This document shows positions 1 to 64,000 of a DNA stretch of 64,000 nt, in pieces (the first letter of the stretch is position 1; every line of letters starts with the position of its first letter). The notes under the pieces were generated by a model. The model ran no database searches and was not told the origin of the DNA. It worked only from the letters and a program-made list of their open reading frames with translations. Origin of the DNA: Demequina aurantiaca (GTDB lineage: Bacteria; Actinomycetota; Actinomycetes; Actinomycetales; Demequinaceae); NCBI RefSeq assembly GCF_000975135.1, contig NZ_BBRF01000003.1:62001-126000 (forward strand). The letters are read 5' to 3'. The translations under genes were made by a program, and so were the position numbers.

Positions 1-171
1 CCAGCGAATGCCACCCTCACCGTTCTCCTCTTAATTTATCGATACGCATTCCAGAACTCCTTGGGCGGCGACTACGGTGCCGCGACCGCGTTGAGCACGA
101 TGCTTGCGATCTTCCTGGCGTTGATGTCTATCGGATACTTCAAACTGACAAGTCGATGGAGTGACTCATGA
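1..171 (+). CDS. Sugar ABC transporter permease, MalF type (3' end only)
   Basis: The last 56 codons of a membrane protein enter the window in frame 1 and stop at a TGA at 169-171. The visible part holds a hydrophobic segment (LSTMLAIFLALMSIGYFKL) and a short basic tail, as expected of the last transmembrane helix of a binding-protein-dependent sugar permease. Its stop overlaps the next start as ATGA (168-171), so the two are translationally coupled. The family call rests mainly on the coupling to a clear MalG-type partner. The solute-binding protein and the rest of this gene lie upstream, outside the window. Confidence 0.75.
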   Translation, partial: PANATLTVLLLIYRYAFQNSLGGDYGAATALSTMLAIFLALMSIGYFKLTSRWSDS

Positions 172-1160
172 GTACGAGCACGCAGCAGTCGGGCATCGAA
201 GGCGCGGAGGATCTCTTCATCGAGGAACTCGCAGCCGAGAAGACTCGCCCCAAAAAGCGCAAGAAGGACACGCTCTTCGACGCGAACCAGCGCGGGCTGA
301 TCTCGTCCACCGAGTGGAAGCAGCCGCGAGTGCGTCGTTGGATGCGCGTGGTCAATGTCTTCTTGCTGTCGACCCTGCTGGTGGTGGGCTTGGGGCCCAT
401 CCTGTGGTTGGGTAAGGCGGCCATCACACCGACGCAGGACACGTTACGCACGCCGATGGCTTTGTTCCCGAACGGTATGGACTGGTACAACCTCTACCAG
501 GCCTGGTTCGAGGTGGACATCTCGCAGCAGTTCATGAACACCATCTACTTGGCTATTGGTTCCTGGGCCGTGCAGATGACCGTGGCGACTACGGCCGGAT
601 TTGCGCTCGGCGTGCTCAAGCCTCGCTATTACAAGGTGTTCTATTCGCTGGTGCTCGCGACACTGTTTGTCCCTTCGGTCGTGCTCTTGGTGCCTCTGTA
701 TCTCACCATCCTGAATCCGCCCCTGATCGGCACGTCGCTCATCAATACGTTCTGGGCGGTATGGCTGCCCGCGGGAGCGAGCGCGTTCAACGTTGTACTG
801 ATTGCCCGCTTCATGGGAAATCTGCCGGGGGAGATCTTCGAGGCCGCCCGGATGGATGGCGCCGGGCCCTTCCGCTTGTTCTGGTCGATTGCGCTACCGA
901 TGTCCAAGCCGATCGTGGGTGTGGTGTCCGTGTTCGCGGTGCTCGCTGCGTGGAAGGACTTCCTGTGGCCGCTGCTGGTGTTGCCAAACCCGGACCTGCA
1001 ACCGCTGTCGGTACGCCTGCCCTCCCTGGAGCAAGCGATTGAGAAGGACGTCTACCTCGCGGCCCTCGCCATTAGTACGGTGATTCCAATCCTCGTGTTC
1101 ATCGTCTTCCAGCGATTGATCCTCCGCGGTGCTGGACTGGGTGGTGCACTCAAGGGATAG
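168..1160 (+). CDS. Carbohydrate ABC transporter permease, MalG type
   Basis: A 330-residue inner-membrane subunit of a CUT1-type sugar importer. A long cytoplasmic N-terminus of about 65 residues rich in Lys/Arg precedes the first membrane helix (about 66-88); further helices follow, and the EAA loop that docks on the ATPase is clear (EAARMDGAGPF, then the ALPMSKP turn). The C-terminus ends GLGGALKG, typical of MalG proteins. The start overlaps the upstream permease stop by four bases. The N-terminal extension is longer than usual. No ATPase or glycosidase follows, so the substrate cannot be read from context; it is the last gene of its operon. Confidence 0.9.
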   Translation: MSTSTQQSGIEGAEDLFIEELAAEKTRPKKRKKDTLFDANQRGLISSTEWKQPRVRRWMRVVNVFLLSTLLVVGLGPILWLGKAAITPTQDTLRTPMALFPNGMDWYNLYQAWFEVDISQQFMNTIYLAIGSWAVQMTVATTAGFALGVLKPRYYKVFYSLVLATLFVPSVVLLVPLYLTILNPPLIGTSLINTFWAVWLPAGASAFNVVLIARFMGNLPGEIFEAARMDGAGPFRLFWSIALPMSKPIVGVVSVFAVLAAWKDFLWPLLVLPNPDLQPLSVRLPSLEQAIEKDVYLAALAISTVIPILVFIVFQRLILRGAGLGGALKG

Positions 1161-1245
1161 CGTTGGTGGTGGACGAGGGCGGGCTGGCCGTAAGGTGTGC
1201 GCATGCGCTCGTTGTCTACAGTGATTCAGAATTCCGGCCTCACCA

Positions 1246-1866
1246 ATGCCTAGTGCCGCGCAGTGGAACGAACGCTACGCGGCCCAGCCGGTGTGGTCTG
1301 GCGAGGTGAACCCCACCCTCGAGGCCCTGGCAGGGCTTCTCGAGAACGGCTCCGCGCTGGACGTGGGGTGTGGCGAGGGAGCCGATGCGGTGTGGCTCGC
1401 GGCACACGGCTGGCGAGTACGAGGGGTTGACTTCTCACGCGAGGCCCTCGCGCGGGCCGTGGATGCTGCGACGCGCGAGGATGTGGCTCATCGCTGCGAA
1501 TGGATCCAGGCTGACCTCAGTGTGTGGACCACGAACCGTTCCTACGAACTTGTGACCTGCCACTTCCTCCACGAGGAAGCGGCGGTGCGTGGGAGAGCCT
1601 GGCGCAGCGCCGCAGCCGCGGTCGCACCAGGTGGCACGCTGCTCATTGTGGGGCACTCACCGGACGAGGACGAGAGTCTGCCCGGGCCCCCGAATGCTGT
1701 CCGTTTCTCCGAGGAGGAGATTGTCGCGGAGCTTGGGCTGTCATCGGAGTGGAACGTCGAGGTGGAAACGAGGACTCGTGACGGGATTGCGGTCGTGCCG
1801 GATGGAACCCGCATACCACCGGCGCGTCGCGACGTCGTGCTCACTGCCACGCGTATTCAGAAGTAG
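1246..1866 (+). CDS. Class I SAM-dependent methyltransferase
   Basis: A 206-residue cytoplasmic protein with the Rossmann-type SAM-binding motif I at about residues 38-47 (LDVGCGEGAD), an acidic motif II (GVDFS), and a later GGTLLIVGH strand. Its size and the motif spacing fit small-molecule methyltransferases of the TehB/UbiE-like group, but the substrate is not evident. No good Shine-Dalgarno sequence precedes ATG 1246; a possible -10 box TACAGT lies at 1217-1222. It is a single gene between a transporter and a small conserved protein. Family membership is secure; the reaction is not. Confidence 0.85.
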   Translation: MPSAAQWNERYAAQPVWSGEVNPTLEALAGLLENGSALDVGCGEGADAVWLAAHGWRVRGVDFSREALARAVDAATREDVAHRCEWIQADLSVWTTNRSYELVTCHFLHEEAAVRGRAWRSAAAAVAPGGTLLIVGHSPDEDESLPGPPNAVRFSEEEIVAELGLSSEWNVEVETRTRDGIAVVPDGTRIPPARRDVVLTATRIQK

Positions 1867-2012
1867 ACCTTCCCAGAAGGGCACGGCGCCTTCGGAACCG
1901 ACCGGTCTCAATGCGGTCGGCAGCACAACACCCTGAATTGTGTCTCTCGTCGCGCGACAGTGGTGGATAAAGACGTAGCCTGGAAGTACCAACCGAGGTT
2001 AAGGAGTGCGCC

Positions 2013-2168
2013 ATGACCGACACGAATGCCACCGAGACGCGTCGCTACCACTTCGAGCAGATCCGGGCGCGTGAACTCGCTCGGGGCGCAAGCGAGGACG
2101 AAGCCACCCGTATTGCCACGAATACCGTCGACACAGTGATGGAAAAGGCCGCCAACTCCCAGAAGTAG
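2013..2168 (+). CDS. Small conserved 51-residue protein
   Basis: ATG 2013 follows a strong ribosome binding site (AAGGAG, 2001-2006) and opens a 51-codon frame ending at TAG 2166-2168. The protein is acidic and helical: RYHFEQIRARELARG is followed by SEDEATRIATNTVDTVME. The layout (Tyr-X2-Glu-X-Ile-Arg, then Ser-Glu-Asp with a T-hydrophobic-X-T core) recalls a group of about 60-residue bacterial proteins often labelled plasmid stabilisation or ChaB-like, whose copies usually end in NKERAR. That resemblance is from memory and the function is unknown. It stands alone between two unrelated genes. Confidence 0.7.
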   Translation: MTDTNATETRRYHFEQIRARELARGASEDEATRIATNTVDTVMEKAANSQK

Positions 2169-2213
2169 TCCCACCGGCCCCGGACGCCAGCACGAACGTT
2201 GCTGTGGTGGCTC

Positions 2214-2228
2214 TAGACTCGGCGTGTG
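2214..2228 (+). promoter_or_regulatory. Putative leaderless promoter of the CDP-alcohol phosphotransferase gene
   Basis: A TAnnnT-type -10 box TAGACT (2214-2219) ends only six bases before the GTG start at 2226, and no Shine-Dalgarno sequence is present. Transcription would start at or next to the start codon. The same 6-7 base geometry recurs at lnt, hisE and metK in this window. No good -35 element is visible. Confidence 0.5.
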
Positions 2229-2900
2229 ACGACACCAATGCCAGACGCAGAGCCTACTGACACCGCAGGTAGCGACGGGCGGGGGGCGACGAGTTCGGAC
2301 AGCCAAAGTGCTTCCACGAAATCAGTCGCGCCAGCAGAGGCGCTGAGCGACGCCGTCTGGACCATCCCCAATGCAATCTCCGCTCTGCGCATCGTACTCA
2401 TCGTTGTCTTTACGGTCTTGTTGGCGACGCACCACGACGCGTGGGCCATCGCCGCGCTGGCAGTAGCGGGAATCAGTGACTTTCTTGATGGGTTCCTAGC
2501 ACGTCGCTGGAACCAGGTCACCAAGCTTGGCCGAGTGCTCGACCCAGCTGCCGACCGCATCCTCACCGTGGCGGTCGTTATCGGTCTAGCACTTCGCGGC
2601 ATCGTCCCGTGGTGGCTTGTCGCCATCCTGCTGTTGCGCGACGTTGTTGTCGGTGTCGCGCTGGCGCTCGGCAAGAGGCGTGGCGTCCACACCCCGCAGG
2701 TGACTTTTCTGGGCAAACTAGCGACTCTGCTGCTGTATTTCGCCCTCCCCATTGCCTACTTTGGTTACGAGCGATGGGACATCGTCCACACGCTCGCCAT
2801 TGTTCTCGCCGTGATTGCAGCGGCTCTGTACTGGTGGGCCGGTATGGGATACGTCGCCGACGTGCGCAAACGAGTACACGCCCTCACCGCCAATCCCTAG
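2226..2900 (+). CDS. CDP-alcohol phosphatidyltransferase (PgsA-like)
   Basis: A 224-residue membrane enzyme that transfers a phosphatidyl group from CDP-diacylglycerol to an alcohol, probably glycerol 3-phosphate. The family signature is complete: D88-G89, A92-R93, G102, D106 and D110 match DG-X2-AR-X8-G-X3-D-X3-D, with the two last aspartates acting in metal binding and catalysis. About six hydrophobic helices follow a 45-residue Ser/Ala-rich N-terminal tail. The GTG start at 2226 fits the leaderless promoter; ATG 2238 is an alternative. It precedes garA-ftsR-merR, as pgsA2 does near garA in mycobacteria. The exact acceptor is not decided by sequence. Confidence 0.88.
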   Translation: MTTPMPDAEPTDTAGSDGRGATSSDSQSASTKSVAPAEALSDAVWTIPNAISALRIVLIVVFTVLLATHHDAWAIAALAVAGISDFLDGFLARRWNQVTKLGRVLDPAADRILTVAVVIGLALRGIVPWWLVAILLLRDVVVGVALALGKRRGVHTPQVTFLGKLATLLLYFALPIAYFGYERWDIVHTLAIVLAVIAAALYWWAGMGYVADVRKRVHALTANP

Positions 2901-2920
2901 CAAATCGGGCGACCATTTTG

Positions 2921-2950
2921 TGACTCTTAGTTGCTGGTAGGTCGTAGACT
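2921..2950 (+). promoter_or_regulatory. Putative garA promoter
   Basis: TGACTC (2921-2926), an 18-base spacer and TAGACT (2945-2950) form a plausible -35/-10 pair. The leader then carries a Shine-Dalgarno sequence (GAGGAGG) before ATG 2996. The eight bases TGTGACTC around the -35 also occur at the pyc promoter. Confidence 0.45.
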
Positions 2951-2995
2951 GGTGAGACGGATCGACGCACACTGCGCACGGCACGAGGAGGCACC

Positions 2996-3418
2996 ATGAC
3001 GTACGACGAATCACCGGCCGAACGGACTATGTCCCTCGACGCCCAGATGCCCTTTGACGATAATCCGCCCGCGCGCCTCTCCGCACAGGATCAGGCCGCA
3101 GTTGACGCTCTCGATCACGACAATGCGCTACTCATCGTCCACCACGGCCCCAACCAGGGCGCACGATTCCTACTCGACGTGGACGTCACCACCGCGGGCC
3201 GCTCAGTGTCGGGCGACATCTTCCTCGACGACGTCACCGTGAGCCGCGAGCACGTGCAGTTCATCCGCAACGGTGGCGAGTTCTCGGTGAAGGACTCGGG
3301 CTCGCTGAACGGCACCTATGTGAACCGCGAAAGCGTGTCCGAGCGTGTGCTGCGCGCGGGCGATGAGGTGCAGATTGGCAAGTATCGCCTGACCTTCTAC
3401 CCGGGCTCGGCCAAGTAG
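2996..3418 (+). CDS. garA: FHA-domain regulator GarA/OdhI
   Basis: A 140-residue cytoplasmic phospho-switch protein. In mycobacteria and corynebacteria, GarA/OdhI binds and inhibits 2-oxoglutarate dehydrogenase and acts on glutamate metabolism until a Ser/Thr kinase phosphorylates its N-terminus. The FHA domain covers about residues 45-137 with R69-S70, S83, H86 and N105-G106 in place, and the run DIFLDDVTVSREH is nearly identical to GarA. The N-terminal kinase motif, ETTSV in the mycobacterial protein, is here ERTMSL (9-14), leaving a single Thr (T11). It is followed after 24 bases by ftsR, the conserved partner order. Confidence 0.92.
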   Translation: MTYDESPAERTMSLDAQMPFDDNPPARLSAQDQAAVDALDHDNALLIVHHGPNQGARFLLDVDVTTAGRSVSGDIFLDDVTVSREHVQFIRNGGEFSVKDSGSLNGTYVNRESVSERVLRAGDEVQIGKYRLTFYPGSAK

Positions 3419-3442
3419 TTCACGAACCAGTAGGCTGGCGAA

Positions 3443-4198
3443 ATGGCTGAGCTCCGAGCGATCGCATCACCAGAGCCGGACCCTTCTCGCATCACACCCC
3501 TTGCTGATGTCGGTTCGGACGAGACGCTTGAAGGCACCTGGCCTCACGCTCTATCCCACGAGCCGATGCTGCGGGTCAGTGACGTACTCGCCCAGGTTCA
3601 GGCGGAGTTTCCTGCGCTCAGCACGTCCAAACTGAGGTTTCTGGACAACAACGGCCTGGTGACACCCTTCAGAACCAACTCGGGTTACCGCCAGTATTCA
3701 CCCGCGGATGTGGAACGGCTGCGCTTCGTTCTGCGTCAACAGCGCGATCAGTACCAGCCACTGGGTGTGATCGCGGGCCACCTCGAGGCCCTGGACTCCG
3801 GCCGCATGCGCATGGCTGTCGCGCCACGCGCCGTCGGTGACGAGGAGGACCAATATCTAGGCTCCGGCGACTTTGCCGCCAGCGCAGGCGTGGACACTGA
3901 CCTGATCGAGCGATTGGACGATGCTGGACTGCTATCGCAGTCCGTACCTGGGCGCTACGACCGCTGCTGGCTGCCGCTGGCAACCGCAGCCCAGGCGTAC
4001 CTGAGCGGTGGGGGAGACTTGCGCACCCTGAAGTCGCTCGTCACGTCCGCGCGACGGGAAGCCGACAGGGCCGATGCGGTGGCTCAGCCGGACAAGATGC
4101 GTGGTCGAGCGGGTGCGGCGGAGGACGCCGCCAATGAGTTTGCGGAGGCCTCCATCGCGGTATTTTCCGCTTCTGTTCGGGGCCACGTGAGCCGATAG
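3443..4198 (+). CDS. ftsR: MerR-family regulator, FtsR-like
   Basis: A 251-residue DNA-binding protein next to garA, equivalent to mycobacterial Rv1828 and corynebacterial FtsR, which activates ftsZ. The MerR winged-helix domain lies at about residues 44-115: helix-turn-helix TSKLRFLDNNGLV, then the wing NSGYRQYSPADVERL. A low-complexity stretch and a second alpha/beta domain with a putative ligand pocket (about 150-225) follow. ATG 3443 lies 24 bases after the garA stop. The positional match to Rv1828 gives good confidence; the ftsZ target in this organism is inferred. Confidence 0.85.
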   Translation: MAELRAIASPEPDPSRITPLADVGSDETLEGTWPHALSHEPMLRVSDVLAQVQAEFPALSTSKLRFLDNNGLVTPFRTNSGYRQYSPADVERLRFVLRQQRDQYQPLGVIAGHLEALDSGRMRMAVAPRAVGDEEDQYLGSGDFAASAGVDTDLIERLDDAGLLSQSVPGRYDRCWLPLATAAQAYLSGGGDLRTLKSLVTSARREADRADAVAQPDKMRGRAGAAEDAANEFAEASIAVFSASVRGHVSR

Positions 4199-4252
4199 AC
4201 CTGACAGACGTCAAGCAATTGCGACACGCGGTACCGTGAAGGTGCAATGTCG

Positions 4253-4281
4253 TTGACCTGAGTGCCTACCGGCAATAACGT
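4253..4281 (+). promoter_or_regulatory. Promoter of the second MerR gene, with dyad
   Basis: TTGACC (4253-4258), 17 bases and TAACGT (4276-4281) make a consensus-like actinobacterial promoter. Directly downstream, AACC-CAA-GGTT (4284-4294) forms a short inverted repeat, and TTGAA occurs twice; it may be an operator for one of the two MerR proteins. A start codon at TTG 4281 is rejected because it would fall inside the -10 box. Confidence 0.55.
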
Positions 4282-4316
4282 TGAACCCAAGGTTGAAAGA
4301 CGAACGAGGAGGCGAG

Positions 4317-4913
4317 ATGACCGACGACAACGGCCACGAGCTGACCTCAGTGCGCGAGCAGGCGAGTGGCGCCGATCAGGGCATCCTGTTTGACGACGGT
4401 CTTACGCACCTTGACGAGAATGCCGGCTACCGCGGGCCTACGGCGTGCAACGCTGCCGGGATCACCTACCGTCAACTCGACTACTGGGCCCGCACGGGAC
4501 TGGTTGAACCCACCGTACGCAGCGCGACCGGGTCAGGAACGCAGCGTCTGTATGGCTTCCGCGACATTCTGGTGTTGCGGGTAGTCAAGCGCCTGCTCGA
4601 CTCGGGCGTCTCACTGCAGCAGATTCGTAGTGCGGTCGAGCACTTGCGTGAGCGAGGAGTCGAGGACCTCTCGCGCATTACTTTGATGTCTGATGGCGCC
4701 TCGGTTTACGAATGTACCTCGGACGACCAGGTCATCGACCTTGTCCAGGGCGGCCAAGGAGTGTTTGGTATCGCGCTGGGCAAAGTGTGGCGTGAACTCG
4801 AAGGGTCGCTCGCCACCCTTCCGGCGGACCGCGGCCAGGCTCCCGATGCGGACGCCCCCGACGTCGTTGACGAACTCGCCGAGCGTCGCGCTCGACGCAC
4901 CAACGCAAGCTAG
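4317..4913 (+). CDS. MerR-family regulator (Rv1830-like)
   Basis: A 198-residue regulator with an N-terminal MerR winged-helix domain (about residues 40-115: ITYRQLDYWARTGLV, then the QRLYGFRDILVLRVVKRLL helix) and a C-terminal dimer/effector part with an acidic tail. The start at ATG 4317 is set by AGGAGG at 4307-4312. In mycobacteria Rv1830 follows Rv1828 with a bifunctional nuclease gene between them; here that nuclease gene is absent and the two MerR genes are adjacent. The target genes are unknown. Confidence 0.85.
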   Translation: MTDDNGHELTSVREQASGADQGILFDDGLTHLDENAGYRGPTACNAAGITYRQLDYWARTGLVEPTVRSATGSGTQRLYGFRDILVLRVVKRLLDSGVSLQQIRSAVEHLRERGVEDLSRITLMSDGASVYECTSDDQVIDLVQGGQGVFGIALGKVWRELEGSLATLPADRGQAPDADAPDVVDELAERRARRTNAS

Positions 4914-4981
4914 CCCCAGCATCGGCCGCGGGTTGTCCCCGTCGCCGCGCACTTTTTACCTCTGTGGGGCGCGCGAAAGTG

Positions 4982-5011
4982 TGACTCCCAGACGAAACCT
5001 GGCAAGATAAA
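4982..5011 (+). promoter_or_regulatory. Putative pyc promoter
   Basis: TGACTC (4982-4987), 18 bases and GATAAA (5006-5011) precede the pyc ribosome binding site GAAGGGA (5021-5027). The -35 and its TG flank match the garA promoter. Confidence 0.4.
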
Positions 5012-5032
5012 GCCAACGTCGAAGGGAAGTCA

Positions 5033-8000
5033 ATGTTCTCCAAGGTCCTGGTTGCTAACCGTGCCGAAATTGCCGTGCGTGCATTCCGCGCAGCGGTCGA
5101 GTTGGGATCGAAGACGGTCGCCGTCTTCCCGCACGAGGACCGGATGTCCGAGCACCGTCTCAAGGCCGACGAGGCCTATCAAATTGGCGACGAGGGGCAC
5201 CCCGTCAAGGCATACCTCGACGCCGACGAGATGGTGCGCGTCGCGAAGCTCGCCGGCGCGGACGCCATCTACCCCGGCTACGGCTTCCTCAGTGAGAACG
5301 TTGAGTTTGCGACCAAGTGCCGCGAGGCCGGGCTGACCTTTATTGGTCCGCCGCCCGAGGTGCTCGACAATGCGGGCGACAAGGTCGCGGCACTCAAGGC
5401 CGCGAAGTCTGCCGGAGTTCCCGTGCTGGACTCCTCGGAACCTTCGCAGGACAAGGACTTCCTGATCTCCGAGGCCGACAGGATTGGTTTTCCGATCTTC
5501 GTGAAGGCCGTCGCCGGCGGTGGTGGGCGCGGAATGCGTCGCGTCGAGAGTCGCGAGGAACTGCCGGAGCTGATGTCCGCCGCGATGCGTGAGGCAGACA
5601 ACGCTTTCGGCGACCCCACGGTATTCCTAGAGCAGGCGGTCCTCGCTCCGCGGCACATTGAGGTGCAAATCCTCGCCGACAACGAGGGCAACGTCGTTCA
5701 CCTATTCGAGCGCGACTGCTCGGTGCAGCGTCGACACCAGAAAGTCATCGAGATCGCTCCGGCCCCGAACCTGGCCCCGGAGATTCGCGATGCCCTCTGC
5801 CGCGACGCCGTGAAATTCGCGAAGTCCATCGGCTATATCAACGCCGGAACCGTCGAGTTCCTGGTGGACACCGAGGGTGAACGTGCCGGACAACACGTGT
5901 TCATCGAGATGAACCCGCGCATCCAGGTGGAGCACACGGTGACCGAGGAGGTCACCGACATCGACCTCGTGAGCGCCCAGATGCGGATTGCGTCGGGGGA
6001 GACCCTGGAGCAGATCGGCATTCGCCAGGATGACGTGCGGGTCAACGGCTACGCCGTACAGACGCGTATCACCACCGAGGATCCTTCCAATGGCTTCCAG
6101 CCCGACACGGGCCGAATCGTCGCCTACCGGTCGCCGGGCGGTGCGGGCATCCGCCTCGATGGCGCGACCGGCATGGCTGGCAACTCGATCTCGGGCCATT
6201 TCGACTCGATGCTCGTCAAGCTCACGTGCCGTGGCCGCGATTTCGACACTGCTGTGCGTCGCGCGTCACGTGCACTCGCCGAATTCCGTATCCGCGGCGT
6301 CACGAGCAACATCCGCTTCCTGCAGGCGGTGCTCGCAGACCCCGACTTCCAGGCCGGGGGAGTGCCGACGTCGTTTATCGACAAGCGCCCACACCTGCTC
6401 GAACTCGCCGAAAGTAAGGACCGCTCAACCAAGCTGCTGCAGTTCCTTGGCGACGTCACGGTCAACAAGCCCAATGGTGAGCACGCCGACGAGTTCGTTC
6501 GCCCCGCGGACAAACTGCCCTCCATCGACCTCGACGCTGAGCCGCCTACGGGTTCCCGTCAGCGTCTGTTGGAACTTGGTCCGGAGGGCTTCGGCAAGGC
6601 ACTGCGCGACCAGAAGGCGCTAGCCGTCACCGAGACCACCATGCGCGACGCTCACCAGTCGCTGCTCGCCACCCGTGTGCGCACGTACGACCTGCTTGCC
6701 GCCGCCGGTCATGTCTCGCGCATGACTCCCGAGTTGCTGTCGATGGAGGCCTGGGGCGGTGCGACATACGACGTCGCCATGCGCTTTCTCTCTGAGGACC
6801 CGTGGCTGCGACTGGCGAACCTGCGCGAGGCTATGCCGAACATCGCCATCCAGATGCTTCTGCGCGGGCGCAACACCGTGGGCTACACGCCGTACCCCGA
6901 CGAGGTCGCGCACGCATTCGTGCAGGAGGCAACTGAGACGGGCATCGACATCTTCCGCATCTTTGATGCGCTCAACGACGTCGAGCAGATGCGCCCTGCC
7001 ATTGAGGCGGTCCGCGAGACCGGTCAGGCGGTCGCCGAGGCGACCCTTTGCTACACCGGCAATATGATCAGCCCGGACGAGGATCTCTATACTCTCGACT
7101 ACTACCTCAAGTTAGCCGACTCACTTGTTGATGCTGGAGCACACATCCTCGCGCTCAAGGACATGGCGGGTCTACTGCGTCCCGCTGCGGCGTACACGTT
7201 GGTCTCCGCGCTACGCGAGCGTTTCGACGTTCCCGTTCACCTGCACACGCACGACAGCGCGGGCGGTCAGATCGGCACACTGCTCGCGGCGGCTGAGGCC
7301 GGGGTTGACGCGGTCGACGTAGCGAATGCGGCCATGGCCGGAACGACGTCTCAGCCGCCGATGAGTGCGTTGATCGCAGCGCTCGAGCACACCACTCGGG
7401 ACACCGGCATCTCACTCAAGGCTGCCCAGGACATGGAGCCCTACTGGGAGTCCGTCCGCCACCTGTACGCGCCCTTCGAGTCCGGACTGCCGGGCCCCAC
7501 AGGCCGCGTGTACATGCACGAGATTCCTGGCGGTCAGCTCTCCAACCTCCGCCAGCAGGCCATCTCTCTTGGCCTCGCCGACCGGTTCGAGCAGATCGAA
7601 GACATGTACTCGGCGGCGGACAAGATCCTCGGTCGCCTTGTGAAGGTCACCCCGTCCTCCAAGGTCGTCGGAGACCTGGCACTCCACCTGGTCGCGAACG
7701 ACGCCGACCCCGTGGACTTCGCCGAGAACCCCGACAAGTACGACCTGCCCGACTCGGTGGTGGGCTTCCTGTCCGGCGAACTCGGCACTCCTCCCGGTGG
7801 GTGGCCCGAGCCCTTCCGCACTAAGGCGCTGCAGGGACGCACTTTCGAGCCCAAGTCGCCGGTTCTCACCGACGACGACAAGGACAAGCTTGCCCAGTCG
7901 GGTGAGGTACGCCGCCGCAGGCTCAACCACCTGCTGTTCCCCGGACCGGCCAAGGAGTTTGACGCCGCCATCGAGAAGTATGGCGACATCTCGGTCATCG

Positions 8001-8440
8001 ACACCTTCCACTATCTGTACGGCATCAGCTCAGACAGCGAGGAGGAGGTCACCATCGACCTCGGCCCGGGTGTTCGAATGATCACATCTCTGGAGGCGTT
8101 GGGCGAGCCCGACGATCACGGCGAGCGCACCGCGATGTTCAACTACAACGGCTCGATTCGACCCGTACAGGTGCGCGACGAATTCGCTTCAGTTGACGTG
8201 GTGGCACGCGAGAAGGCCGATACCAACGTCGACGGATCGATCGGCTCGCCATTCTCCGGTGCCGTCACTGCCTCGGTCGAGGTGGGCTCCGAGGTTGCCG
8301 CTGGTGCCACGGTTGCCGTCATTGAGGCGATGAAGATGGAATCCTCCATCACCACGCCCATCGCGGGCAAGGTGGCGCGCATCGCCATTAGCGGCACCGA
8401 GACGCTGTCCGGCGGGGACCTCGTCGTGGTGGTCGAGTAG
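5033..8440 (+). CDS. pyc: Pyruvate carboxylase
   Basis: A 1135-residue biotin enzyme that carboxylates pyruvate to oxaloacetate to refill the TCA cycle. All domains are on one chain: biotin carboxylase (about 1-450; the Gly-rich ATP loop AGGGGRGMRR, then EMNPRIQVEHTVTE), carboxyltransferase of the HMG-lyase-like fold (about 530-800; TTMRDAHQS, LHTHDSAG), a tetramerisation region, and the biotin carrier domain with the biotinylated K1101 in AMKMES. The length is typical. ATG 5033 follows GAAGGGA by five bases. It is monocistronic, ending at a strong hairpin. Closeness to garA, another regulator of the 2-oxoglutarate node, is suggestive only. Confidence 0.97.
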   Translation: MFSKVLVANRAEIAVRAFRAAVELGSKTVAVFPHEDRMSEHRLKADEAYQIGDEGHPVKAYLDADEMVRVAKLAGADAIYPGYGFLSENVEFATKCREAGLTFIGPPPEVLDNAGDKVAALKAAKSAGVPVLDSSEPSQDKDFLISEADRIGFPIFVKAVAGGGGRGMRRVESREELPELMSAAMREADNAFGDPTVFLEQAVLAPRHIEVQILADNEGNVVHLFERDCSVQRRHQKVIEIAPAPNLAPEIRDALCRDAVKFAKSIGYINAGTVEFLVDTEGERAGQHVFIEMNPRIQVEHTVTEEVTDIDLVSAQMRIASGETLEQIGIRQDDVRVNGYAVQTRITTEDPSNGFQPDTGRIVAYRSPGGAGIRLDGATGMAGNSISGHFDSMLVKLTCRGRDFDTAVRRASRALAEFRIRGVTSNIRFLQAVLADPDFQAGGVPTSFIDKRPHLLELAESKDRSTKLLQFLGDVTVNKPNGEHADEFVRPADKLPSIDLDAEPPTGSRQRLLELGPEGFGKALRDQKALAVTETTMRDAHQSLLATRVRTYDLLAAAGHVSRMTPELLSMEAWGGATYDVAMRFLSEDPWLRLANLREAMPNIAIQMLLRGRNTVGYTPYPDEVAHAFVQEATETGIDIFRIFDALNDVEQMRPAIEAVRETGQAVAEATLCYTGNMISPDEDLYTLDYYLKLADSLVDAGAHILALKDMAGLLRPAAAYTLVSALRERFDVPVHLHTHDSAGGQIGTLLAAAEAGVDAVDVANAAMAGTTSQPPMSALIAALEHTTRDTGISLKAAQDMEPYWESVRHLYAPFESGLPGPTGRVYMHEIPGGQLSNLRQQAISLGLADRFEQIEDMYSAADKILGRLVKVTPSSKVVGDLALHLVANDADPVDFAENPDKYDLPDSVVGFLSGELGTPPGGWPEPFRTKALQGRTFEPKSPVLTDDDKDKLAQSGEVRRRRLNHLLFPGPAKEFDAAIEKYGDISVIDTFHYLYGISSDSEEEVTIDLGPGVRMITSLEALGEPDDHGERTAMFNYNGSIRPVQVRDEFASVDVVAREKADTNVDGSIGSPFSGAVTASVEVGSEVAAGATVAVIEAMKMESSITTPIAGKVARIAISGTETLSGGDLVVVVE

Positions 8441-8470
8441 CGGGTCCTGACGCACCCCTCACCTTGAACC

Positions 8471-8503
8471 GAAAGCGCGCCTCCAGGTGGGAGGCGCGCT
8501 TTC
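8471..8503. terminator. Bidirectional terminator hairpin after pyc
   Basis: A perfect 14-bp inverted repeat (8471-8484 with 8490-8503, arm GAAAGCGCGCCTCC) has a 5-base loop. The arms begin GAAA and end TTTC, so each strand ends in a short T run. It separates the convergent pyc and sugar-kinase genes. Confidence 0.85.
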
Positions 8504-8570
8504 GTCGTCCTACGCGTCGTCCCTGACCTGGCTATGGATGCGGTAGGGCCGGTGGCTCTGGCTCGCTTCG

Positions 8571-9461
8571 TCAATGTAGAGGTAAGCGTGCTCCCGCCCA
8601 TCCGACTGACGCTGTCGCGGCCTCGGCCGCCAAAACGATCGCATCGTCGATGGATGAGCCCAACGCCAAAGCCGCCGCGAGGGCACCGACGAACGTGTCG
8701 CCAGCGCCGGTGGTGTCGACCACCGTGGGCGCCTGTGGCGCAGCGTGATAGCGGGCTCCCTCGCCGTCCGCTACCACCGAGCCTGCGCTGCCAAGGGTGA
8801 CGACCACGGATCGCGAGCCGTACCGATTGAGCAGAGATCGTGCGAGCGCAAGGTGCTCGAGCGGAGGGTTCGCCTGGTCAAGGAGTTCAGCCGCCTCGTG
8901 TTCGTTCACCACGAGGGGGTCCGCCATGGCCATCGCAGAGGCGGAAAGTTCGACGACGGGACCGTTGTTGATCACCAGGCGCGCGCCCACACGTTCGGCA
9001 TATCCGCTGAGATCGTTGATCGCCTCTGCGCCCACCTCAGTTTGTGCGACCACAAGCGTGGGTGGTGAGACGGATTCGAGCTTTGCCGTGGAAACCTGTG
9101 CGTTGGCGCCCGTGGCCACGACGATGGAGTTCTGACCTTCGTCGCTCACCGTGATGTAGGCCCGGCCGGTGGGAACACCGGGCACCCGCGCAATCATCGT
9201 GGTATCCACACCCGCAGCCCCAAGCGCGGCAAGAGCGGACTGACCTGCGGCATCGTCGCCAACAGCTCCCGCCATCTGGACGGTGACGGCAGCGCCATGG
9301 GCAGTCGCTGCGGCGCAAGCCTGATTGGCTCCTTTACCTCCCTGGAATGTATCCAGGGATGACGCAATCACGGTCTCGCCGGGGAGCGGGTGACGTGTCA
9401 CACGGGCGACCTCGTCCTGGTTGATGCCACCGACGACGAGAATCTGCGGTACGACTGTCAC
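8571..9461 (-). CDS. PfkB-family sugar kinase, ribokinase-like
   Basis: A 296-residue cytoplasmic kinase that phosphorylates a sugar with ATP. PfkB motif 1 (GGKGANQA) and motif 2 (DTTGAGDTF, with the catalytic Asp) are intact, and NEHEA is the usual phosphate/Mg loop. The GGINQDE N-terminus and the Asn-rich sugar site favour ribokinase over fructokinase, without proof. The start is GTG 9461, preceded by AAGGAGG; the open frame runs further up without a ribosome binding site. No transporter or regulator for ribose is adjacent, so the substrate remains open. Confidence 0.85.
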   Translation of the reverse strand: MTVVPQILVVGGINQDEVARVTRHPLPGETVIASSLDTFQGGKGANQACAAATAHGAAVTVQMAGAVGDDAAGQSALAALGAAGVDTTMIARVPGVPTGRAYITVSDEGQNSIVVATGANAQVSTAKLESVSPPTLVVAQTEVGAEAINDLSGYAERVGARLVINNGPVVELSASAMAMADPLVVNEHEAAELLDQANPPLEHLALARSLLNRYGSRSVVVTLGSAGSVVADGEGARYHAAPQAPTVVDTTGAGDTFVGALAAALALGSSIDDAIVLAAEAATASVGWAGARLPLH

Positions 9462-9559
9462 GAGAGCATCCTCCTTCGGATGAGATGTCAGTTCTGCTGG
9501 TGATGAGGCATCTTGACAATGGAATCTGCCACCATGGCCGCACCGGTGGGGCAGTGGAG

Positions 9560-10174
9560 TCAGGTGCAATCCTCAAAAGCATGGCGCGACACATCCACGT
9601 GGATCTGCGCGTGACCCGCGTACTCGTGAGCTTCGTCGAGGTCATCCGAGGCGAGGGTGAGGGACGCCCAGCCGAACACTCGTTGCGGGTGACTCGCTAG
9701 GGCGGGCATCGTGTTCTTCGTGGGTGTCCACGCGTCAACCGCCGCCAATGCCTGAGCCCAACGACCCTGAGGATCCTCCCAGGAGCCACCCAGTACGTCG
9801 GCCTCGACGCAGGCGCTCACCGGGGGAGTCTGCGCGAGTCCGGGCTCACCAGCGAGTCCCGGGAGCAGACCCTCGTCCACCGCACCGTTGATCTTGCCGT
9901 CGCCATCGGCGTCACCGTAGTTGGGGCCATCCGTGCCAACCACCAGGTTGAGCGCAGTTTCGGCAGCCGCGCGCGCCTCAGCGATTGATCCTGCGTCGCG
10001 CCACACCGCCACGGCGGTCTCGATGTCGTCAATGCGTTCGATCGCCGCTTGATTGCCGACACCGGGGGAGTTACTCGCCGGGCTCACCTGGGGATCGACA
10101 TTGGCAGGGCCGCACGCGCAAAGGAGCGCGATCAATGACAATGCTCCGGCCGATGCGATGACGAGGCGTTCCAT
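9560..10174 (-). CDS. Hypothetical lipoprotein with a calcium-loop-like motif
   Basis: A protein of about 204 residues with a short basic start, a hydrophobic helix and a lipobox-like LCAC, so probably exported and lipid-anchored. The mature part has a DADGDGKI loop, the D-X-D-X-D-G calcium pattern of EF-hand and dockerin loops, then an LPGLAGEPG turn. No enzyme motif is seen and I do not recognise the family. ATG 10174 is preferred because GGTGG lies five bases before it; GTG 10183 is possible. It is divergent from the flavodoxin gene and shares its control region. Confidence 0.65.
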   Translation of the reverse strand: MERLVIASAGALSLIALLCACGPANVDPQVSPASNSPGVGNQAAIERIDDIETAVAVWRDAGSIAEARAAAETALNLVVGTDGPNYGDADGDGKINGAVDEGLLPGLAGEPGLAQTPPVSACVEADVLGGSWEDPQGRWAQALAAVDAWTPTKNTMPALASHPQRVFGWASLTLASDDLDEAHEYAGHAQIHVDVSRHAFEDCT

Positions 10175-10223
10175 GGAGTCCACCCTACGCGTCTGGTGGC
10201 TGGTTCCAGAGAGGCCACCTTCC

Positions 10224-10237
10224 GGGACGAAAGTCCC
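10224..10237. promoter_or_regulatory. DosR/DevR-type box
   Basis: GGGACGAAAGTCCC is a perfect 5-bp inverted repeat around four bases. It has the same half-sites and spacing as the core of the actinobacterial dormancy box (GGGAC-TWWA-GTCCC), with only the first spacer base differing, and C on both flanks matches the S positions. Its centre (10230.5) is about 42 bases before a start predicted from the -10-like GACAAT (10261-10266), where DosR normally overlaps the -35. It could serve the flavodoxin gene, the divergent lipoprotein gene, or both. Confidence 0.6.
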
Positions 10238-10290
10238 CGTGACCCGTGCGCGGGCGGCGAGACAATCAAGGGACAGAAAGAGGTGTCCTC

Positions 10291-10788
10291 ATGAAGGTAT
10301 TGGTAGCGGTAGGTTCCAAGTACGGTTCGACTCGCGAGATCGCGCAGGTGATCGGCGCGGAAATCCAGTCCACCGGTTTCGACGTTGACGTAGAAGACGC
10401 CTGCGACGTGCTCTCAGTAGACGCGTACGACGCCATCATCGTGGGTAGCGCGGTGTACGGCGGGCTCTGGCGCCGTGACGCGTCGGCACTGATCCGGCAG
10501 CACGCCGACGCTCTCAAGAGGCGGGATGTCTGGATGTTCTCTACCGGAATTCGAGAACTCAAGGAACCCGGCTACGCGACGGGGGAGTCGGAACAACTGG
10601 CTAGTCTCGTCGGTGCGCAGGAACACGAAACCTTCCCGGGTGCAATTGACTACGATCGGCTCAACGTTGGAGAACGTGCCGTCATGCACGCCATTAACCC
10701 GCCACTTGGTGATCACCGCGATTTCTCAGCGGCACGCGACTGGGCTCACGGCATCGGCGTGAAGCTGCTGTATTTGGCGCTGGCGTAG
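10291..10788 (+). CDS. Flavodoxin-domain protein
   Basis: A 165-residue protein of the long-loop-free flavodoxin type resembling HemG-like protoporphyrinogen oxidases. The FMN phosphate loop is at residues 9-14 (SKYGST), followed by VGSAVYGGLWRRDA, which holds the isoalloxazine-contact loop. ATG 10291 follows AAAGAGG (10277-10283). The ribosome binding site lies in the loop of a small dyad (GGACA 10271-10275 with TGTCC 10284-10288). The DosR-like box upstream suggests induction by low oxygen or nitric oxide. Whether it acts on a protoporphyrin or as an electron carrier is not decided. Confidence 0.85.
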   Translation: MKVLVAVGSKYGSTREIAQVIGAEIQSTGFDVDVEDACDVLSVDAYDAIIVGSAVYGGLWRRDASALIRQHADALKRRDVWMFSTGIRELKEPGYATGESEQLASLVGAQEHETFPGAIDYDRLNVGERAVMHAINPPLGDHRDFSAARDWAHGIGVKLLYLALA

Positions 10789-10860
10789 TAGCTTCCCACG
10801 GTCCCGCGATCCTGGTCATGTCCACGGGGCAGGAGCTGCGCTCGCACGTCCTCGACGAAA

Positions 10861-10873
10861 TGACATAATGTCA
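10861..10873. promoter_or_regulatory. Perfect palindrome in a convergent gap
   Basis: TGACAT-A-ATGTCA is a 13-base perfect inverted repeat 20 bases beyond the marR stop and 70 bases beyond the flavodoxin stop. It contains the TTGACAT half seen in the MarR operators but with other symmetry. No promoter is nearby; the role is unknown. Confidence 0.4.
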
Positions 10874-10892
10874 ATTATCGGCGTTACGCACG

Positions 10893-11444
10893 TCAGGCTC
10901 TCTGAGTGTCGCCTGAGGCGCCCGCGCCATCACCAAGCGCCCCCGACAACGCCCTGAGACCGCTCAGTAACATCGTGCGGTCCTGCTCGGACAAAGGCTC
11001 GAGCATCGTGCGTTCGTTCTCGATGTGCGCGACGTGCGCTGCGTCAAAGACCTGTCGGCCCGCATCGGTCAGTTTCACGTGCACTACACGCTTGTCGTCC
11101 TCGTCACGGCGACGCGTGACAAAGCCGCGTTGCTCAAGCTTGGTGATGCGGTGCGTGGTCGTACCCGAGGTGATCATCATGGATCGATCCAGGGCTCCAG
11201 GAGTGAGCTCGTATGGAGCGCCTGAACGCACGAGCGTCGCCATGACGTCGAACTCCCATGACTGAAGGTCGTACTCGGCAAAGACGGCATCCAGACGCAC
11301 CTGCAACAACGCGGCAAGCCTGGACACCCGTCCAATGATCGCCATTGGACTCACGTCGAGATCCGGGCGTTCTAGTGCCCACTGGGCCAGATACCCGTCG
11401 ACCGCATCCGGTGCGACAGACACCAGATCCCTATTCCTCGTCAC
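10893..11444 (-). CDS. MarR-family transcriptional regulator
   Basis: A repressor of about 183 residues. The winged helix-turn-helix spans about residues 60-125: SWEFDVMATLVRSG, the recognition part MMITSGTTTHRITKLEQRGFV, and the wing RRRDEDDKRVVHVKLT, followed by a helical dimer segment. The start is placed at GTG 11444: the frame extends to 11519, but that region holds a palindromic operator. It is divergent from an EamA exporter with two identical 14-bp palindromes in between, the normal layout of a MarR protein controlling itself and an efflux gene. The ligand is unknown. Confidence 0.85.
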   Translation of the reverse strand: MTRNRDLVSVAPDAVDGYLAQWALERPDLDVSPMAIIGRVSRLAALLQVRLDAVFAEYDLQSWEFDVMATLVRSGAPYELTPGALDRSMMITSGTTTHRITKLEQRGFVTRRRDEDDKRVVHVKLTDAGRQVFDAAHVAHIENERTMLEPLSEQDRTMLLSGLRALSGALGDGAGASGDTQRA

Positions 11445-11480
11445 TACTCTCACCCCGATCTGCCTGCACACCCGAATATC

Positions 11481-11494
11481 TCTTGACATCAAGA
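11481..11494. promoter_or_regulatory. MarR operator 1
   Basis: TCTTGACATCAAGA: TCTTGA/TCAAGA arms around CA. It overlaps the -35 TTGACA of the exporter promoter and lies between the marR promoter and its start. Confidence 0.75.
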
Positions 11495-11511
11495 TAACAT
11501 CGACGTAGCCT
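11483..11511 (+). promoter_or_regulatory. Promoter of the EamA exporter
   Basis: TTGACA (11483-11488), exactly 17 bases, then TAGCCT (11506-11511). The -35 is part of operator 1 and the leader carries operator 2, so a bound MarR dimer at either site would block transcription. On the other strand TTGATG (in operator 2) with TAGGCT 19 bases away could drive marR. Confidence 0.65.
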
Positions 11512-11525
11512 AGCCGCAATAGTTA

Positions 11526-11539
11526 TCTTGACATCAAGA
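11526..11539. promoter_or_regulatory. MarR operator 2
   Basis: A second TCTTGACATCAAGA, 45 bases from operator 1. With flanks the two sites are mirror images (GTTATCTTGA...TCAAGAGAT read from opposite strands), apart from the central dinucleotide. Confidence 0.75.
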
Positions 11540-11551
11540 GATTGGCACATC

Positions 11552-12523
11552 ATGGCATCGAACCGCAGCTTGCTCGCCACCACGGCGATCGCGCCTGCCC
11601 TGTGGGGCACGACCTACTTGGTCACCACCGAGTTCCTGCCGCCGGATCGTCCCTTCCTCGCGGGCACGCTCAGAGCACTGCCGGCCGGGCTTATTTTGCT
11701 CGCCTTCACCCGCACGCTCCCCCGCAACGACTGGTGGTGGAAGGCGCTCGTGCTTGGCACCCTCAACATCGGCGCCTTCTTCGCCTTCCTGTTCATCTCT
11801 GCCTACCGGCTCCCCGGGGGCGTCTCCGCGACGCTCGGGGCCGTGAATCCCATTATTGCCACACTGCTGGCCATGGTCATCCTTCACGAGGCCGTGCGCC
11901 GCAATGCCATCATTGCTGCGCTGTTGGGAATTGCCGGGGTGGGAATGCTGGTGCTCTCCCCCGCCGCGCAGCTCGACACCATAGGAGTCATCGCCGGACT
12001 CCTTGGCGGCACGTCGACCGCACTGGGCGTGGTGCTCACCAAGCGCTGGGGCCGTCCGGTGCCGCTCCTCACGTTTACCGCCTGGCAACTCGTGGCGGGT
12101 GGATTGGTGCTCCTCATTCCCACCCTCGCCTTCGAGGGCCTGCCGGATGCCCTCAGCGTCGGGAATCTCGCGGGCTACGTATGGCTCGCCATCGCGGGCG
12201 CGGTCGTCTCGTACCTGCTGTGGTTCCGTGGAATTCTGGCGCTACCGGCCTCGAAGGTCGTCATTCTCACCTTCTTCGCGCCCCTGGTGGCGACGATGCT
12301 GGGCGTGGTCGTGCTACACGAGTCACTGTCGCCCGTGCAGTGGGCGGGTGCGGGCGTGATTCTGTTCTCCGTGTGGCTCGGCAGCCGCAAAGGAAATGTC
12401 ACTACCTCGGATGACTACCCGCAGGAGCCACCGGTGGCGGGAGCGTCACCGGACCGACCGTCGGCCACACCTGTCGCGAAGCCAACCCCAACTGAGGCCA
12501 GGGTGGGCAGCGCCACAGGCTGA
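11552..12523 (+). CDS. EamA/DMT-family transporter
   Basis: A 323-residue inner-membrane protein with about ten hydrophobic helices in two EamA repeats (about 1-140 and 145-285), each with the usual AxxWG and E-in-membrane features (PALWGTTY; LLWFRGILALPASK). Such proteins export metabolites or drugs. ATG 11552 is chosen because the frame upstream runs through operator 2. A Pro/Ala-rich tail of about 35 residues follows the last helix. The last 109 bases overlap the convergent flavoprotein gene. Divergence from marR suggests induction by its own export substrate. Confidence 0.88.
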   Translation: MASNRSLLATTAIAPALWGTTYLVTTEFLPPDRPFLAGTLRALPAGLILLAFTRTLPRNDWWWKALVLGTLNIGAFFAFLFISAYRLPGGVSATLGAVNPIIATLLAMVILHEAVRRNAIIAALLGIAGVGMLVLSPAAQLDTIGVIAGLLGGTSTALGVVLTKRWGRPVPLLTFTAWQLVAGGLVLLIPTLAFEGLPDALSVGNLAGYVWLAIAGAVVSYLLWFRGILALPASKVVILTFFAPLVATMLGVVVLHESLSPVQWAGAGVILFSVWLGSRKGNVTTSDDYPQEPPVAGASPDRPSATPVAKPTPTEARVGSATG

Positions 12524-13845
12524 GGACTCTGAGCTGTGCCGCCACAGCACGATTCCGCGACACCGTCTCCCGGAGTCTCGCCCATGTCCGTGTTGCACAC
12601 GCCCGTCGCTGGCAGATTGAGCTGAACCAGGTCTGCACTCGCCCGGTCACCGGCCAACGCCGCAGCAATCGAACGCACCTGCTCGTATCCTGTAGCGAGC
12701 AAGAACGTCGGCGCGCGCCCGTACGACTTCATGCCGGCCAGGTAGAAACCGTCGTCCGGGTGGCGCAAGAGCGCCTCTCCGTGGGGCGATACCGTGCCAC
12801 ACGAGTGGAGATTCGGGTCGATAAGGGACGCGAGACCAGTGGGCGACTCCACCACGGCATCCAGGTCGAGCCGTACTTCCCGCAGCATGTCGAGGTCGGG
12901 ACGGAACCCGGTCGCATTGACGATCACATCCACCTCAAGGTCGAGGTCGCCGGCGCGCGTCGAGCCCACCACCCGCACCGAGTGCGAACCCGCCACGAGC
13001 TGCTCGATCGACACGTGCTTGATGAGAGCGACATCCCCGGCATCGGCGGCCGCTTGGAGACGGGTGCCGAGTAGCCCGCGGGCGGGCAGTTCATCGTCCG
13101 CTCCCCCGCCGGTCAGTCGCCGGGTCGATCCGCCTCGAATGGCCCACGTGACCGAGGTGCCCTCCTCTGACTCGCCGAGTTCGAGGAGTTGTAGGAGCGT
13201 ATTGGCGGCCGAATGTCCCATCCCCACCACGAGTGTGCGCTTGCCGGCAAAGCGGGTGCGATCACGGCCGAGGACATCGGGAAGGGGACCTGCGACAAAC
13301 GCGGCGGCGTCGCTTTCGCCGTGCGCCGGCATGCCGCTTGCCCCGAGAGGGTTGGAGGTCGTGAATGTGCCTGAGCAGTCGATGACGGCCCGCGCACGAA
13401 TGTCCTCGACTCGCCCATCAGTGTTCAGCGTCCGAACACGATAGCCGCGCCGCTCGCGTCCCAGGGAACGAGTCTTGTCAGCGCCATCTCGAGCGACCGC
13501 CAGTACCCGCCCTCCAGTGCGCAACCGCGACGAGATCTGGGCCGTCGCGGCCAGCGGCGCAACGTAGTCGCGCACCAGCTCAGCTCCTGTCGGTAGTGCA
13601 TCGTCGGCGGGCGCCGTCCATCCGGTCGCGCTCAGCAGGCGGCTGGCAGCGGCGTCGATGTTGTACTGCCATGGGGAGAACATCCGCACATGCCCCCACT
13701 GGCTGACCGCGGAGCCTGCAGACTCCCCCGCCTCCAGCACTAGGGGTTCGAGGTCCCGCTCGAGAAGGTGGGAGGCTGCCGCCAGTCCGATCGGTCCTGC
13801 ACCGATAACGACTACTGGCAATTCTTCGCGCTCATTCGCCTGCAT
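12415..13845 (-). CDS. FAD-dependent NAD(P)-binding oxidoreductase, ArsO-like
   Basis: A 476-residue flavoprotein. The FAD Rossmann loop is GAGPIG (15-20); a second nucleotide loop (LVVGMGHSAANT) and a later FRPD/NATGF region match flavin monooxygenase-like enzymes. The C-terminus carries cysteine motifs (SCCGG and a final GGSCG) that I associate with flavoproteins encoded in arsenic-resistance operons, but no arsR, arsC or acr3 is in the window. ATG 13845 follows AGGGGA. An ATTGA/TCAAT dyad overlaps its promoter, consistent with ArsR-family control. Its 3' end overlaps the EamA gene. The arsenic role is an inference. Confidence 0.75.
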   Translation of the reverse strand: MQANEREELPVVVIGAGPIGLAAASHLLERDLEPLVLEAGESAGSAVSQWGHVRMFSPWQYNIDAAASRLLSATGWTAPADDALPTGAELVRDYVAPLAATAQISSRLRTGGRVLAVARDGADKTRSLGRERRGYRVRTLNTDGRVEDIRARAVIDCSGTFTTSNPLGASGMPAHGESDAAAFVAGPLPDVLGRDRTRFAGKRTLVVGMGHSAANTLLQLLELGESEEGTSVTWAIRGGSTRRLTGGGADDELPARGLLGTRLQAAADAGDVALIKHVSIEQLVAGSHSVRVVGSTRAGDLDLEVDVIVNATGFRPDLDMLREVRLDLDAVVESPTGLASLIDPNLHSCGTVSPHGEALLRHPDDGFYLAGMKSYGRAPTFLLATGYEQVRSIAAALAGDRASADLVQLNLPATGVCNTDMGETPGDGVAESCCGGTAQSPQPVALPTLASVGVGFATGVADGRSGDAPATGGSCG

Positions 13846-13857
13846 GTGATCCCCTAT

Positions 13858-13873
13858 ATTGACAGTCATCAAT
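13858..13873. promoter_or_regulatory. ArsR-like operator dyad
   Basis: ATTGA-CAGTCA-TCAAT, a 5-5 inverted repeat with a 6-base centre, lies 12 bases before the flavoprotein start and overlaps a possible -10 (CAATAT). Arm sequence and spacing resemble ArsR/SmtB operators. The regulator gene is not in the window. Confidence 0.45.
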
Positions 13874-14056
13874 GCTGCGTTTCACCCCACCATATAACGT
13901 CTTGCAGCTGCCAGGTTCCACCAGACAGGACGCGGCGGGTTGATCACTCGTTCGCACACTGGCCCCACGCACCGCTACAGTGGCAGAAGCAGGGGTCATG
14001 CAGCTTTTGACGTGGCCAGTAGGTCCTCCGGGCGCCTTTGCGGCGCAACTTGACCC

Positions 14057-14072
14057 AGCATCGGCCGATGCT
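14057..14072. repeat. Perfect 16-bp palindrome
   Basis: AGCATCGG|CCGATGCT has no spacer. It sits 23 bases before the SigR-type -35 of rbpA; it may be an operator or part of the 5' region of another transcript. Confidence 0.5.
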
Positions 14073-14094
14073 TTGGTCCCGACCATCGAATCAG

Positions 14095-14120
14095 GGAACA
14101 AAGCACGCTCCGCGCACGTT
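14095..14120 (+). promoter_or_regulatory. SigR-type promoter of rbpA
   Basis: GGAAC (14095-14099), 18 bases and GTT (14118-14120) match the GGAAT-N18/19-GTT promoter used by the disulfide-stress sigma factor SigR and relatives. rbpA is a known SigR target in Streptomyces. The predicted start leaves a leader of about 40 bases with GGAGG before ATG 14167. Confidence 0.65.
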
Positions 14121-14166
14121 CCCGTAACGAGTGGGCACACCCCAGCCCACACTCTTGGAGGCTGAC

Positions 14167-14502
14167 ATGGCTGATCGCGCACTTCGCGGCATGCGACTGG
14201 GAACCCAGTCGATGGAAACCGCAGCAAACGCCGAACTCGCGGCTCGCACCGAACACAAGTACGACTGCCCGAACGGCCACATCGTCACGATGCCGTTCTC
14301 CGTTGAGGCAGACGTCCCGCTGTCGTGGGAGTGCCACTGCGGCGCCCTCGCACTTCTACGTGACGGCGCTCAGCCCGAGGACAAGGACGTGAAGACAGCA
14401 CGCACCCACTGGGACATGCTGCTCGAACGTCGCACCATCCCCGAGCTTGAAGAACTTCTCGAGGAGCGTCTGGAGCTCCTCCGCGCTGGCCGCAGGGGCT
14501 AG
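14167..14502 (+). CDS. rbpA: RNA polymerase-binding protein RbpA
   Basis: A 111-residue actinobacterial transcription factor that binds the RNA polymerase beta' subunit and the principal sigma factor and stabilises open complexes. The conserved N-terminus MADRALRGMRLG, the RbpA core domain with Cys/His metal ligands (DCPNGH, then WECHCG), and a C-terminal sigma-interaction helix (ERRTIPELEELLEERL) are present at the normal length. GGAGG at 14157-14161 sets the start; the frame upstream is not used. The SigR-type promoter suggests induction by oxidative stress. It is convergent with ppm, as in mycobacteria. Confidence 0.96.
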   Translation: MADRALRGMRLGTQSMETAANAELAARTEHKYDCPNGHIVTMPFSVEADVPLSWECHCGALALLRDGAQPEDKDVKTARTHWDMLLERRTIPELEELLEERLELLRAGRRG

Positions 14503-14564
14503 TACCCGAACGGAACCGGACCTCTCGGCAGCGAGCAGAGTCTGGACAGCGCAGTCCACAATAG

Positions 14565-14601
14565 CGGCGCCTCACTACCCCCCTGGTGAGGCGCCGTTTT
14601 T
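14565..14601 (+). terminator. Rho-independent terminator of rbpA, inside the end of ppm
   Basis: An 11-bp stem (CGGCGCCTCAC 14565-14575 with GTGAGGCGCCG 14586-14596), a 10-base loop, then TTTTT (14597-14601). The right arm and T run are also the last codons of ppm on the other strand. In the ppm direction the hairpin is followed by CTATT only. Confidence 0.88.
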
Positions 14602-15336
14602 GCGCCCAAACACTCCCGTGACCTGCTCCCAACGCCGCTGCGCACCCCACTGGGTGACCTTAACGAGCGCCTCGCGAATGATGTCGCCGCTCATCTTTGA
14701 GGTGCCGAACTCTCGCTCCACAAACTCGATGGGTACCTCACGGACCGTGCCGCCGCTACGAATGACGCGCCAGCACATGTCGACTTGAAAGCAATAGCCC
14801 TGCGACTCGACCGACGCCAGGTCCAGGGCGCGCAGGGCATCCGCCGTGTAGGCGCGGTAGCCAGCTGTCGCGTCCTTGACGCCGATGCCTAGGGCAAGTC
14901 CCACGTAGGTGTTGGCTCCCGTCGAGAGCCACTTGCGTCGCGTGGGCCAATTCACCACCGAGCCGCCAGGTACCCAGCGCGAACCAATCACCAGGCTGTA
15001 GTCACCGGCGTGCTCCAGCAGGCTGGGCAATTGCTTGGCCTGGTGAGAACCGTCCGCGTCCATCTCGACCAGCACGTCGTAGTCCCTCTCAAGACCCCAT
15101 GCGAATCCCGCCAAGTAGGCCGCGCCCAGGCCCTGCTTGGAAGCGCGGTGGAGCACGAACACGTGGTCGTCGTCCTCGGCGCGCTGGTCCGCCCACTCGC
15201 CCGTGCCATCCGGGGAGCCATCGTCCACTACCAGGATGTCTACCTCGGGTGACGCCTTGCGCACGCCATCAATCTGGATGGGTAATGACTCGCGCTCATT
15301 GAACGTGGGAATGATCACCACGGTCTTGGCTACCAC
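14575..15336 (-). CDS. ppm: Polyprenol monophosphomannose synthase
   Basis: A 253-residue GT2 enzyme that moves mannose from GDP-mannose to polyprenyl phosphate, giving the lipid donor for lipoglycans and protein O-mannosylation. Features in order: VVIIPTFNER (about 5-14), VDDGSPDGT, the DAD metal motif in EMDADGSH, VIGSRWVPGG and ATAGYRAY. No membrane anchor is present. The GTG start 15336 overlaps the lnt stop by seven bases and follows AAGAGG. In mycobacteria Lnt and Ppm are one fused chain; here they are separate and coupled. Confidence 0.93.
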   Translation of the reverse strand: MVAKTVVIIPTFNERESLPIQIDGVRKASPEVDILVVDDGSPDGTGEWADQRAEDDDHVFVLHRASKQGLGAAYLAGFAWGLERDYDVLVEMDADGSHQAKQLPSLLEHAGDYSLVIGSRWVPGGSVVNWPTRRKWLSTGANTYVGLALGIGVKDATAGYRAYTADALRALDLASVESQGYCFQVDMCWRVIRSGGTVREVPIEFVEREFGTSKMSGDIIREALVKVTQWGAQRRWEQVTGVFGRKNGASPGG

Positions 15337-16859
15337 TCGTACCTCTTGGCGAGCCGTCCTCGCACCGCGAACAGCAGGATGAACCACGGGACGATGAGGA
15401 AGCCCCAGTGTATGACCGGCCCAAAACGAACCGCGGGGGTGATCTCAGTACGCAGTGCGACATCCGCATACATCTGCTCGGCCGTGAACAGTCCGGTCTC
15501 CTGGAGCACGCGGCCCCGCGGATCGATCACTGCACTCACTCCTACTGTCGAGTCTTGAATGGTGACGCGCCCCGTCTCGATCGCGCGCAGGCGGGCCATC
15601 GCCAACTGCTGGGTGCTCTCAGCGGTGAACCCAAAGGACGCGTTGTTGGTCTGAACGATGAGCAGTTCGGCGCCGTCCGCCACCGCATCGCGCACGATTT
15701 GGTCATAGGCCACCTCGAAACAAATCACGGTGCCGATGCGTACTTCCTCATTCCGACTGGCGATCGGCACATCCATCGTGGCTACACCGACCCCGGGGAT
15801 CACGTCCTGTGTGACGCGGTCGACCTCAGCGGAGAAAATGCGCGCGATGTCACGGATCGGGATGTACTCCGCAAATGGTGCTGGACGCTGCTTGCTGTAG
15901 GTATCGAGCACGTCGCCGTTGGTGCTCCACAGCACCGAGGTGTTGTACCGCCCCTCGACGGGTGTGTAGTCGACGGTACCGAACAGCAGCGGCGCGTTGG
16001 CGATCTGGGCGGCCTGCGTGACGTCGGCGGCGCTCTCGGCATCCCCACGCGGGTCGACGTCGACGGCATTCTCGGGCCACACCAAGAGGTCAATGGGTCC
16101 CGGATCCGATGCCACAAGAGCCTCGGTACCGGCGAGATGGTTCTGCGTCACTAGCCGTGCTTGGCTGAAGCTATCGAGGCCGTTGTTCGGGACGTCACCT
16201 TGGATGATTCCCAACGCAATCGTCCCGTTCTGTGGCTGGATATTGATGGGGAGTTGGATGCCTCCAAAGAGCGCCGCGACCGCGACAAAGAGCGCGATGG
16301 CGGCCGGAAGTGCGCGGCGCAGGATCAGGAACTCGATGACGAGCGCGATCAGCACGCCGATCAGGACTGCAATGAAACTGGCGAGGGGCACGCCGCCCAG
16401 CCACGCGAACCGAGCCGTGGGCGAGTCAGCGAGGGCATGGGCGATGCGGCCCCAGGGGAAGCCGCCAAACGGCAACATCGACCGAAGTTGTTCCACCGCG
16501 ACCCACAGTGCTGCGAACGCGGGGGCCATCGCCCACTGTCGCTCGTCGAACATCCCCGACCGGCGCACGTGCGCCCAGGCCATGCCGAACAGCGCGAAGG
16601 CCAGAGCTTCGGCAATAGTCAGCGCGATCCACGGGATGGGTCCTACCGCCACGAAGGCCCACCACAGCAACGGCGCCAAGAAGACGATGCCGAACGCCCA
16701 TCCCAGCAGGAATCCGCCCCAGGCAGTTGCTCCGCGCAACGCGAACCACAACACGGCGATGGAGACAAACGCGAGGGGCCAGATGCCAAAGTCCGGAAAT
16801 GCCAGGGTCATCAAAATGCCGGCAACAACCGCGGCGATGAGGTTCCTGAACTTAGACAC
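15330..16859 (-). CDS. lnt: Apolipoprotein N-acyltransferase
   Basis: A 509-residue membrane enzyme that adds the third acyl chain to lipoproteins. About six N-terminal helices (to about residue 205) lead to a carbon-nitrogen hydrolase domain with the catalytic triad Glu 263 (VWPEN), Lys 323 (YSKQRPAPF) and Cys 380 (VICFE), numbered from GTG 16859, and a final helix near the C-terminus. GTG 16859 is preferred over GTG 16862 because TAGGCT lies exactly six bases before it and no Shine-Dalgarno is present. It is the first gene of an lnt-ppm operon. Confidence 0.92.
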   Translation of the reverse strand: MSKFRNLIAAVVAGILMTLAFPDFGIWPLAFVSIAVLWFALRGATAWGGFLLGWAFGIVFLAPLLWWAFVAVGPIPWIALTIAEALAFALFGMAWAHVRRSGMFDERQWAMAPAFAALWVAVEQLRSMLPFGGFPWGRIAHALADSPTARFAWLGGVPLASFIAVLIGVLIALVIEFLILRRALPAAIALFVAVAALFGGIQLPINIQPQNGTIALGIIQGDVPNNGLDSFSQARLVTQNHLAGTEALVASDPGPIDLLVWPENAVDVDPRGDAESAADVTQAAQIANAPLLFGTVDYTPVEGRYNTSVLWSTNGDVLDTYSKQRPAPFAEYIPIRDIARIFSAEVDRVTQDVIPGVGVATMDVPIASRNEEVRIGTVICFEVAYDQIVRDAVADGAELLIVQTNNASFGFTAESTQQLAMARLRAIETGRVTIQDSTVGVSAVIDPRGRVLQETGLFTAEQMYADVALRTEITPAVRFGPVIHWGFLIVPWFILLFAVRGRLAKRYEW

Positions 16860-16871
16860 CACGCAAGCCTA
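16857..16871 (-). promoter_or_regulatory. Putative leaderless lnt promoter
   Basis: On the minus strand TAGGCT (16866-16871) ends six bases before GTG 16859. The geometry matches the pgsA and hisE promoters. Confidence 0.5.
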
Positions 16872-16939
16872 AACGAGGGCATGGTGGGCTTATGACCGGC
16901 ACGACAGCCGAGACCAAACCGAGACAGCGACCAGCGACG

Positions 16940-19771
16940 CTAGTACGCGACCACTCCCCTGCGCATCCCATCGATCGCGGTTCGCGCACGGCCCTGAACT
17001 ACCTCGTTGGGCGCCACTTGTGCCACCTGATCGAGAATGTCGATCACCTGCTTGCACCACCGCACCATATCCCCCGGGGCCGTATCGGTCCCCTTGAGCG
17101 CGGCCGCCAGGCTCTTTCCCTGCGCCCACGCGTGGATGGCGCCCACAATTCCCCAGTGAGGCGCGTTCAGTTCGGGCAGGTGGTGGCCACCCTGGAGGTC
17201 GTCGACCCGCGACCACACGCGCACAGTCTCATTGAGCGCTGTGCCCAGCACACCATGCGGTCCACCCGGAATCGTGGGGGTGCGGTTTTCGTCCTCGCGC
17301 CGTCCGTTGTAGAGCAACGTGGACACTGCCGCCGCGAGGGCGGGTGGGGTGAGGTCGTTCCACACTCCTAGGCGCAGGCACTCGGACATGACGAGATCGT
17401 TTTCCGAGTAGAGGGTACGCATCATGAACCCTGCCTCGGTCACGGAGATCTCTGTCCCGGTGCCTTCGACGTAGCCAAGATCACCCAGGACGGCGAGGCG
17501 GCGATCAAAGATGCGGGCGATTGAGCCGGTTGCGCGAGAGATCTCGTTCGCAATCTTGTCCTTGTCGCGCAGCGTGCGGAAGTAGCGCTCGGCCCACCGG
17601 GCATGCGACTCACGGTCGGGACAGTGATGACAGGGGTGTGCGCGCATCTTGCGGCGCAATGCCTCGGTTTCGCGCTCCAGCCCGCCCGCGTCAGCGATCC
17701 CTTGACGCTTTGCCTTCTTGTGGGCATTGAGATCAAACGTGGGCTTGGCGTTGACAACTACCTGAGCGAGTTCGCTTCGGCTGCGCGCGTTTCGCGAGTC
17801 GAACTTCTTAGGCACCGGAACCACACCGGCAATGTCGAGACCATGGTGAAGCTCGGACAGTGCAAGACGGAAAATTCGGCCCTGGTCGGTGACGACCGTG
17901 GGGCGGGGGGCCGAGGCATCGGCGTCAGGGATAACCACCACGGCAAGTCCCGCGCGGCGACCCCCGCCAATCTTGACCACATCGCCGCGACGCAGAGCCG
18001 ACAGCGTGTCCGCCGTGGCCTCCCGCATCGCCGCCTTGACCTGCTTGGCGCTGCCCTTCTGGGCGCGCGCAATCTTTTCGCGCAGTGCCGCATACTCCAT
18101 GAAATTGCCCTTGGAGCACGTGACGGCGTCCTTGTAGCCGGCCAGCGTGGCGTCGAGATCCTTGGCGCGTCGCGCCTTGCCCACCACGCCCTGATCGGCC
18201 TGGTACTGCGCGAAAGACATCTCCAGCACCTCACGCGAGCGTTCCACTCCCAAGGAAGACAGCAGATTGATGGTCATGTTGTAGGACGGCTGGAACGAAC
18301 TGATCAGCGGATACGTGCGCCGCGAGGCCAAGCGACCCAACTGGGCGGCGTCAAAGCCGGGGTGCTCGACCACCACCGCGTGTCCTTCCACGTCGATGCC
18401 GCGGCGACCGGCTCGACCCGTGAGCTGGGTGTACTCCCCCGCCGTGAGATCCTTGTGGCCCTTGCCGTCCCACTTCACGAGCTTCTCGAGCACCACGGAC
18501 CGTGCGGGCATGTTGATGCCCAACGCCAGGGTCTCCGTTGCGTACACGACCTTGATCAGGCCGGCCCCGAAGAGTTCCTCCACCACCTCTTTGAAGAGCG
18601 GAATCATGCCCGCATGGTGCGCGGCTATACCCGCCTCCAGATGGTCGCGCCAATGATCGAACTGCAGTGCGCCCAGGTCCTCGGTGGGGATGCCCGCACA
18701 CCGCTCGTCAATGATGTCCGCGATACGGCGGCGCTGGTGCTCGTCTGTCAGCACGAGGCCCGAGCGACGCACCTGATCCACCGCGTCCTCGCATCCCGCG
18801 CGAGAGAACACAAAGACGATCGCAGGCAGCAGCGCCTGTTGGTCGAGTACGTCGACCACGGCGAACCGCGGTGGGCTACGGCGACCACGAGGCTTGGAGT
18901 CGCCGCCGCCCGGTCGGTGCCCTCCGGACCGGTGCTGATTGCGTCCGTGCCGGCCTTGGTTGAAGCTGCTGCGGCTGTCGCGGGTACGGTCGCGGCGGGT
19001 GATCGCCTCGATCTCTGGGTTCAGCGCGGGCGTGGGTCCCGGATTCTGCGGGTCGACTCCCGGGGAGTACAGGTCAAAGATCCCTTCACGCATCATCACG
19101 TGGGGCCACAGCGGCACGGGGCGCCGCTCTGACACGATGACGCGGGTGTCGCCGCGCACCTCGTGAAGCCAGGCCCCAAACTCCTCGGCATTGGACACGG
19201 TGGCGGAGAGCGCGACGATCGATGTGCGCTCATTGAGGTGGATGATGACTTCTTCCCACACCGAGCCGCGGAAGCGGTCTGCCAAGTAGTGAACCTCGTC
19301 CAGCACCACCACGCCCAGGCGATCGAGGGTTCGGGAACCGGCATAGATCATGTTGCGCAGCACCTCCGTGGTCATCACCACGATGTCCGCCTCGGAGTTG
19401 ATCGACGTGTCTCCGGTCAGCAGCCCCACGTTCTCCGCTCCGTAGACCGCGCGCAGATCCTGGAACTTCTGATTGCTGAGCGCCTTGATGGGCGTGGTGT
19501 AGAACGCCTTCTCCCCCTGGTCGAACGCGTGTCGCAGCGCATACTCGCCCACGATGGTCTTGCCGGCTCCGGTGGGAGCCGCCACCAGCACGGAGTGACC
19601 GTCCGCGACGACCTCGCACGCCTCGCGCTGAAAGTCGTCAAGCGGGAACTTCAGTGACTGAATGAAGAGTTCGAGGTCACCGCGCTTGGTGCGCGCCTTG
19701 GCAGCGGCGTACCTCTCCGCGGGTGATGGTTCGCTGGCGTGTGAGGAGCCGCCGTCCGCTGGAGGTGTCAT
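16940..19771 (-). CDS. helY: Ski2/Mtr4-like DEVH helicase HelY
   Basis: A 943-residue ATP-dependent RNA/DNA helicase of the HelY group. Walker A is AAPTGAGKT (64-72), Walker B is DEVH (158-161), SAT appears as ALSATVSN, and motif VI as QLTGRAGRRG. An Arg/Gly/Ser-rich insert lies at about 250-300 between the two RecA folds, likely flexible and RNA-binding. The C-terminus has the DSHCT-type helical domain (CPDRESHARWAERY). ATG 19771 follows the diacylglycerol-kinase-like gene by 10 bases, so it ends a paf-tat-dagK-helY operon, as in other actinobacteria. RNA turnover is the usual proposal for its role. Confidence 0.92.
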   Translation of the reverse strand: MTPPADGGSSHASEPSPAERYAAAKARTKRGDLELFIQSLKFPLDDFQREACEVVADGHSVLVAAPTGAGKTIVGEYALRHAFDQGEKAFYTTPIKALSNQKFQDLRAVYGAENVGLLTGDTSINSEADIVVMTTEVLRNMIYAGSRTLDRLGVVVLDEVHYLADRFRGSVWEEVIIHLNERTSIVALSATVSNAEEFGAWLHEVRGDTRVIVSERRPVPLWPHVMMREGIFDLYSPGVDPQNPGPTPALNPEIEAITRRDRTRDSRSSFNQGRHGRNQHRSGGHRPGGGDSKPRGRRSPPRFAVVDVLDQQALLPAIVFVFSRAGCEDAVDQVRRSGLVLTDEHQRRRIADIIDERCAGIPTEDLGALQFDHWRDHLEAGIAAHHAGMIPLFKEVVEELFGAGLIKVVYATETLALGINMPARSVVLEKLVKWDGKGHKDLTAGEYTQLTGRAGRRGIDVEGHAVVVEHPGFDAAQLGRLASRRTYPLISSFQPSYNMTINLLSSLGVERSREVLEMSFAQYQADQGVVGKARRAKDLDATLAGYKDAVTCSKGNFMEYAALREKIARAQKGSAKQVKAAMREATADTLSALRRGDVVKIGGGRRAGLAVVVIPDADASAPRPTVVTDQGRIFRLALSELHHGLDIAGVVPVPKKFDSRNARSRSELAQVVVNAKPTFDLNAHKKAKRQGIADAGGLERETEALRRKMRAHPCHHCPDRESHARWAERYFRTLRDKDKIANEISRATGSIARIFDRRLAVLGDLGYVEGTGTEISVTEAGFMMRTLYSENDLVMSECLRLGVWNDLTPPALAAAVSTLLYNGRREDENRTPTIPGGPHGVLGTALNETVRVWSRVDDLQGGHHLPELNAPHWGIVGAIHAWAQGKSLAAALKGTDTAPGDMVRWCKQVIDILDQVAQVAPNEVVQGRARTAIDGMRRGVVAY

Positions 19772-19781
19772 GCCACTCAGG

Positions 19782-20729
19782 CTACTTGGCTAGCGTGGCG
19801 CCCAGAACGCGCAACGCCCTGGGCGCCACGGTGACGGTCATGGGTGCTCGGCCCACCTGCTCGCCGTCGGCAAAGGCGGGCGGTAGTGCGGCTCCGTCGC
19901 CACCCTCAGCGTCCCCCAAGGGAGTGATCTCGATGGTGGAGGCCGGGATGACTCGGATCCGCTCGTCTGCCAGGTGTGAACCGTCGTACAACTTGGGAAA
20001 GAGCTTCAGAATGGAGCGTCGGCTCAGCGGCTCCGCTATCACGAGTTCCAGCTTGCCGTCGTTGAGCACCGAGTCCGGTGACACCTTGAGGCCGCCGCCG
20101 AACACGGTGCCATTGGCGACCGCGATGAGAGTGCAACGCTGGGTCCACTCCGTGCCGTCGACCTTGATCCGTACGCCGTACGGCTTGAAGCGCGGTAGTT
20201 CACGCAGTGTCGCTACCTTGTATTTGAGCGGTCCGCGCGGATACGTGAGATTTGACCCATAGGCCGCGATTGCGGCGTCTATTCCTGCGGACAGTACCGC
20301 AATGAAGTACCGCGGTTTGGAGGGGTGGTCGACGGTAGCGCCGGTGATCACGCCCAGGTCTATGCGCGCAATGTGCCCCGAGAGTCCCTCGTCGATTCGC
20401 CGCACTGACGCCTCGATGTCATGGATGGGAAGTCCCAGGCTCTGCGCAGCATCGTTTCCCGAACCGGCCGCGACAATGCCGAGAGGTAGCGTGCGGCCGC
20501 CGCAGACCTGAATGCCGAGGTGAACCATGCCGTCTCCACCCACCACCACCAGGGCGTCGAGACCCCGCCGATGCTCCATGGCCGCCTCGTACGATGCCGC
20601 CCAACTTCCCCGGGACAGATCACGGATCTGATGCCCGTGAGCCGACAGGGCGGTCAGCGCCTCCGAGCCCCACCGGGCACCGCGCCCTGATCCCGCGGTG
20701 GGGTTGGTGATGACGCCGATGCGGCTCAT
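19782..20729 (-). CDS. Diacylglycerol kinase-family lipid kinase
   Basis: A 315-residue DagK-like lipid kinase. MSRIGVITNPTAGSG begins the catalytic fold, GGDGMVH is the nucleotide-binding GGDG motif, and AAGSGNDAA follows. The C-terminal beta-sandwich ends with FADGEQVG. It phosphorylates diacylglycerol or a related lipid alcohol at the membrane surface. ATG 20729 overlaps the tatC stop (ATGA). A much longer open frame upstream in this phase is tatC read out of frame and was not used. Confidence 0.9.
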   Translation of the reverse strand: MSRIGVITNPTAGSGRGARWGSEALTALSAHGHQIRDLSRGSWAASYEAAMEHRRGLDALVVVGGDGMVHLGIQVCGGRTLPLGIVAAGSGNDAAQSLGLPIHDIEASVRRIDEGLSGHIARIDLGVITGATVDHPSKPRYFIAVLSAGIDAAIAAYGSNLTYPRGPLKYKVATLRELPRFKPYGVRIKVDGTEWTQRCTLIAVANGTVFGGGLKVSPDSVLNDGKLELVIAEPLSRRSILKLFPKLYDGSHLADERIRVIPASTIEITPLGDAEGGDGAALPPAFADGEQVGRAPMTVTVAPRALRVLGATLAK

Positions 20730-21538
20730 GCGTCGGACGTGTGCCCGGAGCTGGCCTTCTCTGCGCTGGCGACCTTGGCCCGCCTGGAGCGCTCGCGCAA
20801 CGCGCCCACTCCGATGGCGCCAAAGTAGAGACCGCACATGGGCAGGGCCATGATGATCATGGTCACAGCATCGGGCGTGGGTGTCATGACGGCCGCGAAG
20901 ACAAAGATGCCCATCACTGCCCAGCGCCAACCCTTCAGCCACGTGCGCGAGCTGACCGTGCCGGCCCAGGTGAGCGCGACCATAATGACGGGGAACACGA
21001 ACGCAAAGCCAAACGCCAGCACCAAGCGCATGGCGAAGGTCATGAACATCTGAGCGTTGAGCAGGTTCGCGGTGTTCTCGGGACGGAAGTCGGTAAGGAT
21101 CTGCACCGCGTGCGGGAAAACCCACCAGGCCAGGGCCACACCGCCCAGGAATAACGGAACAGCGGCGCCGAGGAACGCTCCGGTGTAGCCGCGCTCCTTG
21201 CGGTTCAGGCCGGGCGACACGAACGCCCACAGCTGGTAGAGCCACCAGGGCGAGCTTGCCACCACCCCGATCACAACCGAGACCTTAATCTGCATGTCCA
21301 GCGCCGTTGCTAGGCCCTCAAAGTTGATGGAGACCAGGCCATTGCCCTCCTCGGCGGCGGCGAGTACCGGTGCCTGGAGAGCCTCGAACACGGGCGTGTA
21401 GAAGAACCAACCGGCCACGGTAAAGACGGCTACGCCAATGGCGACCAGGATGATGCGCTTGCGAAACTCCGCGAGGTGCTCCCGCAGCGGCATCCGCGCG
21501 TCGGGGTTTTGCTTCCGGCGCGCAGGCTTACTTGCCAC
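20726..21538 (-). CDS. tatC: Twin-arginine translocase subunit TatC
   Basis: A 270-residue polytopic membrane protein, the signal-peptide receptor of the Tat export system for folded proteins. The N-terminal MPLREHLAEFRKR with its conserved E and RKR, then six hydrophobic helices and the FVSPGLNRKERGY loop, are diagnostic. The GTG start at 21538 lies inside the last codons of tatA (11-base overlap) after GAGG. The C-terminal tail is short and charged. It forms the translocase with the adjacent TatA; no tatB is in the window. Confidence 0.93.
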   Translation of the reverse strand: MASKPARRKQNPDARMPLREHLAEFRKRIILVAIGVAVFTVAGWFFYTPVFEALQAPVLAAAEEGNGLVSINFEGLATALDMQIKVSVVIGVVASSPWWLYQLWAFVSPGLNRKERGYTGAFLGAAVPLFLGGVALAWWVFPHAVQILTDFRPENTANLLNAQMFMTFAMRLVLAFGFAFVFPVIMVALTWAGTVSSRTWLKGWRWAVMGIFVFAAVMTPTPDAVTMIIMALPMCGLYFGAIGVGALRERSRRAKVASAEKASSGHTSDA

Positions 21539-21848
21539 GCGCCTCGGTGTCGCCGTTGTGCGACGTCGAGTTCGGGTGGACCTCAGTAGTCGAGGTATTT
21601 GCCGCGTCGTTGGTGGTCTGCGCGCTCGTCGGAGGCGTCGTCGACGATGCGGAGTTGGTGGTGTTCTGGTTCGCCTGCGACGCGCCCGAGGGCTCGTCGT
21701 CCTCATTGGTGAGCGACTTCGCCTCGTCCTTGAGGATGTGCAGGGACTTACCGATGGACCGCGCCAGTTCCGGAAGCTTGGGCGCCCCAAACAACAGCAG
21801 AACGACTACGAGCAGGACAACGATGTGCCAGCCCTTCAATGCACCCAT
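21528..21848 (-). CDS. tatA: Twin-arginine translocase subunit TatA
   Basis: A 106-residue pore-forming subunit of the Tat system. A membrane helix (about 8-22) is followed by the FGAPKLPELARSIGKSL amphipathic helix with its conserved F-G, then an unstructured acidic, Thr/Asn/Ser-rich tail of about 55 residues. GGGAG precedes ATG 21848. It is downstream of pafBC and upstream of tatC, the common actinobacterial order. Confidence 0.94.
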   Translation of the reverse strand: MGALKGWHIVVLLVVVLLLFGAPKLPELARSIGKSLHILKDEAKSLTNEDDEPSGASQANQNTTNSASSTTPPTSAQTTNDAANTSTTEVHPNSTSHNGDTEARGK

Positions 21849-21879
21849 GATGAACTCCCTTTAATGTCGTTGAGACAGT

Positions 21880-22800
21880 CTAACCGGCGACGGTGGCCAG
21901 GACAGCATCCGCGTGTTGCGCGAGTGCCGCCCTCACCGACTCGGGCTCAACCGTGCGCAAGTACGGCGCGATGGCCAGCAGCCGGTCAGCCACCCAGTCG
22001 ACATCGACGACGTCAAAGGTCGCTCGCACGTCGTCGCCCACATCTTCAATCTGAACACCGGGCAGGTCCTCGAGCACCCAGCGCGATCCCCTGGCGGCCA
22101 CCACCGTCGCCTCGAACTGCGAGACCAACGTGAAGCCGCTAGCGTCCGCGGGCGGAGCCACGACCTCCTCGTCACGGACTTCCACGCCCACGATGCGGCC
22201 GATGCGCAGCGTCCGATAATCCTGAGCCCGGCGGCAGAAACACTCCACGTAGGCGACTCCATCGATCGCCACCAGGCGGTGAGGCTCGATGGTTCGCGCG
22301 GTGCGGTGGTCTGCGGCATCGACGTACTCGACGTCGACCACGCGCCCACGTGTCACAGCATCCTGGAGCGACCCGGTGATCTCGTGGTCGACGTCCGCAA
22401 CGGGCTGCACGACCACTGGATCGTCCGCGCCCAGCATCTCGCCAATTTTGTCCCGAGCGCTGGTGGCAACCGCCGGGGCGGCGCCAGACGCGATCATGCT
22501 AGCCAGTGCTCCCACCAGGGCGACGCCCTCGCGTGTGCTGAGCCTGACCTGGGTGACGCCCTGACTGTCGATGATGGCCGCGACGTCCTGGTCGTACAGG
22601 TAGCTGTCGAAGTCGATGAGGTCGCCACCCGCATAGCCGGGTAGGCCCGAGGCCCACAGCGCGTTGATGTCCTTGCGGATGGTCTCCACGCTGACATCGA
22701 ACTTTGCCGCGAGGTCGGCAAACGGCGCTTCACCCTCGTCCTGGACGTACGTCATGATTCCCAGCAGTCGTGTTAACCGCGGTAGCGCCTTCTCAGCCAC
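21880..22800 (-). CDS. pafC: WYL-domain regulator PafC
   Basis: A 306-residue DNA-damage regulator. The N-terminal winged helix (about 1-70: LTRLLGIMTYV, VETIRKDINAL) is followed by a WYL domain (about 140-225) that senses single-stranded DNA in this family, and a WCX C-terminal region. PafB and PafC act together to activate the LexA-independent mycobacterial damage response. GTG 22800 overlaps the pafB stop by eight bases. Its neighbours are the same as in mycobacteria, apart from the absence of proteasome genes here. Confidence 0.92.
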   Translation of the reverse strand: MAEKALPRLTRLLGIMTYVQDEGEAPFADLAAKFDVSVETIRKDINALWASGLPGYAGGDLIDFDSYLYDQDVAAIIDSQGVTQVRLSTREGVALVGALASMIASGAAPAVATSARDKIGEMLGADDPVVVQPVADVDHEITGSLQDAVTRGRVVDVEYVDAADHRTARTIEPHRLVAIDGVAYVECFCRRAQDYRTLRIGRIVGVEVRDEEVVAPPADASGFTLVSQFEATVVAARGSRWVLEDLPGVQIEDVGDDVRATFDVVDVDWVADRLLAIAPYLRTVEPESVRAALAQHADAVLATVAG

Positions 22801-23842
22801 GGGCCACCTCCAGCGCTTTGCGTGCGTAGTCGACGACCGAGGCCGCCAGCGCCTCAGGCATGATCACCTTTGCCGCGCCGCGCAGGGAGAGGACCTCGTC
22901 GCGCAACAGGTCGAGGTGCTCGTAGTGCACCTTAAAGAGCTCCCACTGACCGGGCGCGTGTTCGTTGGCCAGCTCCGTCGCGGTCACACCGATGGAGGCG
23001 GACTCGACTGCGATCTCCCGAGCGGCAGCGGTGTCAAGCGCCGTGCCCCTCGCCCGGAGTGCGTACCCGGATTCGGGTCGCAGGGCGATAATGGCGTCCC
23101 CACCGACGGCGTCGCTGAAGATGGAGTCGGGAACAACCTCGGGGCGTTCGAAGGCCCCCGGCTCGCCCACCACCTTGATCTGTCCGTGGACGCGGCTCAC
23201 GCGATACGTGCGGGTCTCGTTCTTGTCGATGTCAAGGCCCACGAGGTACTCCGTGCCGCCCCGCACCAGTAGACGCCACGGCTGGACGTTGCGAATCGCG
23301 CTGCCTGAGGTTACCGAGGTGTAGTGGAAGCGGACGCACTGCCGCTCGTGGATCGCGTCGACGAAGGCAGACGTCGCGTCGCGTGACGACGTGGACAGCG
23401 CAGCCCACGGCATCGGCTCGGTGACCTGATGTGGCGTATGAGAGGCGAGCTTGGTCAAACCCAAACGTGCGTCGTCCCCGAGCGTGGCACCCTGCCAGTA
23501 CTCGGCGGCCAATGCGAGCACGGCGATCTCAGCAGCGGTGAGGTCGAGAGCGGGCATTGCCGCATCCGCCGCAACGATCTTGTAGCCGATGTCCGCTCCG
23601 TCGAGCGGGTCCGTCACCGTGCTCAGCGGCACCCCGAGCTCACGGAGGGCCTTCTTGTCACGCTCGAACATGCGCTCGAACGCATCGTCCGAGCTCTTAG
23701 CCTCTGCAGCACTGGCGCCGTGAGGACGCGGTGAATAGCCCGCCACGGTGTTCCTGATCTCGTCACGAGTCATGCGGCGAGGCGCATTCGTGAGGGCGAT
23801 GATCAGGTTCAGGAGGCGTTCCGCCGCGTCCGCCTGGGCCAC
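22793..23842 (-). CDS. pafB: WYL-domain regulator PafB
   Basis: A 349-residue partner of PafC with the same plan: a winged-helix start (AERLLNLIIALTNAPRRMTR), a linker, then a WYL domain (about 165-245; the usual W-Y-L is replaced by a TEYLVGLD run, with RTYRVSR following). GTG 23842 begins two bases after the hisG stop, so pafB may be co-transcribed with hisEG or have its own promoter inside hisG. Function is inferred from the family and conserved synteny. Confidence 0.92.
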   Translation of the reverse strand: MAQADAAERLLNLIIALTNAPRRMTRDEIRNTVAGYSPRPHGASAAEAKSSDDAFERMFERDKKALRELGVPLSTVTDPLDGADIGYKIVAADAAMPALDLTAAEIAVLALAAEYWQGATLGDDARLGLTKLASHTPHQVTEPMPWAALSTSSRDATSAFVDAIHERQCVRFHYTSVTSGSAIRNVQPWRLLVRGGTEYLVGLDIDKNETRTYRVSRVHGQIKVVGEPGAFERPEVVPDSIFSDAVGGDAIIALRPESGYALRARGTALDTAAAREIAVESASIGVTATELANEHAPGQWELFKVHYEHLDLLRDEVLSLRGAAKVIMPEALAASVVDYARKALEVARG

Positions 23843-23844
23843 GA

Positions 23845-24687
23845 CTAGACCCGCACCGCGAGGAGTTCGGTGGCAAGAATTGCACGAGCGCCGGCCGCAT
23901 ACAGCTGATCCATGATCTGGTTCATCTCCACGCGGGGAACCATGACGCGCACCGCGTGCCAGTCCTTGCCGTGCAGGGGCGTGACGGTCGGCCCCTCAGC
24001 GCCGGGCGAGACGGCGATCGCGGCATCCAGCTTCTCGTTAGGCACGTCGTAGTCCACCAGGATGAACTGGCGAGCCATCAGCACTCCGCGTAGACGGCCG
24101 GTAAGTACCGCGATGTCGTCCTCGGTCGCATCGGCGCCTCGAATCAAGATGGCCTCGGACTTGAGCAACGGCTCACCAAAGATTTCCAGGCCGGCGGCGC
24201 GCAACGTAGTGCCCGTGGAGACCACATCGGCCACCACATCAGCAACCCCCAGGCGGACGGAGGACTCGACGGCGCCGTCCAGGCGGACCACCTTGGCCTC
24301 GACACCAAAGGACTTGAGGTGATTCTTGACCAAGTGCGGGTACGACGTCGCGACCCGCTTGCCCTGAATCTGCTCGATGTCGGTGATCTCACCGGCGGGC
24401 GCCGCGTAGCGGAACGTCGAGCCACCAAATCCGAGTTCAAGAGTCTCGACGGCCTTGGCGGCGCTGTCGAGCAGCAGGTCACGGCCAGTAATACCAGCGT
24501 GAACGGTGCCGGCGCCCACATAGACGGCGACGTCACGCGGGCGCAGGAAGAAGAACTCGACCTCATTGCGGTGGTCAACCAACACGAGCTCGCGGGGGTC
24601 GCGACGCTGCTTGTAGCCGGCCTCCTTGAGAAGCTGACAGGCCGGGTCGGACAGTGACCCCTTATTGGGGACGGCGATGCGAAGCAC
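23845..24687 (-). CDS. hisG: ATP phosphoribosyltransferase
   Basis: A 280-residue long-form HisG that joins ATP and PRPP in the first step of histidine synthesis. The N-terminal IAVPNKGSLSD, the GITGRDLL loop, and the C-terminal ACT-like domain (about 205-280) that binds feedback histidine are present. GTG 24687 follows AGGAG. hisE lies 24 bases upstream, so the first two enzymes of the pathway are co-expressed. The other his genes are not here. Confidence 0.95.
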   Translation of the reverse strand: MLRIAVPNKGSLSDPACQLLKEAGYKQRRDPRELVLVDHRNEVEFFFLRPRDVAVYVGAGTVHAGITGRDLLLDSAAKAVETLELGFGGSTFRYAAPAGEITDIEQIQGKRVATSYPHLVKNHLKSFGVEAKVVRLDGAVESSVRLGVADVVADVVSTGTTLRAAGLEIFGEPLLKSEAILIRGADATEDDIAVLTGRLRGVLMARQFILVDYDVPNEKLDAAIAVSPGAEGPTVTPLHGKDWHAVRVMVPRVEMNQIMDQLYAAGARAILATELLAVRV

Positions 24688-24711
24688 GGATCTCCTTATG
24701 GATGCGGAAAG

Positions 24712-24975
24712 TTAAAGGTAGCGGCCCACGTCTTCGAGCGTGAGTCCGCGCGCGATCATCATGACCTGCGCGTGATAGAGCAACTGCGAGATCTCTTCGG
24801 CACATTCCGCGTCAGTCTCGTATTCGGCGGCCATCCAGGCCTCCGCGGCCTCTTCGACCAGCTTCTTGCCGATGGCATGCACCCCGCCGTCGAGAAGCGT
24901 CACGGTGCCGGAGCCCTCGGGACGTTCCACGGACTTGGCGGTGAGTTCAGCGAAGAGTTCGTCAAAGGTTTTCAC
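24712..24975 (-). CDS. hisE: Phosphoribosyl-ATP pyrophosphatase
   Basis: An 87-residue enzyme of the MazG-like fold that removes pyrophosphate from phosphoribosyl-ATP. The metal-binding acidic helices are seen in [17 protein letters not shown] and the [13 protein letters not shown] segment. The GTG start 24975 lies six bases after a TAGGCT box with no Shine-Dalgarno, suggesting a leaderless mRNA. First gene of hisE-hisG. Confidence 0.93.
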
Positions 24976-24987
24976 AACGACAGCCTA
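24973..24987 (-). promoter_or_regulatory. Putative leaderless hisE promoter
   Basis: Minus-strand TAGGCT (24982-24987) ends six bases before GTG 24975. The -35 region is GC-rich and unclear. Confidence 0.5.
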
Positions 24988-25103
24988 GGGCAGGCGGCGG
25001 CGCGTGCGCGAACAACCAGCCGTCAGAGTCGCCTTCTCTCCGCGCCAAGCGACGTCCGCACCCTCAATCGGGTACCCGAAACGCGATGTGTGCTTAAGCT
25101 GCC

Positions 25104-25568
25104 TCAGCTGTCACGAAGAATGCGAGCCGTCGACAGCGCCGCCTCGACGGCCTCGGCTCCCTTATCCTCGTCGGACTCAGGCAAGCCGGCCCTGGACAGC
25201 GCCTGCTCGTCGTTGTCGACGGTCAGAATGCCGAAGCCCACGGGGGTCATGTGCGTGCGTGCCACATCGTTGAGCCCCAGCGTCACCGCCTGGCAGACGT
25301 ACTCAAAGTGAGGGGTCGATCCGCGCACGACGACGCCGAGCGCGGCAATCGCGTCCACTCCCTCACGCGCGATCTTTTCGGCGACGACGGTGAGTTCGAA
25401 CGCGCCCGCCACGCGCGTGAGGCGATACGTGGCGCCGGCCTTCTCGGCGGCCCGGATCGCGCCCGCGACCAGTCCATCCATGACCGCCGTGTGCCACTGC
25501 GACGCGACGATCTCGATGTGCAGACCTTGTCCGTCCACCGCGATGGTGGGTGCTCCCTCGCCGCTCAT
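25104..25568 (-). CDS. ribH: 6,7-dimethyl-8-ribityllumazine synthase
   Basis: A 154-residue lumazine synthase that condenses the pyrimidine intermediate with the four-carbon sugar phosphate made by RibB. The VAGAFELTVVA segment and LGVVVRGSTPHFEYVC active-site region are clear, with the catalytic His in TPHF. ATG 25568 is set by AAGGAGA; the upstream extension is rejected. It follows ribBA by 49 bases as last gene of the riboflavin set. Confidence 0.95.
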   Translation of the reverse strand: MSGEGAPTIAVDGQGLHIEIVASQWHTAVMDGLVAGAIRAAEKAGATYRLTRVAGAFELTVVAEKIAREGVDAIAALGVVVRGSTPHFEYVCQAVTLGLNDVARTHMTPVGFGILTVDNDEQALSRAGLPESDEDKGAEAVEAALSTARILRDS

Positions 25569-25617
25569 GATGGTTCTCCTTGACGTGTATTGAGTAGGAT
25601 CGCGCCTCAAAAAGCGC

Positions 25618-26928
25618 TTAAGAGTTGTCGCCCAGCAGGTGTCCCATGCGAGCCACCTTGGTGCTGCGGTAAAACGCATTCTCGGGCGTCGCCCCCACGT
25701 GATGTGGCACGCGCTCAGCGACCTCGATGCCCGAGGCGCGCATTCCCTCGACCTTGGCCGGGTTGTTCGTCAGCAGGCGAATGCTCGTCAGCCCCAGGTC
25801 CGCAAGAATCGCGGCAGCCGCCCCGTATTCACGCCGATCCACGGGCAATCCCAGGTCGGTATTGGCGTCCACGGTGTCTCGGCCCTCATCTTGGAGCGCG
25901 TACGCCTGGATTTTTGCCAAGATCCCGATGCCGCGGCCTTCGTGCCCTCGCAGGTACACGACCGCGCCTCCCTCGTTGACGATGCGCTCGATCGCGTGGT
26001 CCAACTGAGGGCCGCAGTCGCAGCGCAGAGAGCCGAAGGCGTCTCCCGTCAGGCACTCTGAATGCACCCGCACCAATGGCGTGATGCCGTCACGGTTGGG
26101 CGCGATTAAGGCGACGTGCTCGTCACCCGTGCGTGCGTCGCGGTAGCCACGGATAGCAACGCGCCCGTGCACGGTCGGCAGCGAGGACTCGCCCTCAAAG
26201 ACCACGCGATGGGGGGCCGGCTCAATGGCGAGCGGCTCGTCGCCCTTGGCCTTGCGATACGCGATCAGGTCGGCGATGGTCATCAGCACCAGCCCCTCGC
26301 GATTAGCGACCTCGGACGCGTCACCCAACCGCATCATCGTGCCGTCGTCGTTGACCATCTCGGCGATGACGCCCACGGGTTCCAGTCCCGCGAGACGGCA
26401 CAGGTCCACGGCGGCCTCCGTGTGGCCGGGACGATGCAGCACTCCCCCGGCTACTGCGCGCAGCGGCAGCACGTGGCCGGGCCGGATGACAGATTCGGGT
26501 GTCGCGTCGGGCTCGGCGAGCACCTGCAGCGTGCGCAGGCGATCGGCCGCGGAGATACCCGTGGTGACGCCGCTCGCGGCGTCGACGGACACCGTGTAGG
26601 CCGTGCGTCGCGGATCCTGGCTGCTCGGAACCATGAGGGGAAGATTGAGGGCGTCGGCCTTGGGCCCCGGCATCGGCGCGCAGAGGTAGCCGCTTGAGTG
26701 GCGGATGCCCCACGCGACCCACTCCACCGTGGTGGTCTGAGCGGCCATGATGAAGTCGGCTTCGTTTTCGCGGTGTCGCGAGTCCGCCACCAGCACAGGC
26801 CGGCCCTGGCGGAGCTGCTCCAGAGCGGTCTCGACGAGCGCTATCGGGTCCTCGGTCTCGCAGTCCGGATCGCTCTCCATCGCGAGCAAGTCCTCGGCAT
26901 CGGAGTTGACGTGCGGGGTGTCATTCAT
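25618..26928 (-). CDS. ribBA: Bifunctional DHBP synthase / GTP cyclohydrolase II
   Basis: A 436-residue fusion carrying two entry steps of riboflavin synthesis. The N-terminal domain (about 28-235; ADSRHRENEADF, HSSGYLCAPM, the RPGHVLPLRA loop) makes dihydroxybutanone phosphate from ribulose 5-phosphate. The C-terminal domain (about 240-425) opens GTP; its zinc cysteines are in CLTGDAFGSLRCDC, followed by LRGHEGRGIG. ATG 26928 overlaps the ribE stop by four bases. rpe upstream supplies ribulose 5-phosphate. Confidence 0.95.
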   Translation of the reverse strand: MNDTPHVNSDAEDLLAMESDPDCETEDPIALVETALEQLRQGRPVLVADSRHRENEADFIMAAQTTTVEWVAWGIRHSSGYLCAPMPGPKADALNLPLMVPSSQDPRRTAYTVSVDAASGVTTGISAADRLRTLQVLAEPDATPESVIRPGHVLPLRAVAGGVLHRPGHTEAAVDLCRLAGLEPVGVIAEMVNDDGTMMRLGDASEVANREGLVLMTIADLIAYRKAKGDEPLAIEPAPHRVVFEGESSLPTVHGRVAIRGYRDARTGDEHVALIAPNRDGITPLVRVHSECLTGDAFGSLRCDCGPQLDHAIERIVNEGGAVVYLRGHEGRGIGILAKIQAYALQDEGRDTVDANTDLGLPVDRREYGAAAAILADLGLTSIRLLTNNPAKVEGMRASGIEVAERVPHHVGATPENAFYRSTKVARMGHLLGDNS

Positions 26929-27518
26929 GAGCGGGCGCCGATCATGGATTCCACGTACTTGGCGATGACATCCACCTCGACGTTCACGACCATTCCTACC
27001 TCGGCGTCACCAAACGTGGTGTCAGCAAGCGTCGTGGGGATGAGCGACACCGTGGCACGATTTCCCTCGAGCGCTGCCACCGTGAGCGAGACTCCGTTGA
27101 GCGCGATGGAACCCTTGGAAACCACATAGCGCAGAATCGACTCGGGAATCTCAAACGTGAGGTCGTCCCAGTCTGGCTGCGAGTCGCGTGCCACGAGGGT
27201 GGCAGTCGCGTCAACGTGACCCTGCATGAGGTGTCCACCAAGGCGCCCGTCGACGCGCATCGCACGCTCGATGTTGACTCGCTGGCCCACCTTGATGTCG
27301 CCGAGCGACGTGGTTTCGCGCGTAATACGCATCACGTCGCCGATCCACTCGTCTGCGGTGTGCTTGGCGACGGTCAGGCAGACGCCGTCCACGGCGATCG
27401 ACTCACCGTGCTGGAGGTCGCCGTCCAAGCCCGGCGAGCTGACGGAAATCTGCGACTGGTCGCCAAGTTCGGTCACGGCTGTGATGGTGCCGACTGACTC
27501 GACAATCCCGGTAAACAT
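26925..27518 (-). CDS. ribE: Riboflavin synthase alpha chain
   Basis: A 197-residue enzyme that turns two lumazines into riboflavin plus the recycled pyrimidine. The two lumazine-binding repeats are visible: MFTGIVESVG to about 95, and GHLMQGHVDATA onward to about 190. The start overlaps the ribD stop by one base (TGATG). The protein is slightly shorter than enteric RibE but complete. Confidence 0.94.
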   Translation of the reverse strand: MFTGIVESVGTITAVTELGDQSQISVSSPGLDGDLQHGESIAVDGVCLTVAKHTADEWIGDVMRITRETTSLGDIKVGQRVNIERAMRVDGRLGGHLMQGHVDATATLVARDSQPDWDDLTFEIPESILRYVVSKGSIALNGVSLTVAALEGNRATVSLIPTTLADTTFGDAEVGMVVNVEVDVIAKYVESMIGARS

Positions 27519-28603
27519 CAGATTCCTTTCGCCACGTGTGCGATGACAAGCGTATCCGCGCCCAACTGGCGCGTTGACACGTCCTGCCCCCTCAACGCCC
27601 CATGCATCGTCGAGATTCCCAAGTCGCCCACGGCCGACGTGCCCGCCCCGAGTATCGCTGGCGCAATGTACGCGTGAATCTCGTCCACCAATCCGGCCGA
27701 CAGGAACGCGGTGGTGATCGCCGCCCCGCCTTCGATCAGCGCCACCCGCGCCTCGCGATCATGCAGCTCGGCCAGGACCTCGGCGGGGTCATGCGTGCCC
27801 ATCGCCACCGCGTTGTCGTCGCGCCATACCTTTCTGCCCGAGGTGTCGCGCAACCCCATCACTACGCGCAACGGTTGATGTCCTACCTCTGACCCATCCA
27901 CACGTGCCGACAGCGACGGGTTGTCGGTGAGGACCGTTCCGGTTCCAACCACAATCGCGTCGACCTCCGCGCGAACCGAATGCGCGTGCTCGCGAGCCTC
28001 GTCCCCCGTGATCCACACGCTCGTGCCGTCCACGGCCGCCGTTCGTCCGTCCAGGGTCGCGGCCCATTTGGCGATCACATACGGGCGGCCGATGCCGATG
28101 CTGGCCAACCATCGCGCGTTCAGTTCAGCGGCACCCGCGTGGGGGGCAAAGACCGCGTCGATGCCCCGGTCGCGGAGGACCTGTCCGCCACCCGCGGCCT
28201 CGGGGTTCGGGTCCTCGACCGCGTAGCGCACCGTGGAGATACCTGCATTGGTGAGAGCGTCGGTGCACGGTCCCGTGCGGCCGGTGTGCGAACACGGCTC
28301 TAGCGTCACGTAGGCGGTCGCGCCGGAGACATCGTTGCCGCGCGTCTCGGCATCGGACAAGGCGGCAGGTTCGGCGTGCGGGGTGCCGGCGCCCTGATGC
28401 CAGCCCTCCCCCAAGACGAGGCCCGATGCATCGGTGATGACGCAGCCGACCCGCGGGTTGGGCCCGTGGGCCGGACCGCGGGCGGCAAGTTCCACCGCCC
28501 GGTCGAGTGCCTGGGAGGGACCAAGGGTCGCGTGCCGCGTGGGGTCGGTCCCCGGTTGCTCAATGATGGTGCGCTCCGGAGCCGCCGTTCGTGGGTGCAC
28601 CAT
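27518..28603 (-). CDS. ribD: Bifunctional pyrimidine deaminase/reductase RibD
   Basis: A 361-residue fusion. The deaminase domain (about 25-150) has the zinc motif GTPHAEPAAL and PCSHTGRTGPC; the reductase domain (about 155-355) has AKWAATLDGRTA and the NADPH-binding GTGTVLTDNP. ATG 28603 overlaps the rpe 3' end by 44 bases and lacks an obvious ribosome binding site; GTG 28600 is the only close alternative. The first 30 residues precede the conserved domain. Part of rpe-ribD-ribE-ribBA-ribH. Confidence 0.92.
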   Translation of the reverse strand: MVHPRTAAPERTIIEQPGTDPTRHATLGPSQALDRAVELAARGPAHGPNPRVGCVITDASGLVLGEGWHQGAGTPHAEPAALSDAETRGNDVSGATAYVTLEPCSHTGRTGPCTDALTNAGISTVRYAVEDPNPEAAGGGQVLRDRGIDAVFAPHAGAAELNARWLASIGIGRPYVIAKWAATLDGRTAAVDGTSVWITGDEAREHAHSVRAEVDAIVVGTGTVLTDNPSLSARVDGSEVGHQPLRVVMGLRDTSGRKVWRDDNAVAMGTHDPAEVLAELHDREARVALIEGGAAITTAFLSAGLVDEIHAYIAPAILGAGTSAVGDLGISTMHGALRGQDVSTRQLGADTLVIAHVAKGI

Positions 28604-29285
28604 GAATGGTCTCGGGCCCTTGAGCGACCTCACGCAGGGAAGCGATCGCGGCGGCGCGGTCGTCGGAACCGTAGACGGCAGAGCCAGCCACCAACACGTC
28701 CGCGCCCGCGGACGTCACGCTGTGAGCAGTCGCGGGAGCAATGCCGCCGTCCACCTGGATCCAAGGTGCGATGGCGAGTGAGCCGTCCGCTACGCCGCGG
28801 TCGACGGCCGCACGGATTGCCTCAATCTTGGGAAGCATCTCGGGCATGAAGGCTTGGCCGCCGAAGCCGGGCTCCACCGTCATGACCAGCACCATGTCGA
28901 ACTCCTTGAGATCGTCGAGGATCTCGGAGGCATCGGTGCCGGGCTTGAGGGCGACAGAGGCCCGCACCCCTAGGGCGCGGAGGTCCCGCGCGATCGCCAC
29001 TGGATTCTTCGCCGCCTCGTAGTGAAAGGTCACGGATGCGGCGCCGGCCTCGGCATAGCGGGCTGCCCAGTGGTCCGGATTCTCGATCATCAGGTGCGTG
29101 TCCACCGGCAATGAGGACACCTGCGCGATGCGCTCCACGATGGGCAGGCCCAGAGTGAGGTTTGGCACAAAGTGGGCGTCCATCACGTCGACGTGCAGGA
29201 GGTCGGCGGTTGACACCGCCGCAATGTCGCGTTCGAGGTTCGCAAAGTCTGCGGACAGGATGCTGGGAGCAATCTGGATAGCCAT
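28560..29285 (-). CDS. rpe: Ribulose-phosphate 3-epimerase
   Basis: A 241-residue TIM-barrel enzyme of the pentose phosphate pathway. IAPSILSADFANL, HVDVMDAHFVPNLTLG (metal and catalytic residues), VMTVEPGFGGQAF and VDGGI are all present. A tail of about 20 residues ending in three histidines extends past the normal end and overlaps ribD. Its place at the head of the rib genes links ribulose 5-phosphate supply with RibB. Confidence 0.95.
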   Translation of the reverse strand: MAIQIAPSILSADFANLERDIAAVSTADLLHVDVMDAHFVPNLTLGLPIVERIAQVSSLPVDTHLMIENPDHWAARYAEAGAASVTFHYEAAKNPVAIARDLRALGVRASVALKPGTDASEILDDLKEFDMVLVMTVEPGFGGQAFMPEMLPKIEAIRAAVDRGVADGSLAIAPWIQVDGGIAPATAHSVTSAGADVLVAGSAVYGSDDRAAAIASLREVAQGPETIHGAPTNGGSGAHHH

Positions 29286-29332
29286 GCTTCGAGCCTACTG
29301 CCTGTCGCGTTCGTCGCCTGAGGGCGCCTGCA

Positions 29333-30838
29333 CTACCCGAGGGGCTTGCGCAGCAGCGCCAGGAACATGGCGTCGGTGCCGTGCGCGTGAGTCCACATCT
29401 GGACGTGCGGGCCGGCTCCCCATTCGTGGGGCTCGAGCGCGGTAACCGCGGCGACCGCGTCGCGGGCATCCACTTGCTCGAGGCCAGCGTGGATCAGCAC
29501 GGAGTCGACCACCTCGCGGGTCTCCGCGAGAACTGGCGAGCAGGTCACGTAGGCGATAACACCGCCGGGACGCACCAGCCGCACGGCTGACGACAGCAAC
29601 TGGTGCTGCAACTCGGCCAGTTCCGCTAAGTCCTCGGGACTGCGGCGCCAGCGCGACTCCGGTCTCCGGCGCAGCGCACCCAGACCGGTGCAGGGCGCGT
29701 CGAGGAGGACGCGATCGTACGAGCCGTCGGCACCCCAGGTGCGTCCGTCTCCCACGTGGACGTCCACCACGCCGCGCGGCAGTGCGCGCGTGGACTGACG
29801 GACCAGCTTGGCCCGGTGCTTGTGAAGTTCGAGGGCGTCAACCGTGGCGCCATACTCGGCGGCCAGGGCTCCAAGCAGCGCGGTCTTGCCGCCGGGGCCG
29901 GAGCACATGTCGAGCCAGCGCTCACCTTCCGTCACGTCCTGAGCCGCCACCATCGCGGTGGCTACCACCTGGCTGCCCTCGTCCTGCACCGCGACGGTGC
30001 CGTCGAGCACGCCCGCAATGGCGCCGGGGTCGCCGCCGTTGAGCGCCACACCATACGGGGAGAGTTCAGTCACCTCGGCATCGCCGATGCTGTCGACCAC
30101 GTCGTAGGGGTCGGCAAGTCCCGGGCGTGCCACAAGAGTCACGCGAGCCGGGGTGTTGTTGACTGACAGCAGCTCCTCGAGCTCGTGACCGCGCCCGTCT
30201 GCCTGCAGGGACGCGGCGAGGGCGTCAACGATCCAGGCGGGGTGCGAGTAGCGCTTGCCGAGCGCGGGCAACGTGGTGCCAGGAGCGACCACGTCCAACC
30301 AGGCCTCGGGTTCGCGCTCGGTCACGCGGCGCATGACGGCGTTGGTGAACTTGGCGGCGCCCACGTTCGACTGCGCCTTCACCTGTGCCACGGTCTCGGA
30401 CACGGCGGCGTGTGGGGGCACGCGCATGGCCAGCACCTGGTGCGTTCCCATCCATAGGGCCGCACGGACGTCCACGTCGAGCTCGGCCGGGGCGCGCTTG
30501 GATGCCACAGCGATGACCTCGTCGTAGAGGCCCTGCATGCGCAGCGTGCCGTAGGCCAGTTCCGTGGCGAATGCTGCGTCGCGTCCGCTCAGTCCCGCGT
30601 CGCGCAGGATCGACGGCATCACGAGGTTGGCGTACGCGTCGTCACGCGTCACCGTCAGGATGCATTCGTACGCTGCCGAGCGCGCCCTGTCGTTGGTCAG
30701 CGTCACGCCATGATTGCGGGCGGCGGCATAGCTGTCCCGCGTAGCGGTCGAGGCTACGTCACCACTATCCGCTTCGCCATACTCCGCCTCGTCATAGGCT
30801 GAATTGCCGTATCCCGCGCCATTCATGTCGTTGGTCAT
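29333..30838 (-). CDS. rsmB: 16S rRNA m5C967 methyltransferase RsmB
   Basis: A 501-residue RNA methyltransferase. After a Tyr/Glu/Asp/Gly-rich N-terminal tail of about 45 residues comes a NusB-like RNA-binding domain (about 48-190), then the SAM-dependent domain with CSGPGGKTALL (motif I), DAPCTGLGALRRRPE (motif IV, with one active-site Cys) and YVTCSPV (motif VI catalytic Cys). ATG 30838 overlaps the fmt stop (ATGA). The usual fmt-rsmB pair. Confidence 0.94.
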   Translation of the reverse strand: MTNDMNGAGYGNSAYDEAEYGEADSGDVASTATRDSYAAARNHGVTLTNDRARSAAYECILTVTRDDAYANLVMPSILRDAGLSGRDAAFATELAYGTLRMQGLYDEVIAVASKRAPAELDVDVRAALWMGTHQVLAMRVPPHAAVSETVAQVKAQSNVGAAKFTNAVMRRVTEREPEAWLDVVAPGTTLPALGKRYSHPAWIVDALAASLQADGRGHELEELLSVNNTPARVTLVARPGLADPYDVVDSIGDAEVTELSPYGVALNGGDPGAIAGVLDGTVAVQDEGSQVVATAMVAAQDVTEGERWLDMCSGPGGKTALLGALAAEYGATVDALELHKHRAKLVRQSTRALPRGVVDVHVGDGRTWGADGSYDRVLLDAPCTGLGALRRRPESRWRRSPEDLAELAELQHQLLSSAVRLVRPGGVIAYVTCSPVLAETREVVDSVLIHAGLEQVDARDAVAAVTALEPHEWGAGPHVQMWTHAHGTDAMFLALLRKPLG

Positions 30839-31827
30839 GACTCTCCCAAGATTGCAGCATCGTCTAGCCGGGCGCCGCGCCACCAGTCCGCCGCGCGCAT
30901 CGGCTTCTTCCCGGCCGGAGCGATCCACGTCAGCGCAACGGGATGCGTGCCGGTGCCGACCACCACCGCATCCGCGAACTCCTTGCGCATCGCTGCGATC
31001 GCGTCTGAGTCGTCGGGCTGCGGCTCGCCGGCGCCCAGACGTACCTGGCCGGGAACGGTGGCGGGAGCGTCGGGAACCAGGGTGACGGGACCCAGTTTGG
31101 CCACCGAGCCATCGGGCAACGTGGTCCATGCCCCAGGAGCGGGCGTGCAGCCACGAATCTGGCGATCAACCACGTGAGCGGCGAGTTCCCAACGCACGTA
31201 CGCGTCCTCGCGAGTGAGCTTATGAGCGTAGCTGACACCATCGGGTGACTGCGCGACGGGGCCCGCCTGCCCGGTGCCGAGTGCCGTCAGTGACTGCACC
31301 ATCAGCGGCGCACCGGAGACGCCCAGGCGGTCCAGCAGGTCACCGCTGGTATCGGTGGGGCGCACACGCTCCGTCATGGTGCCGATGACAGGTCCGGTGT
31401 CGAGTCCCTCCTCGATGATGAAGGTGCTGGCGCCGCTAATCTCGTCGCCCGCCATGATGGCGCGCTGGACCGGTGCGGCTCCGCGCCACTCGGGGAGCAA
31501 AGAGAAATGCAGGTTGACCCACGCGATTCGTACGACGTCGAGAAGCGCCGGCTTGAGGATCTGGCCGTAAGCCACCACTGCCGCGGCATCCGCCTCGTAC
31601 GAGGCAATCTCCTCGATGACCTCCGGCGCCGAGGCCTTCTCGGGTGTCAGCACCGGCAGTCCGTGCTCGAGCGCTGCCACTTTGACGGGGCTCGGGTGCA
31701 GGGTCTTGCCGCGCTTGCCCCTAGCATCCGGCTGGGTCAGTACCGCCACCACCTCGTGCTCGCTCGCAAGCAGTGCCTCGAGGGTCGGGACCGCGATGTG
31801 GGGGGTGCCGGCAAAGATCAGACGCAT
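30835..31827 (-). CDS. fmt: Methionyl-tRNA formyltransferase
   Basis: A 330-residue enzyme that formylates the initiator tRNA. MRLIFAGTPHIAVPTLEALL starts the formyl-transferase fold; SLLPEWRGAAPVQRAI is the signature loop binding 10-formyltetrahydrofolate, preceded by the catalytic Asn/His. The C-terminal tRNA-binding barrel is present (about 205-325). ATG 31827 is chosen; the frame upstream lacks homology. No def gene is in the window. Confidence 0.95.
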   Translation of the reverse strand: MRLIFAGTPHIAVPTLEALLASEHEVVAVLTQPDARGKRGKTLHPSPVKVAALEHGLPVLTPEKASAPEVIEEIASYEADAAAVVAYGQILKPALLDVVRIAWVNLHFSLLPEWRGAAPVQRAIMAGDEISGASTFIIEEGLDTGPVIGTMTERVRPTDTSGDLLDRLGVSGAPLMVQSLTALGTGQAGPVAQSPDGVSYAHKLTREDAYVRWELAAHVVDRQIRGCTPAPGAWTTLPDGSVAKLGPVTLVPDAPATVPGQVRLGAGEPQPDDSDAIAAMRKEFADAVVVGTGTHPVALTWIAPAGKKPMRAADWWRGARLDDAAILGES

Positions 31828-31977
31828 GTGCCCATCGTAGGCGGGAGGCGGGCAGCCCACCGACAGATCGCCCTGGCTTCAGCACTGTTAAAGCAACCGT
31901 GCCGAGCCCGCCTACCCGCGCCTCGTGCCATGCACATCAGCGAGGTCTACCGCTCCGATGTGCCATCGCACGGCGGT

Positions 31978-34146
31978 TTAGACCTCGAGTGGCCCGTCCA
32001 CGCGCAGCCTCAATTCACCGTCGCCGGACTTGGACAGTTCCACTTGCACGGACCTGACGGCGTCGACGGTTGCGGCGGTCACTCGGCGCGACATCAGCAG
32101 CGTCACTCCGTCCCGTGAGGGAACAACGGTGATGTCCGGATGGCGCTCGATGCGTTCGCCCTCGACCGCGACACTGAGAGCAAGGGTGAGTGCCGCGTCG
32201 TCACCAGTGATCGCGAGTGTGCGCCGTGCGGGCGGCAGGCCGAGCCCGGCTCGCTCAGTGTAGGCATCACGGGCAGCGTCGCCGGGTGTCCAGGACACGA
32301 TTGCCTGTCGCACGGCATCCGGAAGGTCGCCGACCAGGGTGACCGCTCCCCCGCGCTCCCGGGATCGCACCAATGCCGCCGTATTGAGCCACCATCGAAT
32401 CGCCTGCAGTTCCGCGCCCAGTCCGCCCGATGCTGGGACATCCGCCCCCACCACCACCAGATGCGCGTAGCCGCCCGCCACGGCGGGCAGCGCGCCGGGG
32501 GTCGCGACCACGAGGCCCTCGGTGATCTCATCGTCCGGCAGGGTTCCCACGGCAGCCGCGGAGACATGCACAGGTGTGCCCTTCGCCATCGCCGTGACCT
32601 GCTCGGCGATGCGCTCGACACCTTGACGCGCCTGTTTAACGGCGCGCGAGTGACATTCCGTGCAGTGCCAGTCGACCTGCACGGTGGCGCAATCCACGCA
32701 TACCAGGGACGCGGACACGTGGGACTGACTCAGGGAACCCTCGCACTCGCGGCACTGCGCCCAGGTGCCGCAGGTGGCACACGTCACGGCGCGAACGTAG
32801 CCGGTGCGGGGCACCACAATCGCGACGGGACCCCGGGGCAGTGCCTTCGTGACCGCCCTCCACGCACTGCCCGGCATCCAGTGCCAGCCCGACCCTCCCT
32901 CGGCCTCCCGACGCTCCGCGGTCAGAACATCGACAATGGGGGTACCGGCGCGCACGACGGCACGATCCGAGCGCAGCAACTCGGCCCACCCGTGCGCGAC
33001 CAGGGCCATCGCGTCGACACCCGGCGCATAGGCGCCCAACAGTGCGCCGGCGCCGTTGAATTCCACCCGCATGGCGGCGAGCGTGCGGGCGTTGGGGTAC
33101 GGCGCGTGAGGATCATCGAAGACGGACGATGCATCGTCCCAGATGGTGACGAGTCCCAGCTCGGGCACGGGTTGCGTCACGGCGGTACGAGTGCCGACCA
33201 CGAGGCCGACGCGGCCGTGCATAGCGGCGAGGTAGGCCGCGTAGCGAGGCGTCGCGCCCTCGTCGGAATCGAGAACCACAAAGTGACCACCTGAGCGGGC
33301 GGTCCAGCGAGTAAGCCCGGTGTCGACGAGAGCCGCCTCGACACGCTTGACCGCGCGGGCATCGGGCACCACCACAATCGCGCTCAGCCCCTTGGCGGCG
33401 ACCTCCACCGAGGCGGCGAGCAGGGCGGCGGCGGGGATCGACGACGGAGCCTCGGATTCGGGCACGGCCTCCCACACCACGCGCGCGCCGGCTGCCACCT
33501 GCGCAAAATCAAGCCCGGCCGCCTCAGCCGCTCCACGCAAGGTGGCGGCTGCCTCCACGAATGCACTCTTGCTGAATTGCTCCTCACCCCAGTCACGCGC
33601 CTCAACACTCGCGACGCGAGGCGGAGCCATCAGGCGCAGGACATCCCACAGCGAGCCGCCGTAACGGCGGGCCACACCACGCGCGAATTCGAGGGAGTCG
33701 GCCGTGTACGAAGGAGAGGCCGCGGCAGAGTTCAACGGCGCAAGCGTTCCCGCAAAGTCTGACGTGTCCGCAACCGCCACCACCACCGCGTTGATGAGGC
33801 GGCCCGCGAAGCGCACGCGCACCCGGGTACCGATCTGCACGACGCCGTCGAGTTTGCTTGGAATCGCGTAGTCGAACGGCCTATCCAGGTGCGGCAGGGC
33901 GCTGTCGATGCATACCGTCGCCACCTTGAGCGGCGGCCCCTCGGGGGCGACTCTTGCCGCGCCGCGCTTGTCGCTCACACGCGTGGAGGCACCGACTCCT
34001 GGTGCGGGCGCGATGGGCGCGGCGAACAGTGCGCCGTCCTCTTCTACACCTTCGGGGACCCTGCCATGGACCCCACCGACACGAGAAAGGTCAGCGGCGG
34101 CGCGTGACGTACCCGCCGCCCGGCCATGTGACCCCTCAGATGCCAT
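31978..34146 (-). CDS. priA: Primosomal protein N' (PriA), ATPase-degenerate
   Basis: A 722-residue PriA of the actinobacterial type. The 3'-DNA-binding domain starts near residue 73 (VCIDSALPHLDRPFDYAIP) after a 70-residue unconserved tail. The helicase core lacks a GSGKT Walker A and the DEEH box (VTIWDDASSVFDD stands there), so ATP-driven unwinding is unlikely. The paired zinc-binding cysteines are kept (CATCGTWAQCREC, CVDCATVQVDWHCTEC). AGGAGG lies 13 bases before ATG 34146, a long spacing. It follows metK by 21 bases. Function in replication restart is uncertain for this degenerate group. Confidence 0.88.
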   Translation of the reverse strand: MASEGSHGRAAGTSRAAADLSRVGGVHGRVPEGVEEDGALFAAPIAPAPGVGASTRVSDKRGAARVAPEGPPLKVATVCIDSALPHLDRPFDYAIPSKLDGVVQIGTRVRVRFAGRLINAVVVAVADTSDFAGTLAPLNSAAASPSYTADSLEFARGVARRYGGSLWDVLRLMAPPRVASVEARDWGEEQFSKSAFVEAAATLRGAAEAAGLDFAQVAAGARVVWEAVPESEAPSSIPAAALLAASVEVAAKGLSAIVVVPDARAVKRVEAALVDTGLTRWTARSGGHFVVLDSDEGATPRYAAYLAAMHGRVGLVVGTRTAVTQPVPELGLVTIWDDASSVFDDPHAPYPNARTLAAMRVEFNGAGALLGAYAPGVDAMALVAHGWAELLRSDRAVVRAGTPIVDVLTAERREAEGGSGWHWMPGSAWRAVTKALPRGPVAIVVPRTGYVRAVTCATCGTWAQCRECEGSLSQSHVSASLVCVDCATVQVDWHCTECHSRAVKQARQGVERIAEQVTAMAKGTPVHVSAAAVGTLPDDEITEGLVVATPGALPAVAGGYAHLVVVGADVPASGGLGAELQAIRWWLNTAALVRSRERGGAVTLVGDLPDAVRQAIVSWTPGDAARDAYTERAGLGLPPARRTLAITGDDAALTLALSVAVEGERIERHPDITVVPSRDGVTLLMSRRVTAATVDAVRSVQVELSKSGDGELRLRVDGPLEV

Positions 34147-34167
34147 GGTGCCTATTGTGCCTCCTAC

Positions 34168-35337
34168 TTAACGCGCGGCGCTGACCAACGCGGCAGCGCG
34201 GTCGGTGCGCTCCCACGTGAAATCAGGCAGCTCGCGCCCAAAGTGACCGTAGGCGGCCGTCTGCCGGTAGATGGGACGCTGCAGGTCGAGATCCGCGATG
34301 ATCGCCTGCGGGCGCAAGTCAAAGACCTCACGAATCGCGCGTTCAATGGCGGCTTCCTCGACTGTTGCCGTGCCAAAGGTCTCCACGTACAGACCCACCG
34401 GGTGTGCGGTACCGATCGCGTACGCGACCTGTACCTCGCATCGGGCGGCAAGACCCGCAGCTACGACATTCTTCGCCACCCAGCGCATCGCGTAGGTCGC
34501 CGAACGGTCAACCTTTGAGGGGTCCTTGCCCGAGAAGGCGCCGCCACCGTGCCGCGCCATGCCCCCGTACGTGTCAACGATGATCTTCCGACCGGTGAGG
34601 CCAGCATCGCCCTTGGGGCCGCCGATCTCAAAGATGCCGGTGGGGTTGATCAGCGACCTGTGCCCGGACGCGTCCAGGTCGTAACCCGCGAGCACCGGCC
34701 CGATCACCGCCTCCTCGATCGCTCCGCGCAGTGCCGTCATGCTCATTCCCTCAGCGTGCTGGCTCGACAGCACTACCGTGTCCACGGACACGGCCTTGTC
34801 ACCGTCGTAACCAATGGTGACCTGCGCCTTGCCATCGGGGCGTAGCCCCTCGACGGTGCCGTCGCGACGCACCTGCGCGAGGCGCTGGGTGAGGCGATGC
34901 GCGATCGAGATCGGTAGCGGCATCAACTCGGGGGTGTCCTGGCACGCATAGCCGAACATCAGGCCCTGGTCACCGGCGCCCAGCTGCTTCTCATCGACGT
35001 CCGTCGCCGAGCCAACCCCGAGCCAGATGTCCGGCGATTGCTCGCCGATAGACACCGAGATACCGCACGAATCGCCATCAAAGCCCACCTTGGACGACGT
35101 GTAGCCGATGTCGTTGACGACGCCTCGGATGGTGCCGGGAATGTCGACGTAGGCCTCGGTCGTGACCTCTCCGGCAACGTGTACGAGCCCGGTGGTGACC
35201 ATCGTCTCTACTGCGACGCGGGAGAGGGGATCCTGGCGAAGCATCTCGTCGAGGATCGCGTCGCTCACCTGGTCACAGACCTTGTCGGGGTGACCCTCGG
35301 TCACGGATTCGGACGTGAACAGGCGCAGATTTGTCAT
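34168..35337 (-). CDS. metK: S-adenosylmethionine synthetase
   Basis: A 389-residue enzyme making SAM from methionine and [32 protein letters not shown] and [17 protein letters not shown] are the three signature regions, with catalytic His and Lys residues in place. ATG 35337 has no Shine-Dalgarno; the -10 box TATGCT lies seven bases before it. The 202 bases upstream contain no SAM-riboswitch pattern that I can recognise. It heads metK-priA. Confidence 0.96.
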
Positions 35338-35350
35338 GCCGGTAAGCATA
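35335..35350 (-). promoter_or_regulatory. Putative leaderless metK promoter
   Basis: Minus-strand TATGCT (35345-35350) ends seven bases before ATG 35337, placing the start point at or near the A of ATG. A weak GAAGTG lies 17 bases further up. Confidence 0.5.
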
Positions 35351-35539
35351 GCCAAAGCCACTGACGGCACTTCCGCACGGGCCGCATCAACGGAGTGCCA
35401 CTCCGCGCGGACTTCCGGCGCGCAACGTGCGTACCCCCGATCGCACCGGACCCGGTGCAGTTGTGCTCCGTGCGCGGCACCATTGTCGATCGCGGACGTC
35501 GTGAGCGGTCGGGGTGGAGCGTGACCGCGGTGCGGTTCT

Positions 35540-36814
35540 TCAGGAACGCATGGAGACGATGCGGTCGAGGATTGCGTGCGCGACGGCGAGCTTGGATCCG
35601 CTCGCCTCGGCCACCGCCTCGCCGTTCACATCCAGCATCGTCACGGTGTTGGGGACATCGCCGAACCCCTGTCCCCCGCCCACCGCGTTAAGCACCAGCA
35701 GGTTCGCGCCCTTTCGACGCGCCTTCGCAGCACCATGCTCGAGTACGCTCGCCGTGCTGTCGCCAGTCTCCGCCGCGAAGCCCACGACGGTCTGGCGTGC
35801 CGGGCGCTCGGCAACCAGCGCAGCGAGGATGTCCTCGGTAGGAACCAACTCCAGCGTCAGCCCGGCCTGGTCAGCTGTCGCGTCACCAGTCTTCTTGATC
35901 TTGGTCGCGCTCACCTCGCGAGGGCGAAAGTCCGCGACTGCGGCGGCCATGATCACGACGTCGGCGTCCTTCGCGGCGTCCTTCACCGCCTCTGCCAACT
36001 CCGCGGAAGTCTCCACGTCCACGCGGACGATGCCCTCGCCAGACGGCAGCACCACGTTGGCTGCCACGAGGGTGACGTTCGCGCCGCGGTCGGCCGCGGC
36101 CTGAGCCAAGGCGAGGCCCTGGTGTCCGCTGGACCTATTTCCGAGGTAGCGCACGGCGTCCACGGGCTCGTGCGTGCCGCCGGCACTGATGACCACGCTG
36201 ACACCCGCCAGGTCTCCCCACCCGGCGTCACTTGCACGAGAGCCAGCCCCAGCATCGTCCGCTTGGGTGGTTGCCACCGGCAACCCGCGTCCCTCGGCGA
36301 CGGCGTAGAGCGCGGCAACCAAGTCGTCGGGCTCGGGCAGGCGCCCGGGTCCGGAGTCGGCGCCGGTGAGGCGGCCAACGGCCGGATCGATCACGTGGAC
36401 CCCGTGCTCGCGCAGCGTGGCCACGTTGGCCTGGGTTGCCGCGTTCTGCCACATCTCCGTGTGCATGGCGGGCGCTACGACCACCGGCGCCTGCGTGGCG
36501 AGCAGTGCGTTGCCCAGCAGATCTTTGGCGCTGCCATGAGCCATCGACGCAAGGAAGTCGGCCGTCGCGGGTGCCACCAGCACGATGTCTGCTCGTTGCC
36601 CTAGCCGCACGTGTGCGACGGAGGGGACGTCCTCGAAGGTTTCGGTGGGCGCGGGGTGCCCGGACAGGGCCTCCCACGTTGCTCGACCCACAAAGTTAAG
36701 CGAGGCGGCGGTGGGGACGACGCGCACCGAGTGCCCGTCCTCGCGCAACTGGCGCAAAACGATCGCAACCTTGTAGGCGGCGATGCCGCCCGTCACGCCC
36801 AGGAGGACGCGCAA
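35540..36814 (-). CDS. coaBC: Bifunctional CoaBC (phosphopantothenoylcysteine synthetase/decarboxylase)
   Basis: A 424-residue fusion for two coenzyme A steps. CoaC (about 1-185) is a flavoprotein: [10 protein letters not shown], HxRLG active-site histidine in [17 protein letters not shown]. CoaB (about 210-420) binds CTP and phosphopantothenate: [21 protein letters not shown] starts it and AAAVADF follows. The start is a TTG at 36814, which is uncommon. rpoZ lies 29 bases upstream; same order as in mycobacteria. Confidence 0.94.
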
Positions 36815-36843
36815 TGTGACCTATGTTGGGTGGGGCTAACGCT

Positions 36844-37107
36844 TTACGCGTCGTCGCCCAGCACCAACAGCGAGCCTTCGTTGATCTCGCGGAGTGCGAC
36901 GGAAAGAGGCTTGTCGGTCGAGTCTGCCTCGACCAGCGGGCCAACGTTCTCAAAGTGACCCTCGCCGAGTGCCTCGTAGTACGAGTTGATCTGGCGTGCA
37001 CGCTTGGAGCTGTAGATCACCAGGGCGTACTTGGAGTCGACCTTCTCGAGCAGTTCGTCGATGGGCGGGTTGGTGATTCCGATGGGATTGGCAATCGTTC
37101 CGGCCAT
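36844..37107 (-). CDS. rpoZ: RNA polymerase omega subunit
   Basis: An 87-residue omega subunit that folds around the beta' C-terminus. [31 protein letters not shown] is the conserved core that includes the family signature; the C-terminus is acidic. GGAG lies five bases before ATG 37107. It sits between gmk and coaBC as expected. Confidence 0.94.
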
Positions 37108-37166
37108 GGTTACTCCAATGCTTAAGGGGTTTGCTTGGGTGAGCGTAGGCTCAAACTTCCACTATC

Positions 37167-37721
37167 TTACCGTGAAGGCAGGACCAGGCGCTCCAGGGCC
37201 TCGGCCGCGTCCATCACATTGTCATTCACGATGACCTTGTCGAACTCGCCTTGGGCGGCAATCTCCTCGCGTGCGGTCGCGAGGCGGCGCTCGCGTTCTC
37301 GCTCATCCTCCGTGCCTCGGCCGACGAGTCGGTCAACCAACACGTCGAAGGACGGCGGCGCGATGAACACTTGTAGTGCCTCCGGCATCGACTCACGCAC
37401 CTGGCGCGCGCCCTGCAGGTCGATCTCCAGGATGCACGGCGTGCCGTCGGACAGGCGATCCTCGACAGGGCCACGCGGTGTCCCGTACCGATGGCCGCCA
37501 AAGACCGTGGCCCATTCCAGCAATTCACCCGTCTCGACCATGCGAGTGAACTCGTCGTCGCTCACGAAAAAGTAATGCTGACCGTCGACCTCGCCGGGCC
37601 GCGGCCCGCGTGTGGTCGCTGAAACGGATAGCCACACGTCCGGGTGGCGGTCGCGAAGGGCGCGAACCACCGTGCCCTTGCCTACCCCGCTGGGACCGGC
37701 AAGAACCACGAGTCGGTTCAC
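37167..37721 (-). CDS. gmk: Guanylate kinase
   Basis: A 184-residue enzyme that phosphorylates GMP. The P-loop is GPSGVGKGT (about 9-17), GMP contacts are in [14 protein letters not shown], and the lid helix follows DERERERRL. The GTG start 37721 overlaps the mihF stop (GTGA). The mihF-gmk-rpoZ order is conserved. Confidence 0.95.
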
Positions 37722-38032
37722 CGACTCTCGCGTTCCAAGAGAGCCTCGACCTGATGGGTGCCGAGTCCACGTACACGCCGCGCGGCGGAGATTCCGATCT
37801 CCTCCATCGTGGTGGTCGCACGCTTCGGTCCCACGCCGGGCAGGCACTGCAAAAGATCATGGACGCGAATGCCCGCGAGGGCGTCGTCCGCCTTGGCCCG
37901 TGAGATCGCCTTCTCAAGCGTCATCTCTCCGCGCGAAAGCTCTTCTTTGAAAACGCGTCGCGCGGAACGCACGGCGGTCGCCTTCACGAGTGCCGCTGCT
38001 CGCTGTTCGTCGCTGAGCTCTGGAGTAGCCAC
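37718..38032 (-). CDS. mihF: Actinobacterial integration host factor MihF
   Basis: A 104-residue helical nucleoid protein, unrelated to the IHF alpha/beta pair, that bends DNA with a helix-two-turn-helix. The core [20 protein letters not shown] and [13 protein letters not shown] (the H2TH DNA-binding turn) are diagnostic. GTG 38032 follows AAGGAG; the longer frame upstream is not supported. Confidence 0.94.
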
Positions 38033-38069
38033 TGTGTCTCCTTCTACTAGAACCGGTTGTCGCAATGCA

Positions 38070-38918
38070 TTACGACGGGGTTTGCAGGAGTGATTGAGCT
38101 TCGGTCGATGCCGAGTCAATGGCTTCGACCAACCTGTCAACCGACGGTCCTGCCTGCAAGACGCCCCGTGATTGATTGACGAGTACGCACCGCCGTGCGT
38201 TCCCGAACACCTGCTCAAGTTCTGCAGGCCCCGCTCCTTGTGCGCCCACACCGGGTGCCAAGATCGGCCCATTGAGAGCCGATAAATCTATGCCGAGGTC
38301 CGTCACTGCGGACCCGACCGTCGCCCCAATAACCAAGCCGATGCTGCCCAATGGCTCAGCCCCAGCGTTGAGCTCGGCGGCGGCGGCGGTGACGGCCGCG
38401 GCAACGGCCACGCCGTCCGCCGAGGTCGCGTGTTGCACGGTGTGTCCCTCGGCATTAGAGGTCAGCGCGAGCACAAAGACGCCCTTACCGTGCTTCGCCG
38501 CGAGGTCAAAGGCCGGCTGAAGTGACCCCACACCCAAATAGGGCGAGAGCGTCACGGAGTCGGCCTCGAAGGGAGCGCCAGGCGCCAGGAACGCCTCGGC
38601 GTATGCCTGCATTGTCGAGCCGATGTCTCCCCGCTTGGCGTCGAGAACGCTCAGCAGTCCCTGCTCGCGGCAGCGTCCCAGCAGATTCTCAAGGACACCC
38701 ATTCCCCGCGACCCGTGCCGTTCAAAGAAGGCGGCGTTCGGCTTCACTGCGGCAGCACGCCCGGTGGCCGCGTCAATGACCGCGTCGGCAAACAACTGCA
38801 GCGAGTCGGCGTTGTCTGGCAGCCCCCACGCTTCGAGCAGACCCGGGTGCGGGTCGATGCCCACACATAGCGGCCCGTGCTCGTCCATCGCCAGCGCCAG
38901 TCGGGAGCCAAAGGTCAC
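38070..38918 (-). CDS. pyrF: Orotidine 5'-phosphate decarboxylase
   Basis: A 282-residue type 2 OMP decarboxylase for the last step to UMP. CVGIDPHP, AVKPNAAFFERHG and DAKRGDIGST hold the active-site Asp/Lys residues. GTG 38918 is preferred because GGAGGAG lies six bases upstream; GTG 38933 would sit before that site. In many actinobacteria pyrF follows carB directly, but here the carbohydrate island separates it from carB by more than 10 kb, so it must rely on another promoter. Confidence 0.94.
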   Translation of the reverse strand: MTFGSRLALAMDEHGPLCVGIDPHPGLLEAWGLPDNADSLQLFADAVIDAATGRAAAVKPNAAFFERHGSRGMGVLENLLGRCREQGLLSVLDAKRGDIGSTMQAYAEAFLAPGAPFEADSVTLSPYLGVGSLQPAFDLAAKHGKGVFVLALTSNAEGHTVQHATSADGVAVAAAVTAAAAELNAGAEPLGSIGLVIGATVGSAVTDLGIDLSALNGPILAPGVGAQGAGPAELEQVFGNARRCVLVNQSRGVLQAGPSVDRLVEAIDSASTEAQSLLQTPS

Positions 38919-39021
38919 CGCAGTCTCCTCCACAGGTCGTCGCCAAAATCACTCTATGTAGGCATACTACCTGCGATGACTCGCGCGTGTGCGGTCGCAA
39001 GAGACTGACGTTTGCGTACTG

Positions 39022-39939
39022 TTACCGCGCTGCGGTCAGCTCCGCACGTGTGGGAGGCTGTGCCCCGCGCCGGCCAACGGTAATGGCCGCCGCCGTGACA
39101 CAGTCAACCAACAGATCCCGGGCCTGCTCCTCGGTCAGTTCGCCCACGGTGCCACGCGAACTGTCGCAGGTGAACGCCAGCCACCCAGCAATGAGCGCGG
39201 ACATGAACGAATCACCCGCGCCCACGGTGTCGACGACGTCGACCGTGCGCGCGGGCACAAAGACTTGGCCAAACGTGCCCAATGCCCAAGCTCCGTCGGA
39301 ACCGAGCGTGACCACCACGAGACTCGGTCCGAGGGCGAGCCAGCGAGAGGCCACCTTCACGGGATCCTCCCCCGGCTCGATCCACGCGATGTCCTCGTCG
39401 CTCGCCTTGACCACGTCCGCCCGGCTCAGGCACCTGCGAACGCTGTGGAGCGCAGCCTCGCGATCGTGAATCAGTCCGGGCCGGATGTTTGGGTCAAAAC
39501 TCATCGATGCCACCAGGGGGCCTTCGATTGCCGACGCGATGGCGTCGGCACCGGGTTGCATGACGGCCGCAATCGAGCCGGCGTGGAGATGAAGCGGCCC
39601 GTGTGTAGCAATCGCATCGTCAAGCGCTGCATCGCTCAGGTTCCAGGCGATCTCAAAGCGATACGAGGCCGCGCCGCCGGTGCCGATCGTCGCGGTCGCC
39701 GTCGAGGTGGGGGTCGCGGTGTCGACCGCGACGATGTCCGCGCCCGCGGACTCAAGGTGGGCCCGAATGGTCTCCCCGGCATCGTCTGGTGCTAAATGGG
39801 TAACGAAGGTTGGCCGCAGCCCCAGGCGGGCGAGTCCCACGGCCACGTTTGCTGGGCTGCCGCCCGGGACGGCCGCCACGTGTCCTGCGGTGTCACTGAC
39901 GATATCCAGTAACGACTCACCAACGACGAGGACGTTCAC
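39022..39939 (-). CDS. PfkB-family fructokinase
   Basis: A 305-residue kinase, most likely phosphorylating fructose to fructose 6-phosphate. PGGSPANVAVGLARLG is the fructokinase form of PfkB motif 1, and DTVGAGDSF motif 2 holds the catalytic Asp. GTG 39939 overlaps the stop of the AGE isomerase gene by four bases, so the product of that enzyme probably feeds it. Last gene of the mannan operon. An exact substrate cannot be fixed by sequence alone, but the ribokinase-type GGKGANQ is absent. Confidence 0.85.
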   Translation of the reverse strand: MNVLVVGESLLDIVSDTAGHVAAVPGGSPANVAVGLARLGLRPTFVTHLAPDDAGETIRAHLESAGADIVAVDTATPTSTATATIGTGGAASYRFEIAWNLSDAALDDAIATHGPLHLHAGSIAAVMQPGADAIASAIEGPLVASMSFDPNIRPGLIHDREAALHSVRRCLSRADVVKASDEDIAWIEPGEDPVKVASRWLALGPSLVVVTLGSDGAWALGTFGQVFVPARTVDVVDTVGAGDSFMSALIAGWLAFTCDSSRGTVGELTEEQARDLLVDCVTAAAITVGRRGAQPPTRAELTAAR

Positions 39940-41219
39940 GACAGTTCCTCGTCATCCGTGGCCACTGCGGGCGTGCGGTCAACGCTCAGGTCGACGCCGC
40001 GGGCCAGCGCCGTAGCAAACGACGGCGCGAGCGGCACGTCGGGCCATAGCGCGGCTTGATACGCGTGATACGTGTCCGGCTTGCCGGGCCATACTGAAGC
40101 GGCCGGAACATTGCGCGAATCGAGTTCGTGATGCCACGATCCGAACTCAGCGTCGACGAGGAATTCGTCCACAAAGCGCCACCAACTCTCGGCGTCGTCC
40201 GCGTAGCGTTGCTCACCCGTTGCAATGGCGAGCGCATGTGCCGCCGCAATCGCCTCGGCGGCGACCCAATGCATGCGTTCGCGCACCACCGGCCTCCCGT
40301 CCCAGTCTGTGGTGTACACAAACCCCAGCTCGCCGTCCGCGTTCCAACCATCGGTGACGGCTCGCCCGTACAACGTGCGGGCACCCGCCATCAACCCCGG
40401 GGGCGCGTTGTCGCCAAGCGTCGCGTCGACCGACAAAAAGAGACGGGCCCATTCCAAGCCGTGGCCCACCGTCGCTCCGTACGGTCGGAAGGGGTCGGCA
40501 GGGATATTACGGTGATGCTCGAGCATCGGATGCCAGGCCTCGTCAAAGTGCTCGGGGATGCGCCAGTCATTGGACTCCGCCCACGACAGTACACGCGCGG
40601 CGATGCGTCCCGCGCGCTCGTGCCAGATGCCGTCGCCGGTGGCGTCTCCCGCAGCGAGGTAGGCCTCCACCGTGTGCATGTTGGCATTGACACCCCGGTA
40701 CGTCTCCAGGGTCAACCAGTCGCGGTCCCATTCCTCGACGGAGAGACCCTGCTCCTCATCCCAAAACCTGCTCTCGCTTACCTGCAGCGCGCGCTTGAGA
40801 AGCGCTCGTGCACCGTCGGCGCCAGCGAGCAGGGCGGACGATGCCGCCAGGACAACGAATGCGTGCCCGTAGGCCTGCTTCGCGGTATTGACGGGGCCCG
40901 CGGCGTCGACAGCTGCCCACCAGCCGCCGTACTCCTGATCTTCGAAGACACTGCTCAGCGTGCGCACGCCGTGGTCGACCAGTGTGCGGAGCTCCCGGTA
41001 ATCCGGGCCGCCGTCCTCGGGTTGTTCATTCGCGAGCACGCCGAGCGCCGCGATGTGGGTCATGCGGCACGTAATCCACAGTTCCTCGGGCTTGTCCTGC
41101 ACTACCTTTCCGCGCTCGTCAAGCCAGCCAAAGCCGCGATCGGTCCTGGCGGCCCGGGTGAACCTCAGTAGGTCTGACCGCTGCTTGGCGCGCTCGCGTA
41201 TCCGCTGTTCCGGCCTCAC
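39936..41219 (-). CDS. AGE-family sugar epimerase/isomerase, probable mannose isomerase
   Basis: A 427-residue alpha6/alpha6-barrel enzyme of the N-acylglucosamine 2-epimerase family. Conserved His-containing segments are VGHGLEWARL, HWVAAEAIAAAHAL and EFGSWHHELD, which carry the catalytic and substrate residues in mannose isomerases and cellobiose epimerases. GTG 41219 overlaps the beta-mannosidase stop. Lying between a beta-mannosidase and a fructokinase, mannose-to-fructose isomerisation is the most economical role; epimerisation of mannobiose is less likely because no mannosylglucose phosphorylase is present. Confidence 0.85.
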   Translation of the reverse strand: MRPEQRIRERAKQRSDLLRFTRAARTDRGFGWLDERGKVVQDKPEELWITCRMTHIAALGVLANEQPEDGGPDYRELRTLVDHGVRTLSSVFEDQEYGGWWAAVDAAGPVNTAKQAYGHAFVVLAASSALLAGADGARALLKRALQVSESRFWDEEQGLSVEEWDRDWLTLETYRGVNANMHTVEAYLAAGDATGDGIWHERAGRIAARVLSWAESNDWRIPEHFDEAWHPMLEHHRNIPADPFRPYGATVGHGLEWARLFLSVDATLGDNAPPGLMAGARTLYGRAVTDGWNADGELGFVYTTDWDGRPVVRERMHWVAAEAIAAAHALAIATGEQRYADDAESWWRFVDEFLVDAEFGSWHHELDSRNVPAASVWPGKPDTYHAYQAALWPDVPLAPSFATALARGVDLSVDRTPAVATDDEELS

Positions 41220-43762
41220 CGTGGCATCACCAGAGCAGTGCCGGCGAACAGCAGGCTGCGCCACTCGTAAGTGGCGAGTGTGGTGCCCCCCAGTCGACTC
41301 ACCGTGAAAGTCGCGGACTCACCAGGAAGAAGAGTGAGTAACTGCCGATCCACCCGCACGCCCTCAAGCGCGGAATGCGTCTCCGCCAGGAGCGAGAGGT
41401 CACGAATCAGGTCGTCGGCCACCACCGTCACGCGCACGGCGCCCGATGCTGCGTCCGGATTAACCTGCACGCTGGCCAATGATGCGGCCGGGTGCTCGAG
41501 CGCATCGTCGGCCACCAGCCATCGCACGGCGCGCTTGTCCTCGACGTCCACCACCACCGCAACTGCTCCCGAAGGCACCCGCGACGGCGCCACCTCGGCG
41601 TGACCGTCGGCCACCACATGCAGTCCGATGCGCTCGTCGAGCAACACCTCGCCGCGTTCAGTGACGGCGCGTACTCGGGCCATCGCCTCCCACGTCTGCG
41701 GCACGTCATTGACTACCGTCAGCGCGTGCGGCGACGTTGGCGATGACGCGACGATGGCGCGGGACGCCATGATCTGCGCCGAGGCGTACCATCCCAGCTT
41801 GCGTGCGCCGGTGACGTCCACGACCGCCCAGGACAACGCGGGCCAGCAGTCGTTCAACTGCCACCACAGGGTGCCGGAACATGGCTCGTGCAGGGAGCGG
41901 AAGCGCCCGATGGAGGCCCGTATGGCGCGTGCCTGCATGAGTTGAGTCGCGAAGTACCAGCCACGCCCGTCCGTGGGAAGGTGAGCCACGTGATCTGCGA
42001 TGCCACGAGCGAGCCCCGCCTTGCCTTCGGGGTGCTTCTGGAGACGCTGGAGTCGCGGATCGTCACCACTAGTCGGCTCTGATCCCAATGCGCGGATCAG
42101 TGTGTGCCACGAGGCGGGGGCCTGCCAACCAAACTCGGAGGCGAATCGCGAGGTCTTCTCCTCGAACGCGGTGTAATCGAGTTGATTCCACGTGTCCCAG
42201 TGGTGAGTGGTCCCCTGCGTCGGGTCGTTCGGGTGCACACCGTCGTCCGGCGAGAACGGAGATCCGGGGATGTAAGGCCGTTGCGGGTCGAGTTCGGCGA
42301 GCGCAGCGGGAATGACCTCGTGATACAGGTGGGCGCCCCAGGCGCCATCCTCCCCCAAGGTCTCCTTCCAACCCCAGTCTTCGAAGCCCCAGAGATTCTC
42401 GTTGCAGCCGCACCACAGCGCCAGCGACGCGTGGTGGCCGACGCGCCTGACGGCATCGGCCACCTCGCACTGGACCCGCGTCACCTGCGCGTCATCTTCT
42501 GCGTACGCCGCACAAGCGAACGAGAAGTCCTGCCACACCAGTACACCGGCCTCGTCGCAAGCCTCAAAGAAGTCCCGGGACTCGACGACGCCTCCACCCC
42601 AGATGCGCAACATGTTGGCGCCCGTGTCCACCGCCTCCTGAACCAGTTCGCGGGTACGCTCTCGCGTCACTCGCTCCGGCAGAACGTCAGCAGGAATCCA
42701 GTTGAACCCGCGCGCCCAGACGCGCGATCCGTTCACGTGTACTTCGAAGGAGCGCCCGATGTCGTCCTCATCTTGCACCAATGAGACGTGGCGAAAACCC
42801 ACCCGACGATGCGTCGAGTCCAGTTCCGCTCCCGAGTCGTCAACCACTGCAATGTGCACGTCGTAGAGCGGCTGCTCACCACGGTCCACCACGTCCCAGC
42901 GACGGGCTTGGGGCACCTGGAGGTCAAACTCGAGGTGGCCGTGGGCAAGGTCAAACCGCTGCGACGCGAGAGCCTCGCCCCCACCCGTGGGGACCACGGT
43001 GGCAACCACAGCATCGGCCGCCCCGTCGATGTCCAGACGCGCGCTTAGCGACGCGCCGTTACTCCAGTCGGTCGTGAGAAGAAGCTGGCCGATGGAGGCC
43101 TGACGAAGGCGCGTGACCGTCGCCGCGCGCCACAGGCCGGCAGTGATGGTGGTGGGACCCCAGTCCCATCCGAATGAGCAGGCCATCTTGCGCACCTGGT
43201 TGAACGGGATCTCGTACATGTCAGCACGAGGCAACGGATCGGACGCCTCGAGCGCGTTCGCGACCGGAAGCACAGGATGGAACTCGACCTCCACGCTCCA
43301 CTCCTTGCCCGCAGAGACGGCGGGGATAGCGGCGGAGTCGCCGGTGTCGTCGGAGGACGGGTGCGCGGGGTGTGCGTCGTCCGTGAGTTCGATGCTCCAG
43401 GCATGAAACATGTCGTCGGTCTCGAGAACGGAGTTGCCGTCCACGCGCACCGTGGCCAGCGTGTCAACGCCCTCGAAATCGATTGTCACGTGGGCGCCAT
43501 CACCCAGGCGCGGAACAGAGGTTCGGTAGATCCATGTGCAATGGGTCGCCCATGCGACGTCCTCCTCAAGACCGTCGACGGTGACGTCCGACGCGAGTCC
43601 GGCCTCAATCAGGGTGCCCAGGACGCTGCCTGGCACCGTGGCGGGAATGCCCTCTGTCAAGGCCGCAGCCACACCGGCGGGAGCGGACTCGGAGTCGGCA
43701 CCCAGGAACAACCGCCAGTTCGTCAACGCCTCGCGAGTGGTCGCACTACTATCGCGCGTCAC
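41216..43762 (-). CDS. GH2 beta-mannosidase
   Basis: An 848-residue exo-glycosidase releasing mannose from the non-reducing end of beta-mannosides. The sugar-binding domain (about 20-225) and Ig-like domain lead to the TIM barrel, with acid/base Glu 455 in the GCNEN motif and nucleophile Glu 543 in ASEFGW; FGWDWGP near 197-203 is typical of beta-mannosidases. No signal peptide, so it acts on imported oligosaccharides. Start GTG 43762 overlaps the permease stop. An Asp/Ser/Ala-rich insert lies at about 127-150. Confidence 0.92.
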   Translation of the reverse strand: MTRDSSATTREALTNWRLFLGADSESAPAGVAAALTEGIPATVPGSVLGTLIEAGLASDVTVDGLEEDVAWATHCTWIYRTSVPRLGDGAHVTIDFEGVDTLATVRVDGNSVLETDDMFHAWSIELTDDAHPAHPSSDDTGDSAAIPAVSAGKEWSVEVEFHPVLPVANALEASDPLPRADMYEIPFNQVRKMACSFGWDWGPTTITAGLWRAATVTRLRQASIGQLLLTTDWSNGASLSARLDIDGAADAVVATVVPTGGGEALASQRFDLAHGHLEFDLQVPQARRWDVVDRGEQPLYDVHIAVVDDSGAELDSTHRRVGFRHVSLVQDEDDIGRSFEVHVNGSRVWARGFNWIPADVLPERVTRERTRELVQEAVDTGANMLRIWGGGVVESRDFFEACDEAGVLVWQDFSFACAAYAEDDAQVTRVQCEVADAVRRVGHHASLALWCGCNENLWGFEDWGWKETLGEDGAWGAHLYHEVIPAALAELDPQRPYIPGSPFSPDDGVHPNDPTQGTTHHWDTWNQLDYTAFEEKTSRFASEFGWQAPASWHTLIRALGSEPTSGDDPRLQRLQKHPEGKAGLARGIADHVAHLPTDGRGWYFATQLMQARAIRASIGRFRSLHEPCSGTLWWQLNDCWPALSWAVVDVTGARKLGWYASAQIMASRAIVASSPTSPHALTVVNDVPQTWEAMARVRAVTERGEVLLDERIGLHVVADGHAEVAPSRVPSGAVAVVVDVEDKRAVRWLVADDALEHPAASLASVQVNPDAASGAVRVTVVADDLIRDLSLLAETHSALEGVRVDRQLLTLLPGESATFTVSRLGGTTLATYEWRSLLFAGTALVMPR

Positions 43763-44580
43763 TTGGTCGCCCCCTGCGTAAACCCGCTGTAGATGAACCT
43801 CTGCAGCAGGACGAAGATGATCAGGGTGGGGATGATCACGATGATCACACCCGCGGCTATGACCTCCCAGTGGGCACCAAACGGACCCGTGAAGCGGAAC
43901 AGAGAGGTCGAGATGACGCCCAGGTCCCGCGAGGGCATATATAAGAACGGTATATAGAACTCGTTGTAGGCCGCGAACCCCTTGATGATCACCACCGTCG
44001 CGATAGCGGGCTTGAGCAGCGGGAAGATGATCTGCCAGAAGATCCGGAACGGTCCTGCGCCCTCGAGCTTGGCGGCCTCGTCAAGTTCACGTGGCACGGC
44101 CCGGATGAACTGCAGGAAGATGTAAATCGAGACGATGTCGGTGCCCATGAAGAGCACGATGGCCGCCCAGCGCGTGTTGTAAAGGCCAAGGTTATTTACG
44201 ACCTGGAACGTAGCGACCTGCGTGGTCACAGCGGGCACGAGCACCGCGAACAGGAAGACTCCCACCACGACTTTGCGGAAGCGGAACTCGAAGCGGTCGA
44301 TCGCATAGGCGGTCATGGCACCGATGATCACGGTGCCGGTGATCGACACCAACAGAATGATGCCGGTGTTGAAGAACGCATGCAGCATGCCGCCCTTGGT
44401 GAACGCCTCGACATAATTCTCGAAGCCGAAGCTTTCAGGCAGGTCGAACGGTCCCGACTGTTGGAACTCGCGTGACGTCTTGAAAGACGCCATCACGATG
44501 GTGACCAGGGGCAGCAGCGTCACGAGTGACGCCACGATCAGGGTGAGGTACTTGAGCCCTCCAAAAGTTGCGCTTTTCAC
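43759..44580 (-). CDS. Manno-oligosaccharide ABC permease, MalG type
   Basis: A 273-residue permease with about six helices and the EAA loop (ELDEAAKLEGAGPFRIF) that contacts the ATPase. The start at GTG 44580 overlaps the MalF-type stop (GTGA). No ATP-binding subunit is encoded in the island, so a shared MsiK-type ATPase elsewhere in the genome is expected, as in many actinobacteria. Substrate is inferred from the flanking glycosidases. Confidence 0.9.
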   Translation of the reverse strand: MKSATFGGLKYLTLIVASLVTLLPLVTIVMASFKTSREFQQSGPFDLPESFGFENYVEAFTKGGMLHAFFNTGIILLVSITGTVIIGAMTAYAIDRFEFRFRKVVVGVFLFAVLVPAVTTQVATFQVVNNLGLYNTRWAAIVLFMGTDIVSIYIFLQFIRAVPRELDEAAKLEGAGPFRIFWQIIFPLLKPAIATVVIIKGFAAYNEFYIPFLYMPSRDLGVISTSLFRFTGPFGAHWEVIAAGVIIVIIPTLIIFVLLQRFIYSGFTQGATK

Positions 44581-45515
44581 GTCAGGTTCACCTTCTCGTC
44601 GGGCACAAGTCTCCTTTGGATCCACGTGATGAGCAGGACGATGAGCAGCAGGATCACGGCCATGGCAGACGCGAGTCCCACCTTGTTGAACTTGAACGCC
44701 ATGTTGATGGTTTGGATGACAAAGGTCATGGATCCGTTGGCACCGCCAGTCATGATGTACGGGATCTCAAACACCGCGAGCGAACCGGAGATCGCCAGAA
44801 TCATCGACAGCCCCACGATGGGCCGGATGCTCGGCAGGATGATGTATCGGAACTGCTGCCACTTCCCGGCGCCGTCAAGGGACGACGCCTCATAGAGGGA
44901 AGGATTCACGGACTGGATGGCCCCCAGGAAGAGCACAAAGTTGAGGCCCATGTAGCGCCACACCGAGGTGCCGGACAGTGAGAAGTTGATGAGGTCGGGG
45001 TTGCCGAGCCATTGCTGCTGGAACTGTTCGAGTCCAAGCGCGGCGAGGGAGGCGTCGAGGGTGCCGCCGGGCCGGAAGAAGTAGAGGAACGTGAAGCCGA
45101 TGGCCACGCCGTTGATGAGGTACGGGAAGAACAGGATGCCTTTGAACAGGTTCTTGAACCGGGTGTTGAAGGACAGGATGGTCGCGAAGTACAGCGCGAG
45201 GCCCATCTGTACGAACGAGGCCACAAAGTAGTACAGGCTCACGAGGAAGACACGGAACAGCTCCGGTCGCGTGAAGAACTCAATGTAGTTGCCGAGCCCC
45301 ACGTACTCCTTGTCCTTGCTGAGTCCGTTCCATTCGGTAAACGAGTACCAGATCATGTTTCCGACGGGAAGCAGAGTGAACAGGCAAAGAAAGATCAGGG
45401 GGACGATCAGGAACAACCACGGTGTTGCCCCCTGGAGGAACCGCTGACGGCCGCTTCGCGCGTCGCGCGCCGCGCGCACCGCGTGAGGGCGCACCGGAGT
45501 GCTAAAGAATGACAT
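44577..45515 (-). CDS. Manno-oligosaccharide ABC permease, MalF type
   Basis: A 312-residue permease. A basic N-terminus (about 1-30) precedes helix 1, and the EAA-type loop is LYEASSLDGAGKWQQF. ATG 45515 follows GGAGA. It is separated from the binding-protein gene by 80 bases that contain a strong hairpin, a common way of lowering permease relative to binding-protein expression. It forms the channel with the next gene. Confidence 0.9.
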   Translation of the reverse strand: MSFFSTPVRPHAVRAARDARSGRQRFLQGATPWLFLIVPLIFLCLFTLLPVGNMIWYSFTEWNGLSKDKEYVGLGNYIEFFTRPELFRVFLVSLYYFVASFVQMGLALYFATILSFNTRFKNLFKGILFFPYLINGVAIGFTFLYFFRPGGTLDASLAALGLEQFQQQWLGNPDLINFSLSGTSVWRYMGLNFVLFLGAIQSVNPSLYEASSLDGAGKWQQFRYIILPSIRPIVGLSMILAISGSLAVFEIPYIMTGGANGSMTFVIQTINMAFKFNKVGLASAMAVILLLIVLLITWIQRRLVPDEKVNLT

Positions 45516-45550
45516 GACTTCTCCGACGTGAGGTGGATGGAGGGGAAGAC

Positions 45551-45589
45551 GTCGCTCGCCCCGGCGGAGTCTCCACCGGGGCGGGCGAC
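45551..45589 (-). promoter_or_regulatory. Intercistronic stem-loop between binding protein and permeases
   Basis: A 14-bp stem (45551-45564 with 45576-45589; GTCGC-CGCCCCGG core with one wobble pair) has an 11-base loop. No T run follows. It probably protects the upstream message or partly stops transcription rather than acting as a full terminator. Confidence 0.65.
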
Positions 45590-45595
45590 ATCTGA

Positions 45596-46939
45596 CTAGC
45601 CTTCGACGCTAGCGCGGGCCTCGGCCCACTTGGAGTTCAGGTCGTCGAAGATGTCCTGCTTGGTCTCGTCACGAGCGCCGCGTGCGGCGTCGACGATGCG
45701 CTGACGGTAGTCAGGGCTCCAGAGACCGATCTCGGCGGCGTTGTCGATGTCGCTGACCAAGCTTTCCTTGCCGGCTGGCGGCGGGGTGAGCTCGATGTAC
45801 TCGACACCAGCGGCGTCAAAGTCCTTCAGCGTGTCAGGCGTCGGTCCGTCGAGGCGAGGCGAGATTCCACCCTGATCGGTGGCGTATCCGGACTCGTCAG
45901 CGAACCAGTCGATCCAGGCACGTGCCGCGGCCTTGTTCTCCGAGTGAACGTTGATGCCGTTCTTGTAGTCACCACTGATCACCGAGTGGAAGGTGCCGTC
46001 AACCTGGTTGGGGAAGGGCATGTAGCCGATGTCTGCCGCGTCATCCGCAGCGGCCTGCATCTGCACAATGGCCCATGATCCGAGCGCCATGGCTCCGATC
46101 TTGCCCGTGCCGAGGTCCGTCTTTGACTGCTCCCAGTTGGTGGTGGTGGGGTCTTCCTCAATGTTGCCAGCGGCTGCCGCATCGAAGATCAGCGAGTCGA
46201 TGATGTAGTGATCCATGCCCTCGCTCCACGGGGCGTCCGTGTCGGCGAGCTCGTTGACGGCGTTCGCGTTCGCGGTCACCCCTCCGCGGTCGGACTCCCA
46301 CTGCGTGAGCGGCCAGCCGTCGGCGTAGTTGGTGTAGAGGGGCGTCGCGTCGGTGTTGTCGGCGATCATCTGGAGATCCTTCTGGAACTCCTCGGGCGTG
46401 GTCGGGTCCTCGGTGATACCTGCGTCTGACCAGACCTTCTTGTTGTAGACGAGGCCGTTGGCGTTACCGGTGATGGCGATGCCGTAGGACTGTCCGTCGT
46501 AGTTCGCCTCCGAGCCGATGAAGCGGTAGGTCTGAGAGAGTTCGTCGACCGAACCGAGCGGCTCAAAGAAGTCCGGGTAGTCGCTCGCGTTTACCGAGTT
46601 CGGAATGAGCAGCACGTCGCCGTAGTCGTCGGTGCTCATGCGGGTCGCAACTTCGCCCTCGTAGTCGGTGATGGCCTCGAACTTGACCTCAACGTCTGGG
46701 TACTTCGCCTCAAACGCCGACTTATAGTCAGCGAACACCGTGTCGACAAGGTCGGTGCGGTTTGTCAGGACCGTGATCTCGCCGGCAACCTCGGCCATGG
46801 CCGAGTCGCTGGTCGTTGAGGATGACTCCGGTGCTGGCGTGTTGCTGCCGTCTCCGTTGTCGCTACTGCCGCTGCACGCTGCGAGCGTGAACGCCAAGCT
46901 GGTGGTGGCCGCAACCATGGCGGCTGTGCGCATCTTCAT
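45596..46939 (-). CDS. Sugar-binding lipoprotein of the manno-oligosaccharide importer
   Basis: A 447-residue solute-binding protein of the CUT1 class. The signal peptide ends in lipobox LAAC with Cys 22, followed by a Ser/Gly/Asn linker, so it is exported and lipid-anchored. Fold features include EITVLTNRTD, LVYNKKVW and AMALGSWAI. AAGGGG lies eight bases before ATG 46939. First gene of the six-gene operon; a LacI operator overlaps its -10. The mannan specificity is inferred from the operon. Confidence 0.9.
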   Translation of the reverse strand: MKMRTAAMVAATTSLAFTLAACSGSSDNGDGSNTPAPESSSTTSDSAMAEVAGEITVLTNRTDLVDTVFADYKSAFEAKYPDVEVKFEAITDYEGEVATRMSTDDYGDVLLIPNSVNASDYPDFFEPLGSVDELSQTYRFIGSEANYDGQSYGIAITGNANGLVYNKKVWSDAGITEDPTTPEEFQKDLQMIADNTDATPLYTNYADGWPLTQWESDRGGVTANANAVNELADTDAPWSEGMDHYIIDSLIFDAAAAGNIEEDPTTTNWEQSKTDLGTGKIGAMALGSWAIVQMQAAADDAADIGYMPFPNQVDGTFHSVISGDYKNGINVHSENKAAARAWIDWFADESGYATDQGGISPRLDGPTPDTLKDFDAAGVEYIELTPPPAGKESLVSDIDNAAEIGLWSPDYRQRIVDAARGARDETKQDIFDDLNSKWAEARASVEG

Positions 46940-47015
46940 TGATGTAACCCCTTCAGGATTTTTGCTATTTCCGCAGCGTGATCGCCACAGTGCCGCAGTG
47001 CGACTGAATATGACT

Positions 47016-47026
47016 TTAACGATTAA
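47016..47026. promoter_or_regulatory. LacI-type operator 1
   Basis: TTAACGATTAA: TTAA arms around CGA, with the central CG of LacI sites. It overlaps the operon -10. Confidence 0.65.
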
Positions 47027-47039
47027 GTGATGCCATCAC
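47027..47039. promoter_or_regulatory. Additional dyad in the operon promoter
   Basis: GTGAT-GCC-ATCAC is a perfect inverted repeat between operator 1 and the -35. The odd spacing argues against a CRP/GlxR site (which needs six central bases). It may bind a second regulator. Confidence 0.45.
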
Positions 47040-47070
47040 AACCCATGGTGGCCAGTTTCGGCATCGTGTT

Positions 47071-47086
47071 ACTTAATCGTTATAGT
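47071..47086. promoter_or_regulatory. LacI-type operator 2
   Basis: ACTTAATCGTTATAGT, which in opposite orientation shares ACTTAATCGTTA with operator 1. Centre-to-centre distance is about 57 bases, so looping or cooperative binding is possible. Confidence 0.6.
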
Positions 47087-47294
47087 AGACCGCACCTTCC
47101 CCGCACACATGGAAGACTCGCCGGGCAATCTCTGCCCCGTATATCTGGAGTTTCGGACCGAGCGCGTGGCGGCCACGTGTGAGTGAGCACTCCGATCATC
47201 GGTCACGAGCCCCTGGTGACTGGCGAGTATTGCGAGGACTTACAACTCGTGGCACTTGGCCACGCTGCCCCGTGGAGACAGATGCGGACGTCTG

Positions 47295-48332
47295 TCAGCG
47301 TGGAGCGGGCCCTAGCGTGCCGCGGTCAACGAGGCGGGCCACCGAGGAACGCACCGACTTCACCTCGGCAGACCCGTTCACCACGTTGAGCAGCATCGTC
47401 GCGGCATCCGCCCCATAGGCGGACACGTCTCGGCTCAGGGCGCTGAGCGCGGGGACTGTCAACTCACACAGCGGCGAATCGTCCCAGGCCAGGACCGACA
47501 GTTGACCCGGAACCTCAACCCCCCTGCCCGTCGCGGCCCTGACCGCTCCGATGGCGGTGAGGTCGTTGTCAAAGACCATGGCGGTGGGCGGATTCGCCCC
47601 GTCAAGGAGCTGGTGACACGCTGCCGTGCCGGCCGCGACGGAATAGTCGGTGTTGACTTCGGCCACCACTTGGATGCCTAGCCGCTCGCCGGCGCGTGCC
47701 ATCGCGTCACTACGCACGTGGGTGTGGACGAATCGCTCAGGACCGGCGATGTGAGCCACCCGCTTGTGCCCCAGTTCCGCGAGGCGTTCCATGGCGGCAT
47801 TTGCCGCGGCGGCGTCGTCGCTACCAACTGCGGGCAATCCATCGGAGAATGCGGGGTCGCCGACAACCACCACGGGCAGGCCAATCTCGTTGATGATCGG
47901 CAGTCGTTGGTCGTCGATTGCGAGGTCGGTGACGAAGATGCCGTCGACCCGGCGAGCGGACCACCACTCCCGATAGGTCTGCAGCTCGCGCTCCGGGTCA
48001 GGGGTGACCTGCAGAAGCAGCGCATAGCCCCGCGCGGAGATCACCTTCTCAATACCAGCGACGAAGGACATGAAGAACGGCTCAATACCCAGGACGTCGG
48101 GCTCGCGCGTGATCACCAGCCCGAGGGTTGCGGTGCCACCACCCCGCAGGGCCCTTGCCGCGGTGCTGGGAACCCAGCCCACCTCGCGTGCCACCTCAAG
48201 AATGCGCTTGCGAGTCTCGTCCGAAACCCCGGGGCGCCCGTTGAGGGCGTACGAGACGGCTCCAGCGGACACGCCGCTTTGCTTGGCGATTTCCGCAATG
48301 GTCGGCCGACTGGGCGGCTTGCGCATCGCCAT
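47295..48332 (-). CDS. LacI-family repressor of the mannan genes
   Basis: A 345-residue repressor. The helix-turn-helix and hinge (about 10-65: TIAEIAKQSGVSAGAVSYALNG and VPSTAARALRGG) precede a periplasmic-binding-like sugar domain. ATG 48332 is used, with ATG 48326 as an alternative. It lies between the importer operon and the divergent mannanase gene, and matching TTAA/CG palindromes occur at both, so it most likely controls both, released by a mannose-derived sugar. Confidence 0.92.
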   Translation of the reverse strand: MAMRKPPSRPTIAEIAKQSGVSAGAVSYALNGRPGVSDETRKRILEVAREVGWVPSTAARALRGGGTATLGLVITREPDVLGIEPFFMSFVAGIEKVISARGYALLLQVTPDPERELQTYREWWSARRVDGIFVTDLAIDDQRLPIINEIGLPVVVVGDPAFSDGLPAVGSDDAAAANAAMERLAELGHKRVAHIAGPERFVHTHVRSDAMARAGERLGIQVVAEVNTDYSVAAGTAACHQLLDGANPPTAMVFDNDLTAIGAVRAATGRGVEVPGQLSVLAWDDSPLCELTVPALSALSRDVSAYGADAATMLLNVVNGSAEVKSVRSSVARLVDRGTLGPAPR

Positions 48333-48418
48333 GCTTTTCTCACTTCCGTTTCGAGGACACCGGGCGGATCGCCCTGCACGACACGCTTCATTGCCGTCGC
48401 GTCACTCCATGTGTTGCC

Positions 48419-48447
48419 TATAGTGTGTCACTACTCAATCGATTAAG
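48419..48447 (+). promoter_or_regulatory. Mannanase promoter with LacI operator 3
   Basis: A -10 TATAGT (48419-48424) is followed by TCAATCGATTAAG (48435-48447), a near-perfect LacI palindrome with central CG, at the expected start point. No strong -35. A start codon at TTG 48425 is rejected because it precedes the operator. Confidence 0.65.
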
Positions 48448-48466
48448 CATACGAAGGGTTCCTCCC

Positions 48467-49435
48467 ATGTCGCTGACCGACACTCCTCTTTCCGCCAAGC
48501 GCCCGTTGCCGGCCGTTCCGTTCCACGCCATGACATGGGGGTGGACTGGCGTCCGCGGCTCGTGGACGACGCCCCAGGCCGCAGCATCACTTGACGCCAT
48601 GATGGAGGTGAAGCCCAACTGGGTGGTACTCGCCTACGCGGCGCTGCAGGACACCGCGCAGTCGACCACCATCAACTGGCGTGACCAGCCCTCGCTGACA
48701 GACGACGAGATCCGTGCCGGGGTGTCCGCCGCCCGTGAGCGCGGCCTGCTGGTCTGCCTCAAGCCCACCGTCAATGTCGCGGATGGCACCTGGCGCGCCC
48801 ACATCGGGTTTTTCGACAAGGACGCGCCCGGCGAGCCCACGTGGAACGAGTGGTTCGACAGCTACGACGAGTACATCCTGCACCACGCCGCTCTTGCTGA
48901 GGAATTGGGAGCCGATCTGTTCAGCATTGGCTGCGAGATGGTACGCGCAGATACTCGCGAGGACCGTTGGCGCAGCCTGGCCGCTCGCGTGCGCGAGGTG
49001 TATTCCGGTCCGATCACGTACAACTGCGACAAGTACCAGGAAGAGAATGTCACCTGGTGGGACGCCGTGGACATCATCAGCTCGTCCGGCTACTACCCCA
49101 CGGGCGACTGGGACGCGCAACTCGCGCGGATCAAGTCGGTGGTGGATGCGCACGGGCAGGAGTTCGTGTTCCTGGAGGCGGGCTGCCCCAGTCGCGACAC
49201 CTCGCCGGCGCGACCCAACGACTGGGCTCTCGCAGGTGAGCCCAGCGAGCAGGCTCAGGCCGACTATCTCGAAGAGATGCTGGCCGCCATCGATGAGACC
49301 GACTGGGTGCTGGGCGTCGCGCTGTGGGACTGGCCCCCAGCTCTCTATTCACTCAGCGAGGCAGCGTCCAACGACGACTATTGCATGTACGGCAAAAAGG
49401 GCGCCGAGGTAGTCGCGCGGCACTTCACACGTTGA
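48467..49435 (+). CDS. GH113-like intracellular beta-mannanase
   Basis: A 322-residue TIM-barrel glycoside hydrolase without a signal peptide. The clan A pattern is seen: Glu 157 in SIGCEM as acid/base and Glu 237 in FVFLEAG as nucleophile, with PFHAMTWGWTGVRGSW at the start as in GH113 proteins. Homologues are often mislabelled xylanase. ATG 48467 follows a weak purine stretch. It would cut imported manno-oligosaccharides before the GH2 enzyme. A close family such as GH5-like is the main alternative. It is divergent from lacI. Confidence 0.8.
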   Translation: MSLTDTPLSAKRPLPAVPFHAMTWGWTGVRGSWTTPQAAASLDAMMEVKPNWVVLAYAALQDTAQSTTINWRDQPSLTDDEIRAGVSAARERGLLVCLKPTVNVADGTWRAHIGFFDKDAPGEPTWNEWFDSYDEYILHHAALAEELGADLFSIGCEMVRADTREDRWRSLAARVREVYSGPITYNCDKYQEENVTWWDAVDIISSSGYYPTGDWDAQLARIKSVVDAHGQEFVFLEAGCPSRDTSPARPNDWALAGEPSEQAQADYLEEMLAAIDETDWVLGVALWDWPPALYSLSEAASNDDYCMYGKKGAEVVARHFTR

Positions 49436-49440
49436 ACGAA

Positions 49441-49473
49441 CGGTGCCGGCAAGGTCTTCCCTCGCCGGCACCG
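49441..49473. terminator. Bidirectional terminator-like hairpin, mannanase/carB
   Basis: A perfect 10-bp stem (CGGTGCCGGC 49441-49450 with 49464-49473) has a 13-base loop between two convergent genes. No clear T run on either side. Confidence 0.7.
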
Positions 49474-49488
49474 CACGTCGACGTCTCG

Positions 49489-52799
<3,311 letters not shown>

Positions 52800-52800
<1 letters not shown>

Positions 52801-54038
52801 TAGTTGCGCGCTCCGTTCTTGGCCGCGTCTTTGGCGCTGGCCATCAGGTCGACAAAACGATCAAAGAGGTAGGCCGCATCGTGCGGGCCGGCGGCAGCCT
52901 CCGGGTGGTACTGGACGGAGAAGGCGGGGATGTCGAGGCACTCGAGACCCTCGACCACGTCGTCGTTGAGGCACACGTGGCTCACACGTACGCGGCCGTA
53001 ACCCGAGGGCGACTGCGAGTCGCGGTCGGTGGGCGCATCGACGGCGAAGCCGTGGTTGTGCGCGGTGATCTCCACCTTGCGGGTCCTGCGGTCCATCACG
53101 GGCTGGTTGATGCCGCGGTGGCCGAACGCCAGCTTGTAGGTCCCGTACCCGAGCGCGCGGCCCAGGATCTGGTTGCCGAAGCAGATGCCGAAGAAGGGCA
53201 CGTCCGCGTCGAGGATCTCGCGCAGCGTGGTGACGGCGCGATCGGCGGCACTGGGGTCGCCCGGTCCGTTGGAGAAGAACACTCCGTCGGGCTGCTTGGC
53301 AAGGATGTCAGCGGCGGACATGGTCGACGGGACCACGGTCACACGGATGCCACGCTGCGCCATCATCTCGGGAGTCATGGCCTTGATGCCGAGGTCGACG
53401 GCCACGACGTCGGCGATGCGGTCGGTGCCCTCAGGAGGCTCGACCACGTACTCGTCCATCACGGACACGGCATCGGCCAGGTGGGCGCCGACCATGGACT
53501 CGGCGGACTTCACTCGGCCCAGCAGCTCCTCCGCGGTAGCGGCGTCCGAGCCAGCAGTGGCACGCGAACCTGCCGCGGCATCGGCGTTGTAGCCGGCCTT
53601 CAGCGCGTCGCCGGAAAAGATGCCGGCGCGCATCACGCCTGCGGTGCGCAGCATGCGGGTGAGTTGGCGGGTGTCGATGCCGGAGATGCCCACGACACCC
53701 TGGGCCTCGAGGTCCTCGTCGAGCGTGCGCTGTGCGCGCCAGTTGGAGGGCTTGCGGGCGGGGTCGCGCACCACATATCCGGCCACCCAGATCTTGCGGG
53801 ACTCGTTGTCCTCGTCGTTCATACCGGTGTTGCCGATGTGCGGCGCCGTCATGGTGACGATCTGACGGTGGTAGCTGGGGTCGGTGAGAGTCTCCTGGTA
53901 ACCGGTCATGCCGGTGTTGAAGACGATTTCGCCCAGAGTCTGGCCCGAGGCACCGTAGGTGCGACCCTCGAGGGTCTGGCCGTCCTCAAGGACGAGCACC
54001 GCCCGGTTGTCGGCATCGGTCATCGCCGTGTCATTCAT
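52800..54038 (-). CDS. carA: Carbamoyl-phosphate synthase small subunit
   Basis: A 412-residue glutaminase that supplies ammonia to CarB. The N-terminal domain ([16 protein letters not shown]) is followed by a class I amidotransferase with its nucleophile in GICFGNQ and the His/Glu of SVQYHPEA. A short Ala/Ser/Thr-rich insert follows about residue 145. ATG 54038 overlaps the pyrC stop. Confidence 0.96.
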
Positions 54039-55371
54039 GCGAACATCCCTTCAAAGCGAGAGTCAAGGTAGGTGGGCGTGCCGCGCAGGAAGGTCGCGAC
54101 GGCGCGCCCCGGCAGCTCGACGCCGCCGAAGGGTGAGTTGTTGCTGCGGCTCGACGTGGCCGCGGGGTCCACCGTGTACGCGGCATCGGGGTCTACGAGC
54201 GTGATGTTCGCGGGCTCCCCCTCGGCCACGGCACGGCCGTGGTCGGCTTCAATGCGGCCGATGCGCGAGGGCAGTGCGGACATGCGGTTCGCCACCTCCG
54301 CCCAGGACAGGCGGCCGGTGTCGACCATGGTCTTCTGAACGATGCCGAGAGCGGTCTCGAGGCCGATCATGCCCATGGCGGCGGAGCCCCACTCGCAGTC
54401 CTTGTCCTCGTCCGGGTGCGGCGCGTGGTCGGTAGCGACGATGTCGATGGTGCCGTCGGCGAGTCCCTCGCGGACCGCGTCCACGTCCTCCTGCGTGCGC
54501 AGGGGCGGGTTGACCTTGAAGCGCGGGTCGTAGCCGCGCACGGACTCGTCGGTGAGGAGCAGGTGGTGCGGCATGACCTCGGCGGTCACGTCGATACCCT
54601 CGGCCTTGGCCCAGCGCAGGATCTTGACGGAGCCGGCGGTGGAGACGTGACAGATGTGAACGCGTGAGCCCACGTGCTTCGCGAGGAGCACGTCGCGGGC
54701 GATAATCGACTCCTCGGCGACGGCGGGCCAGCCCGCCAGGCCGAGGTCCGCAGAGACGACGCCTTCGTGCATCTGCGCCCCCTCGGTCAGGCGCGGGTCC
54801 TGCGCGTGCTGTGCGACCACTCCGTCGAACGTCTTGACGTATTCGAGCGCGCGCCGCATGACCACGGGATCGTGGACGCACTTGCCGTCGTCGCTGAACA
54901 CGCGGACGCGCGCCTTGGACATCGCCATGGCGCCCATCTCGGACAGCTGCGTGCCGCCCAGGCCCACGGTGACGGCTCCGACGGGATAGACGTCGACCAG
55001 GCCGACCTCCTTGCCGCGGCTCCACACCTGCTCCACCACACCTGCGGTGTCGGCGGTGGGGGTGGTGTTGGCCATGGCGAGGACGGCGGTGAATCCCCCG
55101 CGTGCTGCGGAACGGGAGCCCGACTCGATGGTCTCGGCGTCCTCGCGGCCCGGCTCGCGAAGGTGCGTGTGCAGGTCCACGAGGCCGGGGAGTGCGACGA
55201 GGCCGCTGGCGTCGATACGCACGGCGCCGTCGGGGATCTCGGCGTCGGTCAGCGGGGTCTCCGAGCCGCGTACCAGCGTGATCTGGCCATTCTCGACGAC
55301 GATGCTTGACTCGGCCTCGCCCAGCAGCGCGGCGTTCTCGATGACAAAACTCTGGGCAGTGTGGGACGGGC

Positions 55372-55375
<4 letters not shown>
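54035..55375 (-). CDS. pyrC: Dihydroorotase
   Basis: A 446-residue zinc amidohydrolase that closes carbamoyl aspartate to dihydroorotate. [10 protein letters not shown] holds the metal histidines, [10 protein letters not shown] another His, and [12 protein letters not shown] the catalytic Asp. It is a class I (long) dihydroorotase and could be a PyrC paralogue, but full metal ligands argue for an active enzyme. ATG 55375 overlaps the pyrB stop. Confidence 0.95.
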
Positions 55376-57005
<1,630 letters not shown>

Positions 57006-57071
57006 ATGTCTATCGGCTCGCGGCTGGGTGAGCTACGGGCGTCAAATTGCTTCTCGCTACTGTACCGGAGA

Positions 57072-57932
57072 TCAGTCCTGCAGGTGTGTAGGTTCCGGTG
57101 CCTCGGCAGCGTCTTTTGCGCCGGATTTTGCCGTGTCGGTCGTCGCGGCATCGGCCGTCGAAGCTACTTCAGCCCCATCAGCCTCGCTGGGTACATCAGC
57201 CTCAGTTGCCGAGGCTGACTTTTCTGCCGCCGCGAACTGCTCTGCGTCGCGCATGGGCACCAGTGTCGCTTCGTCGTCAGCGAGTAGGCGCTCGGCCCAC
57301 TCCTTGGCCAGGGCGTCGGATAGGCCCGAGTCGGCGAAGTCGGCATCCGCGTCTGGCTCGTCGGAGTCATCCTCCGCGCCAGCGCCCGTCGCACCACTTG
57401 TGGCGTCATCGACGGGGCTCGAGATGGGATCGGCGAGCAGCGAGTCGAAGATCGCGGCGCCATCGGCGCTCTCGACCTCGTCATCGTCGGTGGCACTGGC
57501 CGCGCTACCGGCGGAGGCGTGGGACAACGCGGGGGCGTCCTTCGCAATGGTCGACAGCAGGCCGTTGACGAACTTCGCGGAGTCGTCGGTAGAGAGCTGC
57601 GTCGCCAGGGTCACGGCCTCGTCGATCGCGACCGAGGTGGGCACGTCGTCGTTGCAGAGAATCTCCCAGGTGGCGATGCGCAGCAGCGCGCGGTCGACTC
57701 CGGGCATGCGCGCCATGGTCCACTTGGGCGACGCGTCCTGGATGATCGCGTTGATCTCGACCCAGCGGGATACGACACCGCGCACAATCTCCACCGAGTA
57801 TGCCGGCAGGGGCGTCTCGCGCCCTGACAGCAGGATGCGCTGGTCGAGCGTAGAGGAGACGTTGTAGCCACGCTGGTCCGCCTCGAAGAGTACGTCCAGG
57901 GCGCGCTTGCGTGCCTTGGTACGGGCTCCCAC
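57072..57932 (-). CDS. nusB: Transcription antitermination factor NusB with a long acidic tail
   Basis: A 286-residue protein. Residues 1 to about 135 are a normal NusB fold that binds boxA RNA with NusE (KARKRALDVLFEADQRG, VDRALLRIATWEI, FVNGLLSTIA). The remaining 150 residues are Ala/Asp/Glu/Ser-rich with little hydrophobic content, apart from one possible helix (SDALAKEWAERLLADDEATL). GTG 57932 shares one base with the efp stop. NusB is usually 130-160 residues, so this tail is unusual. Confidence 0.92.
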   Translation of the reverse strand: MGARTKARKRALDVLFEADQRGYNVSSTLDQRILLSGRETPLPAYSVEIVRGVVSRWVEINAIIQDASPKWTMARMPGVDRALLRIATWEILCNDDVPTSVAIDEAVTLATQLSTDDSAKFVNGLLSTIAKDAPALSHASAGSAASATDDDEVESADGAAIFDSLLADPISSPVDDATSGATGAGAEDDSDEPDADADFADSGLSDALAKEWAERLLADDEATLVPMRDAEQFAAAEKSASATEADVPSEADGAEVASTADAATTDTAKSGAKDAAEAPEPTHLQD

Positions 57933-58495
57933 TAGTCGTTCACGCGGGAAAGGTATGCACCGCTACGGGTGTCGACCTTAACCTTGGTGCCAACGTTGAG
58001 GAACAGCGGGACCTGGATCTCGCGACCGGTCTCGAGCGTCGCGGGCTTGGTGCCACCCGAGGAGCGGTCACCCTGCAGGCCGGGCTCGGTGTAGGTGACC
58101 TCGAGGACCACCGACATGGGGAGCTCGACGAAGATCGGGTTGCCGTTGTTCGAGCCGATCTGTGCCTTCTCGTTCTCGAGCAGGAAGTCCTTGGCGTCTC
58201 CCATGATCTCGGGGCTGACGGGAACCTGGTCAAAGGTGTCGGGGTCCATGAAGATGTAGTTGGCACCGTCGTTGTACAGGTACTGCATGTCGCGGCGGTC
58301 GACGGTCTCGAACTCGACCTTCGCTCCGGCGTTGTAGGTCTTATCGACCACCTTGCCGCTGAGGACGTTCTTCATCTTGGTGCGGACAAAGGCGCCGCCC
58401 TTGCCGGGCTTCACGTGCTGGAAGTCGGTGATGGTCCAAAGCTGACCGTCGATCTTGAGCACGGAGCCGTTCTTGATGTCGTTTGAGGTAGCCAC
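57932..58495 (-). CDS. efp: Elongation factor P
   Basis: A 187-residue factor that helps ribosomes past polyproline stretches. The KOW-like domain 1 carries the loop [11 protein letters not shown] whose Lys reaches the peptidyl centre; two OB domains follow, ending [12 protein letters not shown] 58495 follows AAGGA at a spacing of nine. A -10 TAGAAT is seen on the minus strand at 58559-58564. Part of efp-nusB. Confidence 0.96.
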
Positions 58496-58644
58496 GAGTG
58501 TCGTCCTTGCAGTACTTGGTTGCGTGAAGGTGTTCTGAGGTTCAGAAGTCCGTTGGCGATTCTACCGGACGCAGGGCGGGGCTCCCCCATTGCGCACACC
58601 GTCTGGGCGATGGGCGTTGAGGGGCGTCAGTCGGAGTCGGCGGA

Positions 58645-59088
58645 TCAGTGCACCCGTGCGGCGATTGCCTCAAGAGCCAGCCGGTACGAATCCGCGCCGA
58701 AGCCTGCGATCGTGCCGGTCGCCACTCCCGAGATGACCGACGTGTGACGGAACTCCTCGCGAGCCGCGGGGTTGGTCAGGTGAATCTCGATCAGCTCCTG
58801 TCCAGCCGCCGGCACTAGCGCACAGGCATCGCGAAGCGCGTAGGAGTAGTGAGTGAAGGCAGCCGGGTTGATGACCACGTGCCAACCCTCGTCCACGGAC
58901 TCGTGCAACCAGTGCACTAGGTCCGACTCGTCGTCGCTCTGACGGACGGTCACCTCGAGGCCGAGGTCACTTCCCCACTGCATCGACTGCGCCACGACCT
59001 CGTCGTGGGTGGTGTCGCCGTACTTTTCTGGCTCACGCGAGCCGAGTCTTCCCAGGTTGGGGCCGTTGATGACGAGGACTGTGCTCAT
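58645..59088 (-). CDS. aroQ: 3-dehydroquinate dehydratase, type II
   Basis: A 147-residue dodecameric enzyme of the shikimate pathway. INGPNLGRLGSREPEKYG includes the catalytic Tyr loop, NPAAFTHYSYALRDA the substrate Asn/His, and EIHLTNPAAREEFRH the second His. It is separated from aroB by a DUF222/HNH gene, unlike the contiguous aro block of related bacteria. Confidence 0.95.
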   Translation of the reverse strand: MSTVLVINGPNLGRLGSREPEKYGDTTHDEVVAQSMQWGSDLGLEVTVRQSDDESDLVHWLHESVDEGWHVVINPAAFTHYSYALRDACALVPAAGQELIEIHLTNPAAREEFRHTSVISGVATGTIAGFGADSYRLALEAIAARVH

Positions 59089-59128
59089 GCGGGTCAGCCT
59101 ACTAGGACGGACTCCAATGCTGGTGTTG

Positions 59129-61009
59129 CTAGGCCGCTAACGCTAGGTGCGCCTTGCCTCCGATACGTTCGGGTTGCCTTCGCCCATCGACTGGGGCCGG
59201 CTGGAACCACACTTGCCCCTCACGAATATCGATCCCCCACCCATCGCGGTGGATTCGGTGGTGACATGACGTGCATAAAAGTACGCCGTTACTCAGGTCC
59301 GTTCGGCCGTCGTGCTTGGCCCACCAGTCAATGTGATGCGCCTGGCAGAACGATGGTGGCGCATGACACCAACTACACCCTCCGTCGCGTTCGGCGAGCG
59401 CGAGACGCTGGGCCCTGGTGAAGAATCTGTCGTGTTTCCCTACGTCAAGAGGCAGGCTGTCGCCACCCATCACCATTGGTACCACTTGAGCGTCCGCGGC
59501 CATTGTCCGCAAAGTTCCTACCGAGATGGGGCCACGGACTTGGTCGCATTCGCCCAGGGCAAGGTCATCCTCGAGGTCTTTCACGTCCATGCGGAGCACC
59601 ACAGTGGTCTTCACGCCAGACGTGGGCTTGTCGCAGTCGAGGCCGTGCTGCGCGAGGGACACAAGTGCATCGATGCGGATCTGGCCTGCCGTTCGCTCAT
59701 CACTCAGCGCGGCGGCTCGCGCCCGGCATCGCTCTGCCGCAGATAGGCGGCCGAGTCCCCGTCCCTCACCAGCCACAACGTCTTCGCCCTCGTCGAGACC
59801 CTCGTCAACAATGTCGTTTCCGTCGGCCTTGGGAGTCTGCCGTCGCTGTTGGAACGCCCAGCGTACCTGCGCCTCAACCCACGCCTTCAGTGGCGCGGCG
59901 GAGGCGGCATCTAGCTTTGCCGTGAGCACGGTCATGCCGTCCGCGTCTTCGGTGAAGAAGAGGGTGCGCTCTTCACGTTGCCTTTGCTCACGCGCCGCCA
60001 CATCCTTGGGGGACAACCACGCCCGTTCACGATCGCAGGCCCTTCGCAGCTCCCTGATCGACAGTTCCTGGGCCTTGTCGACAAGGCGGCGCTCGTACTC
60101 GCGGAGTTCCGCATGGGCAAGGCGTTGAGCTTCGGCCTGCTGATTCGATTCACTGTCGAGGCTCCCACCCAGAGCAGTCGCGTCAAACTCCAACACTTGA
60201 TCACCGGCGCCGTCTGGCTCAGATCCAGCTGGGGTGTGTTCACCTGCATGCCCGTCACTATTGGTTTCACCATCCGTCGCCTTACGGAGCTTCACCAGCG
60301 CGTTGGAGCGAAGTACCGGCTCGATTGCGTTGAGCGTCTTGGCCACCAGCGCGGCCGCCTCACTCCCAATAGCGCCTGCTGCCACCGTTGTGGTCAAATA
60401 CGGGTGCTTCTCTACAAGAACGAATCGCCGCGCGTTCTCGTCGCCACGTGATGACGAACCATCGCGATAACCCGCGCCTTGATCCCCGGCATCCAGCTCG
60501 GAACAATCACCCGTTGGAGGGGCCTCGCCAACGCCCGCATGATCCGGCGGAGCTTCTCCCCCAGAACCCGGATCGCCCATACCAAACGAAAAGTCAGGAT
60601 CCCCAGTCAAACCATCCAGATGTGCTGAGCCACCGCCACCCGGAGCGACTCCAGACTCAAGCGTGTCACCGTCAGGAACGTATTCCTCCACCCTCACGGC
60701 AAGAGCCTTGCCCACATCCATCAGTCGCTTCGCGTCGTAAGTAGAAGAGCCAAGAAGCTTTGCGAGCATCTCCTGCGGGGTCGAGAAGCCCTCGCGTCGA
60801 GACAACCCAGCAACACCGAGCTCCGGAGCGCATCGGCTTCCAAACTCCCCCGCCACGTCAATCACGAGCGCATCAAGGGACCGGCGAACCTTTCCCAGCG
60901 CGACGATGACGTCGTGCAACTGAGCCGGAGCGAAGTCCGCGCTCTCCACGCCGTCGAACTGGCTCACAGCAGCCAGTTCGCGAACGAGGAGTTCCGTGGA
61001 AAAGGTCAT
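59129..61009 (-). CDS. DUF222 / HNH endonuclease protein
   Basis: A 626-residue protein of the actinobacterial family that includes the mycobacterial 13E12 repeats. DUF222 covers most of the N-terminal 500 residues, with a Gly/Asp/Glu-rich variable insert (about 115-190). The HNH nuclease is at the end: CSWCHAPPSFCQAHHIDWW, an Asn in DLSNGVLLC, and CTSCHHRIH, so all metal and catalytic residues are kept. ATG 61009 is preferred; a TGACT/AGTCA dyad (61009-61020) abuts it. Such genes occur in many copies and may be mobile or defensive; the role is unproven. Confidence 0.9.
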   Translation of the reverse strand: MTFSTELLVRELAAVSQFDGVESADFAPAQLHDVIVALGKVRRSLDALVIDVAGEFGSRCAPELGVAGLSRREGFSTPQEMLAKLLGSSTYDAKRLMDVGKALAVRVEEYVPDGDTLESGVAPGGGGSAHLDGLTGDPDFSFGMGDPGSGGEAPPDHAGVGEAPPTGDCSELDAGDQGAGYRDGSSSRGDENARRFVLVEKHPYLTTTVAAGAIGSEAAALVAKTLNAIEPVLRSNALVKLRKATDGETNSDGHAGEHTPAGSEPDGAGDQVLEFDATALGGSLDSESNQQAEAQRLAHAELREYERRLVDKAQELSIRELRRACDRERAWLSPKDVAAREQRQREERTLFFTEDADGMTVLTAKLDAASAAPLKAWVEAQVRWAFQQRRQTPKADGNDIVDEGLDEGEDVVAGEGRGLGRLSAAERCRARAAALSDERTAGQIRIDALVSLAQHGLDCDKPTSGVKTTVVLRMDVKDLEDDLALGECDQVRGPISVGTLRTMAADAQVVPMVMGGDSLPLDVGKHDRFFTRAQRLALAERDGGCSWCHAPPSFCQAHHIDWWAKHDGRTDLSNGVLLCTSCHHRIHRDGWGIDIREGQVWFQPAPVDGRRQPERIGGKAHLALAA

Positions 61010-61020
61010 GACTACAGTCA
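61009..61020. promoter_or_regulatory. Dyad at the DUF222/HNH start codon
   Basis: TGACT-AC-AGTCA, a 5-5 inverted repeat, begins at the first base of the start codon and runs upstream. No Shine-Dalgarno is visible. It could be an operator. Confidence 0.35.
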
Positions 61021-61163
61021 ATCACCGGGGTCTGACAAACACCATCAACACGCATCAAACAGTGGAAAAGCTCTTCCTGCAGAATCCTGTGGACATCAGT
61101 CGCAGCACCACCATCCGCACCAGCCGAAGTCAAACAACTCGCAAACGCTGCACGTGCGAGAGG

Positions 61164-61304
61164 CGTCGCCGTACGCGTGGCAGCGCGTGAACCCAAGCCC
61201 TACCGCGAAACGTCGTCGTACGCGTGGCAGCGCGTGAACCCCAGCCCTACCGCGAAACGTCGTCGTACGCCTGGCAGCGCGCGAACCCCAGCCCTACCGC
61301 GAAA
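61164..61304. repeat. Three tandem 47-bp repeats derived from the aroB 3' end
   Basis: Units are 61164-61210, 61211-61257 and 61258-61304, with only a few base differences. Read on the minus strand, each boundary carries GCGTACGACGACGTTTCGCG then GTAG, i.e. A-Y-D-D-V-S-R-stop, almost the same as the true aroB tail A-Y-D-A-V-S-R-stop (61294-61317). The third unit runs into aroB, so the array looks like tandem duplication of the gene end with about 25 bases of flank. Confidence 0.9.
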
Positions 61305-62472
61305 CAGCGTCGTAGGCGGCAATCAGCAACGTCGGATCCGGCCCCTCGAACCGCACCGGATTCCCAATGCCCTGCAGGATCACAAACCGCAGCATGTCCC
61401 CGCGCGTCTTCTTGTCACGCTTCATCGCGAGGTGCAGTGCATCCCAGCGCCCGCCTGCATATGTGACCGGCAAACCCAGCGCGGACAGCAGCGAACGATG
61501 CCGCTCCACTTCAGCTTCGGTCAACTTGCCGGCAAGCCCGGCGAGCTCGGCCGCGTAGACCATGCCCACGGACACCGCCGCGCCGTGACGCCACTGGTAC
61601 CGCTCGGTGTACTCGATCGCGTGTGCGAATGTGTGCCCATAATTCAGGATCTCACGCAGGTGCGATTCCTTGAGATCCGCGCTCACCACGTCAGCCTTGA
61701 CCTGCACCGCGCGCCGGATCAGTTCCACGAGAACAGGCACAGCGGCCGGGTCCAACGATCCATCACCAGCGGCCGATGCCCCGGAAACCCCAGCGCCCGT
61801 CTCACCACCGGCGCGCGAACCATCCTGCGCGTCCACAGACCGCAAGAGATCGATATTGGCCTCGGTCAGCGTCAGAATCTCCAGGTCGCGGATAAACCCG
61901 ACCTTCACCACCTCGGCCATCCCGGCCACCAGGTCATTGCGCGGCAGCGTCGACAGGAACGACACGTCGCACCACACCGACAGCGGCTCGTGGAACGCGC
62001 CCACCAGGTTCTTGCCCTCGGTGATGTTGATGCCGGTCTTTCCTCCGACGGCGGCATCGACCATCGCCAACAAGGTGGTGGGAATCTGAATCACACCCAC
62101 GCCCCGCAGCCACGACGCCGCCACGAAACCCGCGAGGTCCGTCACCGCCCCGCCGCCGAGCGCCATTACTACGTCGGTGCGCGTGAACTCGCTCTTGCCC
62201 AACACTCCCCAGGCAAAGGCGGCGACCTCGGCGGTCTTGCCAGCCTCAGCATCGGGAACCTCGACTAGCACGCCCAGGCGCCCGGACTCATCGATGAGCC
62301 GCTTCAGGTAGTCGGCCTTGCGCTGCAACGGCTGCGAGTGCACCACCAGCACGCGCGCGGCCTCCGCGGGAACCGAGGCGACGGCCTCTTCGAGCAGATC
62401 CGTCCCCACTGTCACGTCGTAGGGCGCGGCGCCGGTCACTGCGATGACGTGGCGAAGGTCTGAGTCGGTCAT
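61294..62472 (-). CDS. aroB: 3-dehydroquinate synthase
   Basis: A 392-residue NAD- and metal-dependent enzyme of the shikimate pathway. ALGGGAVTDLAGFVAASWLRG, IPTTLLAMVDAAVGGKTGIN and ILNYGHTFAHAIEY (metal His) are conserved. A Gly/Ala/Ser-rich insert of about 28 residues follows residue 210, in a place where relatives have a short linker. ATG 62472 overlaps the aroK stop (ATGA). Its last codons are copied in the downstream repeat. Confidence 0.95.
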   Translation of the reverse strand: MTDSDLRHVIAVTGAAPYDVTVGTDLLEEAVASVPAEAARVLVVHSQPLQRKADYLKRLIDESGRLGVLVEVPDAEAGKTAEVAAFAWGVLGKSEFTRTDVVMALGGGAVTDLAGFVAASWLRGVGVIQIPTTLLAMVDAAVGGKTGINITEGKNLVGAFHEPLSVWCDVSFLSTLPRNDLVAGMAEVVKVGFIRDLEILTLTEANIDLLRSVDAQDGSRAGGETGAGVSGASAAGDGSLDPAAVPVLVELIRRAVQVKADVVSADLKESHLREILNYGHTFAHAIEYTERYQWRHGAAVSVGMVYAAELAGLAGKLTEAEVERHRSLLSALGLPVTYAGGRWDALHLAMKRDKKTRGDMLRFVILQGIGNPVRFEGPDPTLLIAAYDAVSR

Positions 62473-63155
62473 TCGGTCGGTTCCGTTCCCGCAATCTCGT
62501 GCGCGATGCGCTTGGCATTCAGGTGATCCGTGCTGACAGTCCGGGTCGCGAGGCGCTCATAGATGGGCCTACGCTCCGCCATCAGCGTGGACCATTGGCG
62601 CCGCGGATTGCCCACCAGCAGCGGGCGCGCATTGTTCAGCCCCACGCGTGGCGCTGCGGCGGACAGTGACACGTCGAGGAAGATCACGTCTCCCCCGGCC
62701 TCGGCATACTGCGTGAGCAGCTCCTGCGTGGACTCGTCGAGGATCGCTCCCCCGCCCAACGACAACACTCCCCGGTGCTCGGCCAGCGCAGTGGCCACCG
62801 CGGCGACCTCGAGCGCACGGAACGCCTCTTCGCCGTCGTCCAGGAAAATGTCCGAGATTGACTTGCCCGACGTACGCACGATGTCGTCGTCGGTATCGCG
62901 GCGCTGCACATCCCACTCGCGGGCCAGGCCCTTCGCGACGGTGCTCTTGCCGGAGCCGGGTGGACCAATCAGGACCGCTCGCGGTCCCACGGCCGATGCT
63001 GCGGCTGGCTTTGCCCCAGCACCACCGGCCGATGCCGGGGCTGCCTTCGCGCTCGGTGGCGCCTGGGCGACCAGCGGGTGCTTGGGCGGTTCGGGCTTGG
63101 GATGCACCGGCGTCGGCTGGCCATCCGTGGGCTGTGCGTCCCCTGAGTCAGGCAT
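62469..63155 (-). CDS. aroK: Shikimate kinase with N-terminal extension
   Basis: A 228-residue kinase. The P-loop GPPGSGKST lies at about 64-72, the DTDDDI shikimate/Mg motif follows, then SLGGGAILDE. The first 57 residues are Pro/Ala-rich and lack homology; the usual protein is about 170 residues. The start sharing a base with the aroC stop (TGATG) supports the long form. A later initiation site cannot be excluded. Confidence 0.92.
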   Translation of the reverse strand: MPDSGDAQPTDGQPTPVHPKPEPPKHPLVAQAPPSAKAAPASAGGAGAKPAAASAVGPRAVLIGPPGSGKSTVAKGLAREWDVQRRDTDDDIVRTSGKSISDIFLDDGEEAFRALEVAAVATALAEHRGVLSLGGGAILDESTQELLTQYAEAGGDVIFLDVSLSAAAPRVGLNNARPLLVGNPRRQWSTLMAERRPIYERLATRTVSTDHLNAKRIAHEIAGTEPTE

Positions 63156-64000
63156 CAGCGCAGCGTGTCGGGAATCGCGGCGACGTAGCTCTCGATGTTC
63201 CTGCGCACCTCGGCGACGGAATCCCCGCCAAACTTCTCCGCCACAGCATCGGCGAGCGTTAAGGCAACCATCGCCTGGGCGACCACGGCGGCGGGGGCCA
63301 CCGCACAGACGTCCGAGCGCTGGTGAATGGCCTTGGCGGCCTCGCCGGTGGCGGTGTCGATGGTGTCGAGCGCACGGGGCACGGTACTGATGGGCTTCAT
63401 CGCGGCGCGCACGGTCAGCGGCGCGCCGTTGGTCATTCCACCCTCGACGCCACCGGCGCGGTTGGTCCGACGCGTCACGCCGTTGTCGCTGTACTCAATC
63501 TCGTCGTGGGCCTGCGAGCCACGGCGACCGGCGGTGCGGAAACCGTCGCCAACCTCGACCGCCTTGATGGCCTGGATGCCCATGAGTGCGCCTGCCAGGC
63601 GCGAGTCCAGGCGGCGGTCCCAGTGCACGTGCGAGCCCAAGCCAACGGGAAGGCCGTAGGCCACCACCTCGACCACGCCACCCATGGTGTCTCCGTCCTG
63701 CTGGCACGCATCGATCTCCTCGACCATGCGAGCCGAGGTCTCCTCGTGGAAGCAGCGGATCGGATCGGCGTCGAGCTTAGGCGTGGCACCAGCCGGCGGC
63801 AACGGTGCGTCCTCGGGAACCGAGATGGGACCGACCTGCACGGTGTGGCTGACCAGCTCGATGCCGGCGACCTGGCGCAGGAACGACTCGGCCACGGTTC
63901 CGAGGGCGACGCGGGCAGCCGTCTCGCGGGCCGATGCTCGTTCCAGCACCGGACGGGCGTCGTCAAAGCCGTACTTGGTCATGCCCGACAGGTCGGCGTG
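63155..64000 (-). CDS. aroC: Chorismate synthase (5' end outside the window)
   Basis: The last 281 residues of an FMN-dependent enzyme that makes chorismate. The frame is open to the window edge: H-A-D-L-S-G precedes [10 protein letters not shown], a conserved internal region of AroC, so the first approximately 110 residues are missing. [35 protein letters not shown] (two signatures) and RSDVCAVPA-like [13 protein letters not shown] are seen. First gene here of aroC-aroK-aroB. Confidence 0.95.

Follow-up and report, generated by a model that had tools for sequence, protein, structure and literature searches.

A beta-mannan gene cluster between carB and pyrF of Demequina aurantiaca that probably traded places with its chromosomal neighbors

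Main finding

In Demequina aurantiaca (G000) an eight-gene mannan cluster fills the joint between carB and pyrF (positions 39022-49435 of the window, the 64,000-nt stretch of DNA analysed here). Some relatives carry this cluster, or remnants of it, elsewhere in the same neighborhood: at the joint between rsmB and rpe, 9.6 kb away. We consider it probable (about 70%) that this is a native Demequina beta-mannan locus (block M) that swapped places with the adjacent block running from pyrF to rsmB (block P) in an ancestor of D. aurantiaca and its sister species D. oxidasica (G062). The cluster most likely moved about 10 kb within the same chromosome, as opposed to having come in from outside.

Gene content and predicted function

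A preliminary description of this DNA had placed the cluster between carB and pyrF, and all eight genes were found there (Table 1). It also gave the gene order of both flanks, which was confirmed: pyrF, mihF, gmk, rpoZ, coaBC and metK on the left (followed by priA, fmt, rsmB and rpe) and carB, carA, pyrC, pyrB and pyrR on the right. The mihF, rpoZ and fmt genes were identified by eye from the reading frames. The frame of the GH113 gene had been taken from 48425, which is too long. Its first codons overlap a LacI operator; translation more likely begins at the ATG at 48467.

Table 1. Features in and around the cluster (window positions).
Feature	Position	Strand	Evidence or remark
Empty rsmB-rpe joint, where relatives carry the cluster	29286..29332
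Block P (pyrF-mihF-gmk-rpoZ-coaBC-metK-priA-fmt-rsmB), changed place with the cluster in the preferred reading	29333..38933	-
pyrF, downstream flank	38070..38933	-	TIGR02127
Promoter-like element upstream of pyrF	38961..38976	-	TCGCAGGTAGTATGCC; common to other Demequina
PfkB-family sugar kinase (predicted fructokinase)	39022..39939	-	PF00294
D-mannose isomerase-like protein (GlcNAc 2-epimerase family)	39936..41264	-	PF07221; YihS relatives in PDB
GH2 beta-mannosidase	41216..43762	-	beta-mannosidases lead the PDB matches (5n6u, E 8e-103)
ABC permease (MalG type)	43759..44625	-	PF00528
ABC permease (MalF/UgpA type)	44577..45515	-	PF00528
Solute-binding lipoprotein, manno-oligosaccharides	45596..46939	-	top PDB match BlMnBP1 (Bifidobacterium lactis), E 1e-75
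LacI operator copy 1, ahead of the solute-binding protein gene	47014..47027		CTTAATCGTTAAAG, two mismatches
LacI operator copy 2	47072..47085		three mismatches
LacI-family repressor	47295..48332	-	PF00356, PF13377
LacI operator, divergent lacI/GH113 region	48434..48447		one mismatch; site shared with G062, G027 and G060
GH113 mannanase/oligomannosidase	48467..49435	+	PF22612, E 2e-128; PDB 7dv7, 5ylh
Strong hairpin where carB and GH113 converge	49440..49474		53-nt joint folds at -38.4 kcal/mol (z -6.8)
carB, upstream flank	49489..52800	-

Judged by protein families and operators, the cluster would encode LacI-controlled uptake and breakdown of beta-manno-oligosaccharides. Exported GH5 mannanases, encoded outside the cluster, would cut mannan. 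The lipoprotein, which has an N-terminal signal with a Cys (by eye), and the two permeases would import the manno-oligosaccharides together with an ATPase that is not in the cluster. Inside the cell the predicted GH113 enzyme (no signal peptide at its N-terminus by eye) and the GH2 beta-mannosidase would release mannose. The isomerase may then convert mannose to fructose and the kinase fructose to fructose-6-phosphate; for this route to glycolysis both proteins score below the NCBIfam cut-offs (kinase against fructokinase, 130 bits for a cut-off of 450; isomerase against NF051846, 436.6 bits for 600). Isomerase paralogs are found in two further stretches of the genome. A manno-oligosaccharide binding protein with two permeases and the intracellular beta-mannan glycosidases expected of a mannan locus are recognizable by sequence, and a secreted, co-regulated endo-mannanase is represented by the two GH5 enzymes behind operator copies (regulation predicted from the motif). 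A GH26 mannanase was sought in this genome and not found.

The frames of the two GH5 mannanases, both with signal-like starts by eye, are preceded by the genome's operator without mismatch (at 78 bp) and its other one-mismatch operator (at 65 bp). Operators with up to two mismatches show no genome-wide excess (8 vs 8 in controls). At three mismatches there are four in the window vs 1.5 expected, and 9 shuffles out of 100 reached that number. We therefore give weight only to the strict sites and to where they lie relative to the mannanases. From the motif, LacI is predicted to repress the cluster and the two GH5 genes.

The two joints across the family

The cluster occupies the carB-pyrF joint in only two of 47 family genomes, D. 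aurantiaca and D. oxidasica; carB and pyrF are adjacent in the remaining 45, with 5-133 bp between the aligned ends. Such sporadic occupancy is one mark of a genomic island. The preliminary description held that the same gene content at this joint throughout the family would speak for an old vertical arrangement and against insertion. We found nothing in favor of that arrangement; the 2/47 occurrence refutes it for the 47 genomes and leaves it a negligible chance, and the claim of an insertion survives. These data support the placement at carB-pyrF as the derived arrangement.

The rsmB-rpe joint could be read in 42 of the 47 genomes (G005, G019, G030, G066 and G068 were not readable), and 16 of the 42 are occupied. 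The full cluster stands there in G027 and G060 and a large part of it in G033; in 13 others the isomerase gene stands alone or with a few more genes of the cluster, so that an isomerase is found in all 16. In both genomes with the cluster at carB-pyrF the rsmB-rpe joint is empty (51 bp in D. aurantiaca, 66 bp in D. oxidasica). The eight genes have the same order and orientation in these two genomes as in G027 and G060; the adjacent blocks are exchanged and neither is inverted or permuted. Because order and orientation are unchanged, we read the data as a swap of two adjacent blocks, [pyrF...rsmB] and [cluster]. The change would have run from carB-[P]-[M]-rpe to carB-[M]-[P]-rpe. We infer, rather than observe, a complete ancestral cluster at rsmB-rpe, since the joint is full only in G027 and G060, holds a large part in G033 and small remains in 13 genomes.

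Most simply, P-M would have been duplicated in tandem and the outer P and outer M then lost, a route for which no integrase, tRNA or repeat would be required. Among the 47 genomes none carries the cluster at both joints or a two-copy intermediate, and no relics of a duplicated P or M were found at the joints. The 151 bp after carB in D. oxidasica (blastn) and a 20-residue peptide within them (tblastn) gave only weak, chance-like matches in the neighborhood sequences. At the age of this rearrangement we would expect such relics to be erased by now.

Other pieces of this region have moved as well. The cluster and an ABC-exporter gene may have exchanged places between G060 and G027/G033, and isomerase genes have left rsmB-rpe in other lineages (clearly in G020/G011, perhaps in G008/G010 and G012). 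The departures of the isomerase genes would also fit a route in which a recombinase or transposon, no longer present, cut the cluster out as a circle and put it back nearby. The linear order survives such a route only if the circle is cut at the original joint, and the order here is unpermuted; the cluster encodes no recombinase domain, and neither repeat nor tRNA was found. We regard excision as very improbable. A wider reading is that rsmB-rpe is a place from which the catabolic cluster repeatedly trades position with its neighbors without a mobile element. It draws on the cluster/P exchange, the cluster/exporter exchange and the isomerases leaving elsewhere, and we put it forward tentatively.

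Native or foreign origin

The preliminary description saw an inserted island and suggested comparing its GC content and codon use with those of its flanks. The codon use is native: divergence is 0.024-0.113 in the cluster vs 0.025-0.158 in the flanks. The permease genes (GC 0.58-0.59) and the binding-protein gene (GC 0.63) are low in GC against most neighbors, yet their GC3 is normal (0.81-0.85 in the permease genes). Synonymous divergence from the sister species is 0.16-1.38 in the cluster and 0.40-1.15 in the flanks. The preliminary description had also reported no tRNA, integrase or flanking repeat, and this was borne out: an ARAGORN scan of the window gave no tRNA, no repeats of at least 20 nt were found at the three joints, and the eight cluster proteins contain no recombinase or transposase domains.

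Nor do the trees point to genes from outside the lineage. Seven single-gene trees, made by a quick method with SH-aLRT support, group the D. aurantiaca and D. oxidasica copies with Demequina copies, with Actinotalea lenta intermixed in some (support: LacI 95, GH2 95, GH113 92, isomerase 97, solute-binding protein 91, MalF-type permease 89, MalG-type permease 98). In a concatenated tree of LacI, GH113, GH2 and isomerase, Demequina plus A. lenta is supported at 96/97, and our two species with G060, G027 and A. lenta at 99/99. Grouping the two species with A. soli was rejected on this tree (p-AU 1.9e-9). Their kinase is very divergent and the kinase tree is uninformative. In D. sediminis the transporter set derives from another lineage, and the gene histories are mosaic.

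Because relatives carry the cluster at rsmB-rpe, this joint is empty here, the codon use is native and the trees fall in the Demequina clade, entry as a self-contained foreign island is not supported; codon use, trees and the missing mobile-element marks led us to reject it. What stands of the original proposal is a derived arrangement in 2/47 genomes, with no recombinase in the cluster, no tRNA and no flanking repeat.

Acquisition could also have been independent, the ancestor of the two species lacking the cluster and gaining it directly into carB-pyrF from another Demequina. The cluster is able to cross genera, as A. lenta, nested within the Demequina clade, shows, and its presence is patchy (GH113 in just 6/47 family genomes). 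Against this, it would have landed by chance 9.6 kb from its usual site and in the same orientation in a 2.57-Mb genome, which we estimate at below 1%. The isomerase tree broadly tracks the species tree (compared by eye; the fork that places the two species is weak, 83 by the quick method), codon use gives no signal, and neither the cluster nor its ends bear traces of a mobile element. We consider independent acquisition unlikely and prefer the block swap.

Expression of pyrF

The preliminary description stated that pyrF lost co-transcription with the PyrR-controlled operon. Our data support this only in part. pyrF is no longer physically linked to the pyr operon, and carB is followed by a strong hairpin, but pyrF has kept a promoter-like element just upstream. 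This element, defined from eight relatives and then scored in all 47 genomes (those eight included), is found at 11/16 or more in 38 of 44 Demequina (38 of the 47 genomes). It was missed by score in nine genomes (G001, G004, G005, G019, G028, G063, G066, G067 and G068). Because shuffled single spacers also score 11-14, its weight lies in its constant sequence and position, not in single scores. As the element is common to 38/44 Demequina and kept here, pyrF probably had its own promoter before the rearrangement. Scans of 36000-54000 gave two promoter hits vs 2.0 expected and five terminator hits vs 8.4 expected. No RNA families reached the gathering score in the window.

Discussion

Similar systems are known. 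In the excerpted text of PMC8106489, Bifidobacterium animalis subsp. lactis ATCC 27673 (BlMnBP1/2) has, as here, an ABC importer with a manno-oligosaccharide binding protein, a putative beta-mannosidase and a GH5 mannanase; it differs in having two binding proteins and a beta-glucosidase, and the excerpts make no mention of GH113 or an isomerase. The Faecalibacterium prausnitzii mannan locus, in the excerpted text of PMC8262883, shares an ABC importer, a predicted LacI-type regulator and a GH113 enzyme predicted to act inside the cell; for mannobiose it relies on phosphorylases (GH130) and an epimerase, whereas D. aurantiaca has the GH2 beta-mannosidase, mannose isomerase and kinase.

Of 80 named GH113 loci, we annotated 29. 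All eight genes occur in six of the 29, in LacI-SBP-permease-GH2-isomerase-kinase-GH113 clusters of Cellulosimicrobium, Oerskovia, Flavimobilis and Nocardiopsis. There GH113 comes after the kinase and shares its strand, while here it is divergent from lacI, and these stretches have no carB, pyrF, rsmB or rpe match. The clusters of A. lenta, A. soli and Cellulomonas carbonis, nearest outside the genus in the trees, match our order from the divergent GH113 to GH2. None of the three has a kinase match, A. soli also has no isomerase match, and nothing in their 10-kb flanks matches rsmB, rpe, carB or pyrF. A related operator, CTTAAGCGCTTAAG, occurs in A. soli and C. carbonis.

A limited literature search found nothing on this cluster for Demequina and mannan and no paper joining GH113 and mannose isomerase; by title or abstract, all matches for tandem duplication random loss in bacterial gene order were mitochondrial. 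Within that search we know of no earlier report of this rearrangement.

An apparently fresh island is better read here as a short-range move of resident genes, which was recognized only because the neighborhood was compared across the whole genus. An interrupted operon alone is insufficient for calling horizontal transfer. If the tentative reading of repeated exchange at rsmB-rpe is true, sugar operons would in general be able to work their way into housekeeping operons through recurrent duplication and loss over short distances, and such moves would place genes like pyrF downstream of a sugar-controlled promoter. For Demequina the analysis offers a regulon hypothesis, in which LacI may control the cluster and two exported mannanases. 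In D. aurantiaca, pyrF, gmk, coaBC and metK now come directly after the predicted LacI-controlled sugar operon, a regulatory setting that can be tested.

Position of the mannan cluster in the family

The eight genes reported between carB and pyrF in D. aurantiaca (G000; genome 2.57 Mb) are present as described, in reading frames and in domain families. This joint was surveyed with PyrF and CarB searches in 47 family genomes (44 Demequina and three from two other genera) and the neighbourhoods were read. In 45 of them, 5 to 133 bp separate the aligned ends of the two proteins; the cluster is found there in D. aurantiaca and its sister D. oxidasica NBRC 106264 (G062), with identical gene order, so the content is not family-wide. 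Because synonymous divergence between the sisters is comparable in cluster genes (0.16–1.38) and flank genes (0.40–1.15), we take the cluster to have been present at carB|pyrF before they diverged. The most divergent cluster genes are the two next to pyrF, the isomerase (82% identity) and the kinase (76%), and both kinds of substitution are more frequent in them than in the other cluster genes. The CarB C-terminus, which faces the new joint, is a few residues longer in both genomes than in several relatives.

All eight genes are found between rsmB and rpe in D. sediminis NBRC 112286 (G027) and D. litorisediminis NBRC 112299 (G060), in unchanged order and orientation, interrupted by frameshifts in the latter assembly. 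G033 carries LacI, transporter, GH2, an AXE1-type esterase (Pfam name taken from the G023 member of the same protein cluster) and isomerase at this joint, without a kinase match; its GH113 is on a different contig. The isomerase is retained there in 13 further genomes, some with esterase or kinase as well. Occupancy was readable in 42 of 47 genomes (five unreadable): 16 joints are occupied, with the isomerase in every one, and 26 are empty (13–181 bp), including D. aurantiaca (51 bp) and D. oxidasica (66 bp). The joint is also empty in G020, G011, G012, G008 and G010, in which same-clade isomerase genes are located elsewhere (loci L204, L205, L203, L206 and L207). In G027 (locus L033) and G033 an ABC exporter gene has rpe on one side and the kinase or isomerase on the other; in G060 (L034/L035) the same gene lies between rsmB and GH113, its side exchanged with the cluster, possibly by a second local swap.

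Coordinates of features (positions in the window unless a contig or locus is named)
Feature	Position	Remark
rsmB|rpe joint	29286-29332	place of the cluster in relatives
Block pyrF to rsmB	29333-38933	9.6 kb
Mannan cluster	39022-49435	10.4 kb, eight genes
Isomerase and kinase genes	39022-41264	elevated sister divergence
Low-GC stretch	44001-47000	two permease genes, binding protein gene
Apparent GH113 N-terminus	48425-48467	LNRL
CarB C-terminal extension	49489-49515	
Further isomerases, G000	contig C6, 654550 and 760447	same family, about 51-52% identity
ABC exporter gene, G033	L037:2462-4237	

Probable block exchange and kinship of the cluster genes

The D. aurantiaca arrangement equals that of D. 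sediminis after exchange of two adjacent blocks, the cluster and the block from pyrF to rsmB. Since G066–G068, the three family genomes from outside Demequina, also have carB next to pyrF, gene order indicates that the carB-cluster-pyrF arrangement is derived. Tandem duplication of the blocks followed by loss would give the swapped order. We infer this route because the order is unpermuted, the orientation is unchanged, the blocks are adjacent, and no repeats at the joints, no tRNAs and no recombinase domains in the cluster were found. The preliminary description had likewise seen no tRNA, integrase or flanking repeat, and this was borne out: there is no tRNA in the window, no recombinase domain was found in the cluster proteins and there are no repeats of at least 20 nt at the joints. 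No duplication intermediate or relic was found at the joints or in the neighbourhoods of the 47 genomes.

The same cluster at rsmB|rpe in relatives, flank-like codon use and trees placing the genes in a Demequina clade speak against entry as a foreign island. GC does drop to 0.59–0.62 over the permease and binding protein genes; GC3 is normal there, so we interpret the lower GC as a consequence of amino-acid content. In codon use, none of the eight genes leaves the flank range.

A species tree of 12 concatenated neighbourhood proteins (44 genomes, fast inference) places G000 and G062 on a long branch near the Demequina base, with a support of only 83 at the placing fork. In the isomerase tree, by eye broadly congruent with the species tree except for G012, they lie among Demequina with G060 and the copies located elsewhere in G008 and G010 (97). 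The other single-gene trees agree (SH-aLRT supports 89–98), except the kinase tree, which had too few outside rows nearby to be informative. A concatenated tree of LacI, GH113, GH2 and isomerase (13 rows; divergent GH113 of G033 omitted) unites Demequina and Actinotalea lenta (96/97), groups G000 with G060, G027 and A. lenta (99/99) and puts A. lenta beside D. sediminis (98/98). Because of this last position and the rejection of a Demequina-only clade (p-AU 1.3e-4), the cluster seems to have crossed to Actinotalea. Grouping of G000/G062 with A. soli was rejected (p-AU 1.9e-9). The transporter tree joins G000/G062 with G033 and G060 (100/99); D. sediminis and A. lenta have a different transporter in common (100/100). 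In these two (L032/L033 and L095) the binding protein and permeases belong to a different lineage and group with Glycomyces and Microbacterium. We read this transporter in an otherwise Demequina-type cluster as a cassette swap plus intergeneric transfer. The trees give no pointer to an extra-genus source of the G000/G062 cluster.

Predicted function and regulation

The nearest solved structures are endo-mannanases for GH113, beta-mannosidases for GH2, BlMnBP1 of B. lactis for the binding protein and YihS-type isomerases for the isomerase. No signal peptide of GH113 was seen by eye; the F. prausnitzii GH113 is predicted to be intracellular (PMC8262883).

GlyR2 of Clostridium thermocellum is described as a LacI regulator of mannanase genes responding to mannobiose (PMC10766802). 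G000, G062, G027 and G060 all carry a putative LacI operator, CTTAATCGATTGAG, where lacI and GH113 diverge. A one-mismatch search of seven relatives found four sites in three of them (controls, 0) and none in G033, G016, G021 and G036; G033 nonetheless has LacI. In G000, two GH5 mannanases have strict sites upstream of their frames. The first, which has a signal-like start and CBM10 modules, is preceded by the perfect site, ending at a distance of 78 bp. The second, also with a signal-like start, has a further one-mismatch site that ends 65 bp upstream and is retained in its G062 ortholog. The two mannanases are among four PF00150 matches in G000. Since two-mismatch sites are as frequent as the control genome-wide in G000, the candidate regulon (cluster plus two GH5 mannanases) rests on the strict sites. 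The apparent N-terminus of GH113 is the operator translated as codons; ATG 48467 is the likelier start.

The supposed loss of pyrF co-transcription with the pyr operon is supported only in part. The cluster and a hairpin do intervene after carB: the 53-nt carB|GH113 joint of G000 folds at -38.4 kcal/mol (z -6.8). The G062 hairpin, in a longer joint, is not exceptional (z -1.7; 12 of 200 whole-stretch shuffles as good). Because the hairpin has no T-run, termination after carB is only suspected. On the other side, pyrF keeps a promoter-like element. At a score of at least 11 of 16, 38 of the 44 Demequina genomes (38 of 47 in all) have a TCGCAGGTA(G/A)NRTGGC-like sequence 12–36 nt before the pyrF start; G000 and G062 retained it alongside pyrF. 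Shuffled pyrF spacers reach 11–14, so the weight of the element lies in its constant form and place. In our reading it resembles a -10 region; a standard promoter scan did not flag it. No LacI operator was found upstream of pyrF at up to three mismatches. The kinase gene is 88 bp upstream of pyrF and may be read through into it.

We conclude that a local move replaces the foreign-island reading: the rearrangement is real and well defined, and the cluster itself is of an ordinary sugar-use kind.
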